A stretch of DNA of 64,000 nt. Source: Apostichopus japonicus. Its lineage: Eukaryota > Echinodermata > Holothuroidea > Aspidochirotida > Stichopodidae. The notes beneath the pieces were generated by a model. It did no database searches. It was not told where the DNA came from and was given only the letters and a program-made list of their open reading frames with translations. The translations under genes were made by a program, and so were the position numbers. Shown piece by piece: positions 1 through 64,000 of the stretch; the first letter of the stretch is position 1, and each line of letters starts with the position of its first letter. Location of the stretch: contig NC_092583.1 of the NCBI RefSeq assembly GCF_037975245.1, forward strand, positions 10,514,764 to 10,578,763. Direction: 5' to 3'.

Positions 1-3000
1 GTTTTTTGATATCTTATTTTCAGCAATGTTATACCTTGAAGGTTTCTTAACTGTTGTACTATGCACATGGATTTTATACATTTACATATTTAGAATGTTT
101 TATAATTTACCTATTTGATACAATTCTATGCAATTTTCTTCTATGCAAGTTGTTTTAATATTTTTTTTAATATCTTCGTCAGGCCAACTTACTTTTACAG
201 ATTCTCCTACACAGGCTCTCTAGTGGATAAGCAGTTTGCTAACAGTTTTATTTTATTTATATTTATTTTAATATCTTTTCCATTGACTGTTAGCTTCGAG
301 TAATGTTAGAGTAAAATTTCACATTGCACAACATTTCTCGTTAACAGATTAATTTGTGTATAAAACTGTGCATGTAAGGTGCTCTGTGTCATCAGTTGCA
401 GGGGTGGATCCAGGGAAGGGAGTCCAGGACGCCCAGGTCGCCATTTTCAACTTTTTAGGCAATAAAAATTAACCCCAAAAAAGTATATAATTTTGACCAT
501 TGTAACAAGGTAAACAGTAAACAACTGTTTAACAGGCGCTGCACAAATGTGAAATCCTTACATTTTACATATGTTTTCTTATGTACCACTATTTCAGTAG
601 CAATTTTGGTATCTCACAATATTGGCCTATTTCCACTCCCACACCCCCTCCCCACATCAACCAATGAATTGCACCATATATGGTGAGAAGGAATGCATGG
701 TTTCATGGAACAATACACTGAATACCTTACTTTTTAATTTCACTTTTTTGTATAGAATACAAAAATTTCACTGACTTGAGCACATGCACAAAAGTCTCAT
801 TGCATGCATTATATTCATGTACAAAAGGATTCTATTTTGATACTTGGAATATGAATAAATTATAACCACTAGACTCACGTGTGTTGTAACTATTTCCTCT
901 CTTGTGAAATGTTTCTTGTGTCACAGGGTGACAAACCATTAATGAACTTGTGGTGTTTTTTGGACGACAATAAACCAAGGGGTCCTCAATTAAGAGGGTC
1001 CGAAAAACAAAGATTGGTATGAGCAAAGAGCCCCTATACCTAGATTAAGGGTACGATAAGGGATAATTTTTTTTATCGAGGGCTGAATTAAAAAATCTTC
1101 CCGCGCTTGATTTGGCCAACGAACAGCATGTTGAGAATACTTGCAATAATAAACCAACACACCTATAGACTACCATATATAGTCATTAATAACCACTATG
1201 TACATAACATGTGCTAGTCAATTGTTACGGGAACATAAAATACATTTTCTTACACGCAGTGAACTTTTACTCATGTTTATTAGCTGAGATTGTTCTGTAA
1301 TTTATTGCAAATTTAATTTAAGTATCCATATTTCAGAATTCACCTGGAGGAATGATGAAAAAAAAAACCTTATATGTAATATAACATCATTATTATAAAA
1401 ATTATTATATCATTACTATTATTATATGTAAAGAGGTATCAAATCATAACTTCACAAAATAAGTGAAATATCAAAGAAATTCAGACAGATGTTACAGAAA
1501 TATTAATAAACATTCAATTGAGACAAGATTCAAAAACAGTAATTTTGGGGTTGACATTGTCAATTTTCTCTTATAACAGAAATTTACAAAATAAGGGGAA
1601 TATCAAAGAGATTGAGGTAAACACTTAAAACATTATTAGTATACATTCAAATTTTGTAATATGATTAGCAAGAAATAAGAAAATTAACCTTCTCCCTTAA
1701 TTTTCTTCCCATCCTGCTAATAATTGACAGACCAAAGTGTTTTCCATTATGTCACCGAGTTGATGTATTTGGTGGTTGCTCAAAATGGATGAATAAGATC
1801 CTGAACCAAAATATGCTAGAAATATGCTAGAAAGTCAAATACTGGTCACCTCATGCTCCAACTCCAACAAAGCAGATTACTACCACAATCAAACTACGTT
1901 TTCATCAATGAAAACCCTTCAATCAAAATTTTGCAAAATTTGTAGTAAAGATGATGATTTTTACATGAAAACTGAATTATTTCCTCTAGGATCTACTGAT
2001 AGCATACTGAAGCACCAAACTATGAAAGATACTGTTCACCACTTTGGCCTTTGCTGCAACGTTTCCTGACAAAATCAAATCTGAAACAAAATTAAAGGAT
2101 GTGCTAGTATTTATTAGAAATATTATACACACAATGTAAAATTATATTTCAAATATTGGCAGATTTGGAAGGCTTTGAAATAAACCCCTCATGATTGTCC
2201 GACATCTGACAGGAACTCTGCAAATATTGCTTTGAAAAAATATTACTTTGGAATTACTGTCTGCACATGATGCACATGTAAAATAAAAACTTAAAAAAAG
2301 TCACAAATTTTTTATAATTTTCAGAACGTTTTCTTCCTCTCGATGAGTGAATTTAGAAGAAATATAAACAATATGAAAATTCTTATCTGATTATTGGCAG
2401 TTTGAAGGCACCTGACATGAACTCTCCCAAAGAATAATATTCCTTAAATAGAAATAACAAGGAAATTCTACAAGAATAGCTGTCTGTTCTTGGTCCTAAG
2501 GAAACATTAAATACTGATATTTTTTAAGGTTTTCAGGACTTTGTCCTTCTTTTGTCTATTTTATAGACTATTTAACATTTACTGGAACAGATAATATTAA
2601 TAATACTAAAGAGCATCATTTTGCATCGTTAAAATTTCCCCCCAAAAATTTACCAAAGCCACCAAAAAATAGTTCTGATAAGATTGCAATCCATCAAAGA
2701 GAGCCATCCTGTCAGGTTTTTTTTTATACCCTTTAAAAAAACATTCTTTCGCAATAAAATAAATGAATCTGTCCTAATCTAAAATTTTGATGACGAGACA
2801 CATTTTCACATTTCTTATCAACAGACTTTAAAATAAGCAAAGGTTGTGAATCCATATGTGTCGACGTTTCCCTCATTACTTGATATAAGGCATCGCAAAT
2901 CATGCTTATGAAGTGAACCGCTTTGCTACAAGACTTTACTCCCGAATAGTATTATACCACAAGTTAACTGAAATCGATGCAATGTGCGAATGAACTTAAA

Positions 3001-3593
3001 AGCCCATATTTCAGACTTTACAATTGCATTATTGATGAGCGCATTTTCATTGATTTATTGAACATAGGCAAGACTTGAAATAATATGAAAGAACACAACA
3101 GGCTTTCTTGTCTTGTTTGTTTTTTCTGGGGAAGTAAAGACCATACTATCAGAACTTCACTAACGTCTCACTTACCAGGGACCACCTCGGCTGTTTTGAC
3201 TAGTTAAAAGATTAATAGTTAATACAGGACAGAAACAATGTGTCCCTCCTTAAATCATCAATTCCACCCCCCTTCCCCCCTCCCCTCCCCAACTGAGATA
3301 TCCTGGCTATGAAACACTTTATAAATTGGCATTAACTAACCACTACTTCAATTTATATCTAGACTTTTCAGATCAAATGGGTGAGTGAAACTTATTGCCT
3401 GTATTTCAGATTTGACAATTGCATTCTTCATGAGCCATATTTTTGTCAATATCAATATCAATATGGATGCATGGTTTGCAATGAATAGAGAGTATAAGGC
3501 CCGGTGTCCAGTTTTCATTTTCACCATAAATTAAGATTAGTAAAAATTTAGAACTTCAACAAGAAATCCACAAAACTCTCAGGTTGCAGTGAC
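1..3593. other. Non-coding region 3' of P450 gene 1
   Basis: AT-rich, with no exon, RNA gene or complete transposon recognised. A possible hAT-type end (CAGGGGTGGATCCAGGG near 400) has no partner. The frames here are short and unlike any protein I know. The 3'UTR of gene 1 should occupy the right-hand end. Confidence 0.6.
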
Positions 3594-3698
3594 CTATTCG
3601 GCATCGTTGTCGTCTGCCGTTTCTCTGGAAACGACCTGAACTTTGACCCCATTGGGAGGACCGGTAAAATTACTGGCTGCATTAAGGGCTGGAGGAAT
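3594..3698 (-). CDS. P450 gene 1 exon 13 (C-terminus)
   Basis: 105 nt: IPPALNAASNFTGPPNGVKV, then QVVSRETADDNDAE and a TAG stop. Matches the CYP3A terminal strand (IPLKLS...VLKVESRD). Confidence 0.92.
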   Translation of the reverse strand: MPPALNAASNFTGPPNGVKVQVVSRETADDNDAE

Positions 3699-6600
3699 CT
3701 GCGAAGAGAAAAGAATTGCAAAATGCAGCGAATGCTAAAATTTGATCACCTTAGAAGTACTTGTTGTGAGTTTAATATTGCAATATTGCAATGGACCTAA
3801 ACTAGTAACATCATTGACCAAGGCATAACAGACAAAAGATACGTCTTACAAAAATGCAGAAATGTGGCAGTCTGCATATACGTCTTTCTCCTAAATATCG
3901 TCTATTTCCTAGACCTATATCTAGAGATAGATAGCTAGTATCCATGCTATTTTTACTATAATAGACCTGTTCCTTTGACATTAATGTCAGTAATATTTCG
4001 ACATATAAGTTTGTTTTTGCTGAGTAAACCTATTTACTTCTTTTTTCCATTGCTAAAGCTGTAAGAGCCCGATGAAGCATTTCTTTCACAATTTTCCCTC
4101 TTTGAGGGTAAAGGGAATGGCACCACCAAATGATTGACAACTGATTCATTGATCAATTGATAAATGATTGTCAGAGATGTCAAGAGCCTGGTGGGGCGAC
4201 AGGGACAAATATTTCATCTGTGGAGTGTTAGCTCAGTGGTTAACGCCGTGCCTTCCAATCATAAGGTCTCCGGTTCGAGTCACTCCAAGATTAATGTATT
4301 TCGTCCAGTTACAGAGTTGTGGACAATTGACAATTCATAATCAAGGACATTAAATATGAATCTAAGAGACTGACTTCGGTCAGCTTGCGGCTTTGATAAG
4401 CCAATGATGGCTTCTTAGCTAGTTCCTGCTTGCAGGATGATCTAAAATACATACATACATCTGGAACCCTTACTGAAGTTCTTCATTTTCCATTTTGAAA
4501 CTAAGAAACTTTTTTACTATTTATTACACGTTTCCCAGGCCCTGGAACTGTATCCCCCTGACCCCTCTCGTCTCAGGCCAATATGATCAGCACATTTCGT
4601 TTACTTTAAGTAAATTAAGGTTTACTTTAAATAATATAAGGTTTCTTTGGCTTTTGTTTCGAGGACACTGTATGCTACAGCTCTATAGGAGACTACACAT
4701 AACTAAAATGACAAACCTCAGTCTCGGGGCAAGTCACAATCTTGAACTCTTGCAGCAGCCTCACAACAGCAAACTTCATCTCCATCATGGCTAGTCGCAT
4801 GCCGAGACAAGCCCTGGGACCGTCACCGAACGGAAGCCACGATACGGGATGAATCTTACTCCTGTTCTCTTTGTTGAATCTGAAATATACCATAACATAC
4901 ATAAGTTGTCGAAATAAATCAATCTTCATCACTTAAAGGTCAATACTTCATTCATCTGCAATTTTTCGCTTTCCACTGTTACTTACATATCAGAGACTTG
5001 CAATTGATGATGAAAGAGAGATAACTGTGATTGAATTTTTACTCTGCGAACCCTAATTAGCGAGTAACTAGCCTTTTCATAAGAAATTTGACAACTTTGT
5101 TCTCCCAAACAATTACGCATGCAAACCACACCTTTCTCATTCATATTTTAAAACTCAACCAATCAAATCATCTCTATCATGTGATGTCAGATAATAAACA
5201 GATGCTCCTGTTTAACTGGTAATACTTACATTGACGTAGCCTACCATACTACTAGTTGTAGCTGAACAATGCATGCATACAGCCTATATACAATATACTG
5301 TACTATACTAAGTCTAAGTGATAAATATAACTGTCATAACGACTTCCCCAAGCAGCTATGCAAAATCGTATTCCATTTTGATATAATATAACATTTGTTC
5401 ACACACACACACACACATGGCTGAATGCTTGGTCAAGTCTACATATGACATCATTGAGCAACATTTGATTCTTTTATGTTCTCCTTTCTTCATTACAATA
5501 TTTATAATTTCTGTAATGGAGGGTGGGTTTGGCAAATGCTGAGTCTAAAACATTACAAATTGAAAGCTCTCAGACTAAAATTGGAAAGGGGATTTCCTGG
5601 CTTTCTTTTCTCTTGGGTATGGGGGGGGGGGGGTAGGGAGGTGGGTTGTTGTTCTCCAAAAAGCTCTCTATCATATACCAGAGGGAAGATGATTGGATTT
5701 TGTGTCTCTTTTAAAAGACCTTGAACAACTCTTTAAAAGCAAATGAAAATAAAGGCTTACGTACCTCTCGGGTCGAAATTCTTCCGGATTGTCCCATATT
5801 TCAGGATCGTGGTGGATGGCGTAAATGGGAACAAACACCTGGAACCCCTTGGGAATCAGCTGGTCCTTGATGACTATGTCGCCCTTATCGTTGAAACGAT
5901 CGAGCCTGACAAGTCAATTGGGAAAATTCTTAAATAGTGTTTCACTTATAGTTACCTAATTTTAGTGAAATTTAGCGAGTTATTCCATTATTATTAAAAC
6001 ATTGTTTTTTTTCTGTCATTTTAGCTTCTGTCGATTTGCTTTGTCTATTTGCTTGCATCACTACATCCAGAATAACACAATTAAAAAAAAAAAATAAAAA
6101 AAAAATACAAATTTTACAAATTTTTTGTGCGGTTGTAAGAAAATCTGTAACACTGTAAAACTGTAATATAATATGTGAGCGCCGTCCATGACTTACCCAG
6201 CTACCGGAGGATAGATGCGAAGCGTCTCTCGGATGAAGCAATCCAAATACTCCATCTGACTTAACACCTCGTAAGTTACTTTCTCGCTGGTGGGAGCAAA
6301 CTTAGTCACCTCCTCGAAGAGTGTCTCCTGTTTCTCCGGTTCGGTAGCCAGACAATAGGCGATGAAACCCAAGCCTGTGTTGGTAGTGTCATAGCCAGCC
6401 AGAAAAAACATCACAGACTGGAGAATGAGTTTTGAAAATACATATTATATCATTATAATTATTATTATTCCACTTTTATTATTATTATTATAATATACCA
6501 CAGCAGTTATCATGCACACCCCCCCCCTCTCCCTGCCCATTTTCACTTCTTTTCCCCATTTCCATAATGCCTTAGATTGCTTCCTTTAATCCTCTGCGAT

Positions 6601-9600
6601 GTTTAATGATATTGAACTTATTGATTCCACCTCCCCTTCCCTCTCGCCCCCCTCTCAAGAAGTTGTTATAGCATTCCTCTAATCATTTTTATCGCAATTT
6701 TATCGCAATCCTAACGATTAAGCCGACTGTTTGAATCAATAAAGATCTCAAAATCCAAACGTAAATCAATTTTTAACACTCTCCAACTTTTCTCTTTTCT
6801 GTGAAAATTCTATCTTTAAGTCAACCTTAAAGAAGATTTTCCACTCACATTTGCCATAATTTCATCCGTGGAGAGAGCGACCTTCTTCGAAGAGGACTCT
6901 GTGGTATTTCCCACATTCACGAGGCTGTCCGTATTATCTTCCTCGGTCGAATCCAACTTATGAGTGTCGACCATCACCTGTAGAATGTCCGCCCTCTGAT
7001 AGAGATAAAGGGCACTCATTAAGAAATGTCTTGTGTTGGATGTTTGATTGGATATTGGAGGTGCTTTGCCTCAATCTCAGGCAAGATCAATGGATTAAAA
7101 AAAAATTAACAGCCGGCTTTTCAAACAAATCATATCAAAGGGCATTGCAGAATTTGCTAGTCTGCATGGCAACACCAACACCAACAGAAAAAAAGAAAAG
7201 AAAAAAAAAATAATCATCATAAAAAAATTAAATAATAATTTTTTTGTTGGAAAACATTAAAAAAACCCATTGAAGCATCGTTTAAAAAAGTAGACTACCC
7301 TGACATCAAACATCTATGAAAAGGCAGTAGGGTAACTCAGACTTGATAGAAACATATTCAAATAAATCCTTTTCACTATGAAATGTCGATTAGATTATGT
7401 TTGTGTTTCCAAATATATTTTGACAATCCATTTTAAATACAAAACACAGTATTGATGAGTAATACAGAGAACGTGTTTTTGTCATAATAAGAATAAGAAT
7501 TTTTTTCCTCAAACTTTTCTAATTGGTGATAGCGTTGCTGGTTTTCCATTACATTTCACAATTGTTTTTTTCAAACTGTTTACGCCTTAAACAGTGAGCT
7601 CTAGCTATGCCATGCGTTTCCTGTTTTGCCAATCGGTAGCCCAGACTAAAACTGTGCACCAAACGTTAATCACAAACTGTGAGTAGTCTTATGTTAGACC
7701 CGCATTAATTTCATGATGTCTGGTTCAAGTCCGTCATACATTAATTGAAGCTAAAAGTTTTGCTAAACTTTTGAAGATAACTTTGATGTTGCTTCCCTTT
7801 GTGGTAATCTGGTTAGGATCTGCAGTAATAACATAACGATTTAATGGTAGGATAGCATCCTTTACGTATCAAAGTTGGAAACTTCACAGCAATGTCTCCA
7901 TTTTGGCTGTAGGAAACAATTTGGATTGTGAAGAGTCTTTGGTATGGATACATAAATGCATTTTCTACAAGAATTTAGAATACATTGTTTTATTGACTAT
8001 CAACACAGCCACTTTGGTACTAGTGTGAGTAGGCCCTATTTAATGGCAAGTGTCAAAATCAGCTTTACAGTTTAATATTTTAATTTTCAGGTTTACAGTC
8101 TTGTTCAGGGCCAAGGCCTTCTCACACGACTTTACAACTTTAACCCTGGTCATTGGTCAATTTGTCACACCTACACACCAAAGTGTGCACAATTCAATCT
8201 ATCTCTCCTCCAATCAATCTCTCCAGTGCACCACAACCACGTGTCCCCCGGGGGACTTCCCATAGGGTGCAGCCACAAACCGGCGCAAACAACTATATTT
8301 ACAAGTTACCTCGCAAGTCCCCATTTATACACCTACAGGGTGAAGAGAGGCAATGGAGATAAAGCTCCTTGCCCAAGGACACAACGTAATGATCTGGCCA
8401 GGACTCGAACCTGTAATCCTTAGATCACAAGTCCACTGCCTTAACCACTTGACCACAACGCCCTCAGTATATCTTGTTCTCTTCAAATTTCATCACATGC
8501 AGGGTGATTAGGACAGATTAGCTATTTAAAAAGAACAGGATTCCTGTAAAGTTTACATGGTTTGCTTGTTCGTTTAAAAGCAATTTGGTTCTGACGGTTG
8601 GTGGTGGTTGTCGCTCGGTCCTCCTGAAAACACGGAGGCCTTGGGCCTAAAAACGTTTGCGGATCGCTGCTTCGTTTAAAAGATTAAAGTAAAACAGCAG
8701 CATAACCACTGGAAGGTGATTATTTTTACCACAAATGGTAATTACCGATCAACAATACATATGACGTACGTCGTGTGCAGTCTTACCTTCACTTCTCCAT
8801 TGTCACGACGTCTCATAGCTTCAGAGATCACATCCAGGAAGAACTTTTTGATTTGAGGATCAGAAATAGAGACGTTGAATAGATCGTAGAGTTTGCCGAC
8901 ACCTGGTATCAAAACTGAAGATTGTAGGAAAAAATGAAATAACACCTCACCAGTAAAATTAAAGTAAAACTCAACTCAGAATTGTAAAGGACAGAGTTCA
9001 CGGTTTTGTTAATATCAATATAAACATTGGCAAGAAATGAATATATATATATAAACAGCTTGACCTTTATCTCTTGATAACACCATTTGGTCAATGAGGG
9101 GGCTTGTGTACAAAGAGCTAACAAAGAGTTTAACGGTTCACTATGAGAATGATAGAGAAAAGGGTGCTGTTGTTGTGGGGAGACAGGTATATTGGAAGAA
9201 AGGAAAGTAAATATAAAGGATATTTTTTTAGATAAAACATTGAAACATGATGAAAGTTTTGTGCATAATTTCAAAGATCTTTTGTAACAACAACAACAGT
9301 GATATTCGTATTTACAGAAAACTTTAAGAGATGATGATTTTTTTTGGGTGAAAGAATTGGGGAACTAAACTAAAACTTAAAAGTAAACTAAACTTAACTA
9401 AAATCTAAAGTAACCAGTATCAAATAATCCACAAGCTTAAAACAAAAATTAAAATGATACAAAACTAAACTAAAAAACTAAGCCTACACTTAAATAAATT
9501 ATCAGCTAAGAAACTGAACTCAATTGAACTGAACTAAATTAAACATTGACACTGAACTAAATTAAACATTATAACAAAATATCCAAATATCAAGCTTGGG

Positions 9601-12600
9601 AAGCCGGAAACAGCCAACTTGCTGTGGAATTCCAGTCCTTCCATAATATGATCTCTGTCATCATAGTTCCATCCCACCATTCGAGTAGTTTTTCCAAAAG
9701 TCCGTAAAGGATAACTATAAGACTTAATGAAAAATGTTCCGGGCATGAAAAAAAAGCCAATTGACTGACTCACAGCCTAGGAGTATCTTCAAGTTGAACA
9801 GATTAACATTGAACATCTTTTGAGCATTCTTGACAAACGGATTGTCGGGATTGCTCTGGGAGTCGATCTGTAGGCCAAAGAACACTGAAGCAACCACCTC
9901 CAAGCTGTAACAACCAAAGAGCCTGTCAGGGAAAGAAAAGAAAACTATAGCGAATTAACAATTAGACAAACCGACAAATAAACAAGGGACACAATAACCA
10001 GAAAGCCCAGAGGCTTTGTTATCAATTGTCACAAAAGTTTAGCATTTCTCCCCCACATATTCACTTCCCCCTGTATTCAATATCTCACATTCTGATAATT
10101 GGGTTGATGGAAATAAAAATCAAATGAAGGACTTCAGAATGAGGGAGTGGGCCTAATTAACTGGGGAAGTGGGTCAGTGGTAGGGTAAACTGCTCATTTT
10201 CACCAAAACTTACTGGTTCGGGATAACTACTAAATAATGATACTAACCTGTCTCCTATCGGCAAACGCACTATCCTATCTACCTCGCTCCCAACAAAATT
10301 AGGTAACTTTTGATACTGCACCCCAGAATGGGATATTAGTTCAAAGAAAACAACCCAGATGTGATTCAAGGCTGATGAGAAACTCTGCCAAGAATATGCT
10401 TGTGGAAAGGTCAAGATTGGTGGATTTGGAATGAAGAGAGACTGTGGGAAGGGATTTAATTTTGTGGATTAGGTCGATAGGAAAAAGTGTTGTTGCCGAT
10501 ACGAAATGGAAGTGAAGAGAAGAAGAGATGAAAAAGTTAGAAAGAAGTGAAGCAAATGCATCTCACACTGAACCCCCCTCCCCCTCCATCCCTCCCCTTC
10601 CTCCCAAAAGAACACTTTCTACAGACAAGATAGAATTCTCTGCTTGGTAATATTAAGGTGATGAATATTGATTGGATCAATTGAAATTATTTTTGGAAGT
10701 TTGTCTTATTACTTATAAAATGCCCAACAGTATTTAGTTACAGTTGGATCACTATGCCTGAGAGTAGTCATTAAATAACAATAATAAACAACAACAACAA
10801 TAAACAACAACAACAATAATGTTAATCTCACTCTTTGCACTGGATGCCTCCTTCTTTACCCTTCCCTGCTGCAAAGTTTTTCACCAATCGGTCACAGCAC
10901 TCATTGATGAAAGAGTCGATCTGTCGATAAAAGAGTCGATAAAAGAATATTTTCAGATCGCTTTACACACCAAAGAAGCTAGTTCCTGTCTATAGCTATA
11001 TCTAATTTCCTTCAACCAGAAAAGGGAAATTAACCCGAAATATCAGGTTCACAAAATCCCCGCTCTTTGATCGCCCTTGTGGGGTCGGATCCTCCTCACG
11101 TTCTCCAACGTGAACGAGGCGAGTGACTATAGAATCTCCTACCATTTAAACAATATGTTGAGATTGGATAGGCAAAAGAGCAGTATAGTAGTATATACGG
11201 GTGGTTATCTCCTGAGGTGTCGCACTTTACCATTATTGCGTAATACTTAAAGCAAATAAATTCAAAAAATGACCAGTTCAGTGAGCGTCGGCTTGAAAGC
11301 AACATCTCCTCTGCAATTGAAGGGACGTATGTGTGCCTGTTTTAAAATTTAGATGGATGGATGGGTACTACATGGATACATACATATAGAAACTAGTACC
11401 TGTTTTAATTTGCTTGCAGTAAATGCTGGACTGACGGTGTTACGAATCGACCTCCAACGTCCGTCTCGAGCGCCGGTGACGGCTTCATCGAATGGTCTGT
11501 CCTTGTAAGGCGACGGCTGTGGGGATTAAATATCAATGTATGTAGTTTAGATCCTTCTGCAAGCAGGAACTCGCGAAGAAGCCTCATTGGCTTATCAAAG
11601 CCGCAAGCTGACCGTAGTCAGTCTCTTACATTCATATTTAACGTCCATGATTATTAATTGTCAATTGTCAACAACTCCGTAACTGGACGACATACATTAA
11701 TCTGGGAGTGACTCGAACCAGGGACCTTATGATTGGAAGGCACCGGCGGTAACCACTGAGCTAACACTCCACTCAATACGATACCGATGAGCAAACAGCA
11801 CCATACATAGCTGTAGTGTGTCGCAACCGATTCTGAACTGGTCTGTAAATAGCACAGACCATGTTATGACGCAAGATCTGCTGTGGACACGGACATTCGG
11901 TAAATATGACTTCTTATCCTCTTATCTTTGTTTGATTTTTTCAAACTAATGAAGATATGTGGTAATTTCACTTCAGAAGTAAAGAACTTGTAGAACCCCC
12001 TCTCTCCCGATCCTAAACAACCTCAGCCCAAGTGACCTTGACCCTGGCAGGCAGGCCTGCCGACAAACTTCACCGCAACAAAGCTTGACTTTTGCATCTC
12101 ACTCTAACTCCTTCCGATGCTATGGATGTCCTTAAAGGCATTGAATACTCGCCCCAAACCGTGTGCCGCCCTCTGAAAAAAGTTAACTTTCCTTTGCTTG
12201 CAAGTGAAGTTTTTTTCTTGTCGCTACAAAATGCAGACAGTAATGTAACATGATACCTTATCTTTTATCTGCACATATGAGATGTCCATCGCTGCTTTAT
12301 ACACTGTGTTGTAGGTATCGACCGTAGCTGCATGTATTGACTGTGCACTAGTATTCAATAACCGACATTAGCAAAGCTGTGTGTGTATTTTCTGGGATCA
12401 ATGGTGGTGTCTAACACTTCTGTTACACCTCATTCTAAACTCGGTCAGATTATCGGCATCAGACGTTTCTTTGTGCGCGAGTCTTCACTCACTTTAAACA
12501 GCCTTAGAACGCAACAGACCGCACGGATTGAGTTGACCAGTGCTTGCAGTCTGGAGGGTCTCTTGTTCGATCATGGAACCAACAATCCACCGTTATTCAT

Positions 12601-15600
12601 TTCCCTCCCCCCTAGGTCATGAACATGCCACATTCCAGTGTGAATAACCAAAATTTAACACAATTAAAGATCTGCCTCACGTGAAGCTCATCTTCAAGAT
12701 TTCCTTAGCAGAGTTTCGTCCTGAAAGGATGTCACATCTTAGGGACAATCTTAATTACTAGTCTATACACAGGTGCTAATATAGTGCAAAATCCCCCAGT
12801 TCAATGCGCTGGAGAGGGGTAATGATCGAGTATAATAAACATTAAACATATAATTTGCTGGAAAATAAAATGTCTTCAATGATGATTTAGAAGAACTCAT
12901 AGGGGAGAGGCTCCTTATCTCTGATGGTAGCTTGCTCCAAAGCAATGGTGCAAATATGAATGCTAAGGCTGGGTCACCAATAGGCTTAGTAGACGGTCAA
13001 GTAGTCAGAGTAGATCTTAGCCAGGGAAAAAGGGTCAATCCATGGTGGAGAGCGTTAGTGCGGGGCGGGGGGGGGGATGGGGAATCTGTAAAATTGGCCT
13101 GTGTGCCAGAGTCAACGTCACTTAGGATGGAGGGTATAGAAGTTCCTAAAGTTAGTCAAGTTTTCTTCGTTAAATGTTCACATCAACGTCTTTTTTTCGG
13201 ACAAATACATCGCAGAAAATGTTGTCAAGTTGACAGAGCAATTTTGTTCAGTTTATACTCTATATAGCCTTTTTCTTTGCGTTTAAAAATTTTGTTCGCT
13301 ATCCCTTGGTTTTCGATAACTTGTGACGTTTCTAAAACTTAGACTGCTACCATTAATTATTTACCCTAAGGGTCTTTATTCTCCAAATATTACCTGTCAT
13401 CTGTAAAACACTCAATTCAAAATCGTTGCATACAAATCTGCATTGTAGACATTGGAGACTCACCGAGTGGTTTGGGAAGGAAGAAAACTTGCTAATCATT
13501 ATCTCTTGCAGCATATCAATATCATGAATGATGAACATGTTATTCCCAAAGGACGCCCTGCCAAAAAAAAAAAAAAAAAATCATAAGTTAGAAATTAAGT
13601 CTCCAAATTAAGTTGACAATTTATGATGAAATTCTGTGTCTCATCCATATCAGTACCTCTTGGTTAAACGTTAACCTGCACTTCAAAATTACGTCCGATC
13701 TCGGCTTAATCCCAAAACTGACGTGTAATCATTTCTTGTGAATAAACAACGTTAATTGATTATGCATTACACATGCAAGGTAACTTAAACACTGATGACA
13801 ATTTGTAGCCATAAAAGGTGCTCTTAACAATGACATCTGTTAATAATTAAAAAAAAAATAGCATCTGTTAATAATTAAAAACAATATATATGATGAGTCA
13901 GCTGAGTAAAACACTTGTTCTTATTTTAATATTTACCTCACAAGTTATGTAGTTTTGTTTTTACATAATCCACAGCTACTAGTAATGGCAGAGGCTTATT
14001 GATACAATGACAAAAGAGCTAATTGGCAAAGTTTATTCTTAGAATATGTGGTAATCATGCAACTATCTCATATACAGTTACAAGCTGTAGTTGTGTACAG
14101 TATATATTTATGGTATTTGTCACATCAAAATCTAAAGTATTTATAAATACTGTACATTCATACAAATTTACAAAATGTAAATAACTTTATGATTGCTAGA
14201 CAGTTATCATTTCACTGCAACACCTCCTCTACAGTTCTTATAAATATGGATCATTCCAAAAGTAAGACAACTAATTTTCAAACCATTTCCATGCCTCTGC
14301 CAGACTATGCATGTACAATTCTCATACATTGGCTAAGATCATGCGTAGTATCTGTTCTTTTCGTATAGACAATGCATGGCTGGCACCGACCTTTGGCCAA
14401 TTTCATGTTTAAATAACCATTTCCTTTCAAACGGATTTGTGATACTTATCATGTGTCAATGTTCAAGTCTATAGGCAGAAAACTCGATTGCTTTTTGTTG
14501 CCACTGGCAAATGGTTAAATCCATTGGCAATTTGCCAGCAAACAGCCTGTACATCCAGGCCCTTCTAAATTCCGCAAGAAGTTTAAAACTCACCCGTATA
14601 CCTTGCCATATTTCTTTTTCTTCTCTAGCATATCAGAGGTGAAGCCCTGTAAAGTGCAAACATAATAATACTATTATAATGCAATCAGGAAGTTTACATT
14701 GGCTGGTCGATAAAAAAAAAAAAAAATATCCGTTGAGGATCTTTAAATGTATCAAGTTGTTCAACCTATCAACTTCATGTCAAACATCAACATATGTGAC
14801 CCCGAAAAAAAAAAAAATGATCATTAAAATGGACGATCAATATTTTATGTGTTTAAATAATATTAAAAGCCTACATTATCTCTACGTGATCTAAGTTATC
14901 TGTGTAAAATGTTAATCACACAAATTTCCGTATCATATGATGAAAACATCTTAGGTTATTTGGTTAGGGTATTAGGTTACTCACAAAATACATTTCACTA
15001 CAGTAGTAGAACAGAGTACTCTTGAATAGAGGGATAGTCCATGCATAATAATTTTCTGTGACATATATTGTATTTCATATGTTAGTGAAATTTACGTTCC
15101 ATTCTAATCCTATAGGTAGATGCACGTTGATCTTTAACTGTTTCCTTGTTTGCTTAATATATTCTTCAAAATTGGCATCCAGATATAAACTGATTGACAC
15201 ACAATTAGCCTCATTAAGATATCTCCAAGTAATTTCAGACAAAGAGATACATTACCAACCCCTAATGATAAATGATTCGCACCACTCCGGATGATTTCAT
15301 GCACAGTTGCTATACTTAACAAGCTTTTTTAAAACTTTTACTACTATACACAACGACATTCACAGAGCAGTTTGTCTAAAAATAACAGTATATACTCTAA
15401 ACCTAATTCACCTACACAGAAATCGTGTAACTTAATTTGCCTAACCTTTGTAAAGTGGACTAATGTCCCAAGCAACGGAAGAGGAAAAGGTCCAGGAATC
15501 CCATTTCTGATAAAGTAAAGTTTCTTCCAGTAATCTGTCCTGTAACAAGGAAATAGACAGTAAGCACATTTTTTGCAAAGAATTTTTGAAAATTGTTATT

Positions 15601-17431
15601 TCATTAAACCATCTCCATGATTTGTGGATACACTCTGAATCTGAAATGAATATTTTTTTGACAAAATATTGCAAAGCTTTGTGTAAATAGAAATCACTTG
15701 TTTTTATGTCATTTTTATCAACAGTATGGACGTCAGTCTAGTCACTTGGACTATAATGACAGTCACAATTTTGAAAACAGCTTCAGCTGCAGATCAAAAT
15801 TGTTAAGAAATTTTTCTGGTCGTCCCTCGGACAATCAGGTCTTTACCTTTTGGTAGTCTGAAAGGAAATTTGTTTGTTCAAAGAAGTGAAGCAAAATAAC
15901 AAAGATTTACCAATATGTATACCGCAGAAAAACTTTGTAGATTTGTAGCTTTGGGCCAGTAAAAAGAAAAAACAAACATTGGATCATAGGCCTACAATTC
16001 TTTTTGCTAGCATATTTTAGTACCTCCAAAGTGGTCAGAGGGCAATATCAATTAATCATTGGACCTATTTGGGGATATTTAGCTAAGTAAAATTTCTTAG
16101 CTTGATGTATAAATTTAAACAAAGAAGTCTCTCCACAGACGACAACCAAAGTTGACTTAAGTTAAATCCAAACTAAAATCTGGTCATATCGGACCAATGG
16201 ACTACTGTTCCAAATTTTCCCGCAGAAATTGTCTCTTTCTCTCTGTCATGTAGCAGAATTTGACTAGGACCTACACTATGGAGAAATAACCGTACTCAAC
16301 AGCTGCAGAACTAGTGCTAATTAGTGATTTGAGTGAGTATACTCACCAGAAATTATCCGTGTGACAGTAATAGCTAATAGATCATTTAGGCTATACAAAA
16401 CTTAACATATCTTCCACTAACATGGGAGTTGAAATTTGGTAAAATGCATTATGCAAAATAGGAGTTGCTCACATAGCAAAAGTAAAGTTGCTATATATCT
16501 TTGCCAGATATCTTTCATTTTTTATGTTTTTGGCATTTCTCATGCTGTCATGAAAATGCATGACTATAGATTCAAACATGCATATCCAGGATAAACTGCA
16601 CCATACTAATTTTCAGAAAACAAGCAAATATTTTTCAATTGAATTTAATGTATCATGTGCAGTACAATAGGTCTCATATGCAATTATTGTGGCTATACCC
16701 ATGTTTTAACCAGTTCTCGTCCAGCAATTAGTCAACCAATCGCAATTTCTGCAGTAAATTATGTTCAATCTGGAAAACAAAGGGGAACCCCTAGGTTCAA
16801 AACAATTGGTACTCATATTACATTTTGTTGGAATACTGTACATGCCTCTATCTTATGTAGGGTGGTCAGATGTCCACCATTAGGCAAATATTTAAAGTGT
16901 TCAAATATTGTACATGTTCTCCCAACAGTATGCATGTGACTACTGACTACTTCAATACTTATAATGATCTGGAATTGCCCACGACATACCAATTGGTATG
17001 TCGTGGGCAATTCCAGATCATACACAACCACAGTTCATGATTCTAAGAGTGCATGAGCTAAATGACTCTCTTAGTTTCCTAATTTAAAAAGCTCTCAGTA
17101 AACAGGTTGTTGCTGGAAGACGGTGATGGGTGGGATATGCGGGAGCTAGGAGGGGGAGTGGGAAGGCAATTTGCATAAATACATTTACTTCCTGAGGTGC
17201 CGTTCCTATACATTTATCACTTAATGTACCTTACATTTCTACATATAACATTAAGATGGAACAGATGTGATCATGTGAAGTTATATACTTTCAAGTATAA
17301 ACCTAGCTTTGTCACACAAATAGCGTAGCCTATGCTATGTGTCATATCGATACTTACGCCAAAAAAATTACGATTAAGGATCCACAAAGTGCGAACGTTG
17401 TGGAATTGAAAAGCAACTCGAAGATAGCCAT
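3594..17431 (-). CDS. Cytochrome P450 gene 1, CYP3A-like (13 exons, 524 aa)
   Basis: Complete microsomal P450 monooxygenase of the CYP3 clan, which uses haem, O2 and electrons from P450 reductase at the ER. Exons in transcription order: 17431-17358, 15539-15446, 14646-14594, 13557-13464, 11516-11400, 10920-10832, 9922-9774, 8914-8787, 6995-6849, 6417-6197, 5905-5765, 4879-4717, 3698-3594. Every junction is GT-AG, the phases close, and the sum is 525 codons including TAG. Visible: an N-terminal hydrophobic anchor, GIPGPFPLPLLG hinge, I-helix AGYDTT (322-327), K-helix ETLR (379-382), PERF, and haem loop [10 protein letters not shown] with ligand Cys460. Length is slightly above vertebrate CYP3A (about 503 aa). 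The start ATG has good context (ACCATGG). Gene 2 shares every exon phase. The substrate cannot be predicted. The introns hold SINEs, a LINE scrap and a long palindrome. Confidence 0.93.
4221..4460 (+). mobile_element. tRNA-headed SINE, family A
   Basis: Starts GGAGTGTTAGCTCAGTGGTT (A-box) with GGTTCGAGTC (B-box), followed by a body ending in CTTGCAGGATGATCTAAA and a CATA tail. A copy lies at 11536-11773 (minus) and a headless copy at 55850-56016. Lies in the last intron of P450 gene 1. Confidence 0.8.
4717..4879 (-). CDS. P450 gene 1 exon 12 (haem-binding loop)
   Basis: 163 nt. Contains [20 protein letters not shown], the P450 signature with the axial Cys, ending CPETE. By hand comparison it differs from the gene 2 exon at 6 of 163 positions. 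Confidence 0.96.
5765..5905 (-). CDS. P450 gene 1 exon 11 (PERF region)
   Basis: 141 nt encoding LDRFNDKGDIVIKD... to EEFRPER. The PERF Arg codon is split AG|A with exon 12. Donor GTACGTAAG. Confidence 0.95.
6197..6417 (-). CDS. P450 gene 1 exon 10 (I and K helices)
   Basis: 221 nt. Carries the oxygen-activation motif AGYDTT and the ExxR charge pair as ETLR, preceded by the CYP3-typical QMEYLDC. Donor GTAAGT falls inside a Gly codon. Confidence 0.95.
6849..6995 (-). CDS. P450 gene 1 exon 9
   Basis: 147 nt, 49 codons, phase 0 both sides. RADILQVMVDTHK, then an acidic variable loop, then LSTDEIMAN at the start of the I helix. Confidence 0.9.
8105..8465 (-). mobile_element. tRNA-headed SINE, family B
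   Basis: The minus strand starts GAGGGCGTTGTGGTCAAGTG and continues to a B-box GGTTCGAGTCC, then a body with GTTGTGTCCTTGGGCAAG. The inner boundary near 8105 is approximate. Same family as 47710-47998. Intron 8 of P450 gene 1. Confidence 0.75.
8787..8914 (-). CDS. P450 gene 1 exon 8
   Basis: 128 nt, F'/G-helix region ([20 protein letters not shown]...). Begins with two bases of a split codon and ends GEVK followed by GTAAGA. Confidence 0.9.
9774..9922 (-). CDS. P450 gene 1 exon 7 (E-F region)
   Basis: 149 nt encoding [20 protein letters not shown] and onward, matching CYP3A [20 protein letters not shown]. Ends one base into a codon, with donor GTGAGT. Confidence 0.9.
10832..10920 (-). CDS. 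P450 gene 1 exon 6
   Basis: 89 nt encoding [16 protein letters not shown] then [14 protein letters not shown]. The acceptor tract contains extra copies of the exon's own first bases (see findings). Ends two bases into a codon. Confidence 0.88.
11400..11516 (-). CDS. P450 gene 1 exon 5 (C helix)
   Basis: 117 nt, 39 codons, phase 0 at both ends. Contains RPF and then GARDGRWRSIRNTVSPAFTA, the C-helix W-R-x-x-R stretch whose Trp and Arg contact haem propionates in P450s. Confidence 0.92.
11536..11773 (-). mobile_element. tRNA-headed SINE, family A
   Basis: Minus-strand copy of the 4221-4460 element, with head (GTTAGCTCAGTGGTTACCGC) and body. It lies just past exon 5 of P450 gene 1, in intron 4. 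Confidence 0.8.
12132..12490 (+). repeat. Dispersed repeat, TTAAAGGCATTGAA family
   Basis: About 360 bp, also present inverted at 23084-23433. Shares GCAAGTGAAGTTTTTTTCTTGTC-like and TTTTCTGGGATCAATGGTGG segments. Starts on TTAA. No coding content recognised. Intron 4 of P450 gene 1. Confidence 0.65.
12763..12945 (-). mobile_element. 3' scrap of a non-LTR retrotransposon reverse transcriptase
   Basis: The minus strand reads LWSKLPSEIRSLSPMSSSKS then SLKTFYF, matching the usual LINE ORF2 C-terminus (LWNxLPxxIR...SxxxFKxxLKTxLF). It sits in intron 4 of P450 gene 1. No polymerase motif is visible upstream, so this is a 5'-truncated dead copy. Confidence 0.7.
13464..13557 (-). CDS. P450 gene 1 exon 4
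   Basis: 94 nt encoding ASFGNNMFIIHDIDMLQEI then [12 protein letters not shown], the beta-1/B-helix region. Acceptor ends GGCAG, donor is GTGAGT. Confidence 0.9.
14329..14361 (+). mobile_element. Short U2-snRNA-like fragment
   Basis: TTGGCTAAGATCATGCGTAG and then TATCTGTTC match U2 snRNA positions just inside its 5' end. No other U2 sequence is present. Intron 3 region of P450 gene 1. Probably a scrap of the same kind of element as at 34605. Confidence 0.5.
14594..14646 (-). CDS. P450 gene 1 exon 3
   Basis: 53 nt encoding GFTSDMLEKKKKYGKVYG, the A-helix to beta-1 region (compare KKYGKVWG in CYP3A). The final Gly codon is split with exon 4. Confidence 0.9.
15446..15539 (-). CDS. P450 gene 1 exon 2 (proline hinge)
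   Basis: 94 nt. Encodes TDYWKKLYFIRNGIPGP and then FPLPLLGTLVHFTK, the basic linker and proline-rich hinge that follow the anchor in CYP3 enzymes. Begins with the third base of a codon split with exon 1 and ends in phase 0. Confidence 0.9.
16964..17021. repeat. Perfect 58-bp palindrome without spacer
   Basis: Two 29-bp arms (ATGATCTGGAATTGCCCACG, then ACATACCAA) meet at CCAATTGG and are exactly self-complementary. Intron 1 of P450 gene 1. It can form a cruciform or hairpin. Confidence 0.95.
17358..17431 (-). CDS. P450 gene 1 exon 1 (membrane anchor)
   Basis: Codes the first 24 codons plus 2 nt, starting MAIFELLFNSTT and continuing into a hydrophobic stretch that should anchor the enzyme in the ER. 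The donor is GTAAGT. A truncated copy of this exon lies at 57639-57698. Confidence 0.88.
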
Positions 17432-18916
17432 GGTACTGAGGCTCGCTACCGTCACAAGTAGGGCCAACAAGTATAACAATTTTGAACAACCGCAGTCGTC
17501 TCTTTAGGAAGCTTGCTATTTAGCCTCAGTGATAGGATTTTTCTCCTGACGAGGCACTGTAATGAACTATCTGGTCTGTAACAAGGCAGTAGAGAATCCC
17601 ATTGACCTCGGCCGTCTGGGGACCTTTGTACATTTGTGGCGAAACCAATTTCCAAATTTGGTCAACAGTGTAAATGTAAACAATACGGATCCTTATAACA
17701 GCCATTCTAGTTAGACCACCACCGCGACACCCGATTCACATAGTATCATACCATATAATATTGTTCCATAATCATATAATATAAAACATCCAGAATAATA
17801 TAATTGTATAATGCATATAGTATTAAGTGTTACAATAATATATTAAGATAACAGTTATGTTGTTCTTTTTTTTTTTATAATTACTACAGTACAATAGTAT
17901 AGTAGCCTATACTGCTACGTGAATTGGCTGATAAATTCAGAAACTGACGAGTCACGGTGGCACATCAAGAAATTTCTTGCAATGATGATAGGCCTGGGTG
18001 GGATAAGTATCGTTAATTACTGAAAGTACTACTGAAATAGCCATACCTAAGAAAACATCAGTAAATAGTAAGCAATGCCCGTGTGGGAAGTGGGTCAATT
18101 TCTTTGGACTGTGTATATATTACCTTTTGAAATTGTTCTACTCTATTCTCCCAGACAATTTTTGTGTGTGCTAAGATTACATCATACTCCTATAGGTTGT
18201 ATAAAACAAAACAAAAACAAGAAATAGGTAAAAGAAAATGTTCAGGGCAGGCGGGGAGGGGTCATGGATCAGCTCCTGGGTTACTTGTCTTCTTTGCTTC
18301 GAATTCTATATTTTGTGTAATTGTAATTGTGTTTTGCAAGAATCCACTCTGATTTCTGCCCTCGGTGAAAGTGTGAACAACCCATTATCGCGATTGCCTA
18401 CAATGGCACTTATCAGGATCTGTATTATCTACACAATTGATTGTTGGTTTGTGCACACAAATTTATTGACACTATATACTCATCAGAATCATCCAGTTCC
18501 AAGCACGGATGTAACGCGTAACGTGAGCCGAATTGTTAAGAATACATTCATAACTAATATCGTCAGTAGTTATGAATGGAAATGACGTGTTGCTACTGAT
18601 AATCTTACCTGACGTAGGCAAGGTATACCATGGAGGTAAATGGGTACGGTATACATATCTCGGCAGCACACCAGCTAGAAGTTATAAAGTGCGGGTAACA
18701 TACAGTGACACTGAAAATCGCTAAACGCGTAAAAATAAACGTTTTCATACAACGAATTATAAAAAAATGTTTCTGTTCATATTGAGTGTCGTTTTTGATG
18801 CGTCGTCAAGTTAAGTAGGTAACACAGTCAGGGGCGGCGATCTGTTTCAAATATTGGGGGGGGGGGGGACATTTGCTTGGGTGCAGGCGCGTAGCAACTA
18901 CATCCCCAAAATTGTT

Positions 18917-19504
18917 CGCGCGTACGGAAAGCCATTTTAACATTTTATCGGGAATTTTAGATATTTGAAATTGTTTCTTATTTCAGATATCTGAAATTGA
19001 ATTCGAGATATCTAAAATAGATTTCGAGATATCTGAAATTCTAATTCAGATATCTGAAATTGAATTCGAGATATCCAAAATTGAATTCGAGATATCTGAA
19101 ATTCTATTTCAGATATCTGAAACTGAATTCGAGATATCTGAAATTGAATTCGAGATATCTGAAATTGATTTCGAGATATCTGAAATGAATTCGAGATATC
19201 TGAAATCTATTTCAGATATCTGAAATTGAATTCGAGATAGGCCTATGTGAAATAGAATTGCAGATATCTCGAATTCAATTTCAGATATATCGAATTCAAT
19301 TTCAGATATCTCGAATTCAATTTCAGATATCTGAAATTCTCTGGTATTTCGAGATATCTGAATTTGATTTTAAGATATCTGCAATTATTTGTAGATATCT
19401 TAAATAAATTGGAGATATCTGTAATTTAATTTGAGATATCTGAAATTATTTCGAGATATCCGAAATTCCCGATTAAATGTTAAAATGTCTTTCCATACGC
19501 GCGC
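18917..19504. repeat. Palindromic GATATC satellite inside a hairpin element
   Basis: More than 20 loosely ordered copies of GATATCTGAAATTGAATTC-like units, each nearly self-complementary, flanked by inverted arms (CGCGCGTACGGAAAG on the left; reverse complement CGCGCGTATGGAAAG on the right) about 40 bp long. Confidence 0.85.
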
Positions 19505-19555
19505 TTCGTGATATTTTGTATATATACCAAATTTCATTACGGATGCGATCCGTCA

Positions 19556-20102
19556 CATGGGCGCAGATCAGTCTTGGATGATGGTGGGGACGCGTATCTG
19601 TTCTATGATACTACCTACGCGGAGCGCAACCATTGGTTCGCGCGTAGCGCACAAGATTTTTTTTTGGCAAATGTACCTCCCAGATCGCCGGAAATAACAC
19701 TTCCCAGACCCAATAATGCTCCAAAACCTCCTTAAATTTGAGATCTCATGGCTTAGAAATTTAAGTTGGGGGAAACACATGGGTGTCTGCAGAAAAAAAA
19801 AATCAGGGGACAAATAATCCAAGTAGACTTTTGTATACGATGGATCTGGGTCGAATTATAGACTGCCGCAAATGCGATTTCCTTCCAAAATTTAACAACT
19901 GTGGATAAATGTAATAAAGTGAGAACTGCTGCATGTCATTTGTACAATGCTGGATCAAACTGCGACAAAGTTCAATACAGGGAAATTTGCAATGCAGCGT
20001 TTGGTCAAGACAAATTGGTGGGGACACGGTATATCATGTCCCCACCACTGAAAAAGTTGGTGGGGACGCGTCCCGCTGTCCCCACCAGGATCTGCGCCCA
20101 TG
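19556..20102. mobile_element. hAT-like MITE (TIR CATGGGCGCAGATC)
   Basis: 547 bp with TIRs CATGGGCGCAGATC and GATCTGCGCCCATG, flanked by an imperfect 8-bp target duplication (ATCCGTCA / GTCCGTCT). It holds the GCGGAGCGC...GCGCGTAGCGCAC module shared with other elements here. Confidence 0.75.
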
Positions 20103-20797
20103 GTCCGTCTAGCTAATTCATTTCGAAAATAAGTAAAAACTCCTCTCGGTGAAAGTCTGTGTCGTTTTTTGGTGATATTTAGTAACAAATTGTGACACGG
20201 TTAGACAGGCGCATAACAAGGAATTTGCCAAGGGAGGGGCGAAGCTTGTAGGCAAACTATCTGAGCGTGGTGCCACCATGAGTTGGTGCGAAGCGTAAAA
20301 GAAAACTTTGGTCGAAAATGCCTCCCAAATCGCTGGAAATGGCACTTCCCAGGCCTTGTAAGTTGCATCTAAGCATTTTCTATTTTGAAATTACTAGCGA
20401 TATCATAAAAAAAAAAATGCTCTTATAGCCACAAAAAAACTATGCCACCTAAAATATTGGGCGGGGACATGTCCCCCGTCCCCCATGACCACAGCATCTC
20501 GACAATATTGATTAAACTGTTATGTTAGTGTGAATTTAACACAAAAGTACTTTTCACTTGAACATACTGGTTAAGCGCCGGATATATACTAGCTCGAAGT
20601 TACTTAGTTAGTTAGAAGTTATCGATCGACAAAGATCTCTTGACAAATTGACACTAAATATTACGTTTTTTAAGCTTTATCCAGCTCGAGTAGACTTTCG
20701 CATTGTCTTGTTAGCGTAGGTAGTATGTCAAGTAGTATTTGTGTATGTGCAAGAAAAGCAGATTTTAAAACATTCATGGCTGAAGTTAATCCCTCAG

Positions 20798-22695
20798 CAC
20801 CGACGTATCCAGGATTTTCTTACCCGGGGGGCGCGAATTACTATCTAAGCGGAGCGCCACCATCGGTTGGCGAGCAGCGTACAAGAAAATTTCTGGTGTT
20901 TATACCCCCCAGATCACCGGAAATGACACTTCTCGGACTTGAAAATGACAAACCAGATGTACACTTTTGCCTAAGAACCAAGTACTTCCCAATAGTTTTT
21001 TTCCCCATCCATAACCTTTTTTGAAGATTGTCACCAGTCACACATCATGTTCGACCTCATCGCATGTCCTGTGGATCATTGCTTTTGTAGGTGATTCTAC
21101 GTAACGGCCCACAATACCCGACAGCCCCAGTTTTCAGCCCATTATTTGTTCAGAATTTGAAAATTCACATTTCTCGTGAATAAACTCCTTCAAAACATAC
21201 CCATAATGTTGCAAAAAATGTCATCTATGGACAACCAATATAGAAAACCTCCTTCAACCCCTAACAGATCGGTCAAAATAACACGAGTAGAGGGAAGTAT
21301 GATGAGGAAATTTTCGAAAATTCAGACACAGTTAATTTATTGGTGTACAAATATTGCAACCTGTTATAACGGCTATTATAAAACTTGGTTGAAGGAAATA
21401 AAAAAATACCAGATATTTCCGAAACCGAGCAATACACACATAGGCGTAGGAGGCGGGAGGGGCTGCAGCCCCTCCAACCAAATATTTTTTCCCTGAAAAT
21501 TAGGGCAATATACTGTGAATTTTTCGGGCACCTACTGAAAGAAAAATAAATTGCAATGATGTAGCTAAAGGAAATGAATATTTTATAAAATATCTCCTTG
21601 ATCATTAAAATAAAGTTCTAAGCTTGGCCTACTAAATCGCCATTAATAATGTAAAAGAGAATTTGACATGCTTTTTCTCCATCTACATAAGACATTTCGT
21701 TGTTTACATTAACATCCCGAGGTATACTGCGCAACTTCCAGGGACCGTTCGGTATACGATGGTATGCGATGTAATAACCGATGCTTGCGTATATGATATT
21801 GATATGTTGAACGCGCGCTTCGCGCGCGAAAAAATGAGGTTATATTTTTCTGACAAGTCGTTACAGCCCCCCAAATCAAATTTGGCTCCTACGCCTTTGA
21901 CTACACATATCGACAGTTTTGAGGCTGTTCAGGAGCCGCCATTTTCATGCTGCACTGATATGATGTGATATCTGCTCTTTGCTATACAAATTCGAACTGG
22001 CGCGTAGCGAAGAATTTGCCAAGGGAGGGGCGAAGCCTTTAGGCAAACTATCTAAGCGTAGCGCCACAATAAGTTGGCGCGAAGCGTACAAGAAAATTTT
22101 GGCTGAAAATGCCTTCCAGATCGCTGGAAATGGCACTACCCAGGCATTGTAAGTTGCATCTAAGCATTTTCTATTTTGAAATTATAGCGATATCATAAAA
22201 AAATATGCCCGGGGGGGGGGGGGGCGATCTCCCCCTTCCCGAAATGCGTCATGTTCCCCGACGACATAGCACAATTGTTTAAGGCGTCCATACACACACA
22301 CGCGTGATAGACCATATATAGTATACATACAGATAAATTAGTGAGAGAGGAAAAATGGAAAGTCGTCAAAAATGGAGTTGTCGGTGTATGGGGTAGGCCG
22401 GGTGAGGCGCACGCCCATTCCGAAATCCTCGATCCGTCACTGGATACCCGGCCATGTGTATATAATAGGGATCAGCGCTGTAATGATGTCACTGTTCCTC
22501 TTTCTCTTCCCGGTGTCTTGGCGTTTTTCTTCTGTTCCCTCCTTTCTCTCTTTCTTCTTTTTCTTTTCCCTTCCTTCTTCTCCTCTTCCTCTTTTCCCCC
22601 TCTTTTTCCCTTTTTTCTTCTCATTTTATCTCTCCTCTTTTCCTTACACAGGGGGCGTGCGCCCCCAACGGCCCCCCCCCCTGGATACGCGCCTG
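20798..22695. mobile_element. hAT-like nonautonomous element, copy A (left bracket of the Ig island)
   Basis: About 1.9 kb, ending CTGGATACGCGCCTG and beginning CACCGACGTATCCAGG. Near-complete direct copy of element B (40342-42348). It contains two direct copies of the GCGTAGCGCCACC module, a nested element (about 21437-21905) with TAGGCGTAGGAG termini, and a T/C-rich stretch before the right end. Left flank ends CTCAG; right flank does not match, so it has no private target duplication. Confidence 0.8.
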
Positions 22696-25434
22696 ATCAT
22701 GTTCATCGTGTATTTTACATTATCATCTGAGGTTGGGGTATCACATTAGATAATTTTCTGAGGTAATGGTTCAATTGGGCGTTTGTATTGTGCAGTTTGT
22801 GCACGGTGAATTCCTGTAACGCGTTGCCAATTTATTGCTCAGCTGAAAGCTATCAGCTGACCTATAGCGATTCTGCCGAAATTCTGTCACTATTTGCCAC
22901 CGTGTTTGATTGACGCTATTTCGGGTTTTATTTATTTATTCGATTTGACTGAAATTGTGTACGTGGTTTATTTGAGTTAAGATTTCATACACGCGATCGT
23001 GTTTAAGAAATCGCAAAAATACTCTTCCTATAGCGTTTGTCCAAATTTGCTTAAATGTTATGGACATATATATAACGTTTATAGGAGTGAAGACTCGCGT
23101 ACACAAACGTCTGATGCCGGTAATCTGACATAGTTTAGAATGATGTGTAACAGGAGTGTTAGACACCACCATTGATCCCAGAAAATACACACACAGCTTG
23201 CTACCGTCGGTAATTAGACACTAGTGTACGGTCAATACATGCAGCTACGGTCAACACCCACAACACAGTGTTCATAGGCAGCGGTAGACATCTCAGGTCC
23301 AGCTAAAGATATCAAGGTATCTCGTTTCATTAAGGTCTGCACTTTGTAGCGACAAGAAAAAAACTTCACTTGCAAGCAACGGAAAGTTAACTTTTCTCAG
23401 AACGCGGTTTGGGGAGAGTCTTCAATGCCTTTAAGTGGTGGTAAACCAAAGTACCGTAATTGTTCAGGAAATACATTTTTGTCGTCATGTGAAGGCCAAA
23501 AGCAGGGCCTTCTGTAAAATTTTAAGTAATGATATTACGTAGGCCAAAAACCAATGATCATGACATTTGTTTCAAATTTTTAGCATTCATGAACAGTATA
23601 GGCCTATAGTGCGTTCTGGTGTGAGTAGCAAAATTGTCTTCTTAATTTTCCAGTCATAGGCCTATTGGGAAATATTTCCACCCATTGGAGACTTGATTAA
23701 GTCTAATATTTACTTTTTGTTCAGGCTTGCTATATGTTTATAGTTCGATGTCATCATCCGCGTTTACCGTTTACCGTTACGCGTGGCTACCATTGTATTA
23801 CAGAATACATTTGTTTGTTTGGAGGGGGGAAAATCAGTCATATTCCTCACATTCAAACATCAAATTATATTTTACTTATGAAATAACATGTCTTGAACTC
23901 ATCAAACTATCAAAAGTCCAGCAAATTTCATCAAAATAATTTCAAATGGGCAAAAAAGTACATTGTTTGTATCATAACCTCATTTGCATATTTACATATC
24001 TAATTAGCTTAATTATAAAAAAATTTTTTAAAAATTAAAACCTCATTTCAATACCTATCTGTCAATACTAGGGTCCCTATTGACAAAAATGAAAAGATTT
24101 TAAGTAATTACAATGTGTAAATATTTTCCCCCAGGGGTCAATGATATGGGGGGGGGGACATGGTATATAAGGAGTTAAACGGATAATCCATTGTATTTGT
24201 TACAGATTTAAGAGAAACACATAATGGCACCCTGGTGAGATTTTCAAGCATTTCTATTTAGCGTTACTAGTCGAGAATCGATAACTAATAACATGTGTTA
24301 AGCCATAGTTGCACATAGCTGGAAGTAAATTTTGTGTGTATCTTTATTTTTTTCTTCATTTTTTGGACGGTGGGTTTGGTTAGTGTTTCACCTATGCCTA
24401 CGGGGATGTAAAATTAACAATATACCTATATATGACCACAGTGCGTAAATATGAAGCCAATGTTTGAAGCAGGGAGAAATAGTATGTATATTTCAAAGTG
24501 TAACATCAGAGAAAACTGTCAGTGTACTTCCATATGACATCACAACTGCTTGCTTCAAAGTTCACTTTGGGTACAATATATACGTATCGACGTCAAATGC
24601 TGTTATGTCGAACACTGTATACGGTAGCAGGAATTGATTGTTAAAGTCGCCAATTTAACACTTATGACATTCACATTATACAAATTAACTACTATATCAC
24701 AAAAACTGTACATATCAATATTCCTGCAGGAATTACCAAACTGATTGCACGGTCATCAGTCGAGGGGAAATGGTTCAGTTATAGCCTGGGGGTTTCGTGC
24801 TCTGCCGGGTACGAACAGGCTTCGAAAGTTCATGAAATATATTTTATAAATAAACAGTGAGAATAGTTTATTATGATGATTACTAACAACATTGAAACGT
24901 GACAAGTTTCATATACATTAGAATTCGTTCACTCCATTTTCCCATCATTCTTCAGGACAAATTAAGAAGTTTGTTTATAATATACTTCATAATTAACCAT
25001 TAAAACAGTGATAGAGAAAGTAAATGTTTCAGCTAACAGCGATATTAATTGTTATTAGCTCTTTGTTAATTAAATAATACGTGTCATATAAAGCTATTAA
25101 ATGGCGATGCTGTAAACATTAACATCATCATATCGATAGTGTTCTTCGAGCTATAGTACCCTTTGGCCAGATCTGTTTGCTAAATAAGGCTTTCAAATCA
25201 ATTATTCATCCATGACTGTTCGACATTTACGTATAGTTCTTCATTGTGTCTTAACCTATAATTCGTGGGTTTCGTTGTCTAAAACTTCCTTCAACAGGAT
25301 TTATATTGTATTCTGTGTACGTCCGTGACACGCTATACTCTATCTGAGAGTCCATCCTAAACATACCGTCTTTTCGACTGCAACAATCTCCGCAGTACCC
25401 ACTTATTTTGATGCCACATGATGCTGAATATAAA
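22696..25434. other. Island left arm: upstream region of Ig1
   Basis: Between element A and the Ig1 start. Apart from the inverted repeat at 23084-23433 I see no gene. The Ig1 promoter and any 5'UTR exon must lie here; no core promoter element is clear. Confidence 0.5.
23084..23433 (-). repeat. Dispersed repeat, TTAAAGGCATTGAA family (inverted copy)
   Basis: Inverted partner of 12132-12490, ending GCCTTTAA. Lies just inside the Ig island, upstream of Ig1. Confidence 0.65.
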
Positions 25435-26895
25435 ATGAAAGCCCACATCTTCGGCATCTTTAGCATATACATGCTTTATCGAGAGGTATGTTCCGAAAAA
25501 GCTGTGCAGTTTCAGGTTGGTCCAACATTTGAGATCTTCCCGGTTTTGGAAGGAATAAACGTAGAGTTACAGTGCGACGTGGAAACCAATGACCCTGTTT
25601 ATATCTTTAAGGATGTTTTAGGTGGAGTAGATATAAATATTGTTTCCGACAGCTCGCTGACAGAACATGAGAACAGTTCCAAGTACATTTACAACATCGG
25701 AACTTCAAGTGGTACATATCATATGCTTATTATACAGAACATCAGCAGACGAGACGAGGGCATCTATCTTTGCAAGCAAAGGCAGAGTGACTTAAAAGGT
25801 CTTGAATTGAATGTGTTGTACATGCATACCAAGCCCGTTTGTTTGCACTCTTCTGAGTACGCATACTTAGGTGATAACGATGATAAACAACTTAATTTTA
25901 CATGCGTTCTGAATGATATCGGGGACCCTCCATCCACGTTATTCTTTAAGAACACACCTAACGATTCTTCTGCAGTAATTCATTCAACCAAAATTCAAAA
26001 ACATGGAATAACTCTAGCTGCGCACGTTTCTTTTATTCCTGATGATTCTATGATGAATACCTCAGCAATGTGCTTTGCAAGACAAGAATTTCCACCATCT
26101 GTGAAGTCTCCACCGTTTGTATCTTTCTGTACATTTCAGCAAACCGCAGGTAAGGTTCTTGAAATCATAATAACACCGCCGTCTGCAGAGCTCTTTGCAC
26201 CAGATACGATCAATTACCAGTGTTCCAGCAATGTTGGTAAAGGAACATTATTCAAGTGGTCTGTGCCAAACGACTTGCCAGCCGAAGTCAAATATTACGT
26301 GAACGAGACACTTCTGACAATGTTTGTAAAGAAAACGAACGACCAACGAGATATTTCAATTGGTATAGAATGCATCGGTACATTTAATAATCAAGAGGGG
26401 AGAAGTCGTGCGTATTTACATGTTGTTAATTCAGGTTCTAATCTACATGGTTCACTCACCGTTGGTCTTATTGCAGCAATATCAGGAGGAGCGGTAGGCA
26501 TCTTCATTATGATTCTTGTCTCATATAAGTGTGTATGTAAGTCGTACCTGCAGCTGATAATGAATACCAAACGTCATCCTTACGGTGACAGCGAAAGAGT
26601 AAGGAAACTCACTTCTGGTTGGAACGGAGTAACAAAGTTAGTACCTATTTTTGGAGAAGATTGTTTGTCCGGCACTTCTTCAAACACTACGTACAAGGTG
26701 GAAGACTTTTCTAAGAGATGTATTGCTTTCATAGTGAGGCCCGAAAGATGCAGCTTGCAGATGACAGTGGAAGGAGAATCCTTGGACGACAACGACGAGA
26801 ATAAAAAGGATAGTGATGACGAAAATCGCTTGTATCAAGAGGTTAAGAAAGAATCGAAAGACGATGAACCCGTTTATATAGCTGTTGAAGGATAA
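25435..26895 (+). CDS. Ig-domain membrane receptor with ITAM-like tail (Ig1, 486 aa, single exon)
   Basis: Predicted type I surface receptor in one uninterrupted exon. From the ATG at 25435: a hydrophobic signal peptide (MKAHIFGIFSIYMLY), three Ig-like domains with Cys pairs at about 47/113 (with DEGIYLC, the D-x-G-x-Y-x-C Ig signature), 157/213 and 263/313, several N-x-S/T sites, one transmembrane helix (about 341-362), then a tail of about 120 residues rich in Asp, Glu and Lys. The tail ends with YQEV (Tyr467) and YIAV (Tyr481), spaced YxxV-x10-YxxV like an ITAM with Val instead of Leu/Ile. An in-frame ATG at 25411 would add eight residues before the signal peptide. An upstream UTR exon is possible (CCGCAG just before). 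Ligand and orthologue unknown. Confidence 0.82.
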   Translation: MKAHIFGIFSIYMLYREVCSEKAVQFQVGPTFEIFPVLEGINVELQCDVETNDPVYIFKDVLGGVDINIVSDSSLTEHENSSKYIYNIGTSSGTYHMLIIQNISRRDEGIYLCKQRQSDLKGLELNVLYMHTKPVCLHSSEYAYLGDNDDKQLNFTCVLNDIGDPPSTLFFKNTPNDSSAVIHSTKIQKHGITLAAHVSFIPDDSMMNTSAMCFARQEFPPSVKSPPFVSFCTFQQTAGKVLEIIITPPSAELFAPDTINYQCSSNVGKGTLFKWSVPNDLPAEVKYYVNETLLTMFVKKTNDQRDISIGIECIGTFNNQEGRSRAYLHVVNSGSNLHGSLTVGLIAAISGGAVGIFIMILVSYKCVCKSYLQLIMNTKRHPYGDSERVRKLTSGWNGVTKLVPIFGEDCLSGTSSNTTYKVEDFSKRCIAFIVRPERCSLQMTVEGESLDDNDENKKDSDDENRLYQEVKKESKDDEPVYIAVEG

Positions 26896-27030
26896 TGATC
26901 AACATTGTTCTTTTCACCCGACGCACACAGAGAACACAGTTACTATTGAACTTTAAGCTTCACGGCATTTACTATTAATCCCTATGTGAATATTTTGTTC
27001 ATTTGAAAACACGTTGACGTCCTCTTATAC

Positions 27031-27611
27031 TTAAAGGATTGGTCCAATTGTCATACATGTTTATGTTATATGAAAGAGGACAATAACAGAAACACAATGG
27101 TGAAAAAACTGTTCAAATATCTTTTTCGGTTAAAGAGATATTCAAGTGTAAAGTTTTATCAGATTGAATGTGTAGAAATGCTGAAATCTGACTAGCTGTG
27201 ATGTCACATCCTCACATTCCGGAAAGTCCTTGTTTGTTTTCTAAATATTTTGTGAGATTTTATAACTTTCAACCGAAATATATGTCAGGAGATCTCATAT
27301 TTGTCAAAGGAAGTATTTGAGATTAAACATCTGAAGAATTTTTGATTATATTATTTTCAAATGTGTTAAAAATGTAAATAATTTTTAAAGAAATATATTC
27401 ACACATGTTAAGGAAGTGAGGATGTGACATCACACCCAGCTCACAGTAAGTCTTTCTACACCAGTCATTTTCAAAAAAAAATTGATATCTTCAAAGTGTC
27501 ATATCTCCTTAACAGAGCATGCTATCATGGTAGTTTCTTCACTGTTCCTTTTGTCTTTTTGTGCTCTTTCATGCAAAATAGACATGTCAAACACCTGAAC
27601 CAATCCTTTAA
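27031..27611. mobile_element. Hairpin MITE with TTAA-type ends, 3' of Ig1
   Basis: 581 bp beginning TTAAAGGATTGGTCCAATTG and ending CAATCCTTTAA. Internal symmetry includes GTGATGTCACATCCTCAC and GTGAGGATGTGACATCAC. Ends on TTAA suggest a Kolobok- or piggyBac-type mobiliser (inference). Confidence 0.7.
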
Positions 27612-27925
27612 CGAACAGAAGATGTAGTGTGCAACATCAAAATTAATTGCTTTCTTCATCGAAGGAACTGTTCACACTTTTACAATATATTGTTCATATA
27701 TCTCTAGATATCCGTGTTTGAATGTAAACTATTTTCCATTGCTCTACAAAGTAGATCACAGTGATGTCATCCTGACAGATATTCGCCAGGATTTTCATTT
27801 ATTTATCAAATTGATTTTTTCGTCATTTTGAATTTTATTACTACGCTAATTTTTTTTCTTATGTAGGCGCTGACCGGCGGTCAATTTAGGAAGTGATACG
27901 CGCTACTACAAATAAACACATAAGC

Positions 27926-27927
<2 letters not shown>

Positions 27928-27958
<31 letters not shown>
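27928..27958. repeat. (GT)n microsatellite
   Basis: About 30 bp of GT repeat between the two convergent Ig genes. Confidence 0.95.
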
Positions 27959-30321
27959 TCCCATCTATTGCCAGAGAGCTAACTCCCATTAACAGATGGG
28001 TGCACTTAAATATAACTTAGGGTGCTTTGCTAAAGAGATAATATATTTCTAATTAGCACGTGCTCAACATGTGCAGTAGGTACAAAAATGTGTTTAGATT
28101 GTAAACTAATTATATAAAGAGATGAAACATTTAGCATGAACGTTTTAACGAAATACATTTTTAGTTATTGGATAACTAATTTATACAATTGATGAAGAAA
28201 AAACGCAGCCCTCTCCAGCTCATTTGACATGACAACATTGAACTCATAAAAGTTTTAAATTTTAATTCACAAAGTTTGGAAAAAATGATGGTGCAAATTC
28301 TATTAAGACTTTGTTTTGACAAAGAGATGAAAAAAAGTTTGAGCATTCAAAAAACATTGTTCCTAGGAATAACGCTTTAAATGTAACAAATGGATTAGAG
28401 TTGATGAAGTGAAAATGAATCAAGAACACACAAGCATTCTTATCACAATATTGATTATAACTGGTACATTGGAGGAAATTAATGTGACTACTGTTTTACA
28501 AGAGATTGGAGATTTACATCCTAATGGTATTTTATATTTTCTGGGGATTTTTTGTTGTTGAAATATATTGCCTAATGTCTACGGATACATCATCCTTACA
28601 AAATGAAAGAAGGAGATGGAGGGGTAAGAAGTAAAATAATAACATGGGTCTTACCGTCTAGCAACAAGGAATGAGTGTAAAATCGAGAACGTTCGTTGGC
28701 TTGCGTGTTCATTCTTTATAAATGCCCGTTTTAATATCCCCTCCTACCCCACAAGATCCTTATTTCTATTTTATTTTTCATATTACTGTGTACTTTTAAA
28801 CGTAAATTGTCAAAAGGTCAAGGAGACCCTGGGTAAAAGTTAAAACTGTTACCACTTGTGCGAAAAGATACATGTTGGACAAACAATCGGACATGTCTGG
28901 TCTTTTCGAACAGTGTAATGGTTGAAAGGTAATAAAGATACTGAGACTATAAAATGGCACGGTCGCCAAAAAAAAAGAAGTAAAACCTTTGGATCTTTCT
29001 ATTCAGACTGAGTTGGATTCTCTGTTATATTTACCTTACGTTGTTAAATATCCGAAAGTAGAAATTAAATGATAAAGTCATTAAACATATTGACGCTAAT
29101 GAATTTAAACATAGTTGCTTAGTAATATTAATATAAGCTCCCTGTGTACTTTCAAATTAGTATTACGATGAATATGCTTTCGTCGTATAGATTTCAAGTG
29201 TTTGAAATAAATGGAGGGCTTTGTTTTTCAATAGCAATAGCCCTCATTATACACATCCATGACAAGGAAGATAAAGTGGCTGCTTTGTTCCAAATGTAAG
29301 CGTTTAATTTAGTACAGTTTACCTAGAACAAGGAAGTTAAAATAACCTAACAACACACTATGATGTTATAAAATGATAATTGAAAGCCTTAGGTTTTGCA
29401 AAAATGATGTCACGAAATATGATGTTGTACATCAATATCACGAAATTTCAATTCTATGACAAAAATATTCAAAATGAGCAAAAATCATTCCAAAATTATG
29501 ATGAGAAAACCGATGCTCTCTAATGTTTGTTGCCTGTTACCTTTGAAGCGTTTACGTTTCGATCATGTTACCTTTTGATTTTTCTGTTATTTACTGAGCA
29601 AAAGGATGTTAGATTCATTTACTGATTAAACATTCTCATGAGCTTGATTTTATTTTTCATTACGTTGTAATTCTGTGCGATATCGTCTAATATAGTAGGA
29701 ATTTTTTAATGATATATAGGTCACCATTGATATAGAAACACTGTTCATTTAAATGCAGTAACATACGAATAATTTAACTTTTGTACGCTCAATAGGCATT
29801 AAATTAACCTTTTAATGGCAATGACGTTTATTTTTAATGTGAACTTAAAAAGACTAACAGTTGAGGGGATACTTAAGACAAAAAACAGTTAAGAATTAGT
29901 TTAGCACATTGTAACATAACATCATACAAACAATTCTGCTTATTACTTGGTTAAATACAAATGCGTAAAACAACAAAATACGTGCATTATTCCATGCGTC
30001 AAGACTTCAGATTCACCAAGCGACGAAACTCAAGGGGAAAGAAATAACGCTTCACCTGATAATGACACTACGAGATGAACAATATTACACACATAGCCAG
30101 TTTATATTATCATTCGTATGTGGGAATGTCAAGACTCATTTAGGGTCAAAAGAGACTGGCTTATCATAAGCCCACATAACTCACAACAAATAAACGCAGT
30201 ATCCATATTGCTATTATCATTTCCATTACAAAAGATCAAGTAATCATACACAAAAATGATCTCTTTAAGGGCATTCAGATTGGTACCATTTGTAAGCCAC
30301 TGATAGGCTGGTACTTTAACG

Positions 30322-31716
30322 TTACATCATCTGACTCGGAACGAGATATAATTGCCTGTCATAATTATACTTAGAGTTCTCAGAAATATCAGCATACTTT
30401 GCAGCTTCTTCCTCTGTATTTTGATTCAATGTTAGAGAGTGAGCATACACCTGAGGGTCGTCTTCATTAGTCTTATGCTCACCTACATGTGTACTTTCTG
30501 GTCGTATGGTAGTTGTATAAGTAGTGTTCGACCTCGGGAATTGGCCAATCGCATGAGATGATGATGGCGATGATGATGACGATGATGTTGCTAATCTACA
30601 TACGCATCGACGGCAATACAAGCGAAGTAATAACGTTACTAGTACAATGATAATACAGGAGAGAGCCAATATCATTAAATGACACAGATCGAAATGATGT
30701 GATATTACGAAATGAACACTGGCATGGTTGAAAATGTTCCTCCCACCATACGAACCACTGCAATGAAAATTTATTGATCCATCGATACTTGATCCATATT
30801 CAAATATCTTGAGCTGTAATGAATCATTGATCTTAGTGATGTTATACTGACAACTTTTCAGTGGAATATCAGTCCATTCTAGTTCAACTCCACTCACATT
30901 ACTGGTACAGGTTAGAGTAATATTTTCTCTTTTATTTGTGTCGACCGTGTAGCGAGATGGATTAATCGATACCGAGAATGTCGATAAAATCACTAATGGT
31001 CCGAAGGAACAAGATTTGCTGTAGCTCTGATAGGGAGCAGGTAAATGTTGGATTACTCTGCAGATCAAGCTGCTATTATTAGAAGAAGAATCCAGGTAGG
31101 TAGAGAATGATCGTGATTTTGAAAGCTGTCGCTCAGTGATTATTAAATCCGTGCTATTAACTTGTTTCTGTCTACCGTCCGTCTGAACGTAGAGAGATAT
31201 ATTAACAGCTGGGTCTCCTTCTTCTGTTGTACAGTTGAATTCGAACGGCACTTGTAATTGGTCGCTGAAGAACATAGGAAGTTCGTAATTGGATAAACAT
31301 CGAGGATACTCTTCTGGTGGGCTGTATATAACCTTTACGATTAAATATTTAAACACTGGATATCTACAAATGAATTTGTCTTGATTGTCTCGTGATACAT
31401 TGATAATAGTTAAAATACAAGCCGAGTCATTTCTGTTAAAGATAATATGATCTGGTAAGTATGGGATCAACGATCCATTCCTAACGTATTCTTTGTCATC
31501 TCCAGCTATATAACATTCATCAGTAATAGGTTGTTGACAGATGAGATCAATCGTATCCCCCTCAAGAACTTCATGATAAATCTTCCTACTACCTTTTGTA
31601 AAAATAAATGAACTTCTGAATCCAGTGGAGCCTTCAACCACGCATAGAACGGCCTCAATCGCAATCACAAAAATGACAGATTTTGCAAGCAAATCGTCTG
31701 CTGTATTTATCTTCAT
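30322..31716 (-). CDS. Ig-domain membrane receptor with multi-tyrosine tail (Ig2, 464 aa, single exon)
   Basis: Predicted type I receptor with no intron in the coding region. Signal peptide from the ATG at 31716 (hydrophobic run VIFVIAIEAVLCVV), three Ig-like domains with Cys pairs about 60/117, 162/219 and 270/319, many N-glycosylation sequons, a transmembrane helix at about 346-366, a Cys/Arg-rich juxtamembrane stretch, a Ser-rich stretch, and a tail ending with YADI (Tyr441), Tyr450, YDRQ (Tyr452) and YLVP (Tyr457). The frame stays open upstream to 31764, but that end is TTG, and a T-rich tract ending TATAG lies just before the ATG, which suggests a splice acceptor of a 5'UTR intron. Converges on Ig1 across 3.4 kb. 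Decayed relatives lie at 36.5-37.9 and 39.3-39.8 kb. Confidence 0.82.
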   Translation of the reverse strand: MKINTADDLLAKSVIFVIAIEAVLCVVEGSTGFRSSFIFTKGSRKIYHEVLEGDTIDLICQQPITDECYIAGDDKEYVRNGSLIPYLPDHIIFNRNDSACILTIINVSRDNQDKFICRYPVFKYLIVKVIYSPPEEYPRCLSNYELPMFFSDQLQVPFEFNCTTEEGDPAVNISLYVQTDGRQKQVNSTDLIITERQLSKSRSFSTYLDSSSNNSSLICRVIQHLPAPYQSYSKSCSFGPLVILSTFSVSINPSRYTVDTNKRENITLTCTSNVSGVELEWTDIPLKSCQYNITKINDSLQLKIFEYGSSIDGSINFHCSGSYGGRNIFNHASVHFVISHHFDLCHLMILALSCIIIVLVTLLLRLYCRRCVCRLATSSSSSSPSSSHAIGQFPRSNTTYTTTIRPESTHVGEHKTNEDDPQVYAHSLTLNQNTEEEAAKYADISENSKYNYDRQLYLVPSQMM

Positions 31717-33578
31717 TTTCGGCAAGTCTATAAAAAAATAAGGTGAGGAGAGAATTATGTTCAATGATGTTTGAAATATTTTTACAGCAAATTCTGAAGT
31801 GGAAGGGCGAAATGACCAATATCAGGTGACCACTGGCATCTCAGATAAAGACATATATTATATTAGTAAAGGAAGCTATCATTCTGAAATGATTAGTAAG
31901 TGCGTGTCCACCTAAATATATACTATTGTTTTGAACGTTGTCGTTGAAATTGAACTTACAAATATGAAAATATTGATGAAAATTGTTTAAATATATTTAT
32001 GAAGATTGCAAACGAAGTGGTGATGAGAAGTGTGTGATGCTAGCTAGCAGTGCATCAAAAGCAGTATACATTTGCACTCAAAGTCACAATACATGCAAAA
32101 TAAGACCAGATTATGACATTTACTAAAACCCATAGTCAACCTTTGAAACCATTTGTGATGCTATCTAAATTAAACAAGCCTGAGAGTTTCGAATAGTGTT
32201 GTGCAGAGAGGCATATATTGCCAACGGTGTATTGAGAGCGCATAGAAATTCATACCTGTTTTCTTCTTTAATGGTATGTGCGGTAGTTGACACTTGTTTG
32301 TTTTTCGTAGACCAAACTATAAATATAGTTTCAGCACAATGCAAACAATGAAAAAGGCTGTTCAAAAACTAATCCGAACAACCGCCTCAACGAAAGTGTG
32401 ACAATGACTCTTTAACAAGAGATGTTGTTCTACACAACCCGTGAACACTTTCTATTCATCAAGACAAACAATAGTAACGGTTATAACTCATTCCATATTT
32501 GGTCGATAACATTCAAAGTGCTCAATTATTTATAAACGCTTTCGTTCTTATCTAAGTTTTAACAGTTACTTCCTTTCCCATGATGACATAAACGATTGGC
32601 ATGTATATTAGAGCTAGCCTGGATATATTACGCAGGTTTCATACATCCCTGGGAGATGTTTATACTCACGAGATTATCAAAATCTATCTTAAAGAAGGTA
32701 AGAAATTGAATTGAAGTGATAAAATGAACCCTTTCGAAACAATAAAATTTTCAGTGCTTGGCCTTCTTGTTCTTTTCATGAATGACCTCTATGAGGGCGG
32801 AGCTAACTTGAGAACATCTCACCTTCACTTCAGATTTGCCCTTTGAATCAAATTGGTTGTTAATAATTATAAAATATTGTATGTATCTATGTACCTATCT
32901 ATCTATATACCTATCTATGTACCTATCTATGTACCTATCTATGTACCTATCTATGTACCTGTCTATGTACATATCTATGTACGTATCTATGTATCTATGT
33001 ACCTATCTATGTATCTATGTACCTATCTATGTATCTATGTACCTATCTATGTATCTATGTATCTGTGTATCTATGTATATATGTATCTATGTATCTATAC
33101 ATCTATGTATCGATCCATCTATGTATCTATGTATCGATCCATCCATCTATATATCTATGTATATATGTATCGATCCATCTATGTATCGATCCATCTATGT
33201 ATCGATCCATCCATCTATGCATCTATGTATATATGCATCTATGTATCTATGTTTCGATCCATATATGTATCGATCCATCTATGTATCGATCCATCCATCT
33301 ATGTATCGATCCATCGTTCATCTACATACAAACCATGATCACAAATAATCCAGTGGTAATATTAATAACATGCTATAGGAGGCGTGATAGGAAATTTATT
33401 TTGGGGGATGGTAGTGCTTGCCCTATCAGTAATATATCTACAGATTTGGCAACGGGCCTTCTGACAACCGATATTACATTTGGTGGTCTGTTGAGTAAAT
33501 GAAAAGTGAGAAGTAAGCAAACTGTAATGAAATGTATTTTGTGAGTTTCCGAAGTGTTGTCTGTTATATAATATTTGG
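31717..33578. other. 5' flank of Ig2 and microsatellite
   Basis: Probable 5'UTR and promoter region of Ig2, with a likely splice acceptor just upstream of its ATG, then the long ATCTATGT repeat. No other gene seen. Confidence 0.5.
32881..33320. repeat. (ATCTATGT)-type degenerate microsatellite
   Basis: About 440 bp of ATCTATGTAC, ATCTATGT and ATCGATCC variants in 4-nt steps. It gives spurious Tyr/Ile/Met frames. Confidence 0.95.
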
Positions 33579-34372
33579 CATGGGCGTCAGCAGGTTTCAG
33601 AAAGTGAGGGGGACACTATACTATCTAAGCGGAGCGCCACCATTGGTTGGCGCGTAGCGTACCAGAAAATTTTGGGTACATAAGACCCCCTAGATCGCAG
33701 GAGACGGCCTTCCTGAGTCGTTTTTAGTTACATCAGAACCAGATCTGTGAGGAGAAATTTTGTCTCACAAAACTAAATTCCGACAGAAAGTACTGGTAGA
33801 AAGATGCCGTTCTGACACCAAGGGAGACGAATTACACAGCGTCCATCTCAAACGATATATTTTCGGTAGTTTGGTATCATATAATATCCTGCATACAGGC
33901 AGAATACTGTCTGTAGGGCCTAAAATATATGATATTACCTTCCTGGTGGGGTCGTTGCCTTGTTTTCAAGTTGAAATGCGTCGTTGTTTTCTCTGATTCA
34001 CAGTGTAGGGCAAGGGGAATTCCATTTCTGGCGTGAAGGGGTGCTTCCACAAAACACTCTAAAACATCGTTCAAACATCGCACAAACTTTTATCAGAGGT
34101 CTCGGACGAAGCGGGGAGGGTGAATATCGGAGGAAGGGGGATAAAGGGCCAAGCACTGTTCTAATTTCCAGTGCAATTTATTGATAATGATTCTTAAGTT
34201 AGATTCTACTTGAATCAGCTCAGCAATTGTGATAGAAAATCGCGCATATGCATGTGATTTTTTTTAATAACTGCTCTGAAAAGTGGGTGGGACAAATGAT
34301 ATGATATCCCCTCCACTTTTGAAAGTGGGGGGGGGGACATGTCCCCCCGTCCCCCACCTGTTGACGCCCATG
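33579..34372. mobile_element. hAT-like nonautonomous element with perfect 8-bp TSD
   Basis: 794 bp with TIRs CATGGGCGTCAGCAGG and (reversed) CATGGGCGTCAACAGG, flanked by perfect ATATTTGG duplications (33571-33578 and 34373-34380). Contains the shared GCGGAGCGCCACC module near its left end. Confidence 0.88.
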
Positions 34373-34604
34373 ATATTTGGTGTAACTTTGTTTAGCCATA
34401 CTTCAAATTGTTCAGATTCAGCTGCTTATTTATTCATCCACGTTTGAACGAAGTCCTTGCGTGATTGGCTTGTTGAACCCTCGTGATTTTGTGTTACGTA
34501 ATTAGTCCTCTTCAGTGTCCATTTGGTATATGTACATTATATTGGGCTCACACGAAAAAAGGACTACTGGCGTTGGTTGCGTCTACTAGTATACATTATT
34601 TTAT

Positions 34605-34798
34605 ATGCTTCTCGGCCTTTGGCTAAGATCATGTGTAGTATCTGTTCCCTTCCGGAGGGAATGGTGATTCACACCCGACGATGATCACACAGTCACAGTC
34701 CCGATGCAAGGGGACTGGGGTTGAGAGCGGATCAGTCGTTCGGTAGTTTGGTTTTCGTGCCCAGGTTCTTTCTTGGGCGACTTTTCCTTAAAAAAAAC
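34605..34798 (+). mobile_element. U2-snRNA-headed retroposon
   Basis: The first ~52 nt match the 5' end of U2 snRNA (GCTTCTCGGCCTTTGGCTAA, then AGATCATGTGTAGTATCTGTTC). The sequence then switches to unrelated DNA and ends in an A-run near 34790. This resembles an snRNA-headed SINE and not a full U2 gene, because the branch-point recognition region and Sm site are missing. Confidence 0.6.
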
Positions 34799-35967
34799 AT
34801 TATTTTATATGCCAGATATTTAGCCATCTGGAATTACTTGTATCTTGTGAAATGGTTAGAAAGTAATGCTGTTTGTAATAGGGACCAGTTGAAGTGGGTT
34901 TTTGATGTTTTTGATGTTAAAGGGCTAAAAGAGTATTATAAGAGAATTATAAGTTTAATGCTTTCTTCGTGTGTGTTTGCTGGTTGACGTTTGTGCAATA
35001 GTAAAATTTGTCTAGCTTTTTGTGCCAAAAACAAACTATAAAATGATAACATTTTGTATTAAGTACTGTAAGTTTTCTATTTTTGTATTTCGATAGTTTT
35101 ACGTTTTACTGCGAATCGAATAAATTGCGGTGACTCCAACTTCTGTATACTTGTCCTTATTCTCGTATCGCCACGACAGTTACACAAACGTTCAAGGTTG
35201 AGGGTTTCCGTTGTGTAAGGAGGGGGGGGGGGTCTAAAAAAAAGCGAGCGATGGGTCATCATTAAGCAAACAGAAATCACACTTTACTGTACGAACAAGG
35301 GGGTTCTAATCGAAGACATGTGGGTACGTTTCAAGTCATCTTTGCGCCGGTAAAAAATGTGTGTTGTCTTGTCAACAATATCTACAAATATTTGGCAATA
35401 GGGGATTAAGAATAGAATCAATATAACCAGAGAGGCTTTCGGTTAGAGTTCTCATAGCCGGGTTTGACTGGAGTGGGTTATATTGTGAAGCTTGGCTAAT
35501 TGGTAAGAAAGCTTGGCAAAATTATTTGGAAATATCAGTGTTGTCGCAAAATTGATTGGCTGCCTTTATTTTCAAGTAAAGTTTGGATGAATTTCGTAAG
35601 TATATGGAGCTTGTGAAGAGTGTTTTTGAAAGTGCCAAGTTTTGGGGTTGGTCGGAATTAACAAAATGTTTCAAATTCGATGATGAAAATATTAGCTAAG
35701 CGGCAAAAGTTTGGAGTTTTCTTGTACGTTTACCTCGTCACAATAACGTTGTATTATAACAGGGTTTTGTAGGTATATAAATTAAACAATATTTCCTTAA
35801 TATGGTAGAACAGCCACCGTCAACGATTAAGTGCAAGTAAGAATAATATAATTCTTACCAGGGTATTATAATACAAAACATATATTATGCATAAGTTTCA
35901 CATTGGTTGGCCTATTAATGTTTTATGTCTGGAAAGAGATGAATAACAATATTTTCAGCATCAAATA

Positions 35968-35968
<1 letters not shown>

Positions 35969-36055
<87 letters not shown>
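35969..36055. repeat. (AT)n microsatellite
   Basis: About 87 bp of uninterrupted AT dinucleotides, followed by GATATAGATGTATG-type repeats to about 36210. Confidence 0.97.
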
Positions 36056-36059
<4 letters not shown>

Positions 36060-36529
36060 TTACATTACGTTTTCAATTATATATAGATATAGATGTAGAA
36101 TAGATGTATGTATTGATATAGATATAGATGTATGTATGTATAAATATAGATATAGATGTATGTGTAGATATGGTTGTATGTATAGATATCGATGTATGTA
36201 TAGATGTATGTAATTAAGATACTCTTTGTTTTAAACAACTGTTTAACGTATCTTCAATGCTATCACAAATAAAAAGTATATGAACGATGTTCCACCAAAT
36301 TAGCGTACCTTTGTTAGTAGCTGGTACAGAATTGGAAAGATACTACGATCATTTGCAATTCCTAAAAGCTCCTCTGGAGTTCCAGCCATTGAATAAATCA
36401 GAAAATAATTAACCTCATAATGTTACTTTTAATAGCAACGTTATTTAATGTTCCATAATATTTACACATAATGCATCAACGCCTTTAAACTTGATATCAA
36501 CTTTAGAGCTTGAGATCAGAAAACTTCAT

Positions 36530-37882
36530 TTAGTAACTGATAATGTGGTATATTTCCTCTTCATTATTCTCATCTGGAGCTAAATATAATTCCCTGTCAT
36601 ATTTAAACTTAGAATCCTCAGCAATACCAGCATATTGTTCCGTTTCTGACACTGTATATCGATGTGCAGTTATAGAGCGAGCGTACGTGGATAGATCGTC
36701 TACAGTAATTTGTTGTTGTTCTACATGTGAAGGCCCATTATTAGACGATCGGGATTGGCTCATAGTAGGAGATGATGGTGGCGAACGACTAATCCAATAG
36801 CGATATACGAGGACAATCAATAATATCAAGATGAAAATGATGATAGAGGCCGATACCACAATCATGTAGGGAGACAGATCGGAATCTGACCTTATTATAT
36901 CAATAATAGCCTGCTGGACAGTGTTACATCCTCCAAACGAACCGCTGCATTGAACAATTATTGATCCATCGATACGTGATCCATAATCGAACATTCTCAG
37001 TATCATTGAATCATTCATCCTACTGATATTATACCGCCAATCTTCCAGGGGAATGTAAATCCATTCCAATACAACTCCACTCACATTACTGGTACAGATA
37101 AGAGTAATATTTTCTCTTTTATTTGTGTTGGCTGTGTAGCGGGATGGATAAATCGATACCGAGAATGTCGGTAACTTGATATCACCAATGGTCCGAATGA
37201 ACAAGATTTGCTATAGCTTCGATAGGGAGCAGGTAACTGTTGGGTAACACTGCAGATAAAGGTAGCACCAATCTGAGTAGGTAGAAAATGATAGTGATTT
37301 TGAACGCTGCTGCTCAATCTCGATTAAATCTGTGCTGTTCAGTTGCTGATGTTGTGCATTCCTTTCAATGCAGAGGGATATATCATACGGTGGATCTCCT
37401 TCTCCTGTTGTACAGTTAAACTGGAACGGTTCTTGTCATTGGCTAACAAAGCGGGACACATGACTTTCGTAGTTAGACGTACACCGAGGGTACTTTTGAG
37501 ATGGGCTGTAAATAATCTTTAAGACTAAATATTGCAAATTTGGCTTCGTGCAGACGAAAAAGTCCTCATTGACTCGCGTTACATCGAAAATTGTTAAAAT
37601 ACAAGCTGATTCATTTCTGTTTAAGATAACATTATCTGGTATAGCAGGGCCAAATGAACCACTCCTAACATAAGTGACTCTGTCTCCCTCTATCAGACAA
37701 TCACCAGTAACATGTAAATGACATATGAGATCGATCGTGTCCCCCTCTTTGTGGTATATTCTGTAAAATTGGAATGATCTTTTGATTCCACTGGTGCCTT
37801 TAACTACTCAAAGACTGACAACTAAGGCAATCAAAGAAAAGACAGAGCTTTAAGGGAAACGTCGAACGATGGTTATCTTCAT
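36530..37882 (-). pseudogene. Degenerate paralogue of the Ig2 receptor (Ig3)
   Basis: Covers the full Ig2 architecture from signal peptide to tail but is broken. From the ATG at 37882 there are in-frame stops at 37850-37852 and 37808-37810 (both in the signal peptide) and 37436-37438 (second Ig domain). Frameshifts occur near 37276 (with loss of about eight codons) and near 37175. The last 225 codons (37204-36530) are open and include the third Ig domain, a transmembrane helix and the tail. The tail keeps the Ig2 pattern: YAGI, YDRE, YLAP, plus an extra YHII near the end. The conserved tail could mean recent decay, or use of the 3' part as a shorter product. Confidence 0.8.
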
Positions 37883-39284
37883 ATAAATTAATTGATCTTA
37901 GCTGGAAGAGAAAGATTGTAACCATATTTAACATCACTATCAAATCTGGACAACAATAGTGACCAATATTTGGAGGACGCACGAAATACTAATACCATAG
38001 TAGAAACTGGTATTTTGTTATGAAACAGAAGATTACGTGAAAATCGAATACAGATGGCGAAATTTGAAAGAGGAAGAATCTGAATGGTAAATTAAAAATT
38101 GGTATTCTTCACACAGGAGGGTAGATATCAAAATCTTATAACAAATATTTCAAGCGTTATAATGGCTCTAATGAGGAAATTTGAGTGATTCACCTCAATT
38201 AAACGTAAATTAATGCTGTACTAAGTAACACAATTTAATGTTCTTGTCAATTTCTCATTACAAACAGTAAATTACCAAATATTGTTGAATAATGCGATGT
38301 ACATTATAATCGAGGCTTGGGTTCTAAAACTGAATACTGTATCAACAATCGAGAAGATAAGAATTATACATTACCCAATTTTACGATAAGAAACTACTTG
38401 TAAATGTATTCCTTGCGTAAACACAAGCCCTTTACAATCTAAATGTTTGTGCTTTGACATTTTTTCAACCAGCATTACATGGCTACTTACAACTCCATAG
38501 TCATATACAGTGGCGTAGGAAGGCACTTTTGAGTGGGGGGGGGGGGGGCTGAAGACTGATGGCCGGCCTGGGGAGGGGTCTAAGGGGAGGGGTGTCCCCC
38601 TCCCCTTTGGAAATTTTTGCATTTCCAGGTGGCCTCAGATGCAATTTGGTGCAATATAGCACACTTCAACACCCACTCCATTTTGTAAACTTAATTTTGT
38701 ATTTTCACCTGGCCTTAGATGCAATTTGGTGCTCCAAATGAGATTTTTTATCTCATTTGGAAATGAAAAAGGGGTTTTCGGACTTGCGAAGCGGGGGGGG
38801 GGGGGCGGAATGATACTTCCGCCCCTCCACATTTTTCACTGGGGGGGGGCTGGCGCCCCCAGCCCCCCGGTTCCTACGCCCTTGGTCATATATTACCTCT
38901 TTATTCTTCTCACTATAGAAAATGTGATCAGAAACCTTTATTCTTTGCAACTGGAGCCTGTCGTAAATAAACTCAGAAACCTCAGAAAGGTTCAGCATTT
39001 TGCTTTGCAGTTATTGTGCGACGATTCGTATTGTCCTCGTTAAGTTGACGTAGTTTAGTAACAGCTAATCTTAGAGTCCTTAGATCATGATGATCTGAGA
39101 CTTGGGCGGACGGAACATAAAACAAACAAATTTAACAATTATATAACAATGACGGATAACAGCACAACAATAACTATAATAGGCCTATTGTCTTGGACGT
39201 TATAATCCAAAATCTGCAGATAAATCCTGACGTTCTCAGAAATACTTCTTTCTTTCTTTCATAAGAGCTATTACACTGAACAGT
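37883..39284. other. Spacer between Ig3 and Ig4 relics
   Basis: Contains the MITE 38508-38884; otherwise no coding signal. Confidence 0.5.
38508..38884. mobile_element. hAT-like MITE with perfect 8-bp TSD
   Basis: 377 bp, begins CAGTGGCGTAGGAAGG and ends TTCCTACGCCCTTG, flanked by perfect GTCATATA duplications. Second copy at 59146-59543. Confidence 0.88.
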
Positions 39285-39770
39285 GTGATTGGTCCATCGA
39301 TCTATACATATAATAAATCAAAAACATTCAGCTGTAATGAATCGTTCATCCTACTGATATTGTACCGCCAATCTTCCAGGGGAATATTAGTCCATTCCAA
39401 AGACAACTCCACTTACATTGCTGGTACAGGTCAGAGCAACATTTTTCCTTTTATTGGATTGACTGAGCATTTAGATGGATTAATCGATACCGAGAATGTC
39501 GGTAAAAGCAGCATCAATGATCCAAAGGAACCAGATTTATTATAGCTTTGATATGGAGCAGGTAACTGTTGAGTAACACTGCAGGTTAACGGAACACTGT
39601 TAACGACTGAATCCAGATAGGATTAAAGTGCTGCAAGATCGGTATTTCGAAGACCGTTTTAAGTTTTCGTCCGTCACGTGATATATTCTATCTTCATAAA
39701 GCAGAGAGTCATGTATAATTGTTGAATCTCCTTCTTCTGGATTAAGCGGGACAAACAATATGCTCTGAAA
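39285..39770 (-). pseudogene. Fragment of an Ig2-like receptor (Ig4 relic)
   Basis: On the minus strand, the sequence aligns by eye with the Ig2 second and third Ig domains: the stretch encoding SFSVSINPS-like residues, a CTSNVSG-like part, and the PAPYQSYSKS-like part, with several indels. No transmembrane or tail region follows and no long frame survives. A third, more eroded member of the local Ig cluster. Confidence 0.65.
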
Positions 39771-40341
39771 GAGGTTAAATTAATATTGTACTGTTTTCAC
39801 TTCCATTAGTCATACGGGGTAAGTGCAAAAAAAAACAGCAGAATTAATCCAAACATACATGCCAGTGTTTTGTACTCGGCGAAGGCAGGTAGGGCTAAAA
39901 TGAGATGTCGTCCAGGGGATGGTTAAGAGAAGGGACACCACCACCCCCCCCCCAGTAAGAAACTTGTTATAATGGAAAGGGGGGTCTTAGTGCAAAATTT
40001 TGCTATAAATTTGCAACAAATGTTGGAAGAATTTTCGACTATAGGCTGTACTGCATATACATAGTACATATTTACGTACTGTATACCAGAAATTTTAGTG
40101 GTATTTTTTTCCAGGGGGATCCCTGCATTTCACTAGAGGGCTAAGGCAGCTGTCGGGGAAATTTTATGTTGACTTAAAACTTCAGCACACTCTCCGTTTA
40201 TCCTGGCGGTTTTCCACGTACGTTGAACAACAGTAAAGTTGATTCGGGCTGCGATCTGTATTTGTGGTGTGCTTTAGGGACTAGGGTTGAGGGCAGTGTA
40301 GCATATTGGTGAGGTAATTGCACTTGTTCGTGCACAGGTTA

Positions 40342-42348
40342 CAGGGGCGTATCCAGGATTTTCTAACCCGGGGGGGGGGGGGCGCGAATTACTATCTAAG
40401 CGAAGCGCCACCATTGGTTGTCGCGGAGTGTACAAGAAAATTTCTGGTTTTGATACCTCCCAGATCACCGGAAATGGCACTTCTCGGGCTTGAAAATGAC
40501 CAACCAGTTGTACACAAGTTGCCTGAGAACCAAGTATTTCTCAATAGTTTTTTTTTCCATCCATAACCTTTCTGAAGATTGTCACCAGTCACACAGTGTT
40601 GGACCTCATTGCATGTCCTGTGGATCATTCATTGCTTTTGTAGGTGATTCTACGTCACGGCCCACAATATCCGAAAACCCCACTTTTTAAGGTTTTAAGC
40701 CCATTATTTGTTGAGAATTTGAAAATTCACATTTCTCGTGAATAAAATCACTTCAAAACATACCCATAATGTTGCAAAAAAATCAATCTATGGACAACCA
40801 ATATATAGAAAAACCTCCTTGAACCCCTAACAGACAGGTCAAAATTGCACTAGTAGAGGGAAGTTTGATGAAGAATGTTGGTGAGGAAATTTTCTAAAAT
40901 TCAGACACAGTTACTTTATTGGTGTAGAAATATTGCAACCTGTTATAACGGCTATTATAAAACTTGGTTAAAGGAAATGAAAAATACTAGATATTTCCGA
41001 TATCAGATATTTCGAAACCGAATAGTACACACATAGGCGTAGGAGGCGGGGCTGCAGCCCCCTCCCCCACCAATTTTTCCCCCTGAAAATTCGAGCAATA
41101 TGCTGAGAAATTTTCGGGCACCTACTGAAAGAAAAATAAATAGCAATGATGTAGCTTAAGGAAATGAATAGTTTAAAAATTATCTCCTTGGTAATTAAAA
41201 TAAAGGTCTTACCTTGGCCGACTAATTCGCCATTACTAGTGTAAAAGAGAGTTTTGACATAATTGGACCTGTATGCTTTTTCTCCATCTACATAAGACAT
41301 TTGGTTGTTTACATTAGCATCCGGCGGTATACTGTGCAACTTTCACGGATAATACGGCACACGATGACATGCGATGTAATGACCGATGCTTGCTTATATG
41401 ATATTGGCATTAAGATGTTGAACGCGCGCTTTGCGGGCGAAAAATTTTGGCTATATTTTTCGGGCAAGTCGTTACAGCCCCCAAATCCAATTGGGCTCCT
41501 ACGCCTCTGACTACACACATAGACAGTTTTGAGGCTGTTCATCCATGGAACATGAATTTTCATGCTCACTGATATGGTGCGATATCTGCTCTTTGCTTTA
41601 CAAATTTGAACAGGCGTGTAGCGAGTAATTTACCAAGGGAGGGGCGAAGCTATATGCAAACTATCTAAGCGTAGCGCCACTATGAGTTGGCGCGGAGCGT
41701 ACAAGAAAATTTTGGCCGAAAATGCCTCCCATGTCGCTGGAAATGACACTTCCCATGCCTTGTAAGTTGCATCTAATCATTGTCTATTTTGAAATTACTA
41801 GCGATATCATAAAGAAAATTGGCTCGGGGGGGGGGGGGGCGGTCACCCCTTCCCGAAATGTGTCATGTTCCCCGACGACTCGGTCGAGTTCAAGACCAGC
41901 CACAGTTGGTTCCATATAGCACAATTGTACAATTGTTTTAAGGCGTTCATACTCACACGCTTTATGATAGACCATATATAGTATATATATAGAAACATTA
42001 GTGAGAGAGGAAAAATGGAACGTCAAAAATGGAGTTGTCGGTGTAAGGGGTAGGGTGAGGCGCACGTCCCCTCCGTAATCCTCGATCTGTCACTGGCTAC
42101 ACTGTGTATATAATAGGGATCAGCGCTGTACTCTGACTGTTCCTCTTTCTCTTCCCGGTGTCTTGGCGTTTATCTTCTACTCCCTCTTTTTCTCCTTTTT
42201 CTCTCTTTCTTCTTTTTCTTTTCCCTTCCTTCCTCTCCTCCTTTTCTTTTTTTCCCCCTCTTTTTTCCTTTTTTCTTCTCTTTTTTCCTCTCCTCTTTTC
42301 CTTACCCGGGGGGCGCGCTCCCCCAACGCCCCCCTGGATACGCGCCTG
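40342..42348. mobile_element. hAT-like nonautonomous element, copy B (right bracket of the Ig island)
   Basis: About 2.0 kb with TIRs CAGGGGCGTATCCAGG and, reversed, CAGGCGCGTATCCAGG. Same orientation and internal order as copy A. Right flank is CTCAGCGCTTATCGG, which continues the left flank of copy A as seen in the empty site at 59731. No coding capacity for a transposase is visible. Confidence 0.8.
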
Positions 42349-44424
42349 CTCAGCGCTTATCGGATAAAACACGTATAGCGTCTACCAAAAGGTATACATG
42401 TTACATTGGCTAAAACATACTACAGGACGTGATCAATTACACTCAACTATCTTAGACATTGCATGGGATGGGGAGGAGGGGAGGGGAGGGAGAGATAGTA
42501 AATTTTACTAGCAATTTCAAGCTCCCAAAGGAAAACAGCAGGAAAATTATCTTTAGTCTGCTTAAATTTTATGATGCATTTATGCAGTGGGTATACACTT
42601 TCTAGGTAAATTGTACAGTATTGTAAAGTCTGGTAGAGAAGTACATAAAGTTTGCTGCATGTATACACATGACTGAACTGTGGACAATGACCCTTCTTAT
42701 GGTAGGGTGCTAATAAAATCCCATGACAGAAAACAAATGAAGAATCATTTCAGTTGTGTCTCCATTGACCAAAACCCACTCTCTCATTAAATGGGTCTGT
42801 ACTTAGGATGTAGGAATGATCAGACATAAAATCACAGCAGATTATCACAAATGGTATGGTCGGAGTATGTAGAATAATTAATGCAGAGAACATGAAAGCC
42901 CATCCACCCTCATGACAGAGTTGTCACAGGATATTTGGAAGGGAGGGTATGCGATCAGACTGAGAGCAACATTTGAGGGGGGGGGGGGGGTGGGGGGGGG
43001 GGTGGGGGAGGAGGTGTATAGCTGGACTGTGGGTAGTGCACACTGGCATGAGTGTGGCGGCCCCCTTGGTATGGGACAATTAAGGGGGAGATCCCACTGA
43101 AGCATTGTGGTTTTCTTCCTCGTCAGAAACTTATATCAGCTTCAAATCACCAGAATTTTGGAGGTATATGTAAGTAAATTAAACTGAAATATATGTAAAC
43201 TGTATGTATAGCTATCTTCCTAACTTTTTTGTTTTAAACATGGCAAATATAACTTGCTTGGGGGGGGGGGGTGGTAAGAAACCAGGGGGCATGGAATTTT
43301 TTAATGGGGGGGGGGGCACACCTCACGGACTGAATAAATACACAATAAAGCGTCATAAACACAAAAAGACCAAAGTCACTATATTTTATTTTGTAATTTG
43401 TTTAGTTGTTTCAATTTTGCAACAAAGTTGTCTTTTCCCTAATTAAAGGTTAAATTATACTCAAAATGAAAAATCGGTCAAGACATAAAAATTAAACCCT
43501 GTAAAGACAATGGTTTTCCTGAAGGAGTTAAATTCAGGACATCGAACATTCTGTTCACTCTTAAATGCGTATCTACTCAATTAAACATTGAATTTTCCCC
43601 TACAACGATTTAGAATCTATGGAGAGAATGTTAACTTTCCTCACAATAGAGTAAAAATTTAAAATTTGTACAAAAAAAATATTTCCAATCATGGGTTCAT
43701 TGTTAAGGCTTGCATGGTTGCAAAATCTATCATTTCCTTCAAATCTTTGGTGCACACATTCCCCGATAAGAAACTTGAAAACAATTGCTACACAAAATCG
43801 ATAAATGTCAGAATTCATTGGTAACTAATATTAAGACACTAGAATCCGACTGCTAGTGATATTTATTGCCAGGATTATATTTCTTGCTAAATGTAATAAC
43901 TAGATGAACAGAGAAAACAGAATAGCAAAAACAGATGGGTTACAAGTAACCTAGTATGTTCTATGGAGTAAACTGAATTAAAAGATAAAAGCTAATTCAC
44001 CTTTAAGAGAGTGGTAATGAGCAGAATAATTATAAATTGACACTAAAGGTATCGAGAAGTGCTGAAAATTTGGTATTTTGATGGCTTCCACAGAAGCAAA
44101 CAATACAAATAAAACAGGTGTTTAAAGAAATTTAAGATTTTGCCATTAAGATAAAACCTGCAGTTTATGTTTCTTTATCTGATGTTTTAGCACAGCACTT
44201 TTGAGAATGAAAAAATATTACCTAACATGAAGATGAAGAACATATTTGTACAAAAGAACTCTTTAGTTCAAAGGTCATTCTGGTGGATAAACTTATTCCT
44301 ATGATAAACAAACTTCTTGGGATTATTTTGCCATCTTTAAGGCTCGAACCAACTTCCGATAGCATTTGTGTCGTGTCGAAGAATAGATTGTTTTCACTAA
44401 TTTGCAAACCGTCAAAGACTCGCA

Positions 44425-44541
44425 CTAAGTCTTGGCCTCTTCTGCTCTCTTGCCATTATCGTTTTCCCTAGAAACGACTTGAACTTTGACCCCATTGGGT
44501 GGACAGATAAAGGCTGTAGCTTTATTCAATACTGGAGGAAT
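44425..44541 (-). CDS. P450 gene 2 exon 13 (C-terminus)
   Basis: 117 nt: [20 protein letters not shown], then [18 protein letters not shown] and TAG. Duplicated at 61843-61959. Confidence 0.92.
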   Translation of the reverse strand: MPPVLNKATAFICPPNGVKVQVVSRENDNGKRAEEAKT

Positions 44542-47500
44542 CTATATAAAGAAACAGAATGCAAATATGGGTTTATGGTTCGTGACAAATATGCTGCATG
44601 CGATGTTTACGTGGATCTGGAAGCCAGCAGCAAATGTCCCGGGCTGAACGTGAAGTGTCTCGACTCCACTGTGGTAACATAGAATATCGTCGCACCTGCT
44701 TCACCGGTGAACAATGTGAGGCATTGTTAGGTGAAGACTGCCCGGTTTATTCAAAGGCAACCAACCATGTAAATCATGACAAACCAGCACATAAACAATC
44801 GTTGTTTTTAAGGATCATCAGCTGTTCAGTGTGTCTTCGCAACTATTGAAAAGTTGGTCAGTACGGGCAGAGTTGAGACCGAACATGTTCAGTCTGGGCT
44901 GTGAGCGGTTGGCTTTAGTCGACTAGCGGTATAGGGTATTATTATCAAGAACTTTTGGTCGATATGTGACAAATTGTTTGATATATCGGTGAAGACAATA
45001 CTTGGCAAAGGTTTTCATAATTTGACCTCTGCCTACTTCAGACGAAACTTTCCTACCATCCCAGAGAAGAGAAAATAAAAAAGATCATGATTTTCACTTC
45101 AGGAGATATTGTTCTGAAGAAAAACACGTTTGTCCATTCTGACCTTAAGCTAGGTAGTCTACGCAAACTCAAATATTCTGTTCTCGACGTATGCATAAGA
45201 CGAAGACGACTTGATGTTGTTCACCCTAGATCAGATTTGCATTTACGTGGAGTCACTTCCTTATTTTTGTAACCCTTTTGGTTAAAGACAAACTTCTGGG
45301 GAAAGTGATTTTAATAGTACCTGTTTTAAAAGCGCAATATCGACTACTGAAAGAGTCAATGAATATAAAGTTATATTTCTGTATTGCATTCCTCATTGGT
45401 GACCATTATTATATGATTAACTATTTAGTTCTTTCCTGATTACTGATTGTGTACTTCATTACCTGACCAGCCCCTCCCCCTCCGCCCTCCCACACAACCC
45501 CCCTCCTCTGCCACTTTCCCTTCCATGAGACAGTCATGTCATAATCACCTTGAGATGATGCTGTCATAACAGAAATGACCGGCATATTTATTATTTGAAA
45601 TAGTTGCTCTTTAAAAAGGAACAAATCAGCGATTAAACTAAAATCCTCCGTTCGACAAAAAAAAAAAAAAAAAAACAAGAAAAGAAAGCCAAACCTCGGT
45701 CTCGGGGCAAGTCTCAATCTTGAACTCTTGCAGCAGCCTCACAACAGCAAACTTGATCTCCATCATGGCTAGTCGCACACCGAGACAAGCCCTGGGACCG
45801 TCACCGAACGGAAGCCAGGATACGGGATGAATCTTACTCCTGTTCTCTTTGTTGAATCTGAAAGATGAGATATAAGAAAGAACCTTCGGTGCTCACCCTC
45901 AGTGAATCTTCAGTTTCTGCTTAGAACAAGAATTCACATTCTACTCAGCTTTACTTAGAAATAGGCATACATTAACATACATAACAGGGCTGAGCCTGGG
46001 GTAAAAAAAAAAAAAAAATCACGGGACTTTGCAAAAATTGCGGTATAGGCTCCAGTTTTCGTATGCTAAAGTGTGTTAGGATAATAGTTTTTGTCCCCGA
46101 GGTAGAAAAGAAATCACGGATCTTCCGCGAATTCGCGGAAAAAGCTCATGCCTGACATACATAAATGCATACATACATACATACACTTATACATACATAC
46201 ATACATACATACGTACACACATACATACATACATACACCCATACATACCTACATACATACACATGTCAACACCAACATGCCATCACCGTTCACATAGATT
46301 ACTGTTGCCATTGGCAAGGAATACAAAATTTAAACCATTTTTGTTATTTACCTGACAAATCATAGGAATTTGGGAATAAAAAAACCATGAATTATTAACA
46401 ACACCATGCTAGAGTGAAGGCATGGTGTAGCAGTTAGCCTGTCCACCCCACAATCATTAGGTTCCAGGTGCAAATCCACACCGGGAACCGGATTCTCTTG
46501 ACATCTTCAAAGCCACCGCTTTTGCAGATTTGTTGAGCAAAACTCTCCTGTAAGTTTCGTGAACATACCTTTTGTTCATGAATTCTTTCAGTGGTTTCAG
46601 AACAACCTTGTTCACCTTTTACCTGCATTACCAGTGATGATGGATGTGGTGCCTTCCACATTCCTCTCAATATTTGAGAAAATTGGTCGGATGTGTTTGA
46701 GATCGGTTCTTTCTTAAGACCTAGTAATAATGAGGGACGGACACAAGACTGTATCCAAAGGAACAAACTTTTCAAAATGAAGATCTTTACCTCTCGGGTC
46801 GAAATTCCTCCGGATTGTCCCATATTTCGGGATCGTGGTGGATGGCGTAAACGGGAACATATACCTGGAACCCCTCGGGTATCAGCAGGTCCTTGATGAT
46901 TATGTCGCCCTTATCGTTGTAACGTTCAAGCCTGAAAGATAAAAAAGAACTTAATATATTACACTATCATTACTAGTATCAACGATGTCATTTTATCAGA
47001 TATAACTGTTCAGGATAAAATACAGTCCAATCCTCTGTGGTGGGGGGGGGGTGGGGTGGAGAAGTGGGTGGGGCAGGGGGAGGGGAGGAAGTTGCCTTTC
47101 AGTAACAAATGCTAACAATCGCTTTAAGAATTAGCTATACCAGAAATATGTTTTTGGTTTACTTTTGCAAATGTATAATTGTTACCAGTTCTGGAAAATT
47201 CTTTAAGAATAAGTTGAACAATAGCAGACATCTGATTGGGTTACCCCGCCCCCCCCACCAATTTTATTTTAGTGACAGCTAGACACAATGCAATGACATA
47301 AATGTTCACTAAACTATAAAAAAAAAACACAAGAAAGTTTGTCTAAAAAGAAAAACTTAGAAAAGTTTTGACAGACGGAATCTGAGCAAATTAAGCTACG
47401 ACTGACCCCGCCGCGGGGGGATACAGACGGAGGGATTCTCGGACGAAGCAATCCAGGTATTCCATCTGGCTGAGAACCTCATAGGTTAGTTCCTCTCTGC

Positions 47501-50302
47501 TGGGAGCAAACATTTTCACTTCTTCAAAGAGTTGATCTTGTTTCTCAGGATTTGTGGCCAGAAGGTAAGCAGTGAAACACAAGGCTGAGTTGGTGGTTTC
47601 ATAGCCAGCCAGAAAAAATATGAAAGCCTGAAGGGGATACCAAAGAAAAAAACAACAACAATGTGTCACAGAATGAAAGAAGGTAGATGTACCCATATAA
47701 CACATTATTGAGGGCGTGGTGGCCAATTTGCTAAGGCGTCGGAATTGTGATCCAAGGATTGCTGGTTCTATTCCTGCTTAGTTCATTACGTTGTGTCCTT
47801 GGGCAAGATGCTTTATCTCACTTGCCTCTCTCCACCCAGGGGTTAAATGGGTACCTGTGAGGTAACTTGTCATTGGGCGCAGTATATAACTGCTGCCGAC
47901 TGGAGGGATTGTCTCTGGGACAGGTTATCATTGACCAGGGGATAATATAACGTCTGTAAAGCGCTTTGAGACCTATCACTGGTGTAAAGCGATATATAAA
48001 AATATAAAAAAATCAAGTCCACTTTCTAATACTTTTTATTTTTTATGATAATGTGGTTCCAAATTGTTTTCCACTTACATTTGCCATGATTTCATCTGTG
48101 GAGAGGGCGACTTTTTTCTCTGATAGTGATGCGACAGCTCCCTGATCGATGAGACTGTCCTCCGCCTCTTCATTTTCTGTCGACTCTACTCGATGGGAAT
48201 CGGCCATTAATTGAAGAATGTCCATCCTCTTAAAAACAAAATCAAACATGCAAAAGGAAAAAAAAAAAAAAAGGAGAAGAGAAGAGAGGTGATTTTCACA
48301 CAAAACTTTGTTTTGGTAACATCACAATAATGTCTCGGCGATAACCATGGTGTCAGTAAATTACCATTGTGTGTCGGCAATATATAATGGTGTCAGCAGC
48401 TATCACAGGGATGCAAAGATCATTCTAGTATGTGACCATGTCACAAGCAAGCTACAATGAGTACAACAGCTTGAGTACACGTAGAATTCTACTTTGCACA
48501 AGTACAAGTAGAATTCTACTTTGCAAGAGTACAAGTAGAATTCTACTTTGCACGAGTACAAGTAGAATTCTACTTTGCAAGAGTACAAGTAGAATTCTAC
48601 TTTGCATGAATACAATGTACATACTGCAATTTGAAAAGCCTCGATTACACCTTTGAGTTACCTGTAACTACGCTAGACTACGAGCACAAAGTCGGACTTA
48701 CTACAAGTCTGTGTCATCCTGTCTTTCATTCCTACCTTAACTTCCCCCTTGTCACGAAGTTCCAAAGCTTTAGCTATCACACCCAGGAAAAATTTCTTGA
48801 TCTTCGGATTGGTTATAGACACATCAAATAGGTCGTAGAGTTTGCCCACACCTGGTACAAGCACTGAGGGTTGGAAAAAAAACAAGTAAATAATCTCATC
48901 ATAAGCAAAAATTATTAAGTAATCTTATTGATAGATTTAACCCAGAAATATGACCACTTAACACATGTTTAGCAATTTGCCAAGACGTGCATTGGAAGCA
49001 ACTTTTATTCCAAATTTTCAAACGACATGGCAGATTTTGGGATTATTACGACGATCTGACATACAAGCCAAAGTATAAGTGTCTTCTATCTTCAATACTT
49101 CAACAGTCTTTCATGTCATGCAAAAGGAGAAGAAGAAATCATGAAAATTATTTTCATTTTCCATCCATCGGTGAATAAAATATGATTGCCAGCGCAATAA
49201 GTGTCCGAAGTTTTCTGCAAAAACTATCTTTGCAGCTAATTTTTTCAACAAAAATTTTCACCACATGGGGACTGCCCCCCCCCCCTCTGGAATCACCCCT
49301 GTGAAAGTTACGAAAAATAAATACTTACGGACTAGGATTAACTTTAAATTATAAATGGAAAAGCTGAAAGCATCTTTGGCATGCTTGACAAATGGGTCAT
49401 CTGGGTTACCCTGGGAGTCGACTTGGATACCGAAAAACACCGAGGCGACGACCTCCATACTGTAGCTACCGAAGAGACTGTAAGGAAAACAAAAGGAGGT
49501 ACGAAAAGAACAAATCAAATAAAAACCCTTGAAACATTTCAATAAATTTGTCAACTCCATTCACAGTGCAAATACATTAATTTCTTTTAATTCCCAAAGG
49601 CAAGAGAACCTTGATATCTGTGAAGCATTTCAAATTATGCAAATCTTCCTTAAGAAAAATCAGCATTTTTTAATGATATTTGCTTGGTGTCACAGTGAAG
49701 TACTATAACAATAATTAACTGGGTGGATGGTTTACCATTTTTATTTGGGGGGGGGGGACCCACCCTGCGGCTAATTTTCTTATTTACTGCAAGGGTGGCA
49801 TGATTCTATTTTTTCTGGAATTCCACACAATAAAATAATGATGATTTTGACATCATTCAAGAAACCAATGCTTATGCTACTTTTTTGGGGGGAAAAAACA
49901 AACAAACACAAAACTGTATTCAAAATAATTCTTTACTTTTAATCCCGTAATACCATAGCCAAAGACAGTCAACTTCACGAATCAATTGGCCGTTTGCTGA
50001 GGGAAAGGGTATGGTAGAGTTTTGAATGACCCAGATTTTTTTTTTTTTGGGGGGGGGGGTTTTGGGAAATGTTTTTACAAAGAAAAGGGGGAGGGGGTTT
50101 AGGGTAATTGAGTAATTCTCATACTTCTATTTGAGATGAAATTTATGAGCAAAATAATTAACTTGTTGGGAAATATACCAACTTAATTTACTGAGTGGTC
50201 AAAGTAATATTATTACTCACCCTATTTGTGCTATAATGAAGTGCCTTGTCATGAAGAAGAGACACGTTTCATATGTTTGTCATTAATTAAATAATGCAAT
50301 AC

Positions 50303-50388
<86 letters not shown>

Positions 50389-50626
50389 CATACATACATA
50401 CATACATACATACATACATACATACATACATACATACATACATACATACATACATACATACATACATACATACATACATACATACATACATACATACATA
50501 CATACATACATACATACATACATACATACATACATACATACATACATACATACATACATACATACATACATACATACATACATACATACATACATACATA
50601 CATACATACATACATACATACATACA

Positions 50627-50662
<36 letters not shown>

Positions 50663-52970
50663 TACATATATATATATAGATATATATACTGGTGGAAAAT
50701 AGACCGTGGTAATCGATGATCTTTTTCTCTTTTCAGTATTTTGTTTGCTCACTCTTTGCATTGAATGCCTCCTTCCTTTCCTTGCTGCTCTTCAAAATTC
50801 TTCAGCAAACGATCGCAACACTCATTTATCAAATTATTTATCTGCAAAAGAGAACATCGTTAACAAAAAAATTTGATGTTATTCATAGAACAGAGAATAT
50901 ATCCAAACTCAAAATCTACTTTTTGATATTCTCCTTTCCTACAAGAGCTTAAACCAACGTTCATTCAGTCAGAAGAACACCTACACATGAGCCTTTCTTC
51001 ACCAATATGTCACAGACTACAGAAGATAGGAAATTAAGACCCCGGTACAGGGCTGTTACTAAAAGCACTACTAGAACATACATTAAATGATAGTACACCC
51101 ACTCCACATATCCAGCCTGTGACATAATTGGTCAACATATTTCTTCAGAAATTCGCTTTTGAAATAATTTTTTTTACAAAGCATTTAAAGGTTGATCATT
51201 TTAGTTTTATACTTGTGGGGTAATTAAGCCATACATAACTGGGTCTGTTGTAACCGAGCAATGTACTGATCATGCACACTGGCACGTATCCACAAAAAAA
51301 TAAATTTCCTAGCGGTCAGGAACTTGCAGTTTTTTTATATAAAATAATGAATGCTCGGCTGGATATAAGCGGTCCATAAACTTTTAGGTCTACGACCCAG
51401 GATCATCCATGGTGAGCGAGCCCCCCCACCAGCACCCCCTACCCCACACCCATTAGAGTTGATGATCAGCATGCATCAAATGCTAGCTAGTGACTGTTGA
51501 CTTGATGTTACAAAATAATATAACTGAATTGATCTCGGTTGGCATGCTCTGAAAACTGTCAGAAACATGAAAATGATATTTGGAAAAGTCTTACGATGCA
51601 ACATAGCGTTTCGTGACCGGCTTTTGGGTATTTCCCCACAGTTTGCTGATCGTCGATCTAGATATAATAGGGGTCGGGTTTATCCGTGTTTCACCGTGCA
51701 GTACCTGTTTCAATTTACTCGCAGTAAAAGCGGGACTGAGGGTACTGCGGACCGCCTTCCAATGTGCATCTCTGGCATTGCTGACTGCCGCATCTAAAGG
51801 TCTGTCTTTAAAAGGTGCTTCCTGGAACGTAAAAAAATAAGACAAAAGTCGATAGAATCGGAACCCGGCGCAGCCGACATCAATCGTTTGAAGAACGTTG
51901 AGAATCGAGATGTTTTTCGTTGTCTTATTGAGGAAAAAAAATGGCAAATTCATCATTTCAAATGTTTTGTAGATGAAAGTCTGAACATTTTCAAAAAGAA
52001 AACAAGAAGCTGTTGCATTGACTATAGGAGTCAAGCTTTATTACTATAACTACGGACATCCCCAAACACAGTGCATGACATTGGGAAATAAGTACTTAAG
52101 TATAAAATAATAACAGTCTCAAATTTGACAGACTTGTCAAAACTATATAAACTATGGAAAAGGTGCCTACAGGTGACTGTTAAAACAATAATAATAGGGA
52201 GAAGGGGAATGAGGGGAGAGAGGGAGGGGGAATGGGAAGGGCAAGGATGAGAGGGATGGTCTTTCTTTAACTATGATCTATAGACCAACGACAAGTTGAA
52301 GCTAGGGACAAAGTGCCTGACTATGGAATTAATGTTTAGAAAACATCCCAAATTTGCATCAAACTTTGTATACTCACTGCATGATTGGGAAATGATGAAA
52401 ACTTGCTGATCATTATTTCTTGCAGCATGTCAAGGTCATGAATGCAGAACAAGTTTTTCCCCAATGATAGTCTACAAAATTGATGAAAATATTCCAAAGT
52501 TTGAAAAATGATTCCAAAGTTTGAAAAATGATTATAAAAACAGATGTAATAAAATGCTTGTTGGACGTTCGAGAATGACTGAACTTCTAGCATATTCTAG
52601 CATATTTGAGGCCAATACCAATGACCTTTCAGCCTCAATACTTCATCTGAATGCCTGTTCACTTTTTTTCAGTTGATCTAAGCGAGTGGTGGCCCACTCA
52701 CATGATACATGTAGTTAGTCAACAGGTGAGATGTAAAGATGAGTCAGAACTTAACACTAGCTGTAATTCACCATATATGGACATCATTTATGTACATTTG
52801 ATTTATATGCTAATAGCATTTGGCAGACAACGTTTATTTGTGGTGCAAACACTAAAGTTGGATGTATGCCATATTATGCTGTTGACCTTCAGTGAACAAA
52901 AAAATGAACCTGATGTTAATTATTAAACAGGGTATCTTTACAATATGTCACTGCTTTAGTACTTCAGGTA

Positions 52971-53031
<61 letters not shown>

Positions 53032-53366
53032 ATATATATATATAAAGTCTGTTCAAAGTATCTCTTTCGAGATCCGGCTTTAGGAATCACAAATGATTTT
53101 CGAGTTGGATAGCATCATGTTTGATCTCTAGAGTAGGGCAAAATATGTCACCAAAAACAGAACTAGTATTGTTCGATATAGGTGACAAACGCCTACAGTG
53201 GAATTACAATCTTCCTTACCGGTTTCGAACCTCTGGACATACAATCAGCGTCCATAGCCTAGTGGTTAGGGTGTCCGCGTACAGAGCGGGAGGCCCGTGG
53301 TTCTAATCCCGGTGGAGGCTGAAAGTTTTTTCACTGTTCTTGATTTTCCAACTCATTACGATTTTC

Positions 53367-53412
<46 letters not shown>

Positions 53413-56400
53413 AGTAGTGTTGTTAATATACTACACTGCTGGGCATATTGTGTTCTTGGCAAGATATTACTAAGAATAAATAGTAAGGCATCAGGATGAA
53501 TAAGATTGCTCCGGTTTTTTGAGTGATATTTTTAGATCAAGACTGTTGTGATGGCAACCATCGTCCAGCGAGGGTGCATGTGTATAATAGACCCAGTGCA
53601 TGAGGAACAATAAAATGGTAGCTGTTAGATGCAGATAGTAGCTATCACTACAGATATATGTCATTATGATTTTATCCTTCACGATACCATGACCAAACCA
53701 GCATAACTGATATTAATGTATTTAACAAAAGCAAGACATGTTGTAAAAATACATTGAAGTAATTTAATAATAGAATGCTCTTTGGTGAAACACAGATGTC
53801 GTCTCCTGGCCTTAGTTACATTTCCTGATTTCTGCCAAGTTGGAAATGGGTATATATAGCTTTATGGTACCACATACTGTGATAGTACTTTTGGGGAGAA
53901 CAAGACATACGAAGTATCCATGTGGAAATTTTTTTGTCACAACTTTGATATGAAATCCAACAGAAAGACATGAATCAAACTAATCCATATATATTATAAT
54001 AATCATAATAATTATCATAATAATCAGCAGTTATTTTTACGGCGCTTAAACGACCACAAATGTGGGAGAAATCCACAAGGGCTTATGGATTACAACTTAC
54101 ACGTAGGGTAGCTTCCAACATTTTTGAACTCAAATTTGGAATCTTTTCAACCTAGAAAGTCATTTCAGATGGGGAAAACCGTAGATTGCTCTTGGATAAA
54201 AAAAACCAGTATACTATGACCCGGCCGGGTATCGAACTCGGAACCTCCCGATTATCTAAGCCTCATTTCTTCAAATGCCACCGCCTTTATCCACTCGGCC
54301 ACAGCACCGGTAAAAATATTATACTAGGTATATACACACATGTCGTATGCCAGATGCCTAAACTAGTGCTTTTGAGCTGAATATAATGCTGTGCAGCCCT
54401 TCATCAATCCCAACTCCCACCCACACAGTAATTATACCTAACCATGGTGGGTACATTAACAACACATTTGAATCACTCACTTAACACAAGGAAAAGGAGA
54501 TAAACCATGTTGTTTAATAATTGGATCTTTATGTTTAATTCGGTCATCCTACAGTGAAATCCAGCTCCAGGATGATGTTCTCCTCTCCACTCTTCCCCTC
54601 TGACTCCCCTTTCCAATTTTTCTTTGGCCCAGAAAGGTCATGAACCCTTGACCTTACAATGACTTACCCATACACTTTGCCATATTTCTCTCTTTTAGCA
54701 ATCATATCTGATGTCTGCCCCTGTAAAGTGAAATCATATTGAAAATACTTATTAGTTTAAAACCATGCAGGGAATTAGTAAACAATATTTGAAATTTCTG
54801 TATGAGCAAAGGTTGATCCAAAGAAGAATCTACTCCTCTTTGAAATTTCGGCTTGATTTTCAAGTGATAATTGAGGGAGGCCTGCTGGGTCAGAGAGGTA
54901 TGATATGAGATCTAAGGTGTTATACAACAATGTCAAGAATGGATATAGCAGAAAAAACTAAATTCAAAATAAAAGAATAGTCTCATTGACGTAAAAAAAG
55001 AGAGAAAAAAAGAAGATGTGTTGATTCAGTTGAGCTCTTCCTTGGCACCCTCCATTAAAATGTAAAACCAACTGACAGTAGATGTCAAGGACTACTTAAT
55101 GAGTTTAAGCCTTGTTCACATATGAGAACTAACGACCGAGGATCTAATACAAGCCAGGGCAAATCAACTACATAGTGTGAATGCTCGCATTATCAGGATC
55201 AGACCTGCCTATGGGATCGTAACCCTGGGATCGTGTCCCTGCAAGGGCTATCAAGATTGCACTTATATCAATACGTCCTCATTAGACCTTGATCCGACGC
55301 CCATTCTGAAATATTTGGAAGCATCAGGGGTCAGCTTTGATACTTCCCCTAGGGAACACAACGTCCTGTTCCCCCACCTCCCACCCTCCCCCGATGGTGC
55401 ATTTTCAAATGTGGGCAAGGTCTTGGTGATTGCTTAGAGATGGGATCTGAAAGGTAGTGTTAAAAACATTTAACTGACCTTCAAAAAGGAGAACAAGGTC
55501 CCAATCACAGGAAGAGGGATAGGCCCAGGTATTCCATTTCTGACAAAGTAAAGCTTTTTCCAAAAATCTGTCCTGATAAGATAATGGTAAATGTGTACAC
55601 GTTTATAGGAGGGTCCATTAGTTGCGTGTACTTCAATTGCAAGAAAAAAAAGTGAAAGAATTGTCTGTAATTGTACAACTGAAATGGCATAGAATCTGAC
55701 TAAGACTTAACGTTATAAGAAAGATTATTACAGATTAACTAGTCAGGATTCTTTACTCCCACATTACAAGTGATAATTTTGAAAGCTGTGTAACAGTTAG
55801 GCCTACACAAAGTTAGGGTACAAAGCTCAACTATGAGTCAATACCTGATAGTATGTATGTCGTCCAGTTACAGAGTTGTTGACAATTGACAAGTCATAAT
55901 TGTGGACGTTAAATATGAATGTAAGAAACTGACTGCGGTCGGCTTGCGACTTTGATAACCCAATGAAGCTTCTTCACGAGTTCCTGCTTGCAGGAGGATC
56001 TAAACTACATACATATGTATACATAGTCCCTGCTCTTTAATATCGATTAGCATGGTGAGTTCAATTTGGGTGCACATTCAAATAGAAAGTTTTGCTCTGT
56101 GCAATATAAATCTCTTCTATTATTTAACTTCTAGCTTTTTGCAACATGTGTTAATAACATGCCTGCACAAAGTTAACACATTTTGGGAAAAATGTGATGA
56201 AATCCTGCACATTTTCTTAGGTATAGATCTATGAATAGTGCAGTGGTGGCATCTAGCTAGCTCACCTGAGCACTACTCCTGCACCTGTTTGATTGCACCT
56301 GCACCTGAATAATAATTAATATTCAGATTCCAGTTTCTTTTGTAAGCCTGTTGACATCATAAGAGACGATATCGGGCCTAGGAAATGGGAAGCAGTTTGA

Positions 56401-56616
56401 CTTTACTTTGGTGCGCCATTATTGGTACCGCTGTACGATACCGTGTTATGGAAGTACTAAAGACTAACGCGTTAGGCTGTGTGTTACAATTAAGGCACAT
56501 TGCAATGTCCGTATTTGCGAACCAGCATATTGTCATACTTACGCTATGTATATTGCAACGAGAGAACCGACTAGTGCCAACGTAGTGGAATTGGTAAGCA
56601 ACTCGTAGACAGCCAT
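44425..56616 (-). CDS. Cytochrome P450 gene 2, CYP3A-like (13 exons, 529 aa)
   Basis: Tandem paralogue of gene 1 with an identical exon-phase pattern. Exons in transcription order: 56616-56543, 55572-55479, 54720-54668, 52471-52378, 51821-51705, 50841-50753, 49477-49329, 48863-48736, 48228-48079, 47627-47407, 46931-46791, 45857-45695, 44541-44425. The sum is 530 codons including TAG. Visible: hydrophobic N-terminus, [12 protein letters not shown] hinge, I-helix AGYETT (323-328), ESLR (380-383), [14 protein letters not shown] with Cys461. Compared with gene 1, exon 9 is one codon longer and exon 13 four codons longer. Substrate-recognition regions differ more than the haem region, as expected for duplicated detoxification P450s. 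The exon 9 acceptor is AAG rather than CAG. The introns carry a (CATA)n array, (TA)n arrays and a 27-bp tandem repeat. Confidence 0.93.
45695..45857 (-). CDS. P450 gene 2 exon 12 (haem-binding loop)
   Basis: 163 nt with [20 protein letters not shown], ending CPETE. Nearly identical to the copy at 63164-63326. Confidence 0.96.
45985..46154. mobile_element. Short TIR MITE in P450 gene 2 intron 11
   Basis: 170 bp between CAGGGCTGAGC and GCTCATGCCTG, with ACATACATAA on both sides as target duplication. Duplicated with its segment at 63450-63592. Confidence 0.7.
46163..46262. repeat. (CATA)n microsatellite
   Basis: About 100 bp of imperfect CATA units in P450 gene 2 intron 11; a shorter version is near 63595-63635. 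Confidence 0.92.
46424..46690 (+). mobile_element. tRNA-headed SINE-like repeat, family E
   Basis: tRNA-like head (GGTGTAGCAGTTAGCCTG ... GGTTCCAGGTGCAAATCC) with a unique body. Copied as part of the segmental duplication at 63797-64000. The right end is approximate. Confidence 0.55.
46791..46931 (-). CDS. P450 gene 2 exon 11 (PERF region)
   Basis: 141 nt: [20 protein letters not shown] and on to EEFRPER. Hand count gives 12 differences from gene 1 in 141 positions. Confidence 0.95.
47407..47627 (-). CDS. P450 gene 2 exon 10 (I and K helices)
   Basis: 221 nt with AGYETT and ESLR. The donor is GTCAGT inside a Gly codon; reading past it meets an in-frame stop after five codons, which supports this boundary. 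Confidence 0.94.
47710..47998 (+). mobile_element. tRNA-headed SINE, family B
   Basis: GAGGGCGTGGTGGCCAATTT head, B-box GGTTCTATTCC, shared body with GTTGTGTCCTTGGGCAAG, and a 3' end with GTAAAGCGCTTTGAGACC and GCGATATATAAA, typical of marine-animal SINE tails. Intron 9 of P450 gene 2. Confidence 0.8.
48079..48228 (-). CDS. P450 gene 2 exon 9
   Basis: 150 nt, 50 codons: [16 protein letters not shown], an acidic loop, then [13 protein letters not shown]. One codon longer than in gene 1 within the loop. Acceptor TTTTTAAG. Confidence 0.9.
48476..48610. repeat. 27-bp tandem repeat, five units, in P450 gene 2 intron 8
   Basis: Unit starts TACAAGTAGAATTCTACTTT and contains the 12-bp palindrome GTAGAATTCTAC. 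Because 27 is a multiple of three, both strands read open; this is not a gene. Confidence 0.95.
48736..48863 (-). CDS. P450 gene 2 exon 8
   Basis: 128 nt: [20 protein letters not shown]... to KGEVK, followed by donor GTAGGA. Confidence 0.9.
49329..49477 (-). CDS. P450 gene 2 exon 7
   Basis: 149 nt: [20 protein letters not shown] and onward to LKLILV. Ends one base into a codon before GTAAGT. Confidence 0.92.
50305..50690. repeat. (TA)n-(CATA)n-(TA)n compound microsatellite
   Basis: About 270 bp of nearly perfect CATA units (50387-50654) between TA-rich flanks, in intron 6 of P450 gene 2. Confidence 0.97.
50753..50841 (-). CDS. P450 gene 2 exon 6
   Basis: 89 nt: [16 protein letters not shown] then [14 protein letters not shown]. 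Lies 61 bp from the end of the 50.3-50.7 kb microsatellite, which is in the adjacent intron. Confidence 0.88.
51705..51821 (-). CDS. P450 gene 2 exon 5 (C helix)
   Basis: 39 codons, phase 0 both ends: [19 protein letters not shown] then [20 protein letters not shown]. The W-x-x-x-R of the C helix is present. Confidence 0.92.
52378..52471 (-). CDS. P450 gene 2 exon 4
   Basis: 94 nt: [19 protein letters not shown] then [12 protein letters not shown]. The second half is nearly identical to gene 1. Confidence 0.9.
52972..53044. repeat. (TA)n microsatellite
   Basis: About 73 bp of TA repeat in P450 gene 2 intron 3. Confidence 0.95.
53243..53345 (+). mobile_element. tRNA-headed SINE-like repeat, family C
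   Basis: TAGCCTAGTGGTTAGGGTG (A-box like) and GGTTCTAATCCCGG (B-box like). The acceptor stem is mostly pairable but the T arm is not, so it reads as a SINE head and not a tRNA gene. Confidence 0.55.
53371..53410. repeat. (AT)n microsatellite
   Basis: 40 bp of AT repeat just past the family C SINE. Confidence 0.95.
54010..54313 (-). mobile_element. SINE with a tRNA-Ser/Leu-like head, family D
   Basis: The minus strand starts GGTGCTGTGGCCGAGTGGAT, has a long variable-arm-like insert, then GTTCGATACCCGGCCGGGTC and a body of about 200 bp. GTGGCCGAGTGG is typical of class II tRNAs (Ser/Leu). The right-hand A-rich end (near 54010) is approximate. Confidence 0.6.
54668..54720 (-). CDS. P450 gene 2 exon 3
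   Basis: 53 nt: [18 protein letters not shown]. Donor GTAAGT, acceptor TTTACAG. Confidence 0.9.
55479..55572 (-). CDS. P450 gene 2 exon 2 (proline hinge)
   Basis: 94 nt: [17 protein letters not shown] then [14 protein letters not shown]. Same split-codon start as gene 1. Confidence 0.9.
55850..56016 (+). mobile_element. SINE family A, 5'-truncated copy
   Basis: Only the body and tail (from GTCCAGTTACAGAGTTG to GCAGGAGGATCTAAAC) are present; the tRNA head is missing. Intron 1 of P450 gene 2. Confidence 0.75.
56543..56616 (-). CDS. P450 gene 2 exon 1 (membrane anchor)
   Basis: 74 nt starting [18 protein letters not shown], then a hydrophobic run and donor GTAAGT. Aligns with gene 1 exon 1. 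The ATG follows GAA and precedes G, a good initiation context. Confidence 0.87.
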
Positions 56617-57253
56617 TTCGAAATACACCTAACGTCGGGCGTCTTCAAGGATCTTCTGCAGTCTTATTATATGTCGAACTCCCTGTTTGAAAGGACTTTT
56701 GATTATCACTTATGTAATAACCTCAGTCCTAGCCCAGTTTAATCGCAAATAGGACTAAATTATGAGTCAAATGATCTATCACTTTATAACAGCTTCCTAC
56801 CAATCTGACCTTTGAGTTCAATCTTTTAATATGCGGTACCAGTGCAAACCGTTTTTTTTTTGTATTACGATCCATTATCATGATACATGGTAGCTAGCAG
56901 CTGTCTCCCGATCCAAATGTGGGAAAAGGAAACAGCTCAAAGTAAACACCGGGCATATGCATAAAAATTACTGTGGGAAATCACAATTCACAATAACCTT
57001 TAATTTATGAAAGACAGGGTATTGAAGTCACGCCCATTAAATTGACTCCGCCTTACTTATTAATACACTACTGAAAGCTAGTTATGGTATACTTTTTCAA
57101 TTCCATACCGAAAAAAATAAAATGAAATGTATTACAGCTTTTAGATAAGTCTTAAAAGAATTGCTCGAATTTAGCGTGTGCGATGTAGGAGGATCCTGAA
57201 TGTACAGTGGTTAAAAATGTTACATTTTGTAGAATTTGAAAGCCAAACTGAGT
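56617..57253. other. Immediate upstream region of P450 gene 2
   Basis: About 640 bp between the gene 2 ATG and the TIR element. Not shared with the gene 1 upstream flank, so the two P450s appear to have different promoters. No core promoter motif is clear. Confidence 0.5.
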
Positions 57254-57638
57254 CAGTGGCGGAGCTAGGGGTATTGGTCAAGGGGCGAGAATGGTCTGTA
57301 GGGTCGCTTTCGACACTATCTAAGCGGAACGCCACCACAGGTTGGCGCGTAGCGTACAGAATTTTTTTTGAGTAAAGATACTCCCTAGATCGCCGGAAAT
57401 GACCCCTTCCGGGCCTGGCTAATTTGCAGATAAACGAAGAATAAATAGGTGTCATCGCGAAATTACACCAACAAAATGTGACAAATGTCAATATGTTGAT
57501 GAGAGCGCATTAAAAAGTCAATAATCGCGAATAAGTAAAAAGTGGTAAAGAGCTGAAAAGGGCGCCAGCAGTCCATTTGAGTCCGTCGGGGGGGGGGGGG
57601 GGATTGGCCTCCCTGACTGTATGGACGCTCCGCCACTG
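57254..57638. mobile_element. TIR element truncating the orphan P450 exon
   Basis: 385 bp with TIRs CAGTGGCGGAGC and GCTCCGCCACTG, carrying the shared GCGGAACGCCACC module and a long G-run. The flanks show no matching 8-bp duplication and the left flank does not resume exon 1, so a deletion accompanied or followed insertion. Confidence 0.75.
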
Positions 57639-57698
57639 GATTAAGGATCCACAAAGTGCGAGCGTAGTGGAATTGAAAAGCAACTCGAAGATAGCCAT
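57639..57698 (-). pseudogene. Orphan, truncated first exon of a gene-1-type P450
   Basis: Twenty codons starting MAIFELLFNSTTLALCG, almost the same as gene 1 exon 1 including the ACCATGG start context. It stops where a TIR element (57254-57638) abuts, before the rest of the anchor and the donor site. No gene-1-type exon 2 follows; the next exon downstream on this strand is gene 2's own exon 1. About 1.4 kb of upstream sequence is also shared with gene 1. Best read as the relic of a lost P450 copy. Confidence 0.85.
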
Positions 57699-59145
57699 GG
57701 TACCGAGGCTCACTACCGTCACAAGTAAGGCCAACAAGTATAACAATTTTGAACAACCTGAGTCGTCTCTTTAGGAAGCTTGGTACAAGCCTCAGTGATA
57801 GGGATTTTTCTCCTGACGAGGCACTGTAATGAACTATCTGGTCTGTGACAACGCAGTAGAGAATCCCAGTGACCTCGGCAGCCTGGGAACCTTTGTACAT
57901 TTGTGGCGGAACCAATTTCCAAATTTGGTCAACAGTGTAAATGTAAACAATACGGATCCTTATAACAGCCATTCTAGTAAGACCACCACCGCGACACCCG
58001 ATTCACATAGTATCATACCATATAATATTTTACCATAATCATATAATATAAAACATCCTGAATAATATAATTGTATAATGCATATAGTATTACGTGTTAC
58101 AATAATGTATTAAGATAACAATTATGTTGTTTTAAAAAAAAATACTATAGTACAATAGTATAGTAGCCTATACTACTACGTGAACTGGCTGATAAGATCA
58201 GGTGGCACATCAAGGGATTTCTTACAATGATAGGCCTGGGTGGGATATGTATCGGTAATTACGGAAAGTACTACTAAAATAGCCATACCTAAGAAAACAT
58301 CAGTAAATAGTAATCAATGCCTGTGTGGGAAGTGGGTCAATTTCTTTGGACTGTGTATACCTTATGAAATTGTTCTACTCTATTCTCCCAGACAATTTTT
58401 GTGTGTGCTAAGATTACATCATACTCCTATAGGCTGTGTAAAACAAAAACAAAACAAGAAATAGGTAAAAGAAAATGTTCAGGGCTGGCGGGGAGGGGTC
58501 ATGGATCAGCTCCTGGGTTACGTGTCTTCTATGCTTCGAGTTAATTATTTTGTGTAATTCAAATGTATTTTTCAAGAAACCACTCTGATTTCTCCCTGGT
58601 GAAAGTGTGAAGTTGTGAACAACCAATTATTTTACACGAACTTGCCACGTATCGCGATTGCCTACAATGGCACTTATCAGGATCTGTATTGTTTACACAA
58701 TTGATTGTTGGTTTGTGCACACAAATTTATTTACACTACTACTCACCATAATCATCCAGTTCTAAGCACGGATGTAACGTGAGCCGAATATGATCATTTA
58801 GAATAAGAAATAAGAAAATAAAGAATAAATTAGCTGATAATAGCGTCATTAGCTATGAATGGAAATGACGTATTGCTACTGATTATCTTATCCGACGTAC
58901 TCCGTAGGCAAGGTATACATCACGTTTTTCATGATATTAATGCAACGAATTATAAAAATTGTTTCTGTTCGATCATGTAAGGCGTGGTTTTTGATGCGTC
59001 AAGTTAAGTAGGTAACACAGCATCTCGACAATTGTACAATATTTTTCACACTGTTATGTTAGTGTCAATTAACACAGAAATGTAATTATTTCAACTTGAA
59101 AATATTGGTTAAGGGATAACTAGCTCCAAGAGGTAGGTACTGAAG

Positions 59146-59543
59146 CAGTGGCGTAGGAAGGTACTTTTGAGTGGGGGGGGGGGGGCTGAAGACTTATGGC
59201 CGGCCTGGGGGAGGGGTCTGGAAATGCAAAAAATTCCAAAGGGGAGGGGACACCCCCTCCCCTTTGGAATTTTTTGCATTTCCAGGTAGCCTCAGATGCA
59301 ATTTGGTGCAATATAGCACACTTCAACGCCGACTCCATTTTGTAAACTTAATTTTGTATTTTCACCTGGCCTTAGATGCAATTTGGTGCTCCAAATGAGA
59401 TTTTTTTTCTCATTTGGAAATGAAAAAGGGGTTTTCTGACTTGCGAAGCGGGGGGGGGGGGGGCGGAATGATACTTCCGCCCCTCCACATTTTTCACTGG
59501 GGGGGCTGGCGCCCCCCCCAGCCCCCCGGTTCCTACGCCCTTG
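59146..59543. mobile_element. hAT-like MITE, second copy
   Basis: 398 bp, same family as 38508-38884, with TSD TACTGAAG/TGCTGAAG. Near its left end is a long inverted repeat (GGAAATGCAAAAAATTCC and its complement, about 59219-59283). Absent from the paralogous site near 20600, so it inserted after the duplication. Confidence 0.87.
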
Positions 59544-61842
59544 TGCTGAAGTAACTCGACAATTTATCGATCGACAAAGATGTCTTGACAAATTGACACT
59601 AAATATTCTTTCTCCAGCTCGAGACTTTCACATTGTCTTGTTAGCGTAGGTAGCATGTCAGCTTGACAAGTTGTATTTGTGTATGTGTAAGAAATGCAGA
59701 ATTTGAAACATTCATGGCTAAAGTTAATCCCTCAGCGCTTATCGGATAAAACACGTATAGCGTCTACCAAAAGGTACATGTTACATTGGGCCTAAAACAT
59801 ACTACAGGACGTGATCAATTACACTCAACTATCTCAGACATTGCATGGGATGGGGAGGAGGGGGAGGGGAGATCGGGAGAGATACTAAAATTTTACTAGC
59901 AATTCCAAGCTCCCAAAGGTAAACAGCAGGAAAATTATCTTTAGTCTGCTTACATTTTGTTATGCATTTATGCAGTGGGTATATACTTTCCAGGTAAAGT
60001 GTACAGCCTTGTCAAGTGTGGTCTAGCTAGGAGTACATTTGCTGCATGACTGAAGTGTGGGCAATGTTCCTTCTTATGGTAGGGTGCTAATAAAATCCCA
60101 TGACGGAAAACAAATGAAGAATCATTTCAGTTGTGTCTCCATTGACCAAAACCCACTCTCTCATTAAATAGGTCTGTACTAAGGATGTAGGAATGATCAG
60201 ACATAAAATCACAGCAGATTATCACAATTGGTATGGTCGGAATATATAGAATAATTAACGCAGAGAAAATGAAAGACCGTCCACCCTCATGACAGAGTTG
60301 TCACAGGACATTTGGAAGGGAGGGTGTGCGATCACACTGAGAGCAACATTTGAGGGGGGCAGGGGTGGGAGAGGAGGTGTATAGCTAGACTGTGGGTAGT
60401 GCACACTGGCACAAGTGTGGCAGCCCCCTTGGTATGGGACAATTAAGGGGAAATCCCACTGAAGCTTTGTGGTTTTCTTCCTCGTCAGAAACTTATATCA
60501 GCTTCAAATCACCAGAATTTTGGAGGTACATGTAAGTAAATTAAACTGAAATATATGTAAAATGTATGTGTCTGTAATGACAAACAGTTGTGTATCTATC
60601 TTCCTAACTTTTTTGTTTTAAAAATGGCAAATATAACTTGCTTGGGGGGGGGGGTTGGTGGTAAGAAACCAGGGGGCATGGAATTTTTTAATGGGGGGTA
60701 CACCTCACGGTCTGAATAAATACACAATAAAGCGTCGTAAACACAAAAAGACCAAAGTCACTATTTTTTATTTTGTATTTTGTTTAGTTGTTTCAATTTT
60801 CCAACAAAGTTGTCTTTTCCCTAATTAAAGGTTAAATTATACTCAAAATGAAAAATCGGTCAAGACATAAAAATTAAACCCTGTAAAGACAATGGTTTTC
60901 CTGAAGGAGTTAAATTCAGGACCTCGAACATTCTGTTCACTCTAAAATATTTTGTCGTATTATTATGTTGTATTTGCGTATCTACTGAATTAAACATTGA
61001 ATTTTCCCCTACAACGATTTAGAATCTATGGAGAGAATGTTAACTTTCCTCACAATAGAGGAAAAAATTAAACTTTGTACAAAAAAAATATTTCCAATCA
61101 TGGGCACATTGTTAAGGCTTGCATGGTTGCAAAATCTATCATTTCCTTCAAATCTTTGGTGCACACATTCCCCGATAAGAAACTTAAAAACAATTGCTAC
61201 ACCTAATTGATAAATGTCAGCATTCCCCTTGGTAACTAATGTCAAGACACTAGAATTCCACTGCTAATGAAATTTATTGCCAGGATTATATTTCTTGCTA
61301 AATTTAATAACTAGATGAATAGAGAAAAGAGAATAGCAAAAACTAGATGGGTTACAAGTAACCTAGTATGTTCTATGGAGTAAACTGAATTAAAAGATAA
61401 AAGCTAATTCACCTTTAAGAGAGTGGTAATGAGCAGAATAATTATAAATTGACACTAAGGTATCAAGAAGTGCTCAAAATTTGGTATTTTGATGGCTTCC
61501 ACAGAAGCATACAATACAAATAAAACAGGTGCTCAAAGAAATTTAAGATTTTTCCATTAAGATAATACCTGCAGTTCTGTATATGTTTTCTTTATCTGAT
61601 GTTTTAGCATAGCACTGTTGAGAATTAAAAAATATTACCTAACATGAAGATGAAGGACATATTTGTACAAAAGAACTCTTTAGTTCAAAGGTCATTCTGG
61701 TGGATAAACTTATTCCTATGATAAACAAACTTCTTGGGATTTATATTGTCATCTTTAAGGCTCGAACCAACTTCCGATAGCATTTGTGTCGTGTCGAAGA
61801 ATAGATTGATTTCACTAAGTTGCAAACCGTCAAAGACTCGCA

Positions 61843-61959
61843 CTAAGTGTTGGCCTCTTCTGCGCTCTTACCATTATCGTTTTCCCTAGAAACGACTTGA
61901 ACTTTGACCCCATTGGGTGGACAGATAAAGGCTGTAGCTTTATTCAATACTGGTGGAAT
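61843..61959 (-). CDS. P450 gene 3 C-terminal exon
   Basis: 117 nt, 38 residues plus TAG, equivalent to exon 13 of gene 2. Two residue changes near the C-terminus. Confidence 0.9.
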   Translation of the reverse strand: MPPVLNKATAFICPPNGVKVQVVSRENDNGKSAEEANT

Positions 61960-63326
61960 CTATATAAAGAAACAGAATGCAAATATGTGTTTATGGTTCG
62001 TGACAAATATGCTGCATGCATGTTTGCATGGATCTGAAAGCCAGCAGCAAATGTCCGGAGCTGAACGTGAAGTGTCTCGACTCGGCCACTGTGGTAACAT
62101 GGAATATCGTCGCACCTGCTTCACCGGTGAACAATGTGAGGCATTGTTAGGTGAAGACTGCCCGGTTTATTCAAAGGCAACCAACCATGTAAATCATGAC
62201 AAACCAGCACATAAACAATCGTTGTTTTTAAGGATCATCAGCTGTTCAGTGTGTCTTCGCAACTATTGAAAAGTTGGTCAGTACGGGAAGAGTTGAGACC
62301 GAACATGTTCAGTCTGGGCTGTGAGCGGTTGGCTTTAGTCGACTAGCGGTATAGGGTATTATTATCAAGAACTTTTGGTCGATATGTGACAAATTGTTTG
62401 ATATATCGGTGAAGACAATACTTGGCAAAGGTTTTCATAATTTGACCTCTGCCTACTTCAGACGAAACTTTTTTAACATCCCAGAGAAGAGAAAATAAAA
62501 AAAAGATCATGTGTGTAACATGCAGCACCCACATGTCAAAAATGATCATGTGTGTAACATGCAGCATCCACATGTCAAGAACATTTGATTTTCACTTCAG
62601 GAGATATTGTTCTGAAGAAAAACACATTTGTCCATTCTGACCTTAAGTTAGGTAGTCTACGCAAACTCAAATCTTCTGTTCTCGACGTATGCATAAGACG
62701 AAGACGACTTGATGTTGTTCACCCTAGATCAGATTTGCATTTACGTGGAGTCACTTCCTTATTTTTGTAACCCTTTTGCTTAAAGACAAACTTCTGGGGA
62801 AAGTGATTTTAATAGTACCTGTTTTAAAAGTGCAATATCGACTACTGAAAGAGTCAATGAATATAAAGTTATATTTCTGTATTGCATTCCTGATTGGTGA
62901 CCATTATTATATGATTAACTATTTAGTTCTTTCCTGAACTGATTGTGTACTTCATTACCTGACCAGCCCCCTCGCCCTCCCACACAACCCCCCTCCTCTG
63001 CCACTTTCCCATGTCATGTCATAATCACCTTGAGATGATGCTGTCATAACAGAAATGACCGGCATATTTATTATTTGAAATATTTGCTCTTAAAAAAGGA
63101 ACAAATCAGCGATTAAACTAAAATCCTCCTTTCGACAAAAAAAACAAGAAAAGAAAGACAAACCTCGGTCTCGGGGCAAGTCTCAATCTTGAACTCTTGC
63201 AGCAGCCTCACAACAGCAAACTTGATCTCCATCATGGCTAGTCGCACACCGAGACAAGCCCTGGGACCGTCACCGAACGGAAGCCACGATACGGGATGAA
63301 TCTTACTCCTGTTCTCTTTGTTGAAT
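61843..63326 (-). CDS. Cytochrome P450 gene 3, 3' part only (last two exons)
   Basis: Two terminal exons of a third CYP3-like gene, copied with the 42.3-46.7 kb segment. Exon 63326-63164 carries the haem loop [10 protein letters not shown] with intact Cys and ends CPETE. Exon 61959-61843 ends GKSAEEANT and TAG, against GKRAEEAKT in gene 2. Splice sites and phases match gene 2. No stop or frameshift is visible, so the gene may be functional. By the gene 2 layout the next exon (PERF) should lie just past the right edge, so the rest cannot be judged here. Confidence 0.88.
62505..62582. repeat. 39-bp tandem duplication, two units
   Basis: Two units starting GATCATGTGTGTAACATGCA, absent from the paralogous position near 45085. 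Confidence 0.9.
63164..63326 (-). CDS. P450 gene 3 haem-loop exon
   Basis: 163 nt, equivalent to exon 12 of genes 1 and 2. About one difference from the gene 2 exon by eye. Acceptor TTTCAG, donor GTTTGT. Confidence 0.93.
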
Positions 63327-63449
63327 CTGAAAGATGAGATATAAGAAAGAAGCTTCGGTTCCTCACCCTCAGTGAAGCTTCAGTTTCTGCTTAGAACAAG
63401 AATTTATACTCAGTTTTACTTAGAAATAGGCATTCATTAACATACATAC

Positions 63450-63592
63450 CAGGGATGAGCATGGGGTAAAAAAAAAATCACGGGACTTCACAGTTTTCGT
63501 ATGCTAAAGTGTTTTAGGATAATAGTTTTTGTCCCCGAGGTAGAAAAGAAATCACGGATATTCCGCGAATTTGCGGAAAAAGCTCATGCCTG
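63450..63592. mobile_element. Short TIR MITE, duplicated copy
   Basis: Copy of 45985-46154 within the segmental duplication, shortened internally by small deletions. Confidence 0.68.
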
Positions 63593-63796
63593 ACATACAT
63601 ACATGCATACATACATACATACACATATACATGTAAAGACCAACATTCCATCACCGTTCACATAGATTACTGTTGCCATTGGCAAGGAATACAAAAATTA
63701 AACCATTTTTGTTATTTAAATGAAGACCTGACAAATCATAGGAATTTGGGAATAAAAAAACCATGAGTTATTTAACAACACCATTCTAGAGTGAAG

Positions 63797-64000
63797 GCAT
63801 GGTGTAGCAGTTAGCCTGTCCACCCCACAATCATTAGGTTCCAGGTGCAAATCCCCACCGGGAACCGGATTCTCTTGACATCTTCAAAGCCACCGCTTTT
63901 GCAGATTTGTTGAGCAAAACTCTCCTGTAGGTTTCGTGAACATACCTTTTGTTCATGAATTCTTTCAGTGGTTTCAGAACAACCTTGTTCACCTTTTACC
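63797..64000 (+). mobile_element. tRNA-headed SINE-like repeat, family E (runs off the edge)
   Basis: Duplicate of 46424-46690, near-identical, truncated by the window end. Confidence 0.55.

Follow-up and report, generated by a model that had tools for sequence, protein, structure and literature searches.

Macrotransposons formed by the maize elements Ac and Ds were reportedly described by Huang and Dooner in 2008. In the portions of the maize literature available to us, the outer ends of two linked elements move the DNA lying between them, from kilobases to 100 kb, and a duplication is found at the outer flanks, as illustrated by a 28-kb Ac macrotransposon that was excised with a modified 8-bp duplication left behind, a 10.3-kb Ac macrotransposon that reinserted with an 8-bp duplication (both PMC9910405), and up to 100 kb mobilized by a Ds/Ac pair (PMC3260210). 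Here, a similar arrangement was analyzed in a sea cucumber. As far as the cited excerpts go, the maize duplications measure 8 bp, the autonomous element is known and the events were caught in breeding material, whereas the present case concerns an animal and a 5-bp duplication, is reconstructed after the fact, and involves immune-receptor-like genes that would have passed between chromosomes.

The arrangement also resembles bacterial composite transposons and TIME-COMPs, for which the sections at hand describe two short non-autonomous copies bracketing passenger genes that are moved together as one unit (PMC13367494), but here the setting is a eukaryotic chromosome, the copies belong to a TIR family with a 5-bp duplication, and the passengers are host receptor genes. 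Immune-receptor genes likewise occur at several unlinked loci in the case of tomato Cf-Ecp5, with macrotransposition among the hypotheses named in the accessible part of that source (PMC7202015); it is one of several hypotheses there, whereas both donor-side and target-side footprints are read here. An animal parallel, two nearby P copies moving en bloc, comes from the Anopheles P-element MITE, although it was proposed there as the origin of the MITE and the available part of the account mentions no gene cargo (PMC1562414). A limited search of open-licence literature returned no animal precedent in which donor and target are both readable, which does not establish that there is none.

Two elements at a junction of the P450 array

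The window (the whole stretch analyzed, 64,000 nucleotides, C23:10514764-10578763) belongs to an assembly of 671,581,487 bases in 35 contigs, which are labeled by number below (C2, C4 and so on), and its features are given in window coordinates (Table 1). Self-comparison of the window revealed a tandem P450 array, with 92-94% identity between units 2 and 3 and about 74-96% between units 1 and 2 in aligned pieces, and one exon in the window gave a P450 profile match (E 3.2e-19). The "P450 spacer" of the original prediction corresponds to the junction between tandem P450 units, as seen from the heme-motif exons. Within unit 1, a palindromic 21-bp tandem repeat (AGATATCTGAAATTGAATTCG-like) occupies 18917-19503 and is unmatched in the alignment to unit 2. 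A tRNA-like sequence was also detected at 53248-53320 (Rfam tRNA, 44.4 bits), the surroundings of which (53042-53405) recur three times within the C11 stretch at 89-94% identity and are probably a dispersed repeat.

Elements A and B are direct copies of one TIR element and 82% identical, exactly at the coordinates and with the flanks originally predicted. Neither has a target duplication of its own, as both are flanked by CTCAG on the outside while the inner flanks read ATCAT for A and GGTTA for B; separate matching duplications on the two elements were looked for and are absent, which leaves a single insertion unrefuted. The inner flank of A had been given as ATCATGTT, but the duplication is 5 bp, so it is read here as ATCAT. 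At the next P450-unit junction, 59724-59743 reads TTAATCCCTCAGCGCTTATC, with CTCAG present once and uninterrupted. When the outer flanks of A and B were joined in a script, they aligned through this unit 2/3 junction, and the sole difference at the join itself was the extra CTCAG. The unoccupied CTCAG at 59731 is a paralogous site and not an allelic empty site. With CTCAG shared by both outer flanks and single at 59731, the prediction that the block of about 21.5 kb, with two Ig receptors and two relics, behaves as one insertion was borne out.

Table 1. Features of the window (window coordinates unless a contig is named).
Feature	Position	Strand	Remarks
P450 unit 1	end 20797		
CTCAG, left half of whole-block target duplication	20793..20797	+	same as 42349-42353; single copy at 59731-59735
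Element A, complete non-autonomous TIR element	20798..22695	+	CACCG left terminus; outer end used, left end
ATCAT, inner flank of A	22696..22700	+	donor target of A
Cargo, 17.6-kb Ig-receptor segment	22696..40341	+	both ends collinear with C11:28228965-28257682
Ig receptor 1, open single-exon frame	25348..26895	+	515 codons stop to stop; open 92% paralogue at C11:28231236-28232786
Ig receptor 2, open single-exon frame	30322..31821	-	499 codons stop to stop; on C11, spread over three frames
Ig receptor relic 3, interrupted	36530..37885	-	
Unrelated MITE inside cargo	38508..38884	.	GTCATATA as 8-bp duplication; not present on C11
Ig receptor relic 4, fragment	39284..39631	-	same as C23:10554047-10554394
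GGTTA, inner flank of B	40337..40341	+	donor target of B
Element B, complete TIR element	40342..42348	+	subfamily other than that of A; outer end used, right end
CTCAG, right half of whole-block target duplication	42349..42353	+	
P450 unit 2	42349 to about 59735		
P450 unit 3	start 59731		
CTCAG, paralogous unoccupied target	59731..59735	+	at next P450-unit junction
P450 heme-motif exons	near 4801, 45779, 63248	-	

Thirty-two other copies of the element family were examined, and both ends were found in 29 (the exceptions being L022, L025 and L028). An exact 5-bp target duplication flanks 25 of these 29, including L012 with TTTAT on both sides, although four of the 25 (L006, L014, L016 and L026) sit in TA runs where a duplication match is weakly informative. 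As a control, left and right flanks of different copies were compared, and these matched in 6 of 812 pairs. The relative of A on C2 (L002, 92%) shares the terminus of A and carries a duplication of its own (ATACG), and the full-length relatives of B on C22 (96%), C19 (95%) and C17 (94%) each have their own 5-bp duplication. A complete copy without one is therefore unusual. The four copies without an exact duplication were L004 (0/5 bases), L013 (4/5), L053 and L054. L004 (C22:11240145-11245120) is a complete copy with intact ends and a candidate for another paired-ends rearrangement, and L053 (C15:27492310-27494520) and L054 (27503140-27505349) are related copies in inverted orientation to each other, separated by about 9 kb, with a common right flank and different left flanks.

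An 8-bp duplication match was found in none of the 29 copies with both ends. The hAT-like label given to A and B in the original prediction is doubtful since the duplication is 5 bp and not 8 bp, the length reported for Ac in the available part of PMC9910405. Judged on duplication length, the family does not fit canonical hAT.

These frequencies bear on the idea that the Ig block was relocated by a segmental duplication, with no transposase involved, and that A and B landed on its edges later, their duplications then decaying. Copies lacking an exact duplication do exist in the family, as such decay would have it, but two insertions would be needed exactly at both breakpoints and in one orientation, together with matching outer 5-mers that recreate an unoccupied site, for which the cross-pair control gives the chance expectation; we consider this extremely improbable. 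Independent decay combined with a chance match of the outer flanks was rejected on the same control.

The Ig-receptor cargo and its chromosome 11 counterpart

On contig C11 (chromosome 11), the match to the cargo begins at window position 22696, the first base after A, and its right end was placed by BLAST at 40339, two bases short of B, where the next two bases are TA in the window and AA on C11. The A site on C11 is uninterrupted and contains no element (...TTCCACC ATCATGTTC), and the same applies to the B site (...GCACAGGTAATATCC), which is present in three C11 copies, all uninterrupted and all without B (GGTAA, GGTAA and GGTTA). The inner flanks ATCAT and GGTTA thus represent the donor sites of A and B, and these sites are unoccupied on C11. 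The left outer flank on C11 (1 kb) occurs only once genome-wide if matches of about 40-55 bases are disregarded; the right outer flank recurs at two more C11 places. A genome search with these outer flanks found neither an excision footprint nor any C11 sequence in which A and B are present. Elsewhere, the C11 stretch contains short pieces resembling the family (about 100 bp, near 28226.9 and 28246.4 kb).

The same outer flanks bear on reversed-ends transposition. In that process, the elements are re-replicated together with flanking DNA, i.e., sequence outside the pair. With re-replication, a composite insertion as in maize would also yield transposon termini around duplicated segments, as stated in the accessible portion of PMC4270019. 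Here, however, it is the inner segment that forms the cargo, and short repeat-like matches (80-413 bp) to the window are all that the C11 outer flanks yield, so that we regard this route as highly improbable.

The C11 locus spans 28.7 kb compared to 17.6 kb for the cargo, and its internal arrangement differs. Divergence between the two is 3.4% next to A (22696-23773), 7.7% over 24175-26979, 8.6% over 36887-38424 and 10.7% over 38885-40339, and it rises to about 14-21% in the central part, in which the C11 locus is rearranged and contains additional sequence. Part of this addition is a pair of large ORFs (C11:28238192-28243021, in inverted orientation) that in our reading look Penelope-like and are missing from the window block. 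Based on this divergence and the different internal arrangement, the present C11 haplotype is regarded as a relative of the donor and not as the donor itself. The MITE inside the cargo and a sequence at 59146-59543 belong to one MITE family with CAGTGGCGTAGGA ends, the first of which has the exact 8-bp duplication.

The comparison is also informative about an assembly artefact in which C11-like sequence was joined to C23 sequence. Repeats are present at both junctions and the joins were judged from the assembled sequence, but a false join would not leave behind a duplicated 5-mer that also has an unoccupied counterpart, and the block differs from the C11 copy by several percent and by its private MITE; an artefact is accordingly scarcely credible.

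Both open receptor frames scored just under the Pfam cut-offs (receptor 1, Ig_3, E 2.7e-6, 28.2 bits versus a cut-off of 30; receptor 2, C2-set_2, E 4.6e-4, 20.6 versus 21), and on these sub-cut-off profile scores they appear Ig-superfamily-like and are referred to as immune-receptor-like. An alignment-free structure prediction for receptor 1 was uninformative (mean pLDDT 35.5), and a PDB sequence search gave matches only at E 0.048-0.067. Compared with C11, receptor 1 has a dS of 0.048 and a dN of 0.036, and receptor 2 a dS of 0.133 and a dN of 0.067 over 297 codons. The C11 counterpart of relic 3 is more complete, with a frame of 359 codons that also stops before the tail.

A search with receptor 2 gave 79 matching pieces (pieces and not genes, with the best 86 of 110 candidates scored), distributed over C11 (57), C4 (10), C19 (6), C23 (4) and C18 (2), and all four C23 pieces fall within the block. 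Receptor 1 as query gave 23 matches, on C19 (11), C11 (6), C13 (3), C15 (1) and C4 (1) in addition to itself (1). Since the receptor 2 pieces are mostly on C11 and those on C23 are all in the block, sequence similarity points to C11 as the contig where the gene family mainly resides and as the likely home of the segment, with movement from C11 to C23. Near the end of C11, at about 25.9-28.3 Mb, single-exon Ig-receptor-like genes and relics form a large cluster, and smaller groups were observed on C4, C13, C18 and C19. The surroundings of L002 on C2 (20 kb) were considered as an Ig source and rejected, as they have neither Ig nor P450 similarity.

Testing elements A and B for mutual exchange

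Besides composite transposition, the original prediction had offered a single insertion followed by ectopic recombination, in which one element at CTCAG in the P450 junction later underwent homologous recombination or break repair with elements beside the Ig genes and thereby imported the block. One duplication outside the pair would likewise result, but the two elements left behind should be hybrids. For B, test sites were chosen without reference to B itself as those at which A and L002 agree, the three relatives of B agree, and the two groups differ. At these 113 sites, B has the state of its own relatives at 109, that of A at 1 and neither at 3. Sites for A were chosen without A, requiring that the relatives of B agree and differ from L002, which gave 141 sites. 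Where the unusual (derived) state belongs to the relatives of B (69 sites), it is absent from A at 65, present at 3 and replaced by another state at 1, and the three B-subfamily states in A are scattered (612, 1180 and 1735). Where it belongs to L002 (57 sites), A shares it at 34 and not at 23, the latter being read as later changes of L002 itself, and A follows L002 at 14 of the remaining 15 sites. An earlier site set had been chosen partly on the state of A, so that its result of 0/114 sites at which A resembles the relatives of B holds by construction.

A comparison made without the relatives of B had appeared to favor exchange, as B followed the majority at 96 of 109 columns, A at 8 and neither at 5, with five A-like columns, the last diagnostic ones, near the right end of B. 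This A-like tail is, however, also present in the relatives L058-L060 and is thus native to the subfamily of B. No sites that separate the two lie in the final stretch of either element (about 99 bp in A, 96 bp in B), which could still accommodate an exchange confined to it. Overall, as judged by these diagnostic sites, neither A nor B is a hybrid with the other along almost all of its length. The hybrids required by the ectopic route were not seen outside an uninformative last stretch of about 100 bp, within which any exchange would need to fall, and we therefore consider this route very unlikely. Macrotransposition is favored over it because A and B are not hybrids and because the C11 match is bounded by the element edges without either element lying there.

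A proposed route from chromosome 11 to chromosome 23

Macrotransposition of the A-Ig-B segment by the outer ends of its two elements is, in our view, very probably the origin of the block, and of the two routes originally predicted it is the one that agrees with the outer CTCAG, the unoccupied C11 sites and the non-hybrid elements. Weighing against it are the divergence of the C11 copy, which is not the immediate donor, the family-like fragments in the C11 stretch, the paralogous nature of the unoccupied target, the 23 sites at which A departs from L002, and the four other copies without an exact duplication. At the level of sequence, its visible components are the target duplication with a paralogous unoccupied target, the unoccupied A and B sites on C11, and two complete elements. 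In the proposed sequence of events, A (at ATCAT) and B (at GGTTA), non-autonomous copies of one TIR family from different subfamilies, would have inserted into the C11 cluster in the same orientation so as to bracket Ig-receptor genes. A transposase supplied in trans would then have paired the left end of A with the right end of B, and not the ends of one element, and the 21.5-kb block would have been cut out of an element-bearing donor haplotype of C11 and pasted into C23 at the CTCAG separating two P450 units, with duplication of this 5-bp target. The Ig locus that remains on C11 without the elements would be the other haplotype, or a gap-repair product copied from it.

As a rule, the escape of immune-receptor genes from tandem clusters appears to be deduced solely from paralogy. 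Here, the relocation is legible base by base, from the unoccupied target and both unoccupied donor sites to the non-hybrid elements and the remaining home locus, and we rate the case as an unusually complete new instance of a known mechanism. Its footprint, a common outer duplication with mismatched inner flanks, is simple enough for a genome-wide search. That receptor genes repeatedly disperse from the C11 Ig cluster to other chromosomes by macrotransposition, so that a receptor lost from the home haplotype (receptor 2 in this case) can be kept in a moved copy, is a tentative and rather unlikely extension. If the proposed relocation is true, a multi-gene receptor segment would have travelled between animal chromosomes by means of the machinery that two small, non-autonomous elements use.
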